From the NCBI GenBank assembly GCA_034620365.1, contig JAQGEQ010000332.1, positions 1 to 64,000 on the forward strand: a stretch of 64,000 nt of DNA, read 5' to 3'. The notes under the pieces are model-generated. The model had not been told where the DNA came from. It saw only the letters and a list, made by a program, of their open reading frames with translations, and searched no databases. This document shows positions 1-64,000 of the stretch, piece after piece. This stretch comes from Pegea sp. RAD2-039. Taxonomy: Eukaryota; Chordata; Thaliacea; Salpida; Salpidae. The translations under genes and the position numbers were made by a program. Position 1 is the stretch's first letter. Each line of letters starts with the position of its first letter.

Positions 1-689
1 TATTGAATCAATTTTCAAAACTAAAATCCGTCGCTTCATATACAACTTTTTCTTATAGATTCAAAAGTCTGGTTGCCAATCTCGACTCAATTAATTTAGG
101 CTACAAAATTTTTAAACTATCTACAAAAACTAAATATGACTCATCGTTTTAAAAAAGAGTCCCAAATACATTTAACTACAAACAAGTTTCAAGAACTTTA
201 GTTTCCTGTAGAACTGAATAGTTTACAATCATATGACAAATCACAATCATTTGATAAAGTGCAATCTTATATGTGACATCAAGAATGGTTTATGAAAGAA
301 AATATTTCTTCACTAATTTCTTAACTGGTTATTTTTTCACTCAAGATTTAAAAAAAATTAAATTGAGAATTACTTATTGGGTAGAACCAAACAACAAGAG
401 TCTTTTTCTACTACTAGTCAATTCATTAGTGTGGTTCTCCGGGAATTCATTCTGAGTCCCTTTTAATGTCGATGGTAGTTGAATTCCTCATCTTGAGACT
501 TGTAGTAATATATGAAATCAGTGTGTTTCTATCTACAGATAATTTTAAGTTAATTTAAGTTAAGATAATCACATAGTTCCTAAAAATCACAAACAGTTGT
601 ATGAGTTATAGAAGACTGATCAATTAATTATGAATCTTTAGAGGTGATTTAATCCTACGCCACTTTTCCCCAACTCACTAATGTCCTGT
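1..689. other. No gene seen; left end of unit 1
   Basis: AT-rich sequence with only a short open frame (273-455) that lacks an ATG start and has no recognisable motif. It is preserved in unit 2 (13,903-14,085) simply because the whole unit is duplicated. Confidence 0.5.
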
Positions 690-1400
690 CTAAGCTGTTG
701 GACAAAATACCTGGCGGATATAGGACTGAAACAAATGATCCTTTTCCTATATGTTGAATGACAGAGAATATCTGCTAAAAACGATCAAGACTTCATCCTC
801 ACTTTCCATATATTTATTTAAGTTGTTAGAATGACTTTTGTGATTGGAAAAAGAAAAGAAAAATTTTATCAAAAAATTATATTATCACCAAACAAGTTGA
901 GTAGCTTATAAAAGAATTAAAGCCACCAACAGATGATGAAAAAATTATCAGTAACTTCTCTAAGCAAGAAAAAATATTTTAAAAAAGTATCTTTATCGAG
1001 TTGTAATCAATTGTTAAAATCAGTTCAATACCAATTACTCAAAAGAACAAAGAAGGTGAATGTGCTTTTAAACCAGACATACTGGTGGATCGGTATTTCT
1101 TAAGGTTGAACCAAAAAGACTACTAGTAGCAGCACAAAGTCATTCACTACTTACTACATTGTTGCAAGCAAAAATTATCAGAAGTTACTAACGTAGACAA
1201 ATGAAGAGTTTGTAAAACTAAACTTGAAACCATCGGTCATATCACATCAGATTGTTGGTTAATCGCAGAAAAAGAAACTTTTATCCCCATAACAAATTAG
1301 CAAAATACATTCACTTTGGCATCAAACAGACCGAGAACATGGAAACAACGACAGGATATTCTTCCAAAACATAAAACAATAAAATTTTCTTACGAATAGA
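690..1400 (+). mobile_element. Decayed LINE-type retrotransposon C-terminal region, unit 1
   Basis: Conceptual translation of about 1,110-1,340 shows the C-terminal region seen after the reverse transcriptase in several LINE families. There is an AAQ-type segment (VAAQSHSL), then CKTK, then H-x4-C, then a residue run ending before a KE/YPHN stretch that binds the pattern C-x2-C-x(n)-H-x4-C. The first expected cysteine position reads TGA, and an in-frame TAA lies just upstream. This copy also lost a base near 1,279, which breaks the frame before the YPHNK motif. Sequence from about 690 probably belongs to the same element but is too degraded to read. It is a pseudogene with no activity expected. 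Confidence 0.6.
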
Positions 1401-2200
1401 CGTTGCATTACCAAGCGATACAAATATATCGATTTCTTCAAGTTTTTTATGAGAACTTTAAATCAAATCTGATCGTGAAATTCATTGAAAAATATTAGGA
1501 AAAATTGAAATTCCTACCAATTAAAAAATAGACTTTTTTAGGAACAGCTCACATACTACTTAAACTTCTTATTGAACTTTTCATAACTTCTATTTTATAC
1601 TTGTTCCATATTCTTACTGAATGATATCATCTGCAATACTATGAATTGCACCCTAACCAAATCTTTAAAGCAATGGAACAATTCATATGTTTTATATTTC
1701 TTCGTTTTTATAACTCTTAAAGATGCGCATTTAAAATCACTTTTATTATTTGTTTTTCATAAACTTGTAGCCTAAATTACGTTGTTTGTGATTGGCAATC
1801 AGACTCTTAAATATATTCAAGTTAGCTTAGAATTTGCAGAATATCTTCAGTAATGATTTAAAGGCCTTGCATTATATGGTTTGAACAGTTTTTGAATGAG
1901 TTTAGATTTAGATACCAACAAGTTAGACGATTATAACTTTGTCAAAAGTTTAAAGTTTTAATGTAAATTCAATTAAAAATAAGCTTTTTCCAAACGCAAA
2001 TCACATGTCAACAATATTTTTAAACATTTGTGTTGGTATAAGACAATTTTAAATGGAAAAGATATTGTTTATATTTTTTTAATGTGTTACGTAAAGCGTT
2101 GTGTTAGACAATTACGTATCTACATAAATATTTCGAATAATGAGGAAATTGGTCATGTTTTACTATAAACATTTTCAAACAAACAAACAAAATGTTGTAC
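1401..2200. other. Upstream flank of ILP-A1, no gene seen
   Basis: AT-rich DNA without a supported exon. Its last 350 bp or so are homologous to the upstream flank of ILP-C1 on the minus strand (12,790-13,270), so they probably contain the A-type promoter. Confidence 0.5.
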
Positions 2201-2210
2201 TATAAAAAGA
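2201..2210 (+). promoter_or_regulatory. Candidate TATA box of ILP-A1
   Basis: TATAAAAAGA lies 241 bp before the ATG. The same element occurs at the matching place in front of ILP-A2 (15,831), and as TATAAAGAGA in front of ILP-C1 (minus strand, 12,967-12,976), followed in each by a conserved ACTTCAAGTT-like stretch. Conservation between diverged paralogs supports function. Confidence 0.55.
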
Positions 2211-2253
2211 CTTCAAGTTGAAAGTTGTACCATTATTAACTTCTATAGTTGTT

Positions 2254-2413
2254 GTAAATTGTTACACAACGAAGGATATTTAATTTTAAAAGAAATCCTT
2301 TTCTGTTCTTGAATTATACTATATTATTCTTTATTTCATCATTATACTATATATTTTAATTTATGTTTTACTTTTAATTTTAATTTATTTTAAAAAGTGT
2401 TGTTTATTTCAAG
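2254..2413 (+). other. Putative 5'-UTR intron of ILP-A1
   Basis: A GTAAATT donor-like site about 50 bp after the TATA box and a TTTCAAG acceptor 28 bp before the ATG frame a 160-bp AT-rich interval. The ILP-B genes have equivalent sites (7,372-7,541), and ILP-C1 has the same arrangement. Alternatively the acceptor could receive a trans-spliced leader. This is inference from splice signals only. Confidence 0.4.
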
Positions 2414-2441
2414 AAAATTAATTTGTTGTTAAAATACGAAA

Positions 2442-3231
2442 ATGTTTATAAAGTTTGGAACATTCATTGCAGTGGTAACGCTTTATCTCTATCAATGTGA
2501 AGCAAATGCTGACTGGAAATCAATTTGTGCTAACAGAAATCCATACACTCTTTTTAAGGTCTGTTCAGATGATTATGCAAAAGTTTTTCAGTGTGTTTGT
2601 CCATCTGTTCAAAATAACTTGAATAGAATTCTGACTAATCCTGCAAACAGTGGACTGAGAAGATTTCTTCGTGTAGCATGTAGAAGTAAAACACAAATTC
2701 TAATCTTAAATAATAACTTTTATTCTGATAACTTATATTTGACTAAATATAAGTTTTACTAATTTTATAAGGCAAAAGTTTCAAATATTTTCGTTCAGAA
2801 ATATATTATAGAAATGTAAAGAATATAAATATATTAATTTCAGGCAATTCCAAAAAATTAGCAGAAACATTTGAACGAAGATCCAATTACCTTCCAGGAA
2901 CTTTAAATTTGTTTTGCACCTATATTAGAAATCGCCAGTAAGTTTGTTTTCGTTAATATAATTTTCATTTTTTTATATCTAAATAATTCTGTAATTAAGT
3001 TATTTATTTGTGTTTCATCAAAACTAATTACTATTACATAACTAACATTTTTGAAAAATAAACTAAAACTTGTTTTAAAGATATTGATTATATATTAACT
3101 TAGTAAATTAAAATAATTCATAGATTTTTTAACAATTCAGCCGTTTACTGCACAGAATTCCTTATTCGGATCTTGCTAAACGATGCTGTTATCATTCCTG
3201 TAATAAAAGATTAATTCAACTATATTGCTAA
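2442..3231 (+). CDS. Insulin-like peptide precursor, ILP-A1
   Basis: Three coding exons: 2442-2685, 2844-2937 and 3141-3231, joined in phases 1 and 2, giving 142 residues. Residues 1-23 form a signal peptide (cut after EANA). The B chain follows, with C41-x11-C53 matching the spacing of insulin B chains, plus extra cysteines C29 and C51. RR at 73-74 is a likely processing site. The connecting segment carries C80 and C106 and further basic sites (RR 93-94). KR at 126-127 directly precedes the A chain, which reads CCYHSC then eight residues then C142 and then stop, an exact fit to the insulin-family signature. The phase-1 intron in the connecting region is the classical insulin intron. The product is expected to be a secreted ligand for an insulin-type receptor. 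The start is chosen by the signal peptide and by the ACGAAA-ATG context shared by all paralogs. Alternatives such as relaxin-like or nematode-type insulin grouping cannot be resolved here. Confidence 0.92.
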
Positions 3232-6200
3232 ATGAGCAATACAGAGATGATGAAGAGGATGTAACTATCTGAAATTTCATCAAAAGCTTCTCAGTGTTCT
3301 AACATTTCTCTGTTTCTTCTCAATCAGCTGAAACTAATTTATAGCTATACTTGGTATAAAAATATAAATAAACTAGTTATCTGAAAAAGATTGTGATCAT
3401 TTTGTGAATACTTTTATATAGTATTTTAAAGAAATGATATTTTGAAATCTGTTACTAATAAAGGTAATTAAATAAAGATTTTGACTTCAATGAATAAGAT
3501 TAGCTGCAACATAATAGAATAATTTATCAATTATTGGTTTAATAATATATTATAAAGAAACTTAAAATATAAAGAATAACTCTAACTTATTTCAGTAGAG
3601 AGAAGCTTTGATTTTATAAAGTTGAACGTAAAGCAGACTGATAAGTTTAGAAAAAAAACTTTTAAAAACTTCTTAGTGGTTCAATATCTTCTTGAAGTTT
3701 CAAATAGTGTTATAGTTTTATCTTATAATTGTCACCAACATTTTTGATTAAATTTGACTTACCATTTTACCAAAAAATAAAAAGTTTGTGAAAATGAACT
3801 TCAATAATAAAGCTTCAAATAAAAACTAATCTAGGTAATTTGCTGCACATAAATACTAATGTTGATTTCACATACAAAATTAACAATATCTTTTATCTTC
3901 GATAAGTCTGTATATCACAAGTTATCAGGTGAGGAAGAGTTATTTGGTGACTTTTTAGTCTCTAATCTGTAGAAATAAGAAAAAAATCCAACAAATTATA
4001 TAATCTTAGAAAATTAACCAATTCTCAGTTCTTTTACTGAAGCAATTACATATTAGAAAATCTGTTAAATAAACTGAAATTTTTTGGGCTTCAATAATTT
4101 TCTTTTGCACTGTTTTCAAAATACTAATAAAAAGTAGAAATTTCGGTTGAAGTTATTTCTATAAGTCTGTCAACGGAGCTACTGATTCTAGGTAGCTTCG
4201 GAGAATATTAACTTTATCTAAGAAAAAATAAAGCTGCAAAGCAAACAGACAAACTATTCGTAAAATGAATTTATTTCCTAATTGTTTTGTTATAATTAAA
4301 TATGTCATCATAATACTAAAATAAAAATAATCACAAACTAGTTAATCAAAATTTCCTATATAAAAATTAAGTTACTTGGTCACCTAACTTTAAAATGATA
4401 CTATTGCTGATTAACTGATTTTTCTTTAAAAACTCCAATTAATTATAAATAAAAACGTTTCTTGTTCTAGTTTTAGATTTATACTTTTAATAAGATATTA
4501 GATTTGAAATTATTTCAGAATATCTTTAGTGTAATAATAAATCCCAAACTGTTTAATTGCTGATAAGCTTGAAACTTTATTTTATTTTTAATGTTGATGT
4601 TATCAAATTAAACGTTTACTGAAATCACTAAAAAAGCCTTATTTGGTGAAATTTATAAAATAAAAAATTTGAAAAAAAGGTGTTTATAAAAAAGGTTTTG
4701 GAAAATTTTGCAATATTTTTCTACTCATATTTTTGGTTTATACCCACTTGAAAGGCTCTTGAAATTGTAAATCAAAACCACGTGTCGTATGAATAGATTA
4801 TAAAATAACTTTAGGAAAACCAACTTAATATCTTTGATTTCGTTTAAAAATACTGATTAATAGAATTTGTTTCAAATTAAAGTTAGCTTTTAGTAGCTTG
4901 TTTTTTAATGGTTAAAATTATATATATAATTATGTAATTTCAATAAACAATATTGAAAATAATTGGCTCAAATTAAATTTAAAACTTAATTAGAACTTAA
5001 TGCTAAATGATCTCACTAACAAGAACTAAGAAACTAACTCACAAGAGTATTTAGTAATTTCTTAGTCTTTGATTTAATAACCTATTATATAAAAAGATGA
5101 AATTTGATTAACAGCTCTTAATAGAATAGTTTAACAAAGTTATTGGTTTAATGATTTTTTATATAGAAAGTTAAAGTTTAATGGATAAATCTAAGTTACT
5201 ACAGTTTAAAAAAGTTTTAGTTTTGTAAAGCTGAATGCAAAACAGACTGATAAAGTTAGAACAAATAATTTAAAAGATTTTTTCTTTTGTAGTTAAATAT
5301 CTTTGTAAAGCTTCAAATGTAGTTATAGTTTGATCTTATAATTGTCATAAATATATTTTTCAAAATTTGAGTTACCTTTTAATAAAAAACATAAAAAAGT
5401 TTTTTTAAACAAGCTTCAATAATAACGCTTCAAATAAAAACTAATCTAAGTAACTTGCCTCACATAATTACTGATGTTGATTTGAAATAATTTATTAATA
5501 ATTTCGTTTATCATCATTAAGTCTTTATGTCTGAAGTTATCGTGTGAGGAATAGTTTTATTTGGTGACATTTTAGCCTCCGATAAGTAATAAAATGAAAG
5601 AAATCTAGTAAAAGATATGTTCCTGGAAAACAAACTAATTGTCAAGTCTTTTACTGAAGCAAAAACATATTAGAAAATTAGTTAATCAAACTGATTATTT
5701 TAGAGCTGAAATAATTTACTTTTTTTGTACTAAGTTTTCAAAATACTAATTACTGTAAAAATTTTTGATGATTTTTTTATGAGCCTGTTAACGAAGCTAC
5801 TGATACTAGCTAGCTTCAGAAAATATTAACGTGATCTAAGAAAAAATAAGATGCAGAAAAACATGAAAACTTTTCATAAACTGAATTTATTTTCTAATTA
5901 TATTGTTATAATTAAATTTGTTGTCGTAATCCTAAAATGAAATTAATGACAAACTAGTTAACAAAAATTTCAAAGATAAAATTTATGTTACTTGGTCACC
6001 TAACTTGAAAATGATATTACTGCTGATTAACAGAATGTTGTTGAAAAACTCCAATTACTTATAAAAAACGTTTGTTGTTGTAGTTTTAGAATTATACTTA
6101 TACTAAGATATTACTTTTGAAATTACTTCAGAATATCTTTAGTATAATAATAAATCGAAAATTGTTTAATGCTGATAAGCTTGAAACTTTTATTTATTTT

Positions 6201-6420
6201 CTAATGTTGATGTTATCAAATTATTCCAAGTTTTACTGATATCATAAAAAAAGTCATATTTGGTGAAATATTTAATACTAAAATTATCAAACAAAAGGTG
6301 TTTAAAAAAATGTTTTGCAAAGTGTTGAGTTTAGAAAAATTTTGAAAAAGAAGTTTGAATAATAATTATACTACATAAGCATAATTTGTTATATTTTGAT
6401 GTAAGCTAATATATTTAAAA
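3232..6420 (+). repeat. Post-A spacer: two diverged ~1.6-kb tandem repeats
   Basis: The spacer begins immediately after the ILP-A1 stop and is homologous to the spacer after ILP-B1 (8,327-10,990) and, inverted, to the first 500 bp after ILP-C1. Within it, one block recurs about 1.6 kb later: for example the GTTATCAGGTGAGGAA segment near 3,925 is matched near 5,540, and the TACTTGGTCACCTAACTT segment near 4,372 is matched near 5,988. No exon is seen. An AATAAA at 3,367 could serve ILP-A1. Confidence 0.8.
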
Positions 6421-7311
6421 TCATTTTTGAATGGATAGATTTTCTTCTACACTACAAAATTAAAACTGTGGTATTTGGTATTATTTGTTTTTTAACTAAT
6501 TGTATCGTTTTGTGAAAAATAAAAAAAGTGAAATTTTATTTATTGAAAAGTGAAATTTATAGTAAATTTTATTTCCCACTATGTTTTAAACAAATAATTA
6601 AATATGAATAAATATAAAGAAAAAAGTTGAATAGATGGAAAAATGAAGTCCAAGGAAAATATAAATAAAAACAAAATAAATAAATATATAAAAAAATAAG
6701 ATAAATAGAAAAATTATGAAATAAAAATTATAAACAAACTTAAAAGAATAGATAATTAACTACATATAAGAAATAATTTAATTTTTAAAAAATTCTTATT
6801 TTTAACTGCGTACACTTTTGATTATTTAATCACAGAAAGTTATTTCAATAGTTTTCTATATAAATGAATAAAATACTTTGTAGAAATCACTATTGATATT
6901 TATTTACTTTTCCTTAGTAAAACTTCTGTTATTAAGTCAAAGCATAATTAACTAAATTTAATTTTTATAGATTTTATGATAGTAGATTGTAAAAACTAAA
7001 TTTTCATTAAAGATATTCCACATTAATTGGAAATACAATTATCAAAAAGTATCAACATAAATGCACTTAAATGAATAAATTGTGTGAATTTAAATTGCTT
7101 TTGGACAACAGATATAAAACTAGATAAAATTTCCAGGATGATTTTTGTAAATTGTTATAAATTTGTAAATATTATAACTAAAAAAATACTTTTCTATATA
7201 CAAATATACAAAAATATTTATTTATTTGTTTTTATTTATTAACTAAACGTTTCGTGAAAATCTGAAATCATTTTTCATTTAAAAGTAAATAAATAAACAA
7301 ACATTTTTTAG
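6421..7311. other. AT-rich upstream flank of ILP-B1, no gene seen
   Basis: Very AT-rich sequence with many AAATA runs. It is shared with unit 2 and with the third partial copy, but not with the A-type upstream region. Confidence 0.5.
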
Positions 7312-7320
7312 TATAAAAGG
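7312..7320 (+). promoter_or_regulatory. Candidate TATA box of ILP-B1
   Basis: TATAAAAGG lies about 250 bp before the ATG. It is conserved before ILP-B2 (20,941-20,949), and as TATAAAACG in the orphan copy (26,024). Confidence 0.55.
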
Positions 7321-7371
7321 AACTCAAAATCAAACTTGAATAAGAAGTTTTAACAACATACTGAGATTGTT

Positions 7372-7541
7372 GTAATTTTCTTCAAAGCTAAAGAACTTTC
7401 ATTTGAAAACGAAATCGTTCTCTTAGCTAATAGCATATTATATGAAAATTTGCCTTTAACGTGATGCTTTTTATCTTGTTGTTTTTTATGCAAACATTGT
7501 ATTTAAGATGAAGTAATTTTTCAATTTTCTCTTCTCCTCAG
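7372..7541 (+). other. Putative 5'-UTR intron of ILP-B1
   Basis: A GTAATT donor-like site and a strong pyrimidine-rich acceptor (TTCTCTTCTCCTCAG, ending at 7,541) 28 bp before the ATG. The acceptor is one of the best 3' splice sites in the region, and the leader length matches that of ILP-A. It could instead be a trans-splicing acceptor. Confidence 0.5.
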
Positions 7542-7569
7542 ATATTGAGATTCTTAACAAACTACGAAA

Positions 7570-8326
7570 ATGTTTAAGTTTGGAATAATCTTCTTAATAG
7601 CTATGCTTTATGTGTGTCAGTGTCAAGCTGATGTCGCAGCAATGTGTGCCGCCGAAAATGATTTCCCACTTACAGTGTGTGGAGCAGATTTCTATCCTGT
7701 CTTTAAGTGTGTATGTCCAACAAAGCAACAAAAACTTTATAAATTCTACTACGACGAGAAGAACAGTTTTTTTAGAAGATTTATTAGTGTGGCTTGCACA
7801 AGTTGTAAGTTTTTTATCATTTCTCATAAGCTTCTTTCAATTAAAGAAATACTTCGAGCTTAATTTAAGTGGCAGAAAAGTTGGTAGAAAAGCTTTTATC
7901 AAAAATCTTTTTAACTTCAGTGAAACGTTACGTAGCCTTGAATATGTTTGAAGTCTTTAACCAACCTGAAGGAAGCTTGGACTTATATTGCCAAGTTTAC
8001 AAACATCAATTGTAAGTTGACTTCTTCAGTTTTAATATCCTATGATTAGTATTTTCATTGTCAAGATAAACGGGTTGTATAAGTTGTCATTGAACTTTTG
8101 TAAGCTAAAAATACATTTCGTTTTTAATTAATATTTAAGGTTTTAGTAATACTAAGTTTTGTACAACTTTATTAGTTATACAAATTTAATTTATTTACAA
8201 GAAATAAGCGAAAATTACTTTTCGAGTTTGATGAATAATTCTTTTTTTAGGCCCCGTATGTCTAGTCTTCGAACCAAATGCTGCAACGAATCATGTACTA
8301 AGGACTACATGGCACTATTTTGCTAA
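7570..8326 (+). CDS. Insulin-like peptide precursor, ILP-B1
   Basis: Exons 7570-7804, 7921-8011 and 8251-8326 join in phases 1 and 2 to give 133 residues. A signal peptide spans about 1-20 (MFKFGIIFLIAM core). The B chain contains C37-x11-C49 (VCGAD...CVCP), with extra C26 and C47. RR at 69-70 follows the B chain. The connecting segment holds C76, KR at 80-81 and C102. The A chain begins at C119: CCNESC, eight residues, then C133 and stop. It is preceded by RTK rather than a clear dibasic site, so final processing may differ from ILP-A. The gene lies about 4.3 kb downstream of ILP-A1 on the same strand with its own, unrelated promoter. It is expected to be a secreted hormone or growth-factor ligand. 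The first exon reads on past its donor into a short open tail that should not be taken as protein. Confidence 0.92.
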
Positions 8327-10990
8327 ATGAGTAATAAAAAGATGATGATGAAGATGTAACTATTTGAAGTTTCATCAAAAGCTTCTCACTATTCTAACAT
8401 TTCTCTATTTCTTGTCAATCGGCTGAAGTTATTTTCTAACTATATTCGGTATAAAAATTTAATTAAACTATTTATCTGAAGAAACTTGTGATCATTTCGT
8501 GAATACTTCTATATGGTATTTGAAAAAATATATATTTTGACATCTGTTAGTAATAAAAGTAATTAGATAAAGATTTTGAGCTTGACCAATAAGATCAGCT
8601 GCAACTTGATAGAAAAATTTATCAGTTATTAGTTTAAAAATCTATTATCTAGAAAGATGAAGTATAAAGAATAACTCTAACTTATCTCAGTTGAGATAAG
8701 TTCTGTTTTATATAGTTGAACGTAAAGTAGACTGATAAGTTTAGAATAAAAACTTTTAAAGACTTCTTAGTGGTTAAATAACTTGTTAAAGTATCAATTA
8801 GTGTTATAGTTTTATATTTTAATTGTCACCAACATTTTAGATAAAATTTGACTTACCATTTTACCAAAACACAAAAAAAGTTTATGAAAATAAACTTCAA
8901 TAATAACGCTTGAAATAAAAACAAATCTAAGTAGTTTGCTGCACATAAATACTGATGTTGATTTCACATGAAAAATTAACAAAATATTTTTTCCTCATTA
9001 AATCTTTATATCACAAGTTATCAGGTGAGGAATAGTTATTTGGTGACTTTTTAGCTTCTGAAAACCAGAACAATAAAAAAAATCCACCAAATTATATAAT
9101 CCTAGAAAATTGATCAATTCTCAGTTCTTTTACTGAAACAATTGCATATTAGAAAATCTGTTAATTAAACTGAAATTTTTATGGCTGGAATTATCTTATT
9201 TTTGCACTATGTTTTCAAAATACTAATTAAAGTATAAGTTTTGTTTGAATTTAATTTTAGATACTTGTCAAGGGAGGTACTGATTTTAGATAGGTTCATA
9301 AAATATTAACTTGATCTTAGAATAATTAAAGCTGCAAAACAAATGTAAAAACTATTCGTAAACTGAATTTATTTCGAAACTATTTTGTTATAATTAGATT
9401 TGTCATCATAATCATAAAATAAATTTAATGACAAACTAGTTAAGGAAAATTTTAAACATAAAATTTAAATAACTTGGTCATTTAATATGAAAATGATATT
9501 ACTGCTGATTAACAGAATGTTCTTTAAAAACTCCAATTACATAAATAAAACGTTTCTTGTTGAAGTATTAGATTTATACTTTTACTAAAATATTAGATCT
9601 CAAATTAATTTGGAATATCTTTAGTGTAATAAAGGATCGCAAAATGTTTAATGCTGATAAGCTTGAAACTTTATTTAATTTTTAATGTTGATGTTTTCAA
9701 ATTAAACGTTTACTGAAATCATTAAAAAATCCATATTTGTTGAAATATATAAAATAAAAAATTTGTAAAAAAGTTGTTTAAGAAAAAGGTTTTGGAAAAT
9801 TTTGGACTATTTTTTTACTCATAATTTTGGTTTTTACCCATTTCGAGGGCTGTTGAAACTGAAAAGCAAACCCACGTGGCGTATGAATAGATTACAAAAT
9901 TACTTTAGGAAAACCAACTATATATCTTTGATTTTGTTTAAAAATACTTACTGCTTAATAGAATTTGTTTCAAATTACAGTTAGCTTTTAGTAGTTTGTT
10001 TTTCAAAGGTTAAAATTATATTTATGTAACTTCAATAAATAATATTGAAAATAATTGGCTCAGATTAAATTGAAAACTTAATTAGGTTGTATTGCTAAAT
10101 GCACTCACTAACAAGAACTAAGAAATTACTCACAAGAGTTTTTAGTATTTTCTTAGTCTGTGATTTAACAACTTATTGTATAGAAAGACGAAGTTTGATT
10201 AATAGTACTTTTTAAAATACCATAGCAAAATAATTTGATCAATGATCTTTTATATAGAAAGTTAAAGTTTAATAGATAAATCTTTTCAAAACTTTTTTTG
10301 TACTATGTTTTCAAAATACTAATTACAGTATAAATTATTGATGATTTTTCTATGAGCCTGTTAATGGAGCTACTACTAATGGATACTAGCTAGCTTCAGA
10401 AAATATTAACGTGATCTAAGAAAAAATAAGATGCAGAAAAACATAAAAACTTTTCATAAACTGAATTTATTTTATAATTATTTTGTTATAATTAAATTTG
10501 TTGTCATATTCCTAAAATGAAATTAATGACAAACTAGATGACGAAAATTTCAACCAAAAAATTTAAGTTACTTGGTCACTTAACATGAAAATAATATTAC
10601 TGCTGAAAAACAGAATTTTCTTTAAAAACTCCAATTACTAATAAAAAAAAAATGATTCTTGTTGTAGTTTTAGAGTTATACTTATAATAAGATATTAGTT
10701 TTGAAATTACTTCAGATCATCTATAGTATAATAATAAATCGCAAATTGCTTAATGGTGATAGGCTTGAACTCTTATTTATTTTCTAATGTTATCTTTATC
10801 AAATTATTCAAACTTTTACTGAAACATCAAAAAATCCGTATTTAGCGGTATATTTAATATTAAAATTATCAAACAAAAGGTGTTTAAGAAAAAAGTTTTG
10901 AAAAGTCTTGAGTTAAGAGAAATTGTGAAAAAGAATTGTGATTAATTATATAAATAAGTATAATTAGTCATATTTTGATGTAAGCTAATA
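8327..10990 (+). repeat. Post-B spacer, homologous to the post-A spacer
   Basis: Alignable by eye to 3,232-6,420 along most of its length. Around 10,283 it has lost about 520 bp relative to the post-A spacer (the equivalent of about 5,193-5,717). Contains a short open frame (9,802-9,984) with no coding support. Confidence 0.75.
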
Positions 10991-11379
10991 CATTTAAAAT
11001 CAATTCTGTTCAAATACTATTCAAATCAATCTAACGTCTTTTTTCAAAAATTTTTAATAAATGTTGTTTTAACTTGAAATGTTTGTTTGCCATTAGACAA
11101 TTCATAGATGTTTTTTATTAAAAGCATTTCATGCATATAGTGTCAGTTGGTTTAAGACAGGAAGATCTGGCAATGGTTCCTAAGAAAAATGTCACTTTTC
11201 TAAATGAACTAAAGGAATACTACTCGGTACATCTATTTCCATTTTGCTAAGGCATTTGAATCTGTCTTAAACGTGCTGAATAATTCTTACTTGGCAACAA
11301 TAAAAAGCCAACAGTTTTAGTTTAAGTAGATTGATGATTACTGTTTGATAAAATCCAATGAGCCTATAATAAGATTTAT
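10991..11379. other. Unique segment between convergent spacers, no gene seen
   Basis: This stretch separates the plus-oriented post-B spacer from the inverted post-C spacer. I see no exon, repeat or RNA gene in it. Confidence 0.4.
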
Positions 11380-11905
11380 AAAAAAAAATATATTTTCTAA
11401 AACATTTTTATGAATTTTTAAATATTAAACATTAACAACATTTGAAACTTCAAAAAGATATATAATTACAAAAGATAAAATCTTTTAAAGCTTATAATCT
11501 AAGTTTATCAGTCTGCTGTTCATTCAACTTTATAAAATCAAAATTCTCTAAACTGAAATAAGTTAGAGTTATTCATTAAACTTCAATTTTCGAAATAATA
11601 GATTTTTAAACCAACTACTGATAAGTTAATCTATCAAGTTGCAGCTGATTTTATTCATTGAAGTAAAAATCTTTATCTAATTACTTGTAATACTAACAGA
11701 TGTCAAAATATAGTACTATTTAAAAGTGTTCACGAAATGATCACCAGCTTTTTCAAATAAATAGTTTATTTATATTTGTATACCGATTATAGTTAGAAAT
11801 TAGTTTTAACTGATTGAGAAGAAACAGAGAAATGTTAGAACAGTGAGATTCTTTTGATGAATTTTCCAATAATTACATCTTCTTCATCATCTCTTTATTA
11901 CTCAT
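11380..11905 (-). repeat. Post-C spacer, inverted copy of the ILP 3' flank
   Basis: On the minus strand this follows the ILP-C1 stop and matches the first 500 bp after ILP-A and ILP-B, including the TTTCATCAAAAG-like and TTTCTCTGTTTCTTCTC-like stretches. It shows that the 3' flank travels with the gene during duplication. Confidence 0.7.
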
Positions 11906-12669
11906 TTAGCAATGTTGTGCCATGTAGTCTGCAGTACATGATTCTCTGCAGCACTTGTTTTGGAGACGAGCTATACGAGGGCTACAAGAAGAGATTTTAT
12001 TTAAACTAAACAATTTATTTTTGTTTGTTTCTTGCAATTAAATTGATTTTGTATAACTCTTAAAGTTGTAACTAATCATTATTACTAAAAGTTTAGATAT
12101 CAATTAAAACAGAAATGTATATTTAGTTGACAAAATTTTAATGACAATTTATACAACCTGATTATGTTTACCATCAAACTACTAATCATAAGATATTAAA
12201 ACTGTTGAAGTAAACTTACAAGTGATGTTCGTACATCTGGCAATATAAGTCGAAGCTTCCTTTAGGTTGTTCGAACACATCAAACATATACAAGGCTAGG
12301 AAACGATCCACTGAAATTGAAAACATCTTTGATTAAAGATTTTTAAAATCTTTATACCAACTTTACTGCCAATCAATATAGATCGAAATATTTGTTTAAT
12401 TGAAAGATCTTTAACAGAAATAATAAAAACTTACAATCTTTGCAAGCCACAGGAATCAATCTTCTGAACAAACTGTTCTTCTCAGCGTAGTAGAAGTTAT
12501 ATAAATTGAGATTGTTTGCTGGACAAACACATTTAAAGACCTGATCGAAATCGTCTCCACAGACTTGAAGCGGAGATTTGTAGCTGGCCGCACACATTGC
12601 TGAGCTTTCACCTTGACACTGACACACATAGAGCATAGCTATTAAGAAGATTATTCCAAACTTGAACAT
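11906..12669 (-). CDS. Insulin-like peptide precursor, ILP-C1 (inverted)
   Basis: Minus-strand exons 12435-12669, 12220-12310 and 11906-11981 have exactly the lengths and phases of ILP-B and encode 133 residues. The signal peptide is nearly identical to that of ILP-B (MFKFGIIFLIAM). The B chain has C37-x11-C49 plus C26 and C47, and RR at 69-70. The connecting segment carries C76 and C102, but the KR at 80-81 of ILP-B is replaced by DR. The A chain is CCRESC, eight residues, C133, stop, and is preceded by QNK. Cysteine positions match ILP-B one for one, while many other residues differ, so it is an older paralog than the A1/A2 and B1/B2 pairs. Its upstream region is of A type, which makes it a promoter-swap chimera. 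No counterpart exists in unit 2. Confidence 0.9.
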
Positions 12670-13270
12670 TTTCGTAGTTGGTTAGGTAGCTCAATATCTG
12701 ATAAGAAAAGAAAATTAAAAAATTGATTCAACTTAAGTAAACTGTTTGTATAAAAAGCAGCAAGATAAAAACCAACACTTTTAAAAATATATCAGTTTGT
12801 AACAAGGTAAAACATAAATTAAGATATATAATATAAGGATAAAATAAACTCTAATAAAATATAATTAAAGAAAAAAAATGATTTCTTTTAAAATCAAATA
12901 TCTTTCGTTGTGTAACAATTTACAACAATCATAAAAGTTAGCAATGTTAAAACTTTGAACTTGAAGTCTCTTTATAGAACTACAATTTGTTTATTTGTTT
13001 GTAAATGTTTATAATAAAACATAACTAATTGTATTACTATTTTAAATATTTATGTAATTACGTAATTGTCTAACACAATGATTCACGTATATGTAAATTA
13101 ATATAAACAATATACTTTATTTGAAACTTTCTTATAACAATAAAAATGTTTAGAATATTGTTGACATGTAAGTAGCATTTGAAAAAAACTATTTTTAAAT
13201 TTATTATACCACTTAAAGTTTCAAACGTTCAATATAATTCTAATCGTTTAGCTTGCTGGTATTTAAATTA
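12670..13270 (-). promoter_or_regulatory. Chimeric upstream region of ILP-C1
   Basis: Reading away from the gene, about 12,670-12,780 resembles the ILP-B leader (an ATATTGAG segment, a TTTTTCAATTTT-like acceptor tract, and a TTTATACAAAC stretch). Beyond about 12,785 it matches the ILP-A promoter instead: TATAAAGAGA at 12,967-12,976, the TTACACAACGAAAGATA segment, and the TTAGACAATTACGT segment near 13,070. The switch falls near a shared AAAAGTGTTG. Confidence 0.7.
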
Positions 13271-13630
13271 AACTCTATTAAAAAAAATTTCAAAACATAT
13301 ATTGTAAGAACTTCCAAATTCTACTAAAGATATTCTTTAAACTCTAAGCTAAGCTATACTTCTAAAGATTAGTATAGAATTGTAAATTTTTCAAAGTAGT
13401 TTATAAATATAAAAGATAACTTTGAAATTAAGCAGCAAACTTGAAACTGATTTCTTATCATTAATTTACTAAGATCACTAATATAAGAAACTTACTAGTA
13501 ATAAATATTATTAATAATTGTAATAATAGTAATGATAACAGTTATAATAAATTAAATAATAAACCCTGTTGAAAGACCTGAGCTTTATAATTAAGACAGA
13601 TATTAATGACTGCCCGAACAGCTAGATTTC
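13271..13630. other. Right end of unit 1, no gene seen
   Basis: AT-rich sequence without a supported feature. It has no counterpart within this window, because the region equivalent to it in unit 2 was lost. Confidence 0.4.
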
Positions 13631-14319
13631 TATTGAATCAATTTTCAAAACTAAAATCCGTCGCTTCATATACAACTTTTTCTTATAGATTCAAAAGTCT
13701 GGTTGCCAATCTCGACTCAATTAATTTAGGCTACAAAATTTTTAAACTATCTACAAAAACTAAATATGACTCATAGTTTTAAAAAAGGGTCCCAAATACA
13801 TTTAACTACAAACCAGTTTCAAGAACTTTAGTTTCCTGTAGAACTGAATAGTTTACAATCATATGACAAATCGCAATCATTTGATAAAGTGCAATCTTAT
13901 ATGTGACATCAAGAATGGTTTATGAAAGAAAATATTTCTTCACTAATTTCTTAACTGGTTATTTTTTCACTCAAGATTTAAAAAAAATTAAATTGAGAAT
14001 TACTTATTGGGTAGAACCAAACAACAAGAGTCTTTTTCTACTACTAGTCAATTCATTAGTGTGGTTCTCCGGGAATTCATTCTGAGTCCCTTTTAATGTC
14101 GATGGTAGTTGAATTCCTCATCTTGAGACTTGTAGTAATAGATGAAATCAGTGTGTTTCTATCTACAGATAATTTTAAGTTAATTTAAGTTAAGATAATC
14201 ACATAATTCCTAAAAATCACAAACAGTTGTATGAGTTATAGAAGACTGATCAATTAATTATGAATCTTTAGAGGTGATTTAATCCTACGCCACTTTTCCC
14301 CAACTCACTAATGTCCTGT

Positions 14320-15030
14320 CTAAGCTGTTGGACAAAATACCTGGCGGATATAGGACTGAAACAAATGATCCTTTTCCTATATGTTGGATGACAGAGAATA
14401 TCTGCTAAAAACGATCAAGACTTCATCCTCACTTTCCATATATTTATTTAAGTTGTTAGAATGACTTTTGTGATTGAAAAAGAGAGGAAAAATTTAATCA
14501 AAAAATTATATTATCCCCAAACAAATTGAGTAGCTTATAAAAGAATTAAAGCCACCAACAGATGATGAAAAAATTATCAGTAACTTCTCTAAGCAAGAAA
14601 AAATCTTTTAAAAAAGTATCTTTATCGATTTGTAATCAATTGTTAAAATCAGTTCAATACCAATTACTCAAAAGAACAAAGAAGGTCAATGTGCTTTTAA
14701 ACCAGACATACTGGTGGATCGGTATTTCTTAAGGTTGAACCAAAAAGACTACTAGTAGCAGCACAAAGTCATTCACTACTTACTACATTGTTGCAAGCAA
14801 AAATTATCAGAAGTTACTAACGTAGACAAATGAAGAGTTTGTAAAACTAAACCTGAAACCATCGGTCATATCACATCAGATTGTTGGTTAATCGCAGAAA
14901 AAGAATACTTTTATCCCCATAACAAAGTAGCCAAATATATTCACTTTGGCATCAAACAGACCGAGAACATGGAAACAACGACAGGATATTCTTCCAAAAC
15001 ATAAAACAATAAAATTTTCTTACGAATAGA
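14320..15030 (+). mobile_element. Decayed LINE-type retrotransposon C-terminal region, unit 2
   Basis: Duplicate of the element at 690-1,400. This copy keeps one base lost in unit 1, so the motif KEYFYPHNKVAKYIHF can be read in frame after the CKTK and H-x4-C residues (about 14,840-14,952). The TGA before the VCKTK motif and the upstream TAA are shared, so the element was already dead before the duplication. The longer reading in unit 2 shows which unit carries the later damage. Confidence 0.65.
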
Positions 15031-15830
15031 CGTTGCATTACCAAGCGATACAAATATATCAATTCATTCAAGTTTTTTATGAGAACTTTAAATCAAATCT
15101 GATCGTGAAATTCATTGAAAAATATTAGTAAAAATTGAAATTCCTACCAATTAAAAAATAGACTTTTTTAGGAACAGCTCACATACTACATAAACTTCTT
15201 ATTGAACTTTTCATAACTTCTATTTTATACTTGATCCATATTCTTACTGAATAATATCATCTGCAATACTATGAATTGCACCCTAACCAAATCTTTAAAG
15301 CAATGGAACAATTCATATGTTTTATATTTCTTCGTTTTTATAACTCTTAAAGATGCGCATTTAAAATCACTTTTATTATTTGTTTTTCATAAACTTGTAG
15401 CCTAAATTACGTTGTTTGTGATTGGCAATCAGACTCTTAAATATATTCAAGTTAGCTTAGAATTTGCAGAATATCTTCAGTAACAATTTAAAGGCCTTGC
15501 ATTATATGGTTTGAACAGTTTTTGAATGAGTTTAGATTTAGATACCAACAAGTTAGACGATTATAACTTTGTCAAAAGTTTAAAGTTTTAATGTAAATTC
15601 AATTAAAAATAAGCTTTTTCCAAACGCAAATCACATGTCAACAATATTTTTAAACATTTGTGTTGGTATAAGACAATTTTAAATGGAAAAGATATTGTTT
15701 ATATTTTTTTAATGTGTTACGTAAAGCGTTGTGTTAGACAATTACGTATCTACATAAATATTTCGAATAATGAGGAAATTGGTCATGTTTTACTATAAAC
15801 ATTTTCAAACAAACAAACAAAATGTTGTAC

Positions 15831-15840
15831 TATAAAAAGA
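15831..15840 (+). promoter_or_regulatory. Candidate TATA box of ILP-A2
   Basis: TATAAAAAGA, identical in sequence and spacing to that of ILP-A1. Confidence 0.55.
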
Positions 15841-16071
15841 CTTCAAGTTGAAAGTTGTACCATTATTAACTTCTATAGTTGTTGTAAATTGTTACACAAC
15901 GAAGGATATTTAATTTTAAAAGAAATCCTTTTCTGTTCTTGAATTATACTATATTATTCTTTATTTCATCATTATACTATATATTTTAATTTATGTTTTA
16001 CTTTTAATTTTAATTTATTTTAAAAAGTGTTGTTTATTTCAAGAAAATTAATTTGTTGTTAAAATACGAAA

Positions 16072-16861
16072 ATGTTTATAAAGTTTGGAACATTCATTGC
16101 AGTGGTAACGCTTTATCTCTATCAATGTGAAGCAAATGCTGACTGGAAATCAATTTGTGCTAACAGAAATCCATACACTCTTTTTAAGGTCTGTTCAGAT
16201 GATTATGCAAAAGTTTTTCAGTGTGTTTGTCCATCTGTTCAAAATAACTTGAATAGAATTCTGACTAATCCTGCAAACAGTGGACTGAGAAGATTTCTTC
16301 GTGTAGCATGTAGAAGTAAAACACAAATTCTAATCTTAAATAATAACTTTTATTCTGATAACTTATATTTGACTAAATATAAGTTTTACTAATTTTATAA
16401 GGCAAAAGTTTCAAATATTTTCGTTCAGAAATATATTATAGAAATGTAAAGAATATAAATATATTAATTTCAGGCAATTCCAAAAAATTAGCAGAAACAT
16501 TTGAACGAAGATCCAATTACCTTCCAGGAACTTTAAATTTGTTTTGCACCTATATTAGAAATCGCCAGTAAGTTTGTTTTCGTTAATATAATTTTCATTT
16601 TTTTATATCTAAATAATTCTGTAATTAAGTTATTTATTTGTGTTTCATCAAAACTAATTACTATTACATAACTAACATTTTTGAAAAATAAACTAAAACT
16701 TGTTTTAAAGATATTGATTATATATTAACTTAGTAAATTAAAATAATTCATAGATTTTTTAACAATTCAGCCGTTTACTGCACAGAATTCCTTATTCGGA
16801 TCTTGCTAAAAGATGCTGTTATCATTCCTGTAATAAAAGATTAATTCAACTATATTGCTAA
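16072..16861 (+). CDS. Insulin-like peptide precursor, ILP-A2
   Basis: Exons 16072-16315, 16474-16567 and 16771-16861 encode a 142-residue protein that I read as identical to ILP-A1. The only coding change noticed is synonymous: the R of the KR site before the A chain is AGA here and CGA in ILP-A1. Introns and about 2 kb of upstream sequence are also nearly unchanged. It therefore has the same predicted secretion signal, ten-cysteine pattern and A chain (CCYHSC-x8-C). It represents a very recent extra dose of the same ligand. Confidence 0.92.
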
Positions 16862-19800
16862 ATGAGCAATACAGAGATGATGAAGAGGATGTAACTATCT
16901 GAAATTTCATCAAAAGCTTCTCAGTGTTCTAACATTTCTCTGTTTCTTCTCAATCAGCTGAAACTAATTTATAGCTATACTTGGTATAAAAATATAAATA
17001 AACTAGTTATCTGAAAAAGATTGTGATCATTTTGTGAATACTTTTCTATAGTATTTTAAAGAAATGATATTTTGAAATCTGTTACTAATAAAGGTAATTA
17101 AATAAAGATTTTGACTTCAATGAATAAGATTAGCTGCAACATAATAGAATAATTTATCAATTATTGGTTTAATAATATATTATAAAGAAACTTAAAATAT
17201 AAAGAATAACTCTAACCTATTTCAGTAGAGAGAAGCTTTGATTTTATAAAGTTGAACGTAAAGCAGACTGATATGTTTATAAAAAAACTTTTAAATACTT
17301 CTTAGTGGTTCAATATCTTCTTGAAGTTTCAAATAGTGTTATAGTTTTATCTTATAATTGTCACCAACATTTTTGATTAAATTTGACTTACCATTTTACC
17401 AAAAAATAAAAAGTTTGTGAAAATGAACTTCAATAATAAAGCTTCAAATAAAAACTAGTCTAGGTAATTTGCTGCACATAAATACTAATGTTGATTTCAC
17501 TTACAAAATTAACAATATCTTTTATCTTCGATAAGTCTGTATATCACAAGTTATCAGGTGAGGAAGAGTTATTTGGTGACTTTTTAGTCTCTAATCTGTA
17601 GAAATAAGAAAAAAATCCAACAAATTATATAATCTTAGAAAATTAACCAATTCTCAGTTCTTTAACTGAAGCAATTACATATTAGAAAATCTGTTAAATA
17701 AACTGAAATTTTTTGGGCTTCAATAATTTTCTTTTGCACTGTTTTCAAAATACTAATAAAAAGTAGAATTTTCGGTTGAAGTTATTTCTATAAGTCTGTC
17801 AACGGAGCTACTGATTCTAGGTAGCTTCGGAGAATATTAACTTTATCTAAGAAAAAATAAAGCTGCAAAGCAAACAGACAAACTATTCGTAAAATGAATG
17901 TATTTCCTAATTGTTTTGTTATAATTAAATATGTCATCATAATACTAAAATCAAAATAATCACAAACTAGTTAATCAAAATTTCCTATATAAAAATTAAG
18001 TTACTTGGTCACCTAACTTTAAAATGATACTATTGCTGATTAACTGATTTTTCTTTAAAAACTCCAATTAATTATAAATAAAAACGTTTCTTGTTCTATT
18101 TTTAGATTTATACTTTTAATAAGATATTAGATTTGAAATTATTTCAGAATATCTTTAGTGTAATAATAAATCCCAAACGGTTTAATTGCTGATAAGCTTG
18201 AAACTTTATTTTATTTTTAATGTTGATGTTATCAAATTAAACGTTTACTGAAATCACTAAAAAAGCCTTATTTAGTGAAATTTATAAAATAAAAAATTTG
18301 AAAAAAAGGTGTTTATGAAAAAGGTTTTGGAAAATTTTGCAATATTTTTCTACTCATATTTTTGGTTTTTACCCATTTGGAGGGCTGTTGAAATTGTAAA
18401 TCAAAACCACGTGTCGTATGAATAGATTATAAAATAACTTTAGGAAAACCAACTTAATATCTTTGATTTCGTTTAAAAATACTGATTAATAGAATTTGTT
18501 TCAAATTAAAGTTAGCTTTTAGTAGCTTGTTTTTTAATGGTTAAAATTATATATATAATTATGTAATTTCAATAAACAATATTGAAAATAATTGGCTCAA
18601 ATTAAATTTAAAACTTAATTAGAACTTAATGCTAAGTGATCTCACTAACAAGGACTAAGAAACTAACTCACAAGAGTTGTTAGTAATTTTTTAGTCTTTG
18701 ATTTAATAACCTATTATATAAAAAGATGAAATTCGATTAAAAGCTCTTGATAGAATAGTTTAACAAAGTTATTGCTTTAATGATTTTTTATATAGAAAGT
18801 TAAAGTTTAATGGATAAATCTAAGTTACTACAGTTTAAAAAAGTTTTAGTTTTGTAAAGCTGAATGCAAAACAGACTGATAAAGATAGAACAAATAATTT
18901 AAAAGATTTTTTCTTTTGTAGTTAAATATCTTTGTAAAGCTTCAAATGTAGTTATAGTTTGATCTTATAATTGTCATAAATATATTTTTCAAAATTTGAG
19001 TTACCTTTTCATAAAAAACATAAAAACGTTTTTTTAAACAAGCTTCAATAATAACGCTTCAAATAAAAACTAATCTAAGTAACTTGCCTCACATAATTAC
19101 TGATGTTGATTTGAAATAATTTATTAATAATTTCGTTTATCATCATTAAGTCTTTATGTCTGAAGTTATCGTGTGAGGAATAGTTTTATTTGGTGACATT
19201 TTAGCCTCCGATAAGTAATAAAATGAAAGAAATCTAGTAAAAGATATGTTCCTGGAAAACAAACTAATTGTCAAGTCTTTTACTGAAGCAAAAACATATT
19301 AGAAAATTAGTTAATCAAACTGATTATTTTAGAGCTGAAATAATTTACTTTTTTTGTACTAAGTTTTCAAAATACTAATTACTGTAAAAATTTTTGATGA
19401 TTTTTTTATGAGCCTGTTAACGAAGCTACTGATACTAGCTAGCTTCAGAAAATATTAACGTGATCTAAGAAAAAATAAGATGCAGAAAAACATGAAAACT
19501 TTTCATAAACTGAATTTATTTTCTAATTATATTGTTATAATTAAATTTGTTGTCGTAATCCTAAAATGAAATTAATGACAAACTAGTTAACAAAAATTTC
19601 AAAGATAAAATTTATGTTACTTGGTCACCTAACTTGAAAATGATATTACTGCTGATTAACAGAATGTTGTTGAAAAACTCCAATTACTTATAAAAAACGT
19701 TTGTTGTTGTAGTTTTAGAATTATACTTTTACTAAGATATTACTTTTGAAATTACTTCAGAATATCTTTAGTATAATAATAAATCGAAAATTTTTTAATG

Positions 19801-20050
19801 CTGATAAGCTTGAAACTTTTATTTATTTTCTAATGTTGATGTTATCAAATTATTCCAAGTTTTACTGATATCATAAAAAAAGTCATATTTGGTGAAATAT
19901 TTAATACTAAAATTATCAAACAAAAGGTGTTTAAAAAAATGTTTTGCAAAGTGTTGAGTTTAGAAAAATTGTGAAAAAGAAGTTTGAATAATAATTATAC
20001 TACATAAGCATAATTTGTTATATTTTGATGTAAGCTAATATATTTAAAAT
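16862..20050 (+). repeat. Post-A spacer, unit 2
   Basis: Copy of 3,232-6,420 with scattered single-base differences. It has the same two internal ~1.6-kb repeats and no gene. The following 890 bp up to the ILP-B2 promoter is the AT-rich B-type upstream flank. Confidence 0.8.
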
Positions 20051-20940
20051 CATTTTTGAATGGATAGATTTTCTTCTACACTACAAAATTAAAACTGTGG
20101 TATTTGGTATTATTTGTTTTTTAACTAATTGTATCGTTTTGTGAAAAATAAAAAAAGTGAAATTTTATTTATTGAAAAGTGAAATTTATAGTAAATTTTA
20201 TTTCCCACTATGTTTTAAACAAATAATTAAATATGAATAAATATAAAGAAAAAAGTTGAATAGATGGAAAAATGAAGTCCAAGGAAAATATAAATAAAAA
20301 CAAAATAAATAAATATATAAACAAATAAGATAAATAGAAAAATTATGAAATAAAAATTATAAACAAACTTAAAAGAATAGATAATTAACTACATATAAGA
20401 AATAATTTAATTTTTAAAAAATTCTTATTTTTAACTGCGTACACTTTTGATTATTTAATCACAGAAAGTTATTTCAATAGTTTTCTATATAAATGAATAA
20501 AATACTTTGTAGAAATCACTATTGATATTTATTTACTTTTCCTTAGTAAAACTTCTGTTATTAAGTCAAAGCATAATTAACTAAATTTAATTTTTATAGA
20601 TTTTATGATAGTAGATTGTAAAAACTAAATTTTCATTAAAGATATTCCACATTAATTGGAAATACAATTATCAAAAAGTATCAACGTAAATGCACTTAAA
20701 TGAATAAATTGTGTGAATTTAAATTGCTTTTGGACAACAGATATAAAACTAGATAAAATTTCCAGGATGATTTTTGTAAATTGTTATAAATTTGTAAATA
20801 TTATAACTAAAAAAATACTTTTCTATATACAAATATACAAAAATATTTATTTATTTGTTTTTATTTATTAACTAAACGTTTCGTGAAAATCTGAAATCAT
20901 TTTTAATTTAAAAGTAAATAAATAAACAAACATTTTTTAG

Positions 20941-20949
20941 TATAAAAGG
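20941..20949 (+). promoter_or_regulatory. Candidate TATA box of ILP-B2
   Basis: TATAAAAGG at the same distance from the ATG as in ILP-B1. Confidence 0.55.
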
Positions 20950-21198
20950 AACTCAAAATCAAACTTGAATAAGAAGTTTTAACAACATACTGAGATTGTT
21001 GTAATTTTCTTCAAAGCTAAAGAACTTTCATTTGAAAACGAAATCGTTCTCTTAGCTAATAGCATATTATATGAAAATTTGCTTTTAACGAGATGCTTTT
21101 TATCTTGTTGTTTTTTATGCAAACATTGTATTTAAGATGAAGTAATTTTTCAATTTTCTCTTCTCCTCAGATATTGAGATTCTTAACAAACTACGAAA

Positions 21199-21955
21199 AT
21201 GTTTAAGTTTGGAATAATCTTCTTAATAGCTATGCTTTATGTGTGTCAGTGTCAAGCTGATGTCGCAGCAATGTGTGCCGCCGAAAATGATTTCCCACTT
21301 ACAGTGTGTGGAGCAGATTTCTATCCTGTCTTTAAGTGTGTATGTCCAACAAAGCAACAAAAACTTTATAAATTCTACTACGACGAGAAGAACAGTTTTT
21401 TTAGAAGATTTATTAGTGTGGCTTGCACAAGTTGTAAGTTTTTTATCATTTCTCATAAGCTTCTTTCAATTAAAGAAATACTTCGAGCTTAATTTAAGTG
21501 GCAGAAAAGTTGGTAGAAAAGCTTTTATCAAAAATCTTTTTAACTTCAGTGAAACGTTACGTAGCCTTGAATATGTTTGAAGTCTTTAACCAACCTGAAG
21601 GAAGCTTGGACTTATATTGCCAAGTTTACAAACATCAATTGTAAGTTGACTTCTTCAGTTTTAATATCCTATGATTAGTATTTTCATTGTAAAGATAAAC
21701 GGGTTGTATAAGTTGTCATTGAACTTTTGTCAGGTAGAAATACATTTCGTTTTTAATTAATTTTTAAGGTTTTCGTAATACTAAGTTTTGTACAACTTTA
21801 TCAGTTATACAAATTTAATTTATTTACAAGAAATAAGCGAAAATTACTTTTCGAGTTTGATGAATAATTCTTTTTTTAGGCCCCGTATGTCTAGTCTTCG
21901 AACCAAATGCTGCAACGAATCATGTACTAAGGACTACATGGCACTATTTTGCTAA
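21199..21955 (+). CDS. Insulin-like peptide precursor, ILP-B2
   Basis: Exons 21199-21433, 21550-21640 and 21880-21955 encode 133 residues, identical to ILP-B1 as far as I can read. Splice sites, the pyrimidine-rich leader acceptor and the A chain (CCNESC-x8-C) are preserved. The few differences from unit 1 lie in the introns and upstream, for example around 21,731 in intron 2. It is the last intact ILP of the array in this window. Confidence 0.92.
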
Positions 21956-24900
21956 ATGAGTAATAAAGAGATGATGATGAAGATGTAACTATTTGAAGTT
22001 TCATCAAAAGCTTCTCACTATTCTAACATTTCTCTATTTCTTGTCAATCGGCTGAAGTTATTTTCTAACTATATTCGGTATAAAAATTTAATTAAACTAT
22101 TTATCTGAAGAAACTTGTGATCATTTCGTGAATACTTCTATATGGTATTTGAAAAAATATATATTTTGACATCTGTTAGTAATAAAAGTAATTAGATAAA
22201 GATTTTGAGCTTGACCAATAAGATCAGCTGCAACTTGATAGAAAAATTTATCAGTTATTAGTTTAAAAATCTATTATCTAGAAAGATGAAGTATAAAGAA
22301 TAACTCTAACTTATCTCAGTTGAGATAAGTTCTGTTTTATATAGTTGAACGTAAAGTAGACTGATAAGTTTAGAATAAAAACTTTTAAAGACTTCTTAGT
22401 GGTTAAATAACTTGTTAAAGTATCAATTAGTGTTATAGTTTTATATTTTAATTGTCACCAACATTTTAGATAAAATTTGACTTACCATTTTACCAAAACA
22501 CAAAAAAAGTTTATGAAAATAAACTTCAATAATAACGCTTGAAATAAAAACAAATTTAAGTAGTTTGCTGCACATAAATACTGATGTTGATTTCACATAA
22601 AAAATTAACAAAATATTTTTTCTTCATTAAATCTTTATATCACAAGCTATCAGGTAAGGAATAGTTATTTGGTGACTTTTTAGTCTCTAATCTGTAGAAA
22701 TAAGAAAAAAATCCAACAAATTATATAATCCTAGAAAATTAACCAATTCTCAGTTCTTTTACTGAAGCAATTACATATTAGAAAATCTGTTAAATAAACT
22801 GAAATTTTTTGGGCTTGACTAATTTTCTGTTGCACTATGTTTTCAAAATACTAATAAAAAGTAGAAATTTCGGTTGAAGTTATTTCTATAAGTCGGTCAA
22901 CGGAGCTACTGATTCTAGGTAGCTTCGGAGAATATTAACTTTATCTAAGAAAAAATACAGCTGCAAAGCAAACAGACAAACTATTCGTAAAATGAATTTA
23001 TTTCCGAATTATTTTGTTATAATTAAATATGTCATCATAATACTAAAATAAAAATAATCACAAACTAGTTAATAAAAATTTCCTATATAGAAATTAAGTT
23101 ACTTGGTCACCTAACTTTAAAATGATACTATTGCTGATTAACTGAATTTTCATTAAAAACTCCAATTAATTATAAATAAAAACATTTTTTGTTCTATTTT
23201 TAGATTTATACTTTTAATAAGATATTAGATTTGAAATTATTTCAGAATATCTTTAGTGTAATAATAAATCCCAAACTGTTTAATTGCTGATAAGCTTGAA
23301 ACTTTATTTTATTTTTAATGTTGATGTTATCAAATTAAACGTTTACTGAAATCACTAAAAAAGCCTTATTTGGTGAAATTTATAAAATAAAAAATTTGAA
23401 AAAAAGGTGTTTATAAAAAAGGTTTTGGAAAATTTTGCAATATTTTTCTACTCATATTTTTGGTTTATACCCACTTGAAAGGCTCTTGAAATTGTAAATC
23501 AAAACCACGTGTCGTATGAATAGATTATAAAATAACTTTAGGAAAACCAACTTAATATCTTTGATTTCGTTTAAAAATACTGATTAATAGAATTTGTTTC
23601 AAATTAAAGTTAGCTTTTAGTAGCTTGTTTTTTAATGGTTAAAATTATATATATAATTATGTAATTTCAATAAACAATATTGAAAATAATTGGCTCAAAT
23701 TAAATTTAAAACTTAATTAGAACTTAATGCTAAATGATCTCACTAACAAGGACTAAGAAACTAACTCACAAGAGTATTTAGTAATTTCTTAGTCTTTGAT
23801 TTAATAACCTATTATATAAAAAGATGAAATTTGATTAAAAGCTCTTGATAGAATAGTTTAACAAAGTTATTGCTTTAATGATTTTTTATATAGAAAGTTA
23901 AAGTTTAATGGATAAATCTAAGTTACTACAGTATAAAAAAGTTTTAGTTTTGTAAAGCTGAATGCAAAACAGACTGATAAAGTTAGAACAAATAATTTAA
24001 AAGATTTTTTCTTTTGTAGTTAAATATCTGTGTAAAGCTTCAAATGTTGTTATAGTTTGATCTTATAATTGGCATAAATATTTTTTTTCAAAATTTGAGT
24101 TACCTTTTAATAAAAAACATAAAAAAAGTTTTTTTAATCAAGCTTCAATAATAACGCTTCAAATAAAACCTAATCTAAGTAACTTGGCTCACATATGTAC
24201 TGATGTTGATTTAAAATAATTTATTTATAATTTCATTTATCATCATTAAGTCTTTATGTCAGAAGTTATCGTGTGAGGAATAGTTTTATTTGGTGAATTT
24301 TAGGCTCTGATAAGTAAGAAAATGAAAGAAATCTAGTAAGAAATATAATACTTGAAAACAAACTAATTGTCAAGTCTTTTACTGAAGCAAAAACATGTTA
24401 GAAAATTAGTTAATCAAGCTTAATATTTTAGGGCTGAAATAATTTACTTTTTTTGTACTAAGTTTTCAAAATACTAATTACAGTATAAATCTTTGATGAT
24501 TTTTCTATGAGCCTGTTAATGGAGCTACTGATACTAGCTAGCTTCAGAAAATATTAACGTGATCTAAGAAAAAATAAGATGCAGAAAAACATAAAAACTT
24601 TTCATAAACTGAATTTATTTTCTAATTATTTTGTTATAATTAAATTTGTCGTAATAATCCTAAAATGAAATTAATGACAAACTAGTTAACAAAAATTTCA
24701 AAGATAAAATTTAAGTTACTTGATCAACTAACATGAAAATGAAATTACTCCTGATTAACAGAATGTTGTTGAAGAACTCCAATTACTTATAAAAAAGGTT
24801 TGTTGTTGTAGTTTTAGAATTATACTTTTACTAAGATATTACTTTTGAAATTACTTCAGAATATCTTTAGGATAATAATAAATCGAAAATTGTTTAATGC

Positions 24901-25150
24901 TGATAAGCTTGAAACTTTTATTTATTTTCTAATGTTGATGTTATCAAATTATTCCAAGTTTTACTGATATCATAAAAAAAGTCATATTTGGTGAAATATT
25001 TAATATTAAAATTATCAAACAAAAGGTGTTTAAAAAAATGTTTTGGAAAGTGTTGAGTTTATAAAAATTGTGAAAAAGAAGTTTGAATAATAATTATACT
25101 ACAGAAGCATAATTGGTTATATTTTGATGTAAGCTAATATATTTAAAATC
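21956..25150 (+). repeat. Post-B2 spacer fused to post-A spacer
   Basis: The first ~715 bp follow the unit 1 post-B spacer. From about 22,670 the sequence follows the post-A spacer, with both ~1.6-kb sub-repeats (GTTATC-GTGAGGAA landmarks near 22,645 and 24,262). No gene is seen. From 25,151 to 26,020 it continues as B-type AT-rich flank. Confidence 0.8.
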
Positions 25151-26237
25151 ATTTTTGAATGGATAGATTTTCTTCTACACTACAAAATTAAAACTGTGGT
25201 ATTTGGTTTTGTTTGTTTTTTTACTAATTGTATCGTTCTGTGAAAAATAAAAAAAGTGAAATTTTATTTAATGAAAAGAGAAATTTATAGTAAATTTTAT
25301 TTCCCGCTATGTTTTAAACAAATAATTAAATATGAATAAATATAAAGAAAAAAGTTGAATAGACGGAAAAATGAAGTCCAAGGAAAATATAAATAAAAAC
25401 AAAATAAATAAATATATAAACAAATAAGATTAATAGAAAAATTATGAAATAAAAATTATAAACAAACTTAAAAGAATAGATAATTAACTACATATAAGAA
25501 ATAATTTAATTTTTAAAAAATTCTTATTTTCATTTGCGTACACTTTCGATTATTTAATCACAAAAAGTTATTTCAATAGTTTTCTATATAAATGAATAAA
25601 ATACTTTGTAGAAATCACTATTGATATTTATTTACTTTTCCTTAGTAAAACTTCTCTTATTAAGTCAAAGCATAATTAACTAAAATTTAATTTTTCATAG
25701 ATTTTATGATAGTTGATTGTAAAAAGTAAATTTTCATTAATATATTCCACATAAATTGGAAATACAATTATAAAATAGTATCAACGTAAATGCACTTAAA
25801 TGAATAAATTGTGTGAATTTAAGTTGCTTTTTGACAACAGATATAAAACTAGATAAAATTTCCAGGATGATTTTTGTAAATATTATAACTATAAAAATAC
25901 TTTTCTATATACAAATATACAAAAATATTTATTTATTTGTTTTTTATTTACTAACTAAACGTTTCGTGAAAATCTGAAATCATATTTTATTTAAAAGTAT
26001 ATAAATAAACCAACATTTTTTAATATAAAACGAACTCAAAATCAAACTTGAATAAGAAGTTTTAACAACATATTGAGATTGTTGTAATTTTCTTCAAAGC
26101 TAAAGAACTTTCAATTGAAAACGAAATCGTTCTCTTAGCTAATAGCATATTATATGAAAATTTTCCTTTAACGTGATGCTTGTTATCTTGTTGTTTTTTA
26201 TGCAAACATTGTATTTAAGATGAAGTAATTTTTCAAT
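22671..26237. repeat. Third partial copy: post-A spacer plus B-type promoter
   Basis: This block matches about 3,957-7,530 of unit 1 and the equivalent of unit 2. It is more diverged than units 1 and 2 are from each other, with many substitutions and small indels. It ends about 45 bp before the point where an ILP-B start codon would lie and is joined directly to the zinc-finger gene duplicate. It carries a complete B-type upstream region but no coding exon. Confidence 0.88.
26024..26030 (+). promoter_or_regulatory. Orphan ILP-B-type promoter (TATA element)
   Basis: TATAAAA followed by the same CGAACTCAAAATCAAAC-type leader as ILP-B, with the donor-like GTAATT near 26,085. Homology ends near 26,237, before the leader acceptor and ATG. 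A promoter without its gene is thus left at the array boundary, facing the 3' end of the minus-strand finger-gene copy. Confidence 0.6.
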
Positions 26238-26240
26238 TTT

Positions 26241-28945
26241 AAATAGAGTAGCAATAACTTTTATGTAAACTTTAAGTTATCGGTTCTTTTTATGGGCCAA
26301 AAATAAATTTTCATTATTTAGAAATAAGTCAATTTTTTCATTAATTAATTAAACAAAATCTTAAACTGTAAACTGCTCTGAAAAATAAACAATTTAGTTA
26401 GAAATTCTGCTTTTGGAAATTTAATCTTCTTGCTTTCTTCCCGAGTCTTTTAAAGATATAAAAATATTTTAAAGAACTTTTCAACACTTTTTCAAACAAC
26501 TTTTATTTTTGGGTTTCGACTCAATATGTAAATACAAACATTAAGACACAAGATTGGTTTTATCTTTATAATCGTCTCGACATTTCACTAAAGTCAAAAC
26601 CATAAAAAATAAACATAATGAAACCGATAAAAACGCATTTTTAATTATTAAACCAGATTGAATTAAGTTGGCATCATAAATTGATATCTTTTTATTAAGA
26701 TGTAATTGATTAAGAAAAACTCTTTAACGAAAATATATACATTTTCAGATTTTTAAACTCAAGATAATCATCTTAAAAACATAATGAAGCAAATATGCTA
26801 CAAACAAGTCGATATAATCTTGTTGATTATGGAACAAAACGATTCCAAATCATATGGAAATCCATTTCATTAGGATTGGATGTCTTGAAGTCGCATTGAT
26901 TGCATTTTTTTGAAACCTTATCTGCACGAGCCTTTAAAAAAATTAGGTTTAGCTCAATGAAGCAAACAGTTTTTCATAAAAGCTATCATAACGCATAGAT
27001 TAATAAGTTTTTGAGATACAATTTAGTTGTAACTTATTAAATAAGTAGTAGTTTTGGCTAAATTTGAAATTTGTATAGAGTCTGACTGATTATATCAAGA
27101 AATTCTTTTTATATACATGTTTGCTTGAGTTATTTTACCTTCTCAAATGTAGTGCTTTGATAATTTGGCAATGTGCTAACTTCAGTGCTATACATTTGCT
27201 TCTGATTTTGTTCTTTTTGAAAGCAATATTCACATCTCTTACGAAATGATTTTGCCTTATTCAGGTTTCGCATAAGAGTCTGATTACGCTTTTGCAAAAC
27301 ATACAGCTGATGCTTCAAATTCTCAATCTCATTGACGAGAGACTTTTTATCCTTGCCTAGCAATGATGAAGTTCTTGATTGAATTTTGTTTGTTTGCAAG
27401 GTCTTGTTGGATTTAGAAATATGGGGCTGGTGGATTTGAGCTTCTATAATAGAGAAAATGGGTAAAAATAATGGTTAAATGCTGTAAATGAATAAAATTA
27501 AATAAACTTTAAATAAAATAGCAACAGTGGTCAAATATTATTTTGTCATTTCAATAAAATAAGCAGTGTTTAGATGGATGATCAGGATAAACTACTATAT
27601 ACTAAGACCCTTATAAGAAGTAAATTACAATCATAAATGAGTAATTTTGTTTTCATCTCATAAGTAGTTGGTATCTTTATCTTAACTTAAAACTCCAAAA
27701 AAGGATTTTTAAGAATAATTCTTATAATTGAAAACTTTTTATGGCATGATTCGATTTCTTGGTTTATTTTTAAGTGGAAATGGTATAAATAATTTTAAAA
27801 GCAAGTACCTATTTAAATTTAGTTAAATAAAATAGTTCAACTAACCTGACTGCAGTGGTTGCAACGTATGATTGTTGACCATTGGGTTTTGAGTCATTGA
27901 AGAAAAAGCAGATTTATGAATTCCATTATTTTGGATGTTATCAGAAGAAGGAACTTTATCCATAGAGGTCTTCATGCAGGGATTTATTGACGATGTCTAC
28001 GTGTAAGTTAGTTTAGTTGGATAGAAATACATTAGTATATTTGTTAGAATGTAAATTGCAGCAATTCACCTCAGTGTATTGTTTGTTCTCTTTCATTGAG
28101 GATTTTTGTTGATTTAGATAATCTTTTTTCAGCCACGCTTTCTTATAATGAGTAGGTATATTCTGAAGCAAGATAATTTTTGGTGATTTCAAACTATAAG
28201 ACTACTTAATCTATTTAAGTTACTATATAACTGATTTTACGAGCAGTAAGTCGTTTTCAATCTTATAATTTATCAGTTAGATGAAATATGATGCGTTGCA
28301 AATATTTATCTACATTTCTACTATCTTTCTGTATGATGAAAGCTCTGTATAATTTGTCATGTGCAGCCATGCATTGAAAAAAATTAATAAATAAAGAAAA
28401 ACTACTATAGTTGGATTATTATTGAAGGAATTTTGTCGACAAACTTGACTAGAAGTTTTAAAGAATCATTAAAAAATTGGTAAATTGGCGAAAACGAAAG
28501 CAAAAGTAAATCATTGTAAGCGTTTTTACTATTTAATTTAAAATTAAATAAGAATGTATTTTGTAAAACTTAGAAATTAACAGAAGATCTCATAATTTTA
28601 AAAGAAAAAAAAACAAAAAGATCTAAATCCTATTTTAAAGGTACTCATAAATAAAACACTATTTTCGAAATACTTAAATGTGAAACAATTTGATTGTCAG
28701 CAAATGAATTTAATATACTATAATTATTACATAATAACTTCCATTATTATCAATCAAAAAATTTAATAATAAAGATTTAAAACCTTAGCTTGGTTAAACG
28801 TTCTAGTAGAAAACTGCTGATGATCCAAATATAATTTGAGAGAATTCAAATATAAGCTTTGCTGCATCGCATGGTGCTGCTGCTGAAGATAGGGATTCAA
28901 CACTCCTGTTGGAATCGCTGTTTTTACAAATTCTGTATGAGTCGC
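26241..28945. repeat. Segmental duplicate of zinc-finger gene 3' half, copy 1
   Basis: Matches 33,355-36,050 (offset about 7.1 kb), with exons, introns and 2.2 kb or more of flank conserved and many small differences. Its left edge abuts the ILP array. Its right edge lies inside an exon of the parent gene. Confidence 0.88.
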
Positions 28946-28951
28946 CATCAT
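26827..28951 (-). CDS. Truncated duplicate of C2H2/coiled-coil protein
   Basis: Minus-strand exons 28784-28951, 28070-28162, 27846-27996, 27139-27443 and 26827-26931 stay in frame (phases 0, 0, 1, 0) and would give 273 residues. The first exon starts with a new ATG-ATG-GCG sequence exactly where homology to the parent exon ends; the parent's first three exons are absent. It contains a Gln-rich N-terminus (PYLQQQHHAMQQ), a leucine-zipper-like coil (KKSLVNEIENLKHQL) and a terminal finger C249-x2-C252-x12-H265, in which the last ligand is R270 (CGT) where the parent has His (CAT). It is probably a degrading paralog or a non-zinc-binding variant. Whether it has a promoter is unknown. The first intron's donor (AAG-GTTTTAA) is weak but shared with the parent. 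Confidence 0.6.
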
Positions 28952-29039
28952 AACTTGATATATTATAATTAAGATGTGATTGATAAAGATAAACTATCTA
29001 ACAAAAATAAATACAATGATGAAATAAAAAAAGAATCTA

Positions 29040-29700
29040 AAAGAATCTAAGCAAAGAGGATAATGAAGGATTCCAGTCGCATTGCAAAGAAGATTTTCTA
29101 GGAATAAAGGCCTCGTAAGGCATCACGGCTCTTGTGATGTTCGTTGCGCTCGCGTTGTCCCATGAAAAATTCACTAAAACGGTGTTATATTGGTGCAAGA
29201 TCTATCCCCTATAGGAAGCTGTTGATGACGTCACCAAAGTTTAGGGATCTCAGTGAGAGCATAAATGTCAGGTTCACGTCGAAGTTTCCAATAATCACCA
29301 TTAAAGACTCAACAATCGCTTTTCGCCTAGAAACTTTGCTGGAAACAATAAAAAATATCAAAAAAATTAAATAACTCAATAAAAAGAATAAACAAATCGA
29401 ACCAGAACAAGAGAGGATCATGAACGGTTCCAGTCGCGTCAAGATGAAGATTTTCTAAGGATAAAGGCCCCGTTTACCATCACAGATCGTATGGTCACCA
29501 TTGCGGTCTCGTTGTTCCATTAAAATTTCAGAGACACGGTGTTATATTTGTAAAAGATCTATCTCCTTAGACCCATCACCGCAGAGGGTCTCAAAGGTGA
29601 AAATCCGATCTATAAATGTATGTATGGGAAATTTAGTGAAAGTAATACCTATTTATTCTTGTCTGACAATGATAACACTTCCATTCGATTAGGATTTGAT
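29040..29700. repeat. Two ~185-bp direct repeats, less AT-rich
   Basis: About 29,046-29,230 and 29,405-29,590 share landmarks: GGTTCCAGTCGC-like, AAGATTTTCTA-GGA-TAAAGGCC, CACGGTGTTATAT and AAGATCTATC. G+C is visibly higher than in the flanks. Short open frames on both strands show no domain. It could be a transposon remnant or a repeated unit of the array to its right. Confidence 0.5.
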
Positions 29701-31640
29701 TAACCAGCAGGACAACTAAAATTAAGCTAAAATTCCATAATCATCAAATGTATTGTGGAGATTCCGTTTATATCTCTGTTAAACACATATTTTAAACTTA
29801 ATTATGAAAGCTTTAAAAACTTCTATGAAAGAAAAATCAAGTAACAGTTTTAGGCTATAGAGCGATCAACAAAAAGGAGGAGAGAGAACTATGGATGTGT
29901 TTACTCTATAAAACAATCAATGCCATAGGGCTTGCTATCCACTCGTACAACAGGGGTTACCCGAGCAATTGGGTCTCTGACCCAAGCTTCATTTGGTTAA
30001 TTCGATCGGAGTGTTTGGGTGCTTGTTATGTAAGAATGAACTGTTTAGTCTAAAGGTGTGTGGATTGATCCTTGATTGGAGAGGTGTCATGGGCCACAAA
30101 AAATTTGAAAACACTCTAAAGGAACGCCTTTATTGGTGGAATCATGGAAAGCATAAGCATTAAAGTGCTAAAATTGAGTAAGTGGCTACACAGTTGAATC
30201 TATAATCGAAAAAGTGCTTGAGAGGATGACTTAGTTCACTAGGGGGTTTGTTCAGGGGCAACCTTAGTGAGATTGCAGATGGGTTGATCTTAAATAGATG
30301 TGGACTGCTGCCCTGAAGGAAGCATCCCTAAATATAGATTTATCGTGGCTGCCAAAGCCTAGTGATTTGTCACTAACATGAGGTAAGAAAGTCCTCCCCA
30401 AGACTGTAATTAATAATCAATGACTACAAAAATATTTTATAGCAAATTAAGTTAAAGTAATACTTAATTAATCTTGTCTGACAATGATATTACTTCAGTC
30501 CATTAGGATTTGATTAACCAGCATGACAGTTAAAAATCCATGATCATCAATTGTATTTGTAAGAATGAACTGTTTAGTCTAAAGGTGTGTGGATTGATCC
30601 TTGATTGGAGAGGTGCATGGGCCACAAAAAATTTGAAAACACTCTAAAGGAACAACTTTAATGGTGGATTCATGGAAAGCACAAGCTTTAAAGTGCTAAA
30701 ATTAAGTAAGTGGCTACATAGTTACATCTATAGTGGAACAGATGCTTGAGAAGGTGACTTAGTTCAATATGGGGGCTTGTTCAGGGACAACTTTGGTGAG
30801 ATTGCAAGTGGGTTGATCTTGAAGAGATGTGGATCGCTTCCCTGAAGGAAGCATCACTAAAGTTAGATCATTCATGGCTTCAAGAGCCCATTGATTTGTC
30901 ACTAACATGAGATATGCAAGTCCTCCCCAAGATTATAATTAAAAATCGATGGCTACAAAAATATTTTATTTCAAAGTAAGTAAAAGTTTTACCAATTTGA
31001 TCTCATTTGACATTGACCATTGTTTGGTCCAGTTAGAATTTGATTAACAAACAGGACAATTCAAATTCCATCATCATCAAATGTTTTGTGGAGATTCCGT
31101 TTAATGATCTGTTAAACACATATTATAAACTTAATTATGAAAGCTTTTAAAACTTCTATGAAAGAAAGAGCAAGTAACAGTGTTAGGCTGTGGAGCGACC
31201 AACAAAAGGGAAGAGAGAGAAATGTGGATGTCCCTGCTCTATATAACGATCTACCCTAGAAGGCTCGCTATCCACTCAAGCAACAAGGGTTTACCTGAGC
31301 AGATTGGTCTCTGACTCGAGCTTCATTCGGTTTATTTATTTATTACAATAAATGTGACGGAAGGTGCCTAAAGAGAGTACCTCTCGCTAACACACATTCT
31401 CACAAATTAGATCATCATAGGAAGAGAGTTTTTGGTTGCTTGTCATGTAAGAATGAACTGTTTAGTCTAACGGCCTTATGGGTGGATTCTTGGAAAACAC
31501 AACCTTTAAAACGCTCAATTTATATAAGTGGCTACAAAGTTGCATCTATAAAGCAGATACTTGAGAGGATGATTATTTCACTATGGGGGCTTATTTATGG
31601 GTAACCTTATCGAGATTGCTAATAAAGACATATTTTAATC
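29690..31640. repeat. Alternating two-part repeat array of unknown family
   Basis: Block A (about 29,690-30,000) recurs at 31,030-31,325, with a fragment at 30,500-30,550. Block B (about 30,030-30,480) recurs at 30,558-31,000 and, shortened, at 31,440-31,640. Landmarks of A are GTGGAGATTCCGTTTA and CTCGCTATCCACTC-like. Landmarks of B are GTAAGAATGAACTG and CATGGGCCACAAAAAA. No long ORF or terminal inverted repeat is recognised. Copies differ by about 10%, so this looks like an older mobile or satellite-like unit. Confidence 0.6.
31325..31425 (-). mobile_element. Short 5'-truncated LINE 3' end inserted in repeat array
   Basis: Interrupts the A-to-B transition that is continuous at 29,985-30,040. 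On the minus strand it ends in TTTATTGTAATAAATAAATA, the same terminus as the larger LINE fragment at 32,520. It is about 90 bp long, typical of a severely 5'-truncated insertion. Confidence 0.5.
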
Positions 31641-32515
31641 TTGATAATGAAAGCATCATTCATTCTAATTAATTTTATAACAAAAGTAGAATTTTTACTA
31701 ACCATAATAAGATTTATATCATTTAAAATAATGTTTTTAATAAATAAATTTAAATTAAATAGATAATTGTTTGCAATAAAGATGATTACAATTAAACAAA
31801 TATAAAATGGAATCCATTATATAAAATTGGTCCATTTCTATTAAACTATATTAATAAATAGTATATAATAATATAACAGATATCTAATACAAAACATACA
31901 ATAGTTCTGACGACAGATAATAAATAATATGATAATAACACTATAGATATAGATACAACTAAAGATATAACATTTTAAACTAATTAAAAGTTAATTTAAG
32001 GAGTTTTTAGAGAGATTAAACAATGAAAAGCTATTTTCAATATACTATTAAATAAGTAATCAATTATAAAATTGTTTGAATAATAATTTTTAAAGAAATA
32101 AAAATAACCTCAAACCGACATTTGTAATTAAAATTTATATCATGTACATAAAAGTAAGTTTAATTTCAAAATAAATTGAAGAAAATATTTAATATTTATT
32201 AAGCTTTTTATTATCAATTTCAAATATGGTATAAAACTAATAATTCTTATATCGATCTTACAATTACTAAAATAATATTATTAAAATGAAATTATAAAAG
32301 TTTAAATCAGAGGAAAGCAGTAAATCAAAAGAAAAAGTGAATGAAATTATAAAAATTATACTTAAAAATTTTCAAGTAAGCTAAAAAACAATAACTATAT
32401 ATACAGTAAATAACTCTAAAATTATTAGTTACACTAAAAATCTTGAAATAAATATTACCAGTAAACTTGAATGGAAATTCAAGGTTGAAATTTTGCTACC
32501 TAAATTGGCGTAATA
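31641..32515. other. AT-rich intergenic, no gene seen
   Basis: Extremely AT-rich. I see no exon, RNA gene or ordered repeat. Confidence 0.5.
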
Positions 32516-32519
32516 AAAC

Positions 32520-33250
32520 TTTGAACTTATTTATTTATTCATTACAATAAACGAAATGGGATGCTTGAAACCAACACCTTTCGTAGCAATTTTTTTTACA
32601 TTTAACTTCATTTATAATAATTTTTTTAAACAATCATGATATAAGTACAAAATGACATGTACGAAACTCACGCCAGTTCACGAGTTTCCATAAAACATAA
32701 CAGTAAATAATTAAAAGGGTCTTAATTATACAAAAAGAGAAAATTAATGAAAATTTAAAATTATAGTTGGGAAAATACTAAAACAATTCAATTTTTTCTT
32801 GAGCAGCACAAGTGATTCTGACATGACAATGTCTTATGGCAACTAGCTCTGAGTAATAATTGTGCAGTATGAAAGGGAAATTTGCTCTGATTAATGTACC
32901 AGGTTATATACGTTTATTAAGATGTAATGTGTGTTATCTTCGTTGATATAACTTGTGGGGAGGACTAATGGAGAAAAAGTATGAAATTGAAAGTCAACTA
33001 GATTAGGGAAAGGCTTAAAATTAATTATTAGGTTGTATTTAACCCGTTGAATTTCATAAGTATCTAAATCTAAAAAACTAAGACCTTATTTATAACTTTG
33101 TTAATTAGTCTTAAGTTTCCTGCATACCAATTTCGTACGAGTAACCTGAACAAATTCATTGCTTTTTATTTCACTATCTTGATATAACATCCATGCACTG
33201 ACACTGTATTCAAGCATTGGACGTATTTAGAACTTGAAGAAGTGTGAATC
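32520..33250 (-). mobile_element. 5'-truncated LINE fragment with RT thumb remnant
   Basis: On the minus strand, from 33,223, the translation RPMLEYSVSAWM, then a SNEFVQVTRTKLV-like stretch, matches the conserved region after the reverse-transcriptase palm of Jockey/CR1-type LINEs (usually RP-x-LEY-x3-W followed by E-x2-Q-x3-TK). A stop codon lies just upstream, and further stops follow near 33,095 and beyond. The 3' end near 32,525 has the TTTATTGTAATGAATAAATAAATA tail as a short tandem repeat, typical of CR1-like 3' termini. It is inactive. Confidence 0.65.
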
Positions 33251-33344
33251 ATTTAAAAAAGGTTTTTATATTAACTAATTAAAATATAAACGATTTTTTG
33301 AAAATGTTTTAAACTTTTTCAAACTAAACAAAAGTTTTAAGAGT

Positions 33345-36055
33345 CGTTTCTTATCGAAAATAGTGTAGTAAAACCTTTTATGTAAACTTTAAGTTTTCTG
33401 TTCTTTTTATGGGCCAAAAATTAAAATTTCATTAGTTAGAAATAAGTCAATTCTTTCATTATTTGATTAAACAAAATTTTAAACTGTAAACTGCTCCGAA
33501 TAATAAACAATTTATTTAGAAATTCTGCTTTTGGAAATTTAATCTTCTTGCTTTCTTCCGGAGTCTTTTAAAGATATTAAAAATTTTTAAAAAACATTTC
33601 AACACTTTTTTAAACAACCTTTATTTTTGGGTTTCGACTCAATATGTAAATACAAACATTAAAACAAAGGATCGGTTTTATCTTCATAATGCTCTTTACA
33701 TTTCATTAAAGTCAAAACCATTAAAAAGAAACATCATGAAACCGATAAAAACACTTTTTTAATTATTAAATCAGATTGAGTTAAGTCGGCATCAAAAATT
33801 GATATCTTTTTTTTAAGATGTAATTGATTAAGAAAGACTCTATTAAGAAAATAAATACATTTTCAGATTTTTAAACTAAAGATAATCATCTTAAAAACAT
33901 AATGAAGCAAATATGCTACAAACAAGTCGATATAATCTTGTTGATTATGGAACAAAATGATTCCAAATCATATGGAAATCCATTTCATTAGGATTGGATG
34001 TCTTGAAGTCGCATTGATTGCATTTTTTTGAAACCTTATTTGCACGAGCCTTTAAAAAAATTAGGTTTAGCTCAATCAGGCAAACAGTTTTTCATAAAAG
34101 CTATCATTGCGTAGATTAATAAGTTTTTGAGATACAATTTAGTTGTAACTTATTAAATAAGTAGTAGTTTTGGCTAAATTTGAAATTTGTATAGAGTCTG
34201 ACTGATTAGATCAAGAAATTCTTTTTATATACATGTTTGCTTGAGTTATTTTACCTTCTCGAATGTAGTGCTTTGATAATTTTGCAATGTGTTAACTCCA
34301 GTGCTATACATTTGCTTCTGATTTTGTTCTTTTTGAAAACAATATTCACATCTATTACGAAATGATTTTGCCTTGTTCAGGTTTCGCATAAGAGTCTGAT
34401 TACGCTTTTGCGAAACATACAGCTGATGCTTCAAATTCTCAATCTCATTGACGAGAGACTTTTTATCCTTGCCTAGCAATGATGAAGTTCTTGATTGACT
34501 TTTGTTTGTTTGCAAGGTCTTGTTGGATTTAGAAATATGGGGCTGGTGGATTTGAGCTTCTATAATAGAGAAAATGGGTAAAAATAATGGTTAAATGCTG
34601 TAAATGAATAAACTTAAATTCGTAATTGAAGATAAAATAGCAACAGTGGTCAAAGATTATTTTGTCATTTCAATAAAATAAGCAGTGTTTAGATGGATGA
34701 TCAGGATAAACTACTATATACTAAGACCTTTATAAGAAGTAAATTACAATCATAAATGAGTAATTTTGTTTTCGTCTCATAAGTAGTTGGTATATTTATC
34801 TCAATTTAAAACTCCAAAAAAAGGATTTTTAAGAATAATCCTTAAAAATGAAACCTTTTTATGGCATGATTCGATTTCTTGGTTTATTTTAAAGTGGAAA
34901 TGGTATAAATAATTTTAAAAGCAAGTACCTATTTAAATTTAGTTAAATAAAATAGTTCAACTAACCTGACTGCAGTGGTTGCAACGTATGATTGTTGGCC
35001 GTTGGGTTTTGAGTCATTGAAGAAAAAACAGATTTATGAGTTCCATTTTTTTGGATGTTCTCAGAAGAAGGAACTTTATCCATAGAGGTCTTCATGCAGG
35101 GATTTATTGACGACTTCTACGTGTAAGTTAGTTTAATTAGTTAGAAATACAATAGTATATTTGTTAGAATGTAAATTGCAGCAAATCACCTCAGTGTGTT
35201 GTTTGTTCTCTTTCATTGAGGATTTTTGTTGATTTAGATAATCACTTTTCAGCCACGCTTTCTTATAATGAGTAGGTATATCCTGAAGCAAGATAATTTT
35301 TGGTGATTTCAAACTATAAGATTACTTAATCTTTTTAAGTTACTATATAACTGATTTTACGAGCAGTAAGTCGTTTTTAATCTTATAATTTATCAGTTAG
35401 ATGAAATATGATGCGTTGCAAATATTTATCTACATTTTTATTATCTTTCTGTATGATGAAAGTTCTGTATAATTTGTCATCTGCAGCCATGCATTGAAAA
35501 AAATTAATAAAGAAAGAAAAACTACTAAAGTTGGATTATTTTTGAAGGAATTTTGTCGACAAACTTGACTAGAAGTTTTAAAGAATCATTAATCAACTGA
35601 TAAAGTTGCAAAAACGAAAGCAAAAATAAATGATCTTAAGCGTTTTTACTATTTTAATTTAAAAGTAAATAAAGATGTAGCTTTTAAAACTTAGAAATTA
35701 ACTGAAGATCTCATAAATTTAAATGAAAAAAAACAAAAAGATTTAAATCCTATTTTCAAAGGTACTCATAAATAAAACACTATTTTCGAAATACTTAAAT
35801 GTGAAACAATTTGATTGTCAGCAAATGAATTTAATACACTATAACTATTACATAATAACTTCCATTATTATCAATCAAAAAATGTAATAATAAAGATTTA
35901 AAACCTTAGCTTGGTTAAACGTTCTAGTAGAAAACTGCTGATGTTCCAAATATGATTTGAGAGAATTCAAATATAAGCTTTGCTGCATCGCATGGTGCTG
36001 CTGCTGAAGATAGGGATTCAACACTCCTGTTGGAATCGCTGTTTTTACAAATTCT
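33345..36055. repeat. Segmental duplicate, parental copy (copy 2)
   Basis: The parental half of the 2.7-kb duplication also present at 26,241-28,945. It is parental because the gene continues intact upstream of 36,055 here and not in the other copy. Confidence 0.85.
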
Positions 36056-37941
36056 GTTGGGTTGTTTTTAGGTAAGTCTGGGGAAATAAAAAATTATAAA
36101 TAAAAATAAAAAATTCTAAAATCTGTAATTTTGTTAAAAAACCAGTTATATTTAAATAATTTGCAAGTAATTGCTTACAAGATGGAAAGTTGACTCCTTG
36201 ATAGTTTATACCGAACATATCTCGTTGATATTGAGATTTATCGAAACCCATCGAAGACTGAGTTAGATCATAATGTGAGATAGTATTAGTCGAAGCAATG
36301 TGTGAAACATCAGTAGGTGCTTTATGATCAGGTGAATGAATTGGCTCTTGATGTGATGTTTCTTCGAACCTTTTACCATCAGCTAATTTCTACACAAGTT
36401 GAAAATGAATAAAAATAATAATTAAGCTGCAACAACAATTTGTATCTGAGTTCTTATTAAATTAATCAGCAAAAGCATCACAATTATAAAAGTTATTATT
36501 GAGTAAATAGTTTTAAATAGTTTTTAGCTAACATTGCTGACTTAAATTTACTTGACTTTTTAAAGTATCAGTTTTAAACAGAAAGCCTATTCAAAAATAT
36601 GCGACTTAAGCAACTTTGCAAAGTTAATTTTGTATATTTAAAAAAAAACAACTTCTGTTTCTTTTGAGCAATAGATTAATACGTCTCATTACTTGTCTCT
36701 GATTAAATTGATTGATAACATGGATTGATAATACATAATATTAAATGAAAATAAATTAACTCGGAAAAATAGTGGACAACTTTTAATTTATTTTTAACAT
36801 CAATTTTATGAGTTAATTGTATATTCTTAAAGTGCTAGAATTATCTTGGTTATAAAATTTATTTTAATAGAAAATATCGAATAATCATTATGAGACCATT
36901 CGTTTATAAATACAACAATGATACATTTCTGTCGGCATACGATAAGTAAACAACAATTACCTATTATTTAAAAATAAAAACTATAAGAAGCTAGCTGGAA
37001 CGAAATTGGAATTTATCAACAATTTAATAAATAAAAGACACAGGAATTTATCAAAAATTTTAACCAATAATTTTAAGAATAATTACTTCTTACAATTGTG
37101 TTCTAATAAAGATATTTAAAAACAAATTTACTGTTTTTTGGTGAAAAATCGTTTCTTAATGAGTGATACTGCGTTTAGAGTAATAAAATTAAATCATTTG
37201 TTATTGTGTACTTTACATAATAAAAATAATAAAATATATTTTGTGAAGCAAAGTCGAAACAAATAACTAGTCAAATGATTTCAGAAAGCAAAAAGGCTTT
37301 CACCCAAGTATTGTTATTTATTAATCGTTTATATAATTAAAAACAATTTTTATTGATGTATTTTAGGTAAAAAGTGACCGAAATATGAATTAAAACTATG
37401 TAAAAACGTATGAAAGCGTTTTTAAAGCAATACCTGGTGATGAACAGATTTTTCTGAAAATTGTTGTCCAAATAGCTGTCCATTAGATGAGACTACAGTA
37501 GGGTAAAATCCTTGTGGTCTTAGTAAAGAGTCGGTCATTTGTTGAGGTGATGCTTCTATCTATTTATTTAAGTTAGTTTGATTTATAACTATAAGTTAGT
37601 TTTTCTCTACCGTTTACTTTTCGATTCAAGCTAAGTTATCAATTTTTGAATCAAAAACATCTTAAAATAAAGTTAACTCGGATTATATCTAAAACTTTTT
37701 TGTTTATAATTTCATCCTTTTGTTTAATAAATTAGAGAATGATAGTATCTCAATTCAAATAAAAAGTACTTTTAAATAAACTATCTAACTTTTTTGATGA
37801 TTCTTAAAACTTAGAAATAAAATATAAATAACTAGAAATCACTATAAAGTAATTAAACGAGCTTACAAATGTTGCTTTGTCAGAAGCAGATGTGAACAGT
37901 TTTAATTTCTTGTCCATAAGTTTTCTTGAAGAATCATACAT
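33945..37941 (-). CDS. C2H2 finger protein with zipper-like coil, Gln/Ser-rich
   Basis: Eight minus-strand exons: 37867-37941, 37434-37559, 36179-36389, 35905-36077, 35190-35282, 34966-35116, 34255-34559 and 33945-34049. They join without a frame break to 412 residues. Residues 1-270 are low-complexity and polar (Ser, Gln, His and Asn rich, e.g. PYLQQQHHAMQQ), typical of transcription-factor activation regions. Residues about 309-340 form a leucine-zipper-like coil (I316, L319, L323, L333, L337) after a basic stretch. The C-terminus is a single finger C388-x2-C391-x12-H404-x4-H409 with HM before the second His, reminiscent of hunchback/Ikaros-type fingers. It is probably a nuclear DNA- or protein-binding regulator. 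I do not recognise the family. The start is the first ATG of the most 5' exon that could be joined; an earlier exon is possible. Its 3' five exons were copied to 26.8-28.95 kb. Confidence 0.7.
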
Positions 37942-40900
37942 TTACTTCAATTTGCAAAAATTTGTTTTCTGTAAATAATTTGAAATATTTAAGGGTTTTC
38001 GACAATTAAACAAACCATTTCAAACACTATTTATTATAACACCTATTTTCTAGTAAAAAGTTGAGTTTTTACTAAACAAATCTTTTTAAAAAATCCTTTA
38101 AAAAAGATCCCAGCGGTAATTCAAGGTTACTCGGAATCTAAAAAAATAAATAAATAAAATAAAACTGACTAAGAACCTAAATCAGCAGAACCAAGCTTCT
38201 CTTTGTAGCAGCTACAGCTCGAAGACATAAATGAATCAATTTTTTTTCTAACAGTGCTGATTTTGTTTACTTAAAACAGCTTATCAAGATAAAACACGCG
38301 CTTAAAAATAGAGTTACGAAGAAATCGTGATTAATTTTTATTTCATAATCTTTTTTTACTATTACAAAATATTAAAACTTTTCAGCTATTAAACAAGAAC
38401 TTGCTTCTATTTACATTTTTAATCTATTTTTGATAGTTATAACATTAAAATAATTTTGATTCAATAATAAAAGTATTTAGAATTACAATCTGTCTAAATG
38501 ATTAAAAAAAAGTAGTAGATGAGACCACAAAGAAAAAATACTCCTGAAAACATTCGACTGATCTTAAAGTAAATTTAAGTAGATTAAATTTGGTAACATT
38601 TATTAACTTTATTTTCACAGACACTTAAATTTTCCAATTTGATGTGTTTTGTACTTTTTTCCTTATTGTTGTAAAACTGTCTGCTTAGCATATTTATAAG
38701 ATTAAATTAGCTTAAACAAACTAAAAATATATCTTTTTACTTTGTAATTTGGTTTTACATTCAACTTTGTTAATAAATACTAAACTTAAATACTTACTAT
38801 TTACTACGTAGACGTTTAAATAATTAATTTATTAAATTTAAAAGTAAAATCATTATGTGATTCCAATATATATAGTTTTAAACCTTTTACTGAAAACATT
38901 TTTCTTAATGTGTTCAAACTATCAAGATTTATATTTAAATAAAAATAATTTTTCTGACAGTTAAAGTTAAGATACTTTTTTATAAATCTGCATTAATCCT
39001 TCTTCAAAATTTAAATTATTTCAAAATTTTGGTAAAAATATTTTTATGATTTTGAGTAAACAAAAAATGAAAATGTATTTATATACCTTTTATTCTTAGT
39101 ATTCCGTTTCAAGCAGACCAATTAGCAAATAGTTTCGGCAAAATAATTGATCTTTAAGATGATGGTTCAGGTAAAAGCATAGTTTTTAAAATCAAAATCT
39201 GAATGTCAGGGCTAAACCCTTTACAGGTTTGTTTGTTTACTTTCAGCACAATTTTCTTTGCATTCAATTAAATTTTCAATCTAATTTTTCAGGATTATCA
39301 CAGAGATGCTTGCTTTCTATACTTTCTAGATATATAATTGTGTATAAATATAATTTTGTTTTCTTAGTGACTGCTCTTTTACTGTTTTTTTAGTTTAAAA
39401 CTATAAAATATAATAATATCATATTAATAATAAAAAATTGAAAAATGTGCGATTCTGACTAACATCCAAATTCAGTTTTTAATTATTTCATTTGTCAAGT
39501 AATAAACTATTCAGACTTAATTTTTTGTCAATGATTTTTACTTTGAATTTCTCTGACTTATTATTTTGCATTAAAATAAACCACTGAAAAAGCTGTTTTA
39601 GTAAGTCAAACAAAATTGTCTATTTCAAGAAATATGAATATGACGTAATTCCAAAATCTTGTAGTTTCCTTATAAGCTATCAACAAGTTAGGCTTCTTCA
39701 ACAAATTAGTTAAGTTTGTTTTATTTTCTGAAACTTTCAACTAATCAGTTTATTTAATCTACAACTATGAACATAGATATTTAGTCAAAAAAGGTTTCAA
39801 TCTGACTAACATCTAGATTCACTTTCTCATCACTGTGCAAGTTATTATAATAAAGTTATTTATTATAGCTGAGACTCATTTTAATAATGGAAGTAAAAAA
39901 TTCTTAACAAACGTTTTGTACAATAAATTTAGTTGAAATGCAAAAAGTTTAAGTGATTGATAAAGATGTTGTAGACTATAACTACATATTAGCAGTTAGA
40001 TTATTACTTTTTTAACCTAAATTACTGAAATATATTCTTCAAACAGATTAAAAAGTATACAAAACATAAATTTAAAACTGCTGGTTTTCCAACTAGTTAA
40101 AAACAGATTTGTGCATAATTTAATAAGTTATAATGTCAGACGAGTTATCTGCAGTTATAAAATCCAAATATTTTAAAATTAATATTAAGACATAATTTCA
40201 TAATAAAATAGTTGTTGATTTGGTGTTATTAATGAAGGTAAACTTGTTGAAATGATGGAAATAAAAAAAATAAAATTTTGGTAGGAATTGCACAAAATTT
40301 GGGATTGAGTTTTACAAGAAGAGTAGAACGAAAATAGCTAATAATAATAAAATACAAAACAAAATATGATTTTATAAAACAAATCACAAAATTTTACATT
40401 CTTATTAATATTTATAAGTATTTAAAACTTTTTGATAATTTGATATTTTATAACAACAATGCTTTGTATGAAAAGTAATATAAAAGAAAAGCATTTTAAC
40501 CTATCTGAAAAATTGAAAATTTGGTTGCAAGTGCGTTGTGAAACTATTTAACGTCAATCTCAACAATCAGGAAAGCTTGTAGCAGATCTCTCTATTTGGT
40601 ACAAAATTAAAAATTGTAACCAATTAGAAAATAATAAGGAAGATTTTACAATCCTGTCCTATTTTCCTTAAAAGACACTTTGATGATCTTTCAATGATCT
40701 TTGATGATTTCAGATACAACTATATTCAAAACAATCGATTTAGAATTTTTGATGTCGGAAAATAGGTTTTAATTAGAATTAAAGGGGGCAGTTGTTATGT
40801 TCATAGTTCTACATTTAATGCAGAACCATTTAAACCTCATTTGCCCTATATGCTTGTTATCAAAGATAAAAAAAAATTCTAGCTTAATATGATAAGGTGA

Positions 40901-41312
40901 TAGGAAAACAGAAGCAGAATTTATTTATCATATTGCAAGAGAAAAGCGTTTATTATAGGATTGATGTAAGTCATCAACTTTGAGGTTTCCTAATAAACTA
41001 TTCAACATGTTAAGTTTGTACATTCGTAGCAAGTTATTATTTTCTTCCCAGATAGTTTCGATTTATAAGCAATTTGTCTTCTTACTTCAACCTGCTAAAC
41101 TCTGTTTAAGAAGTCCGCTTTTGGATAATGTTAATTAAACTTTCTTACTCAAAAATAAAAAAAAAAAACACTCTTTAAACACAAAAGTAACGTTTTGTAT
41201 TATGTTTAAAACTCTTCTAGATTATTTTTGTAACTATTTAAATAAATGAAATACAATGTTCCGAAGTTTTTTATTTTTGATATGTAGCTAGAAGTAAGTT
41301 ATGAAAATTTTT
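37942..41312. other. AT-rich intergenic, no gene seen
   Basis: Presumed upstream region of the finger gene followed by AT-rich sequence. Near 40,480-40,870 base composition is slightly less AT-rich, but conceptual translations are full of stops. Confidence 0.5.
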
Positions 41313-42048
41313 TTAATAAGACCAAGATCTTTTAGTTTTGGAAGTAGATGGGCTTTCTGAAGAGTTTGATTTAGGGCTCCTCTTGGTGTACCACTTTTTT
41401 CTGACATAGGTGTTAGAAGTTGTTTTCTTCTTAGTCATTGTTGTTGCTCGAGTTTTCGGCTTAGCTTCATTTCCACTTTTTTCAACAGTTTTAGAACTCT
41501 CTGGATTCTCTGCTGTTTTTTCATCGAGATGACTAAGCTCTTGTTGAACCTATTTAAATAATATTTACTTTCGTTTAGCTTTCTTAAGATATTAATTTTA
41601 TAAAATGTTAAACAAAAAATTTGAAATCTTATGTAACTAAAGGTGTATTACTTCTTTAAATGATGAAAGTTATTAAAGTTATTTCTTGTATAAAATACAA
41701 TTTTTAATTAAGATTCTACAAGATAAAGTCCATTTCTTTCAGAGATAAGTTTTAATACTAACCAAGAGAGGATTTGATCGAAGATCCATATCCATCATTG
41801 ATAATTCGTGATTGCCAACCTCTAGCTTACTCTGAAATATAAATGGAATTGCACAATTTAGATTACGTGTTTTATACTTACCAATAACGTTTTTTAACTC
41901 TAAGATCTAACGGATTTTATACAAATTATTAAAATCTTCTAACCACATTGTAGAAGTCTCTCCAAAATTGTGTCTCTTCGTCATTATTACATGATATTTG
42001 TATACCTAAAAACTCTTTTTTAAGAGTTTCAATTGACGGGGATTGCAT
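41313..42048 (-). CDS. Small two-part protein, acidic then Lys/Ser-rich
   Basis: Three minus-strand exons, 41944-42048, 41763-41831 and 41313-41549, all joined in phase 0, give 136 residues. The N-terminal half is mildly acidic with aromatic residues (TQFWRDFYNV). The C-terminal 60 residues are rich in Lys, Arg, Ser and Thr (TKKKTT, RKKWYTKRSPKS) and end in RSWSY. The exons lie in open frames without an internal ATG in the last one, but splice sites (GTTAG donors, TTTCAG and AATAG acceptors) and phase agree. The basic tail suggests a nuclear or nucleic-acid-binding protein. I do not recognise a family. Confidence 0.55.
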
Positions 42049-44064
42049 TTTTCATGAAAAATAGAAGTAAAATTTCTGTAAATAAGAAGATATAAATATA
42101 TAAAAATACTCACAAGATGCTATATGCTGATTAACATTGCTAGTTATATAAAACTATTTAAAATTTCAATCTTTCAGATAGATGAAACTTCTTTTCATTT
42201 TCATTATTTTTCATACAAATAATTGTTGTTAGAAATTATCAAATAAATTTATAATTATGCAGAATTAAAATAGATATTATTTGTGAGATCGAGATGTTTT
42301 CTCTTCAGGCAGCTTTTTTCTCATTCATTAAACTCAATAAATACATTAAATCAATTCTTAATAAGTCTGAAACTGCTCACTAACCTTTGTATCTCAGCAA
42401 ATCATATAATCTAAATGAATAAGGTGTTAACCTATAGCTATAAGTTGCGCAATAATGTCTTGCCACGTAATGATGAGAAGTATTTTATTAAAAAGTAAAA
42501 ATTGTTGTTTGGAAAATGAAGGGTAAATCACAATTAAAACTAAGCAAAATAATTGAATTAATTCATGTACAAATTAAATGTAGCTTGTAGTAATAATAAA
42601 ATAAATTTAAACAGAGTCTTCGAATAAACTTATTCTGTTTTTTCTATAAGTCTGTAAAAATATTTCAACTCTGCTCAATTACTATAATTATTTTGTTGAT
42701 TTATTTAACAAAAATGTAACCTCTACTACTTTTGTTAAATCAATTTTCTCGTTTTCCGTCCGCTTAGACTTAATGTCAACTAATATATTTAACTTCATTT
42801 TTATACCTCTTGAGAGTTATGATAAAATTATTTCTATTAAAGCTAATTTTTATGAAGTATGTTTGATAAATTATTCTGATTTCAAAAGAATTTGAGTATG
42901 AGTCACTTTTTATAAAATTTATAACTTTTTAAAATGAACTAAATTTATTAGTCGATGAGATTTTTCTAACGACTTTGCTACATTAAGATATCCTACATTA
43001 TTCTTGTAATTGTGGCTGCTGCAGAAAGTAATATTTAAAAATTTGTGTTTGTAAATTTATATTTGTTTGACAAATTATCATTATTATGGTATGGCAATGT
43101 TATTACATTGAGATTGACAAAAACAAGTTAGTTTAATTTTGTTTAAATGGATAAAGAATGAATTTTTTTTCTAAATTGAAAATAAAAATGAAAATATGTG
43201 ATATTATTAATCATCTAAGTATTTTTATTAAGTTTATAAAGTTACAAAATCTTTGTTTGGAGTAGATCGCCCTAATATTTTTTTAATGAGTATTTTCTTA
43301 AGTAAGTATTTGTCTGAAAATTTACAACAGCACAATGTATTCTTAAAACTGTGTTCACTGCATTGGTGAAGGAACATAATTAAACAATTAGAATTCTTTT
43401 TTCATTTGGTAATGCAACTTTAATACAGATTGTATCTCCAAGATTATCACCTACTTTTTAGTTTGTTTGTGGTTTTCATTAGGAAATCGACATCATTGCT
43501 TCAATGTAACTGGTTTTTGCACCAGTTTAGTTGTCAGCAGAGCAATATCGTTTTAATTTGTTTTTATTAGTGAATGGGTAGTATCCTAAGATAGTTCATA
43601 TTTTTATAAGGTTAATCTTGCTTGACAAGTGATCTCAAGTATACATTTACATTGAAAATCTGTTTATCATTTATTTTCTAAGATCTTGACATGATAAAAG
43701 TTTGAAGAACTTCAGAGAACAATTATTATGCTTGTCTTGAAAAAACTTCAAAAAATTTATCTAACTTAATCATTTTATTTTATTGACAGAATAATTTAAG
43801 CTGTTTTCACATATATTTATTTGGAAAATTTTGGTGCATGTTCTATGAAACACACGTATCTGCTTTTCTTTTTAAGTACATTAATATTTTTTTTTATTTT
43901 TACTACTAAAACAGTCTAGCATAATCCCTTTTCTATATTTCAAAAATCTCTTTTAATTTATGAAAGATGTTCTACAAAAAATTATTCAATTCTGAAATTT
44001 TATCCATCGCATCATATATACAAAAATATCTTTTAGCATGACTAAAATTTTAAAGTTAAGAAGC
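42049..44064. other. AT-rich intergenic with one gene fragment
   Basis: Apart from the protease-like fragment near 43.5 kb, I see no supported exon. Confidence 0.45.
43470..43620 (-). pseudogene. Trypsin-like serine protease fragment
   Basis: On the minus strand, about 43,552 down to 43,490 reads NDIALLTTKLVQKPVTLKQ. NDIALL with a following PVTL is the catalytic-aspartate motif region of S1 proteases. It is preceded in frame by a TAA and followed by a TGA, so it cannot be a normal exon as it stands. No His or Ser catalytic motif was found nearby. It is either a decayed gene relic or a chance match in an AT-rich frame. Confidence 0.35.
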
Positions 44065-45190
44065 CTAATATTTGTAGTTTTTGTATGCTGGTTGAATCTT
44101 CTTGTATAGTATTGAATTTCTTCTGGTCTTTTTAGTAGTATGTCTACCGAAGAAACGTTGAATACAAAAACAACACACTACTGAAAGACGGAGTAGGCCA
44201 TCTATAAAAATAAGAGGACTAGATGTCAATGACCAGATGGACACAAGAAGTTCTCCATCTTGAACACACGTTGACCCAAAGTCTAATTTTAAGACCAATC
44301 CTAAAATGTAAAACAAATATTTAAATTTTTTGATGTTTTTCAATTCATGTTTTACTAAATTAAAATGATTTAAGTCTTTACTTTCTTTTATCCAGAAAGA
44401 CAGTTATGTTAATTACATGAAGCATAATTTTTATTTAACTTTATGAACTATTCTTCAGCAGTAAAAAGTGATATTTACAGATAATCTATAAAAACAAGAT
44501 TAATTCTGTTGCATATTCTTGCAAATCTGTTTAACTAAAAGCTTACTGTTAAACTAACTTTCAGTATTTTTAAAAGTGATAATTTCACTACTTATTTAAA
44601 ATTATATAATAACGTAACTGATAAAAAGTATATTTATTAAAGCTTAAAAGCTTTGTTGATCTTTTAGTAATTATTTTTACCAGCTGAAATGTTGAGTGTT
44701 GCGAAAATCAACTCCATCAATACACACATCCTCAGATATAAGGTAGATGCCTTATACAGGTAATTCATAAACATTATTGTAGCTTGCCAAATGAAGCTAG
44801 TAATAATCCAGATAGAGAAAGAATGATTCCCTTTTCTGTTTCATTAGTGATTGTTAAAACTAATTGATAATCTATAAAAACATATAATTCTAAAATACTT
44901 ACAGAGAAGCCATTCGTACCAACCATCTTCAACATCATGCTCACTAATAGCAAGCAAAGTAGCCAAGCTGTTCATCGACAAACCAACATGAAACACTAAA
45001 GCAATTATTATGAGGAGATCTGTTGCTTCATGAAATTTGTTGGCCCATTTCAACTTTGCTTGAAGCTTGTTATACCTGTTTATTAAAAACAAAACTTTAA
45101 GTCTGGGTAACCAAGAAACTTAAATTTCAAAATTGGTTTTATTGTAGCTAAATGATACAAAGTTCATGAAATAAAAACTTACAAAGTCAT
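44065..45190 (-). CDS. Four-helix membrane protein, paralog 1
   Basis: Exons on the minus strand: 45183-45190 (ATG plus 5 nt), 44903-45075, 44681-44830 and 44065-44300, phases 2, 1, 1, giving 188 residues. Hydrophobic spans lie at about 21-46, 63-84, 96-117 and 129-161, followed by a basic tail (RHTTKKTRRN). Exon phases at the two aligned junctions, and the sequence around the last junction (NISAGLVL against NFSIGLVL), match the gene at 52.2-53.3 kb. It has one intron that the other gene lacks. The first exon is uncertain: upstream of the proposed ATG, an in-frame LEETEP stretch resembles the start of the paralog but has a stop where the paralog has its ATG. It is an integral membrane protein of unknown role. 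Confidence 0.6.
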
Positions 45191-46009
45191 GGGTTCAGTT
45201 TCTTCCAATTAGTTATTTTATGCAAAATTATTTCATCAAAATCTCTAAAAAAAACTATGAGTAAAATTTGATTTAAAAACTCAGAGAAAAACAGCTATAG
45301 CTAAATGTAATTTTAGCAACAACTACTAAAGTAATAGTTCTAGCAATAGATACTAGAATAATGAATCAACTGTGTCATCTAAAAATCTTTGACACAAACA
45401 GAATATCAAATTAAAAATGAAATTCACTTTCGTTTTACTGGTGTCTGATTACCAGAAAACCAGAAGAAGGTTTAGAAACGTTTTTTGATTGTGTCTCAAT
45501 TTTTCGATTTTGTAATTTAAGTAATTCGTATGAACGTTACGTTGAAACTTAATTCTATAATGAGTTTTTAGGAACTCACTTTTTATATCATTATCATTAT
45601 ATGCTAGTATCGTGACAATTTTATAGCAGCTTGGTAAAATAAAAAAAAGTCAAGTAAAAGATATTTTGTAATCAAGTCAAAAGTTTATCATAACAACTAC
45701 TCACCTGCTGTAAAAAACTACTTGTCATTTTTTAACAAATTTTTGTGGTAATTTAAATCGCAGAAAATCTTTCAGATAATTCTTAATAAATTGGTTTATT
45801 TAGTCAGCTGTCTTAAACTTTATTTTGTAATTTCTACTTTGTATGAATATATTTTTTTCTATACTTTATGTTAAAAGTTTAATGTTAAATGTTAAATAAA
45901 AGTTGTCCAAACTTTATACAACCAAAATTTGTATAATGTTTTACTAATACTATTTTTATTAATAGTACTTCTATAAAAATGTAACAACTCTGACTTCATT
46001 CATTTTTAT

Positions 46010-46032
46010 ATTTAATGCATGGCTGCATGATA
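46010..46032 (-). repeat. Dispersed short motif, GCATGGCTGC core
   Basis: TTTAATGCATGGCTGCATGA. Related copies are at about 28,340-28,382, 35,460-35,503, 48,313-48,337 and 51,713-51,757. Confidence 0.45.
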
Positions 46033-48312
46033 CTGATTCAACAGTTTTTATTGCAAGCAAAAACCAAATACTACGAAAATACTAGTAATTGGAGGTTTAG
46101 ATGTCAAAACTTAAGATTAACACGGAAAGCATAGAACCTTTATAGAGTCATAGGTAAAAGTTTTAGCAATATGTTTTATATTTTTTAAAATTAAATTATT
46201 AATTAACTTTTTTTGCAATAATTTGGTTAATCCTGTAATTAACTACTCTTTTTATATCAAATAAACCACCAGTTTTAAAGAAACTATTTTTTGATCTAAT
46301 TTCAGAATTTTGTTTGTCTCTATAACAATTTTTAGGTTGTTTTAATCTTTCTATGTGCTTGTTACGTGGTTTACATATTTATTTTAGCTTTCTGTAAACG
46401 TTTTGTCTGGGTAGACTATATTTAAAAAGCATTTCTTCTAAATATGTGTTTGATTATCAATCTTAAGGATTTTCATTATCACCCAAATTTTTCAATTTTT
46501 ATTATTGATTTTCAAAGCTTAGCACACAAAAATAGCTTGGATGTTTGGTTTAAAGTCAGTTATTTTAACAAACCTTTAAATTGTCTAACGCAGTAAATAA
46601 TTTGTTTTAGCAACTTATAATAGTATTCTTTATTAATTAATTAGGTAATTTACCTTTATTTTCAAGAAACTAGTTTTAATCCATCTTTACTAATTATAAA
46701 AGTTGAATAAAGTTTTGTCTGTGCCTTATAGATAATCATGCAAGTAAAAAACTACATAATAAAATTTAGTTTTATATCATTCTATTTAAGTAATTTAAAC
46801 GGTAACATAGATTAAAACCTTAAAGATATTTTTAGTTAAACTTAAACATTAAATTGTTGTAAAAAAGAGAATGGTTATGGCAAATATTTGATAGAATTAA
46901 ATCATGTTTCATTAGCCAAACTTATTATATAATGGTTGAAATAATTCAATCGGACTGTTTAAGCTACAAATAACATAAACATTCAACGAACGTCAACAGA
47001 ATATAGTTGAAATATAAAAAAGAGGTTGATAGAGTTGATTTTAATTGTTGAGGTAAACACAAAATACATTAATTAAAAGCAGTTACAGTAACTTTATTGA
47101 TAATAATACTTCTTTGATGGATTATATTTAGATTGTAATAGCAATCTTGATGTAATAGAATGTAGATTATTATAAAACAACTAATAAGAAGAAAACATAA
47201 TGATATTTATTACTATAACTATTTCAACAACAACTTGGTTTCAATGACAAATACAATTTTTACATTTATTACAATGTTTGGTTATTAATTGAGTTTGTTC
47301 AACCATTACCAAATAAGCTCAAATCATTTCAAAAACTAAAACGATTTCGCTTTCTTTGTAAGATTCTTATTTTCATTTTTTATAAGAGATTAGTTTAATT
47401 GATAAAAAATTAATTAAGTATAATTATATAGAACCACTTTTTTTGATTAACTGTGTCAGTTAGTACAAGCAGATCAATAGAAAGCATATTTTTCAATAAA
47501 ACACAATTTATTTTATATTATCTAAATTTATTTAGATTTTATTTGAAGACTTTACTTCGTAAGTAGTTTTTTGTACAAAGTAATTGAGTTTTTTTCTTTT
47601 TAACTAAAAAAAGACATTACTCATACTTGTACAAAAGCTATAGTAAAGAAACAAAATTTCCAATTCAATGCTATTACTAATAATAATGAAATTTTACTTT
47701 TATTTTATACAATCCAATTTTTCTATGTTTACAAAAACGATCACCTACTTTCCGCCAGTTGGCGATTTTTGCTAGAAAAAGACTAAAGAAGAAATTTTTC
47801 TCAAATTTTATCTTTTATTGTTTGATTTTTGCTTACCTATTTTCTTATTACTTCCCATCTTCCAAAATATATTTTCACTTTAAAGTCATTTAACTAAAAA
47901 AATATTCAACATAAAAATTGAATGTAAAATTCACAAATATTGTTAACATAATTTCATTTGAATGATTGTATGCATAGAAAAAAATTATTGTAACTTGTTT
48001 AATTTTTCTAACTATGAATTATGAGTTTAGAAGAATTTTTAGGAAAATATTTTACAAATATAACACGCTTAATCATAGTTTTATATTTTTATTCGAAAGT
48101 CTTTTACTTTTTATTTTTAAATAACTCGCTTTATTATGAACTTCAAATTTTTACTGATAGCTTTTGTATTGTAAAGAAAAATTTTTAATTTATCAATAAA
48201 TAATTTGTTGCAGAAAATTCATTCAATTGTTATCAGATACGACTTTTGCAAATAAAATCCCAAAAAATCAAATTCTAAAAATCAAGAATAGTAATGAAAT
48301 AGCAGACTTTAT

Positions 48313-48337
48313 CATCATCTGCAGCCATGCGTTAAAT
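48313..48337 (+). repeat. Dispersed short motif, GCATGGCTGC core
   Basis: TCATCTGCAGCCATGCGTTA on the plus strand, the reverse orientation of the copy at 46,010. Confidence 0.45.
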
Positions 48338-51300
48338 AAAATAAATGAGAGAAATACTCGAAATACTTGATACTGCTGAAATTTATTATTCAAAATTAAA
48401 AATGTATTTTACTAATCATTTTTGTTAATATTCTGCATTTGCTATACCCTGTACTTTAATTAGTATTCTGTTAAATAAGTTTATTACTTGAATACTAAAT
48501 TGGAGGTTTATGAATCTAATAAAATTAAAGATTGTTTGAATAAAACTGACAGTTTATATAACTTTAAAACAATAAGGAGTAATAGTTTAATTAAGAAATT
48601 CAACTTTAACAATATTATAGACTTTTAATAAAACTACAAAATATGATTTCATGTTTGTATAATTTCATAAAAATACATGAAGATTTGATTTAAACTACTT
48701 TCATTGATAAGTTTTGAATGTATGCTTAGTCAAGTAATTCATCTTACATTTGAAACTATGTTCATGGCTGAATGAATTTATTGAAAATTCTTGCCGCCAA
48801 AACACTACGAATTCATCTTTAATTAAAGAGTTAAATTGCTTTAGGCAATTTTATACAGATCTCAATTTAAGAATAATACAGATTTTTTGAAAAAAATTGT
48901 AGTTGGTAGCAAAATGAACATACTTAACAAATAAACTTTCTAAATTGTTAAATTAAATTTAATATTTTATAGGTATTTAACTTTTCCCAAAAGTTGAAAT
49001 TGAGTTCAAAATAGTTTAAAATTGCAATTTAACATCTTGCTAACTTCTCGAGATTAAAAGTTATAAATATTTTGGTTACAGATCAGTTTTTCCAGTAATA
49101 ATAAACCTAGATTACAAATGAACAGCATTGCTTTGTACAGTTATCATTTTTTTGAACCTTTATAATGATTCTTTTAGTTTTTGCATCGATGGTTAAAATT
49201 GGTGGACTGTTTAAACAGTGTTGATGAACATTGTGGTAAAATATCATTTCTTTTCATGGCTCAGTAATCGTGCACGAGATTGAGCTCTAGAAAAGATAAA
49301 AAAGTCGATAACAGATCTGATTTAATACAAAGCAATTTATCATTTTTTAAAACTCATCAAAACTCGTAGTAGAGACGAAATGTAATTTTTAAGAATATAG
49401 AGAATTCATTTACTGAAATATTTACGATGGCATATCCAGAGAAGGTTATTCAGTTTTAAATTTTAAGAGGATCAATTTACATTTAGTAATTTATAACAAA
49501 TATCTCGACTCCATAAAAAAGTCTTAAACCCTGTATAAATAAACCTGTTAAATCAAAATATCTGTAGATCACAAATTATTATGGTAAAACATTCTATTGT
49601 GATTACTGCGAAATCTTATATGTTATATTCTATGTTTAACGTTAATAATTCAAATTTAGAATAAAATAAAGTTCTACTAGCATCTATTAAATTGAACTAC
49701 TTCAAACTACAATTATTCTTGTATTATAATAATTCTAGTAGTAAAAAAAATTCAGATAAGGTTTTGCTCGTGATCTGTATTTTAAGTATTTGTTGAAAAT
49801 GATGTTATAAGCCTGTTAAAAATAATTTAGCTTATACTTAATTTTAGATACATTTTATTTTTTTCATCTAATTTTTTATGCCTTTCAGAAACTCTGTTTT
49901 CCAGGAAAGCATAACATAAATTTCATGTTTATCTCATGGTTGAACTACTGTGCACATTTTAAAGATTTGACAACTAAAGAAAAAGCTGAGCTTTTAACCA
50001 GTTGATGTTTATCATAAAAACATTTATCGATTAAACTATCTGATGATCTTGAAAAAGCTCAAAATTTGTTATGCATTGGATAGTTTTATGATGATCGTTA
50101 ATCCAAACATACATTCAAACAAAAGAAGATTTTTCAAAAACCTCTAAAAAAATTTTTTTTTAATTAAAAAGTTTCTTATTCTTATTTTGAATCATACTGT
50201 TTACTAGTTAGTAAGAAATAATAAAATTGAGTGTAGTCATTTTTTAAATAAATTTGAATATTTTCCAAATTAATTAAATTCTTAAAACCCTGAGATGAGT
50301 ATAAGAAAGAGTAATCAAATTGTAATGAGCTTTAAACTACCAAAATGCTTCATCTTTTTCCAAATTATTTTTTAACAAATAGCTTCATAAAAAAATTAAA
50401 GTTGATTTATTAATTTTTCACTGCCATAATAATTTTACTACTGTAATACTCTGCAAGGATTAGAATGACAAAATTAAGAAATAGCTTTGTTAACAAGAAG
50501 TGTGTCATTTTAAAATAACATATTCAGTTTGTTTGAACATTATTAATTTCGAATGATTTCTCTTACATTATGAAAAAATTGAAGAAAAGAATTATTTATA
50601 AAAGCCAAATCGTGCATATAAAACTTCTCTTAAGGCATCCAACTTTATGTAGCTTGTAATAATCACGATAAAGTAGTTTCACCTGTTTAAACAACTTTGC
50701 AGGTGCTCCGGATTTTGACCACCCAAAATGTGTCAAGATGTTTATCATAGTGCTTTTTCGTCAGCTAATTTTTCATTTTTTCTACTGAAAGTTTCTGTAA
50801 AACTTTTATGATTTTTCAACTTATCGCGATCTTTTTTATTTTCATAGAAACGTTTACTAAACAAAAGTTTGAAAATTATTAACTACAGAAGTTGTACAAT
50901 CCAGATACTACTAAACTTATTTGAAGAAAGTGATTTGAAAACTTTATTTTCTAATCGCTTTACTTTAATTCTTAGTAATGGATCAAAACTTTTCAAAAAA
51001 TCAAACTGAATCAAATTATGTTGTAAAAAAGAATGTAAAAAAACATTAATTTGATTATTCAACTAAAAAATAATTTCAAAATTGTTATCTTTAATTACAT
51101 TTATAAACTTAGATTAATGCTTTAAATTTATTTCTTAGAAACAGAAAAATCTTATTTTTCATTGGAACAGTATTTGTACATTATATCAAACTTTTTAGTA
51201 TCAAACCACTTCTCAAAACTTTGATCAAATTATTTTTAGTGTCAAATATTTTCTTTCAACTTGAAAAACGATACCACAAAAATTTGAGTCTTCTGATAAC

Positions 51301-51712
51301 ACAACAAGATCTGATCTTATAGATAATTTTTGCAAAACCGTTTGCAAAATTTTCATTCAAATTTCTAATTTATTTGATTGTTTCATAAAACTAATAATTA
51401 ATAATTTAAACATGAACGATTTGAATCAAAATTTGAATCGGAAATGATAAAGAGAAATACATTTTTCATTAATCAAATTACTCTAATTTTCCTTTAATCA
51501 TCGGATAACTATATAAAATTATCAGAAACTTGTTTTTATTTCTAGCGTAGATTTCTCTGCAAGAGGTCATCTGAACTCGTCAACATTTCAAACATCAGTA
51601 TTTGCAACAAATCTACGATATTTGTAAATTTTTTGCTAATTTCATCAAATATAATAACTGTAATTCGATTGATAAAGAAATAATTGTAAAATACTATTTT
51701 GAACTTTTTTTT

Positions 51713-51757
51713 ATTTAATGCGTGGCCGTGATTGACAAATTAAACAGCTCTTACATT
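51713..51757 (-). repeat. Dispersed short motif, longer copy
   Basis: Shares a 40-45 bp stretch (TTTAATGCGTGGCCGTG, then TGACAAATTAAACAG) with the reverse complement of the intron copies at 28.34 and 35.46 kb. This is the end of a dispersed element of unknown type. Confidence 0.45.
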
Positions 51758-52190
51758 TTACCAAAACCATTGATCAGTATCGTTGATATGAACCTAACTT
51801 TCTTATTCATTCAAGTCGTGACGTCAGAGTCTGTTAATCAAAATACCTATGCTATATCTCCTTCATCTTTATTTCGACCTTTCTGATGGTATGGGCATGT
51901 ATAAGGCTTATGCAACTCTAAACAAGTTATTTAAAAGAAGTTCAATTTAAACAAATCCTGAAACTTATTATAATAATTATTTATTTAACAAAATTCATCT
52001 TTTCAAGCTGCATTCGGCTAATGTCTTCCTTTAAATTTATATGTTGCTTTCATTGTATATGTATCTACATAGGATAAAAACAGTTTTTCACAAATCTCTC
52101 CTTATATTTATTAGATAAAATTACGCTTTTTTATTTCCAAATCTATACAGTTTTAATTAACATTCATAAAAAAAAACTATAAGAAGTAAA

Positions 52191-53330
52191 TTAAAATGAA
52201 GACTCAATAAATGGAAGTCCTCTTCGAAATGGTAATTTCTTGTCGGTCATTGCAAGGTTTGCTAACTTTATAAAGCAAAGCCAGGCCAAAAAAAGACGAT
52301 AAATGGCATATAAAAACATCAAACAGGGAGATATCCATACGAAGCTTGAGGTAAATCCTTTGTTTCTTCTACACATTGTAATACCTTGTTCTTCAATGAT
52401 GAAACTTGTAATTAAAACCAAACCTGAAAATACAAGTATTTTATTAATCAATAATAATAAGACTCATTCCAACCAAAAAATATTTTTTTTTGGATGGAAA
52501 GTTTATCTTGTGATTTGTTTCAATAAGTTTGATAACGAACTTTTATGAAATAAAACATTTTATATTTAATGTTGAAAGACAATATACATAATTTACATAA
52601 TTTTAATCCTTTTTTATATCTGACAAAAGGAAGTTTAGACAGAAAATGAGTCATGAATGAAGCTTTAAAATATTCATGCTTCAGTAAACATCAGACTTTT
52701 TTCAAAGCAGTCGTCTATAAATTTTTTACTCAGTTATTAAATTGAAGTTTAATACAAAATTTATCAACCGTTTCAAAGTTACACAAGATTAACTTACCGA
52801 TCGAGAAATTGACAAGTGAGAAAACCATTTCCAGTGCAATAGTTGTTTTGAAGTCTATTGTCAAAAACATGCATTTAGCACTAATAGCGATCATCAAGCC
52901 ATAAAACACGGTGAGAGATACTACCAAGACAGCAAAATCTGCTTCATCACTCCCTGTAGAATGAGAATACCTGTTGCAAAATAAAGGTAAACAAATATAT
53001 CTTACAATAAATAGTTGCAATCATATTGTTGTATGTATTGCAGTCCATAAACGCCATTGCATAAGACCAATTCAATGGTATATTTAGTTGTGCGTAAAGC
53101 AACCAGAAGGCAATATTTTCAATAGTATAATGCTTTCCAGTAGCTAGTCTCAGTGTCCAAAAGAGAAATTCAATGTTTCTTTGCCTGATTTTAATGTAAA
53201 ATAGTTATAATTACATTGATTATTCTAAGAAATGATTATAAATGACGAAAAATCACAAACTTAAACAAAACAAATGCTTTTAAAGAAAGAAAACTTACTC
53301 GGTTAAGGTATCTTCATCTTCAAGAATCAT
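52191..53330 (-). CDS. Four-helix membrane protein, paralog 2
   Basis: Minus-strand exons 53299-53330, 53006-53184, 52798-52953 and 52191-52423, in phases 2, 1 and 1, give 199 residues. An acidic N-terminus (MILEDEDTLTEQ) is followed by hydrophobic spans at about 32-55, 77-100, 107-132 and 149-174 and a short polar tail ending in ESSF. For exon 3 a weaker nearby acceptor (52,976) gives the wrong phase, so the one at 52,954 was chosen. Intron sizes are about 50-370 bp. It is a paralog of the 44-45 kb gene in the same orientation, 7 kb away. No signal sequence or known family motif was recognised; topology suggests a small polytopic membrane protein. Confidence 0.65.
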
Positions 53331-56300
53331 TTTGCAAGTTAACAAAATTACACTAAAAAGAAAGAAAAGTTTTTTAAGTGTTTTAATTATTTATTGAAGG
53401 TTAGAAAACACAATTTTAACTTATTTGTTAAAAAAGTCAACTTGACTAAGATATAAAACCAAAAACCTCAACTGCTTTTTTGTTAAAAATAAGATACTGT
53501 TATCTCAGACAATATAAAATACTACTCTTGTACTAAGTTGCTAGCCAGCTTAAAAAAACGTTGTGCGTAGTGATAAAAAAAGGCAAAATATATCCAAAAA
53601 TGAAAACAAAAATTACTTTTCGCCCATTTTTCGTTTTTATGGTAAACTTTAAATTTAATAAAAAGGGCTGGTTAAAAATGTATTTATGTTTCTTGTAAAA
53701 ATTTTTTTGGAGATGTTTCACTGTTTTATAGATTAAATAACTATCTTAATAGATTTACTTATAAAAATTCAAGCTTATATCAAAGTTTAAGAAAACTTAA
53801 GATTAAAAAAAAAGTATATTACAGATCGTTGATGTAAAATTACCGTTTTTATAAAGTTTAAATTTTAGTCAAAATGTTTACTAATTAAGTTCAGATTTTA
53901 TTAAGATCTTATTCTAAACTATCTTAGATTATGCTTTTTTAAAACATATTTTTTTCTGGTCTCTCATTTATCAGTATAATAGATCAAAACCATTTGTTTT
54001 GTTGATAATGTAATATTCACTATTTTTTTTCTATTCCTTCATGCAACAAGAATTTTCGAATAGAATTGTTAGTGAGCTTTCAGAGCTGTTTACTTTTCAT
54101 TATCACCAAAACTTTGCAGTTTTAAATCTGAGACTTAAATTTCTCTCTGGAAAAAATTTTCAATTTTTGAAATCTTTTATTTTTATCTATGATTATATAA
54201 CATTTAAAAATCTTAAACATTTCATCAAAAACAGTTAATGTTTTTATAATTAGCTCTTGTGAGAGATAGCATTGAAGGTATCATTACATATCAGAAAAAT
54301 TCATATTTTTGTACAGTCGAAGCTAAACCTAAAAGCAGCAATTCAAAAGAATTATCTATTTGCAACCACCAATAAATGGAAATTATTGGTTTGTTTAGTT
54401 GTTTAGTTTTAAAAGAAATTTGTCTAAGAATAGTTCTCTAAGTTTACTAATGAACTTATAAAGATATTTCAGGACTTTAATAACAATTTAAAACAATATT
54501 TGTAAAATTATTTTTCTTTTTATATGATTATTTACAAGTTAAACACACATGATCTTTTGATTTAATCTAAATATAATAAAATATCTTAATTATAAGTTAG
54601 ATAAATTATTTTCTGTAACTATAGGTTAATGATGTTATTACTTAATAAATAATTTAGACAATAGTCTTATACTAGTTTGTATATCTTAAAAAACTTAACA
54701 TAATTCAACTTATAAGTAAGATTCTTATGTTGGCAGCCATTTCAATTCAAAAATATTTTATTTTATCTATTTTTTCTATAGTGAATTGATGAAATTGATG
54801 AAAATATTTATTTTGTGATCAAACTATCAGTCAGTATATCTACTAAAGTTTCTTTACGGTTTATTTACCTTAAAATTAACAATAAATAATTTTGTTTGTC
54901 TTAGTAGTAGCATTGAGAAAAATATTGAGGCAAGGACACATCCTATAATTATATGAGAATGGTACAGAGCATGTTGCTTCAGTGCTCTTGTGAAATGATA
55001 TACCATATTGAAGATGAAAAGTCATTTTTGAACAGTTTCGAGAACAAACCTTCCCTACTGACGACGTTGACTTTAGTAAGGTCGAATAAGGTAATAAACA
55101 GAAACCTATTTTGCTCTTTTTATTTTTTCTGTAATGGATGTAAGGAAAAGATCATGTCCATGCTAGAATATTTTGATCTGAAAACGCTTTATGATTTTGG
55201 ATATAACCATACAGCTAGTATTTGTAGGCGATGGTGTCTAAGGGCGGTTTACCTATTGTTTTTATTTTTTATTATACTTTAGTTTACTTGAATGTCGCAT
55301 TTAGTAGCATTGGCGTCGCAAATGTTACTAAAGCATCTTTCATATCGGTGGTCATACGGACGTTCCAACTTAGCAGTTTAAAAGTGGAATTTTTTATTAT
55401 AGTTATTACTCTTGAGTTAGTTTTGAACCAATTTTATTTCTGTCTTACACAGATTTATTCTTTTTGAGGGCATCACATGTTAAACAACACAAGTATGCTA
55501 GGCCATTAAATCATAAGTTTATAGTACTTTGTCATAAAATATAAACTTATGATAGTTGATCAAAACATGATCAGATTATCGATTATGCAATCCATGCTAA
55601 ATCCCTTAAAAATTAATAAAATAGTTGCTAAAAAAATGTCAAAAAGAATTGAATTTTAATTACTTACATGCAAACTCTGGATTAAAAAACAGAGAAATAA
55701 AAAGTAAAAAAGTCACCTTTTACATAAAAAAATTGAAATCTTTCGAAATTAACCAATATAATTTTGTTGGGAATATATTTTTAAAGCAAATCATATGAAA
55801 TACATTATAATTTCTTTATCTATTTATGAACTTTGAACAACAATTATTTCTTATATTTAGACTAAGCATAGTCCGAAAAACATTTTAAATTTAAATTAAT
55901 CAATAAAAGTTTTAAACAATACTTTTTAATATGATCTAGAGACATCCAAAAAAATCTTAGAGGTTTTACAACACTAACAAATACACAATTCATTCTCTAT
56001 ATCAGATTTACAAATCTAATTTATTTTATTCATTATAATCAAAGAAAAATTTTAAAATAATAGAAATATAAATATATATTTCCTTTATCTTATATAAAAT
56101 AAAAAACATTTTTCAGAACATAAGAATCACTATTCAATTTTTTTTTTATTTATGTGCGTATAGCTAGATAAACATAAAAATTTTATACTTTTGACCTTTG
56201 ATTTACAGAAAAGTCTGAAGTTTTATTTTCTACTTATTATATGAACAAAAACCAAACAAATATAAAAAACATACCATTCTTGGTCAGTTCTTCAAGATTA

Positions 56301-57138
56301 TTAATACTTCAGGATTAGTCAAAAAGTAAAGTATAACAGTTGAGTCAAAATTGTTATTAGATTTGCTTATAAGGCTATAAACCGAATAGTTAAGAAAATA
56401 AGAGAAACTAAATTTAAACATAGATTTAAAATTTGATTTTGATATAATACTTAACATGTTAAAATTTAAAATGTTTTACCATGTACATTTAATAGTCTTT
56501 TGCTGATTCACAAACTGCATAAAATCAACTTCAAAATAAATTCTCTCAATTACTGCTCATTTACCAGCTCTCTAAAGGGTTAGGGTTAGTTCATAGTTTA
56601 GTTTTATTTATTTATTCAGTTGTTTTGGTGGTATTTGTAGAGCGTTTTAGGCGAATTGCGTTTTGGTGAAAGTAAAGCTTTTTAAATGTAACCAACTAAT
56701 CATAATTACTGTAGATCAAAATCTAACAAGGTTTATTCTTTTTTTTCAAAAAAGTTCACTTAAATTCTTTGCATAGAGAAGTTTATTAAAATATATAAAT
56801 TAAATCAAAATATTTAAGTAAAACAAATTGCTAGTTTGAAGTTAAGAAGTTAAATGCGCTTGGAAAGTAATCCTAGGAAAATAAGAAAATTATTAATTTT
56901 CTAAATGTATATCATGATAAATACATTGAAAAACATGTTTTTATAATAAGTCAAAAGTGCAAACAGAGTATTATCAATTTCAATTTTGCAAAATATACTT
57001 AATGTAAATATTAACCAAAAAAAAAAAAATTATTTTAAAGCAGATCCTTACAATAAGACAACAAATTCAGATAGTTTTTCAAAATGTAAAAAAGTCTGTG
57101 ATTAAACTATTTAAAGATTGATATCAAAAATAATAATC
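53331..57138. other. AT-rich intergenic with one doubtful open region
   Basis: Apart from the overlapping frames at 54,953-55,467, I see nothing gene-like. A GGGTTAGGGTTAG stretch at about 56,577 is too short to be called telomeric. Confidence 0.45.
54953..55467 (+). pseudogene. Possible decayed multi-spanning transporter fragment
   Basis: Two overlapping plus-strand frames (54,953-55,282 and 55,231-55,467) show less AT-biased, codon-like sequence than the flanks. The second frame has two hydrophobic spans with an intervening NVTKASF segment. This loosely recalls the GV-x4-TK-S region of SLC35-type nucleotide-sugar transporters in the drug/metabolite transporter superfamily. The frames do not join by a clear intron, so a frameshifted relic is the best reading. 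The family match is weak. Confidence 0.25.
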
Positions 57139-59867
57139 TCATTCTTTTTGGCAAAGAGGGTAGGTAACTACTGTTGCGTGGTACAATACTGATTGAGAGA
57201 TATTCCCAACTTCTGTCCATTTATTCTCAGTCTCATCATAACACTCAATATTTGAATGATAACACTCTCCATCGTACCCTCCTGTAATAGTCATTTATAT
57301 AGAATTGTTACTTAAATAGAACTCTTAATTACAGTTATAATTTTAAGAAAAATCTAAAAAAACGCCATCTAAACTAAAAATCTAATAGACTTACCAAAAA
57401 CATAAATCTTATTTTTGTAGACAACAGCACTGTGAACACATCTTTTTTGTTTCATACTTGCTACATTCTCCCAACTATTGCTAGAAATATTATATCTTTC
57501 CACCGATGACAAGACTCGATCGCCGTTGTATCCACCAACAGCATAGATATAGTTGCCAAGAAGGACTACACCTAAAACAAGTTTGCATCAATTCGTTGTC
57601 ATAATCTTACCAGCAATTAATGACAAATATTTTTTTACCTGGACCACAACGAGGCGTTATCATAGGTTCTACGTAGCTCCATTCGTTTCTTTCAGGTATG
57701 AATCTTTCAACACTATCCAGTGAATGCATGCCATCAGAACCCCCAACTGCATACAGCATTCGATTAACAACGGTGCAATTCAAGTATTGTCGAGGTGTTT
57801 TCATTGGCGCCACCATCATCCAATTATTACTGATAGTGTTATACCTGATAAAAAGTAAGAAATAGATTTATTGATCAGGTCTCAGTTTGTAGTGAAGTTC
57901 TCACTTTTCGACTGAATTTTCTATCCTATGTCCAGCTAAACCTCCTACTGCATATAACTCGCCATCAATGACTCCTACTCCAAATCTGTGTCTTCGTACA
58001 AACATGCTTTTGCACCAAATTGTCTTTTTTGTAGTTGGGTTGAACTTAAAGGTCTTTCTATCATTATGAGGATCTGGCAAGAATGGTTCCATTCTACCGT
58101 GCATATAGTTGTATCTGATGGCTTTGTTAACATTTACTCCACCAATGATGTAGATATGGCCGTATATAGCACAAGCAATCGGAAACAAAATGAAATCAGG
58201 AGCATTTTGAAGGTTAAAGCAGCCAGTTTTTCCCGGCAAAAAGCTTTCAAAAGAAGTTCTTGAACTAGTATGGTCAAGACTATTGCAACCAATTAGAATC
58301 ATCACCTAAGAAATCAGTTAGTTTCATGATTAAGTGGTAAATAAAAAACATACATTTGGAATATCTCGCTGTTTTGTACGGGAAACGATTGGCTTATGTT
58401 GTCTTAGGTCTTCAAGAATCCTTTTTAGATATTCTTGTGATCTGCTTTCGCCGTTAACAATTGAGCAATTATTTAATTGCGCCGAAATGAAACCAGGTGT
58501 AAGTAAATAACATCGAATCTAAACAAAAACAAGGCTCTATTGAAAAACTTTGAAAGTTAAATCTCTACATTTAGATACTTACACATTTAAGTATCGATGT
58601 TAACAGCGGTAACCTTGACACCAAATCGTGTTTAACCCATCGTAGAGCAGCGTCGTAAACTTGAGATTCGCAAGTTACATAAAGTTTATCAAATAGTAAA
58701 ACCTCGTGCAGAACAGATACTGGTTGTTTCAAGAAGTTGTCAGTTCGTGAGACCTGTCAGAATATTAAAATAAATGCAAACAAAGTTTCAACATGGGAAT
58801 GTTTTTCTCTGACTCTATGTAAATTTGACAAATTTATATAACGGGAAAAACCCTCTTAGTGCTTTAAAGTGTTTCTTGCTGTGTTAATTAGTATAACACA
58901 TAAATTTGACACTCAAAATCGTCTCGCTATAATAAATACAAACAATGTAAAACATCACCTCATAAAAATGTTGACCAATAAATCTTTTTATTCTATTCAT
59001 GAAGCTGGTATACCCAGTATTCATTGCAAACGTTGCAAGTTTAAAAGAGTTGGAAGGATTCAACTGACTATCTAAAAATCTGTAGAAGTTGAAGAAAATG
59101 ACAGATTTTTGTAAACACAAAATAAGAAACTAACTCACTTGCAACATAGCTTCATAACAGGCTTTATTTCAAACATACTTGCTGCAATCATAAGATCTTG
59201 GATACACTCGTTATTAATAAGTATCTTTGACGTATAGATAAAGTCCAGAAGTTTCGAAAAAATTGTCGGGCTCACGTTTCTTATTGTGACTTCCTTGGAG
59301 TATTCCTCTATAAATCCTCCTTTAAAAAATAGAAACTAATAGTTAGTTTTGTGTAAATAAGAATAATATCTATACAGAAAAAGCTTCAACTATCTTACTG
59401 GTAAACATAGCTCGGAAGTAGTGAGAAGAACTAGCCAAAATAACTTTATGGGCTGGAAATTCTCGTCTTGATCCATTTAAATCAACTGTGATGACGACAT
59501 CACAGAGCAAGGATTGCTCGCGTAAATCGTTCACTTCTTTAACAATATTGACAATTGACTGTTCTTCTTCAAACAATTCTTCTCTATAAATTACAAAAGA
59601 ATTATGTTAAATCTAGCTACTGTAGTTGCATATTGAAGTACAGTTTATTAAGTTCAATATTAAAAAAAAAATTATTTTCAAGTATTTTAATTAAGACATA
59701 TCCATGCTTAGCTTTTAAGAAAAAATCACTTCAACTTATGAAACTTAAAATCTCAAACAACTTTATAACAACCTGTGAGCATTTAATGAAAGAGTTAACG
59801 AATCTGAAAGTTCATTCATGAATGTTGATGAATCCGATTCAGCAGACAATTTGACACCACTAAACAT
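57139..59867 (-). CDS. BTB-BACK-Kelch protein (Kelch-like, KLHL type)
   Basis: Ten minus-strand exons: 59773-59867, 59399-59583, 59139-59319, 58959-59079, 58583-58753, 58354-58518, 57905-58305, 57639-57844, 57395-57571 and 57139-57281. All phases agree and yield 614 residues, a normal KLHL length. Residues about 50-160 are the BTB domain (CDVVITV, FPAHKVILASSS-YFRAMF). Residues about 165-300 are the BACK domain (CCKFLDSQLNPSN, LKQPVSVL, AALRWVKHD). From about 307 to the end are Kelch repeats, with IIGG, AVGG (three times) and VFGG turns and W/Y spacers. The family forms homodimers that act as substrate adaptors for Cullin-3 ubiquitin ligases or bind actin; the substrate is unknown. Introns are small, mostly 50-190 bp. 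The first ATG gives a short Ser-rich leader typical of the family. This is the best-supported housekeeping-type gene in the window. Confidence 0.93.
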
Positions 59868-62800
59868 TTTGATACTTTTTTAAAACTCAATGATCTTAAA
59901 AAAAAAATGATTTGTTTAAATAAGTGTTGTCTAAACATACAAAGTATACCGTTGATTATCTACACAAATCTAATAAAAGTATTAGTTATAGTAACAGTTT
60001 ACATCAAAATCAAAAGTCTCTAATAACAATTGAATGAAATTAAATGGTTTTGTTTTTGTAAAATGCTTTTAAACTGATAATAAAAAGTATTAGAGATAAA
60101 ACTGGAAATTTATTATTAAAATAAAAGTTTTTGTAAGTAATATGCCTAGTAGGGTTAGTGCCAATAACATATGCACATCTAGTCATACATTCAACAATTG
60201 TTAACAATTATGGAAAGATACTTATCAGCTTATCAATTCAAGAGTCTAACGTTAGATATAGAACTAAATAAAAATCGCACAGAAAACTAGGTTGAACCTC
60301 TATCATTAAGGCTTAGCAAACAAAACAGTTACTATTTTTTGGAATTATTTTTTTTAATTAAATATTAAAAACCTTTTAGACATATAATAGTTTTGATTAC
60401 TTGGTTTATTATATCTAATTTTAAATACTTTCAAGAATGTTACTTACTAAGTTCGCTCCTTAACAAAAAACATGAAAAAACTATTTGTTTGAAAAAATAA
60501 CTATTGTATGGTTATACTTTAATCATATACCAATTTTATGAGAAAAAAGCTGATTGCTAAATGTTGAATGTTATATACAAAATGCCTAACTAGTTTAAAC
60601 ATCTCTCAAAATACTATTACTTCTTTAATTTTAGGTTATTTCATAGAAAATTCTTAGTTAATTTTCTCATTATTAAACAAAATGATTATCTTTGAATAAT
60701 ACAACTACTGAAGATATATAAAAATAAATTAGAAATCAATATATATTTATACATACTTATAAAAGCATCACCACTTTAAACAATATATTAGATAACCAAA
60801 ATGTATTCTTTTTAAACTGTTTTATTTACAGTAAGTCCATTTGAAGATTTAAGTCAAAGTACAAAATATTTTTAAGTGGTGAAAACAACAAACTTTTTTA
60901 ATTATTGGGTTTTAAGCAAAAAGTAGATTATTAGATACCGTATTAAGTTTTGTTGTCTGTACAAATAAGAGCTTGTATTAAATAGTAATATACATGAGAG
61001 ATAATTTAACGCGAATACCTATAACAACAAACAGAAAAATTTACATCAATTTGTTGTATTAAAACAAGATTTGTATAAAAAATTCAAAACTTAAATTATT
61101 ATAACGTTTTCACCTAAAAGAATGAAGAAAAAATACTTTGCTGAGCTATCTTAAATTACTTGTGCTGATAATTATTATAAGATATGAGATCGAAAATATG
61201 AAACTAAACTATATATACAAAACATTGTAAACTGAAGGTCAAGAACTTTTTTGCTGATATAAAATAGACTTTTTCTAAAAAACAAAATATAGGGTGTAGA
61301 AAACAATTATCAGAAAAACATTTATTTTATAAAACACATTAGAATAAACGGTTATTGCCATGGGTTTTTAACAATAAGTAACATATCTGAGAAGAAAATA
61401 CTTAGTTCTTTAGCTCAACATAAATTCTAGTTTGTTGATATCTTTCCAAATAGAGCTTTTCAAAGAGACAAATTAATTTAGATTGCGAAATTAATTTGAG
61501 CTAAAGTGGCTGTTTCCAATAAATGAACTGTATCTGTGAATTGAGAACTGGAAAATTTAAGGAAACACAATTAAAAAAATAAGTCAAAGTATTAAAATGC
61601 TTAACATTAGCTAACATTTTAAAACTGATGATTCAAATAAAACTTTTATTACAAAAAGAGTGATTAAAGTTAAACACAACAACAGTTCTTATACACTACA
61701 ATTTTTTTAACATAATTGACTTACATATAAGCAAAATCAATTTGAAGTAGCTCAGAATGTGGAAAACGTAATATTTATATAGAGGATAACGTTAGAAAGA
61801 TTTATTAGAAAATTCAAAAACTATACAGTTGGTCTGAAATTTTTTACAGAAGCCAAAATGTTATTACTGAAGCTAAGTTTTATTATGGGTAAAAACATTT
61901 AAAACATAATTCTAATTTAACCAAAATAAAGTGAATGAAACGTTTTAAAGTAATATCTAAATATTTAGAAGATATAAGTTAATGAAATTTTAAATTGCAG
62001 AAAACCTTTAGCTTTTATTTGTAACACCTTTAGTCTCATAACATCTTGTTCAAACTTTAGTTAAGTTAAGGCTAAAAGATATACATAAATTACACTAAAA
62101 TTATGCTAGAATTCAGTAGGTAACTTATCTAGTACTTAGAAACTTTTCAAAAGTTTAGGTTATTGAAATGGTTCTAGATGTTATACTAAAAGATATTAAT
62201 CGCATTAAAAAAAAATCCAGGTTACATGATGAGTTACTTCTAGAAGTTGTACTAAAAAGGTGCTAATTAAAAAACAAAAGACTTACGGCTGATATTTCGA
62301 TATTTTCGAGTATTTGGTATAATTTACTGACTTTAAAGTATACAAAATTATTAAGGAAATGAGATATAATAAAATACAAAAACAAAGAACTCGCTGAAAA
62401 TTATAAAAAAACTTAATTTAATTATTTTTAAAAAACTCAAGTTGCTGCCAATATAAATTATGTATTGGCCGCAATATAACACGTATAAATATAAAACAAA
62501 ATTAGCTAAACTTTATTTATTTTATGATCCAAACAATTGAAAGTTACGACTGATGAAATGTTTTTAATTCTCTTATTAAATTAATATTTGTGAAGTATAT
62601 TATATTAAAAAAGACAGCATTTTAAATTAAATCTCTCAAAGTGATTAAACGCGCATAAGCAAAACTGTTTTCTATTAACAAAACAAAAGGATTAAAAACA
62701 ACGTTTATGAAAACAATTCTTATTTAATAACATATCAGTTTAATCAGCCTATTATTGATTTTCCACAAAATAATAAATACGGCGTTTAAAGATTTATTTA

Positions 62801-63414
62801 AAAAATATTTTTATCTGAAAAAAATAATATATTCTATTTGCTTTATTTTCATAATTTACTTAAAAACCAACTAGTTAATGTAGAAAAAAATTAAAAATTT
62901 TGTTCTTTTTATAATATACGATTTCATAAATAAGTTTTAAAATTTGTCTAATAACTATTTAAGAATAAAAGAAGTAAAAACTAAATTTCTAGAAGTAACT
63001 TAAAGAAACAATACTAAAACTAACATTGAATAAATATATCAAATAAAAATTTTAATAATATAAATCGTCATCTTAACAATTTATGTTCATAAAATATAAA
63101 TTACTAGTTTAACTGACAAGTAACAAACTTCAAATGTGAAAAAGCAGCAACAAATTAGAAATATAATCTTCAAAGAAGATCCTTATATATACATCATTAG
63201 CAAACCTGAGTTAATTTATTTACTAAATTCTAATTTTTATCAAAATCTGTGAAAAAAATCCACTCTAACTGGTCATGTATAAACACCATAACTTTGACGA
63301 ATGTGCACTAGTGGTGAAAACATAATAAATAAGTATTTTACCATAGAAAACTATAATGAAGATATATGTAAATTTAATTATTTAAGTTTCTTACTTGTCT
63401 TACCGTAGAAAAAC
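59868..63414. other. AT-rich intergenic, no gene seen
   Basis: Presumed upstream region of the Kelch-like gene, then 3 kb of AT-rich sequence without supported exons. Confidence 0.5.
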
Positions 63415-63585
63415 CTAAAGTTCTTTTATTTTTTCGAGATGAAAATAGCCTCTAGTTTTAATGTTCTCTAATCTGGCGGCGTGGAGAGTGGAGTCCTGCT
63501 GTATGGACAGCAACTGGTTTTCTATAAATTCTGCCTTGGCAGAGTTAAAATATGTTATGCACTTTGTGGCAAAAGATAAATATAT
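63415..63585 (-). CDS. Possible terminal exon of an unknown protein
   Basis: A minus-strand open stretch ends at the TAG at 63,415-63,417. From about 63,570 downward the translation is rich in charged, coding-like residues (NSAKAEFIENQLL, ARLENIKTRGYFHLEKIKEL) and the DNA is far less AT-rich than its flanks. There is no ATG; an acceptor-like CACAAAG lies near 63,570. The predicted helix could be a coil or part of a mobile-element protein. Upstream, a donor-like CAG-GTATGA near 63,748 could end a preceding exon. The family is not recognised. Confidence 0.3.
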   Translation of the reverse strand: MYLSFATKCITYFNSAKAEFIENQLLSIQQDSTLHAARLENIKTRGYFHLEKIKEL

Positions 63586-64000
63586 TTACAGATGGGAATT
63601 TTTTGTCAATAGCTAGCTTTCACCTTAGTTAAAGCTATGCAAAGGTTCTAGTCTGCAAAAGCTTTCAAAGCGATTCAGAGAAAAGAAAGAATAAAATTGA
63701 TATAAAATTGATATAATTAAAAGACAAAAAAACGTCGATCATCATACCTGGAAGAAGACAAAAGAACCACAAGAGAACATGAAAAGATGTCTTCCTTGAT
63801 GACTTTTAAAATAAGATTTTGACAATTTATTTCCTTGCTGCTCAAGATTAGAGATAAATGCAAGGTCATATTAAAATTGGTTTTGGGCATTTATAATAGT
63901 GGGCTGTAAAAAACTGCAAATGTCTGTCTAACAATGAGATTGTTTGACAGTAGTGTAAAACTCTGATATTCAGAAAATACCATTTTGTTAAAATCAAATT
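63586..64000. other. Right end of window, no firm feature
   Basis: A possible further exon of the gene ending at 63,415 may lie around 63,750-63,800, but its frame cannot be fixed. Confidence 0.3.

Follow-up and report, generated by a model that had tools for sequence, protein, structure and literature searches.

An array of three-exon tunicate genes that probably encode divergent insulin-superfamily peptides with ten cysteines

Near the start of a 64,000-nucleotide stretch of contig JAQGEQ010000332.1 from Pegea sp. RAD2-039 (GCA_034620365.1), hereafter the window, an earlier note recognized a cluster of five insulin-like peptide genes, each with a signal peptide, a B chain containing C-x11-C and an A chain of the form C-C-x3-C-x8-C in a separate third exon. 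This raises the question of whether the genes do belong with insulin and, if so, what form their products would take. Spliced models confirmed the exon structure proposed: between 2442 and 21955 there are five intact genes of three exons each, with the A chain always in exon 3. Their introns are all GT-AG and in phases 1 and 2, and both cysteine motifs were present in all five models. The five loci amount to only three distinct genes, A (142 aa), B (133 aa) and C (133 aa), as A and B are each repeated by duplication. An Rfam search of the window returned no match. The features are as follows.

1..13630, no strand: repeat unit that carries A, B and C; from 13631 on, A and B recur (offsets and alignment)
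2442..2685, + strand: gene A copy 1, exon 1, with signal peptide, C1, B-like C-x11-C, RR and C5 (spliced model; donor GTAAAA, phase 1)
2844..2937, + strand: gene A copy 1, exon 2, C region with C6 (acceptor TTTCAG, donor GTAAGT, phase 2)
3141..3231, + strand: gene A copy 1, exon 3, A chain CCYHSCNKRLIQLYC to the stop (spliced model, motif scan)
7570..7804, + strand: gene B copy 1, exon 1 (donor GTAAGT, phase 1)
7921..8011, + strand: gene B copy 1, exon 2 (acceptor CTTCAG, donor GTAAGT, phase 2)
8251..8326, + strand: gene B copy 1, exon 3, A chain CCNESCTKDYMALFC to the stop (spliced model, motif scan); the acceptor preferred is the one with a T-rich tract, an alternative in-frame AG 24 nt upstream (start 8227) having been chosen by the script
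12435..12669, - strand: gene C, exon 1 (spliced model)
12220..12310, - strand: gene C, exon 2 (spliced model)
11906..11981, - strand: gene C, exon 3, A chain CCRESCTADYMAQHC to the stop (spliced model, motif scan; script alternative, exon from 12005)
16072..16315, + strand: gene A copy 2, exon 1 (spliced model)
16474..16567, + strand: gene A copy 2, exon 2 (spliced model)
16771..16861, + strand: gene A copy 2, exon 3; protein the same as that of copy 1 (spliced model, alignment)
21199..21433, + strand: gene B copy 2, exon 1 (spliced model)
21550..21640, + strand: gene B copy 2, exon 2 (spliced model)
21880..21955, + strand: gene B copy 2, exon 3; CDS equal to that of copy 1 (spliced model, alignment; script alternative, exon from 21856)

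Each protein presents the same order of parts: a signal-peptide-like start (hydrophobic by calculation in A, B and C), a B-like segment of hydrophobic residues and C-x11-C, a C region of approximately 70 residues that is encoded from late exon 1 through exon 2 into early exon 3, and an A chain whose C-C-x3-C-x8-C runs directly into the stop codon in all five window models. The C-x11-C spacing was found in 5/5 paralog types, and the B-like segment also has the hydrophobic pattern at B6, B11, B15 and B18; a point against the insulin reading is the Pro that gene B has within the putative B helix. Two diverged paralogs, D1 and D2 (26% identity to B), also possess C-C-x3-C-x8-C and retain the same two intron phases as the window genes. 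Overall, ten mature cysteines are invariant across the five types at 26-66% identity to B, including D1 and D2. The canonical cysteine pattern recognized earlier stands, and four further cysteines had been overlooked, one N-terminal, one at B17 and two in the C region, which are conserved equally with the canonical six. What is new here is these four extra invariant cysteines and the lack of a conserved cleavage site preceding the A chain.

The array is probably a tandem expansion of tunicate genes whose peptide products are secreted and are divergent members of the insulin superfamily, and the sequences suggest a five-disulfide B-C-A ligand with a tethered C domain. The three canonical disulfides would form between A6 and A11, A7 and B7, and A20 and B19, and the remaining four cysteines would provide two more bonds, by which the C domain would be anchored on the B helix. 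The C domain would then stay attached even when the invariant Arg-Arg is cut, and the secreted molecule would serve as a ligand of an insulin-type or relaxin-type receptor.

The cluster is real in the window and is part of a larger array that extends beyond it. A duplication of approximately 13.63 kb (offsets 13629/13630; 10,298-bp alignment, 97.2% identity) repeats A and B; the copies of A differ by a single, silent base in the CDS, and those of B have identical CDS. The window begins at base 1 of its contig (C43), already within the array, and further copies were located on contigs C79, C334, C335, C218 and C278, with a genome search returning 25 exon-1 loci, from 22 of which intact models were obtained. 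Gene order varies between contigs, damaged copies exist outside the window, and several copies sit on contigs of 10-17 kb. Comparison of gene A with its paralog on C278 gave a dN of 0.027 and a dS of 0.119, with intron divergences of 0.146 and 0.235, values from which gene A is judged to be under coding constraint, i.e., purifying selection. Against the insulin reading, B and C have evolved loosely relative to each other (dN/dS 0.60), with dN of 0.29 in the mature part of exon 1 vs approximately 0.25 in the introns, and 19 of 19 residues of the signal peptide identical. An array of varying order with damaged members, and a fixed signal peptide ahead of a diverging mature part, would be expected if an insulin scaffold had been recruited to a non-hormonal secreted role (e.g., structural, defensive or recognition), which would also explain the many near-identical copies; unequal exchange alone accounts for recent copies equally, however, and such a recruitment is considered unlikely.

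The distribution of basic residues bears on whether these proteins would be processed as ordinary hormones, with convertases cutting at Arg-Arg and again near the A chain to give a two-chain product. The Arg-Arg following the B segment is invariant in 5/5 types, a second basic pair follows it in A, B, D1 and D2 (it is absent from C and from the C278 paralog of A), gene A has AKR immediately before the CC of its A chain, and D1 has RR four residues ahead of it, such that cleavage before the A chain is possible in A and D1. Against this, no basic pair is found in the exon-3 stretch upstream of the A chain in B, C and D2, and the two invariant cysteines of the C region would hold that region on, which makes a true insulin-superfamily hormone with ordinary processing an unlikely description of the array as a whole. 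Because the basic site on the A-chain side is not conserved, the standard two-chain form of insulin is uncertain, and this, coupled with the cysteines of the C region, suggests a mature B-C-A protein whose C domain may be tethered by disulfides. Within the tethered B-C-A reading, a more specific and tentative proposal is that these ligands with an insulin fold form a class confined to tunicates, whose C region would be turned by the two extra disulfides into a structured third domain that is permanently present and faces the receptor, with the copy number of the array differing between haplotypes.

Whether the proteins are insulin relatives at all was assessed by profile and structure-database searches, including the HMM search proposed in the earlier note. 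Insulin-family HMMs matched the spliced proteins in 5/5 cases, none above the Pfam cut-off: no full-length protein attained the 23 bits of PF00049, and the sub-threshold matches were to Insulin in four of the five and to Ins_beta in two of the five, with at least one of the two in each. E-values for the Insulin model were 0.025 (D1), 0.057 (B), 2.1 (C) and 4.6 (A), and for Ins_beta 0.008 (D2) and 0.12 (C). The weak Insulin match in B and C starts at residue 35, which is the B-like segment; that of gene A spans the A chain only, and that of D1 starts in the C region (residue 71) and not in the C-x11-C segment, D1 also having weak matches to three unrelated Pfam families. The N-terminal parts alone matched insulin in Pfam in 0/5 cases, and a profile comparison (hhalign) of the array family with the separate insulin-like peptide (ILP) gene of this genome (contig C1) aligned 19 A-chain columns only, with a probability of 7.9% and an E-value of 0.0044. 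These results, together with the sub-threshold full-length scores and the conservation of the extra four cysteines on a par with the canonical six, would suit a lineage-specific, ten-cysteine secreted protein outside the insulin superfamily whose exon-3 pattern is convergent. That reading is quite unlikely given the A chain itself: when isolated, the A-chain segments matched only Insulin or Ins_beta in 5/5 cases (E 0.0015-0.021, below the cut-off), and all four matches of the 25-aa A-chain segment of B in the PDB belong to the insulin superfamily (E 0.003, 0.0035, 1.3 and 2.5). In addition, shuffling B, D1 and D2 with the cysteines left in place gave 0/9, and column permutations scored as well in 0 of 20,000 cases for the A chain and in 47 of 20,000 for the B segment, whose set of reference chains included one from this genome. 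Insulin homology of the array genes, as judged from sequence, is therefore mainly a matter of the A chain, for which it is well supported; homology of the B-like segment to the insulin B chain is moderately supported. The earlier designation as insulin-like peptide genes holds to that extent, with the coding constraint on gene A as further support, and was incomplete with respect to the ten cysteines, the uncertain two-chain form and the larger array. Open frames arising by chance, genes in decay or an artefact of assembly, to which the damaged copies elsewhere and the 10-17-kb contigs might point, are highly improbable given that the motif followed by a stop occurs five times in the window, always in an array gene, vs a mean of 0.005 in 200 dinucleotide shuffles, that gene A appears to be under purifying selection, that all five window genes are intact, and that the B-C pair and the pair of A with its C278 paralog differ too much to have arisen as copies during assembly.

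Two other cysteine-rich families were considered and rejected. The nsLTP-type eight-cysteine fold differs in the order of CC and CxC, and the CC-x5-C spacing of phospholipase A2 is incompatible with that of the array. A search of NCBIfam, a prokaryotic library, gave no insulin match, and one of the five members matched an unrelated bacterial model (E 0.14).

With the insulin/IGF/relaxin family (PF00049) the array genes have in common the signal-peptide-like start, the B-C-A order, both cysteine spacings and the hydrophobic positions of the B helix; they differ in scoring below the Pfam cut-off in every case, in the four extra invariant cysteines and in the A-chain cleavage site, which is not conserved. 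Ins_beta (PF03488), the model of nematode beta-type ILPs, is the only Pfam model that the A chain by itself matches in B, C and D2, but the match is limited to the A chain and remains below the 21-bit cut-off (best 19.0 bits, for the A chain of D2), and the host genome is tunicate-like, not nematode-like. The best PDB matches of the array proteins are relaxin A chains. The B-chain motif RxxxRxxI, however, is said to distinguish relaxins (PMC551602), and, with the motif taken as RxxxRxxI/V, the array B segments lack it in all five types. The proposed retention of the C domain recalls the IGFs, from which the array proteins differ in stopping at the last A-chain cysteine, with neither D nor E domains, and in their long, cysteine-bearing C region. 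The ascidians have tunicate insulin-superfamily genes of unresolved orthology, three in Ciona and two in Chelyosoma (PMC4361685), and the present genes are likened to them on the basis of that description.

The more specific proposal of a tunicate class of ligands, if true, would mean that the sister group of the vertebrates has a relative of insulin to which a new domain, tethered and facing the receptor, has been added. The ten-cysteine form with its C-region cysteines would show that a connecting peptide can turn into a fixed structural domain, and it would serve as a natural experiment on how much of the insulin scaffold can be spared in folding and in the choice of receptor. Moreover, insulin relatives that are split over exons and score below threshold can escape six-frame searches; the view expressed in the earlier note that automatic annotation would miss these genes may well be correct and is in line with their sub-threshold Pfam scores. 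When the genome was searched with the Pfam Insulin model, hits came from two other places and from no gene of the array.

Searches for relatives in viral contigs (120 pattern matches) and in contigs of prokaryotic genomes (95) confirmed none, a result of little weight given that viral and prokaryotic scope. The PDB sequence search is insensitive here, since the C1 insulin-like protein, encoded at C1:2086 kb and matching Pfam with an E-value of 1.4e-6, found no match in the PDB at E <= 10. That gene has a phase-2 intron shortly before its A chain, the same phase as in the array genes, which favours the insulin reading. An exon at C15:451606 (RRCC..., Pfam E 0.23) is a lead only. As to the type of animal, searches of the genome for TTR-52 and for Chitin_bind_4 were negative, which disfavours a nematode and an arthropod, respectively, but only weakly, as the control genomes gave no signal in either search. 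COX1 was likewise not detected. A rotifer was rejected: the Brachionus mmr-b primer (PMC3495898) had 0 hits when up to 3 mismatches were allowed, the spliced-leader string of bdelloids had 0 hits, and the genome has Hox genes of posterior type, which rotifers lack according to PMC5431905. Nothing on genes of this kind was found in PMC10821554, on rotifer dormancy. Elsewhere the genome carries cellulose synthase followed by GH6 exons, and linked Hox12/13-like genes, both of which are tunicate-like.

A hidden cluster of five loci of three insulin-like gene types, A, B and C, had been claimed from the sequence alone at 2442..21955, and intact, spliced three-exon models with GT-AG introns were obtained for all five:

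2442-3231, plus strand, gene A copy 1, spliced three-exon model of 142 aa
7570-8326, plus strand, gene B copy 1, spliced three-exon model of 133 aa
12669-11906, minus strand, gene C, spliced three-exon model of 133 aa
16072-16861, plus strand, gene A copy 2, spliced three-exon model
21199-21955, plus strand, gene B copy 2, spliced three-exon model

In each (5/5), intron 1 is in phase 1 and intron 2 in phase 2. The coding sequences of the two A copies are one silent base apart and those of the two B copies are identical, owing to a duplication at an offset of 13,629-13,630 bases, within which 10,298 bp align at 97.2%. The A-chain pattern described in the earlier note was also borne out: as a nucleotide pattern for C-C-x3-C-x8-C in an open frame with a stop, it occurs five times in the window (GC 25.5%), always within the A, B and C genes and with no occurrence at 26001-64000, compared with a mean of 0.005 in 200 dinucleotide shuffles. 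The regions upstream of A (2150-2444), B (7290-7572) and C (12667-12950) have blocks in common; TATA-like strings lie upstream of A and of B, and AG sites immediately 5' of the start codons could be cis- or trans-splice acceptors.

When the three types were aligned with D1 and D2, two diverged paralogs on contig C278 of the same genome, the invariant positions were found to be ten mature cysteines (numbered C1 to C10 in order), Arg-Arg at residues 69-70 of B, and four further residues, with identity to B dropping as low as 26%. Six of the ten cysteines follow the insulin pattern, these being C2 and C4 (B7 and B19), whose C2-x11-C4 spacing is kept in 5/5 types, and the four encoded by exon 3. 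The six-cysteine insulin layout originally proposed is thus present in its C-x11-C and A-chain patterns, but four further invariant cysteines have to be added, C1 being N-terminal to the B segment, C3 at position B17, and C5 and C6 in the C region. The array genes are shown to encode predicted secreted-type precursors in B-C-A order with ten conserved cysteines, and the best explanation of the array as a whole, which we regard as fairly probable, is that it encodes divergent, secreted five-disulfide B-C-A peptides of the insulin superfamily. Three canonical disulfides would form in such peptides, and two more would join the N-terminal part and the C region.

In Pfam searches with the full proteins, Insulin was matched by four of the five members (E = 0.025 for D1, 0.057 for B, 2.1 for C and 4.6 for A) and Ins_beta by two (E = 0.008 for D2 and 0.12 for C). 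The anticipated match to insulin-family HMMs was therefore found in every member, with at least one of the two models, but none of the five reached the Pfam cut-off; full-length D1 also weakly matched three unrelated families. Shuffles of B, D1 and D2 with signal peptide and cysteines fixed gave insulin matches in 0/9 cases at E <= 10; a single shuffled sequence matched two unrelated families. Isolated A-chain pieces matched Insulin or Ins_beta only in 5/5 members (E = 0.0015-0.021, below the Pfam cut-off), whereas no insulin Pfam match was obtained with any of the five isolated N-terminal pieces, that of D1 matching two unrelated families. Against the PDB, all four matches of the 25-aa A-chain piece of B were to the insulin superfamily, comprising two relaxin A chains (E = 0.003 and 0.0035) and two insulin-like peptide beta-type 5 entries (E = 1.3 and 2.5). 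Full-length B matched the same two relaxin A chains (E = 0.16 and 0.18), and these two also headed the matches of a five-row profile (E = 0.024 and 0.027), three unrelated sequences ranking below. Column permutation was performed with six reference chains per set, the B set also including one chain from this genome; the A segment was better than all 20,000 permutations, and 47 of 20,000 were as good as the B segment (50 with the third cysteine fixed too). Counted against insulin homology were the narrow hhalign alignment of the family with the insulin-like protein encoded on contig C1 (19 A-chain columns only, probability 7.9%, E = 0.0044) and the reach of the Pfam Insulin match in A, where it covers the A chain only, and in D1, where it starts at residue 71; in B and C, by contrast, the match begins at residue 35, with the B-like segment. 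The insulin-like identity first suggested can accordingly be upheld in part: the A chain of the array proteins is judged with high confidence to be insulin-type, and the B chain is probably so.

A separate, more ordinary insulin-like precursor, encoded at C1:2086068-2086352, scores above the Pfam cut-off for Insulin (29.6 bits, E = 1.4e-6). It has C-x11-C, an A chain of C-C-x3-C-x9-C, one residue longer than canonical, and basic sites N-terminal to that chain. Its C-region intron, shortly 5' of the A chain, is in phase 2, the phase also of intron 2 in the array genes; this agreement, a single character, supports common descent of the two. A candidate for a solitary A-chain exon (RRCC..., E = 0.23 for Pfam Insulin) was seen at C15:451606-451674; the part of contig C15 that was read showed no recognisable first exon. 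Three insulin-superfamily genes in Ciona and two in Chelyosoma are mentioned in PMC4361685. Among the matches listed from open-access PMC literature on tunicates and rotifers there was no family such as that of the array, which may be annotated or published elsewhere.

Between gene A and its paralog on contig C278, 9 nonsynonymous and 10 synonymous changes were counted (dN 0.027, dS 0.119), and the introns differ by distances of 0.146 and 0.235; since dN is low relative to both, protein A is constrained. For exon 3, dN was 0.029 and dS 0.425, and the ratio of 0.83 in exon 2 comes from four changes. B and C gave dN 0.215 and dS 0.360 (ratio 0.60), their signal peptides being identical (19/19 residues) and dN in mature exon 1 being 0.29, a little higher than the distance of about 0.25 for the introns. 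For D1 and D2 the ratio was 0.50, and 1.0 in exon 2. Constraint in these last two pairs is weak, suggesting relaxed or diversifying change round fixed cysteines.

Because C5 and C6 lie in the C region and, in B, C and D2, exon 3 lacks a basic pair upstream of the A chain, we think that the C domain is kept in the mature protein. The array proteins might further be tunicate-specific insulin-fold ligands with a permanently tethered C domain and a haplotype-variable copy number, a reading we hold only tentatively. That they represent a true insulin-superfamily hormone with ordinary processing to two chains seems unlikely: gene A has KR directly before CC and D1 has RR four residues before CC, where its product and that of gene A could be cleaved before the A chain, but B, C and D2 have no such pair. 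As the key insulin receptor residues are not conserved in the array proteins, the receptor of the proposed five-disulfide peptides could be a diverged insulin-type or relaxin-type one.

The window being the start of contig C43 (positions 1-64000) in a genome of 105.7 Mb in 387 contigs, the array extends into the beginning of that contig. A genome search with protein B gave at least 56 matches, counted exon by exon, including 25 exon-1 loci (six B, eight C, eight A-like, one degenerate B-like, D1 and D2). Intact three-exon models were obtained for 22 of the 25, 20 by script and two, D1 and D2, by reading after the script had overlooked them; for 12 of the 14 models of types B and C, the scripted exon 3 starts from an in-frame acceptor 24 nt upstream of the one adopted in the models above. 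Damaged copies, found next to intact ones, are as follows:

C79:20012-20278, damaged A copy
C334:11250-11513, damaged A copy
C278:270336-270584, damaged degenerate B-like copy

One more A copy is cut off at the end of contig C335. The B-like copy on C278 is a mosaic of blocks almost identical to B and of diverged blocks, a patchwork that looks like gene conversion. D1 and D2 (C278:345965-351300), about 75 kb from the A- and B-like copies, share their ten cysteines and both intron phases with the window genes. Positions 1-8000 of contig C79 match window 35018-27010 at 97.6%, and beyond them C79 carries array sequence in which the gene order is different. This contig reads as the other haplotype, in which case array copy number would vary; a paralogous array is a possible alternative.

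In animals, cellulose synthase carrying a GH6 part is characteristic of tunicates, and appendicularians are known to have two copies. At C14:69001-76218, a cellulose synthase domain sequence (Cellulose_synt E = 1.2e-7, Glyco_trans_2_3 E = 6.8e-17) was found with GH6 exons (E = 1.8e-8) no more than a few kb after it, the two being possible parts of one gene; a second, diverged GH6 copy lies at C75:166369 (E = 0.545). The cellulose synthase and GH6 exons are taken as the main evidence for a tunicate. Among 10 homeobox matches (E <= 1e-8), Hox1, Hox3, Hox4, Xlox, Cdx and two posterior homeodomains were assigned by eye, and none of Hox5-8 type was recognised. The two posterior ones (Hox12- and Hox13-like) are 22 kb apart at C235:97051-119385; linkage of Hox12 and Hox13 is mentioned for the ascidian Corella inflata in PMC7337526.

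Elsewhere in the window, open frames with many hydrophobic stretches lie on the minus strand at 44065-45119 and 52191-53204, of which 44844-45119 and three frames at 52191-53204 gave no Pfam match at E <= 1. Positions 26400-29000 are duplicated at 33500-36100 (offset about 7.1 kb), with a coiled-coil ORF present in both copies (27130 and 34246, minus strand). A BTB-kelch (KLHL-type) gene was recognised at 57100-59610 on the minus strand by Pfam BTB and Kelch_1, with more kelch-like frames seen by eye.
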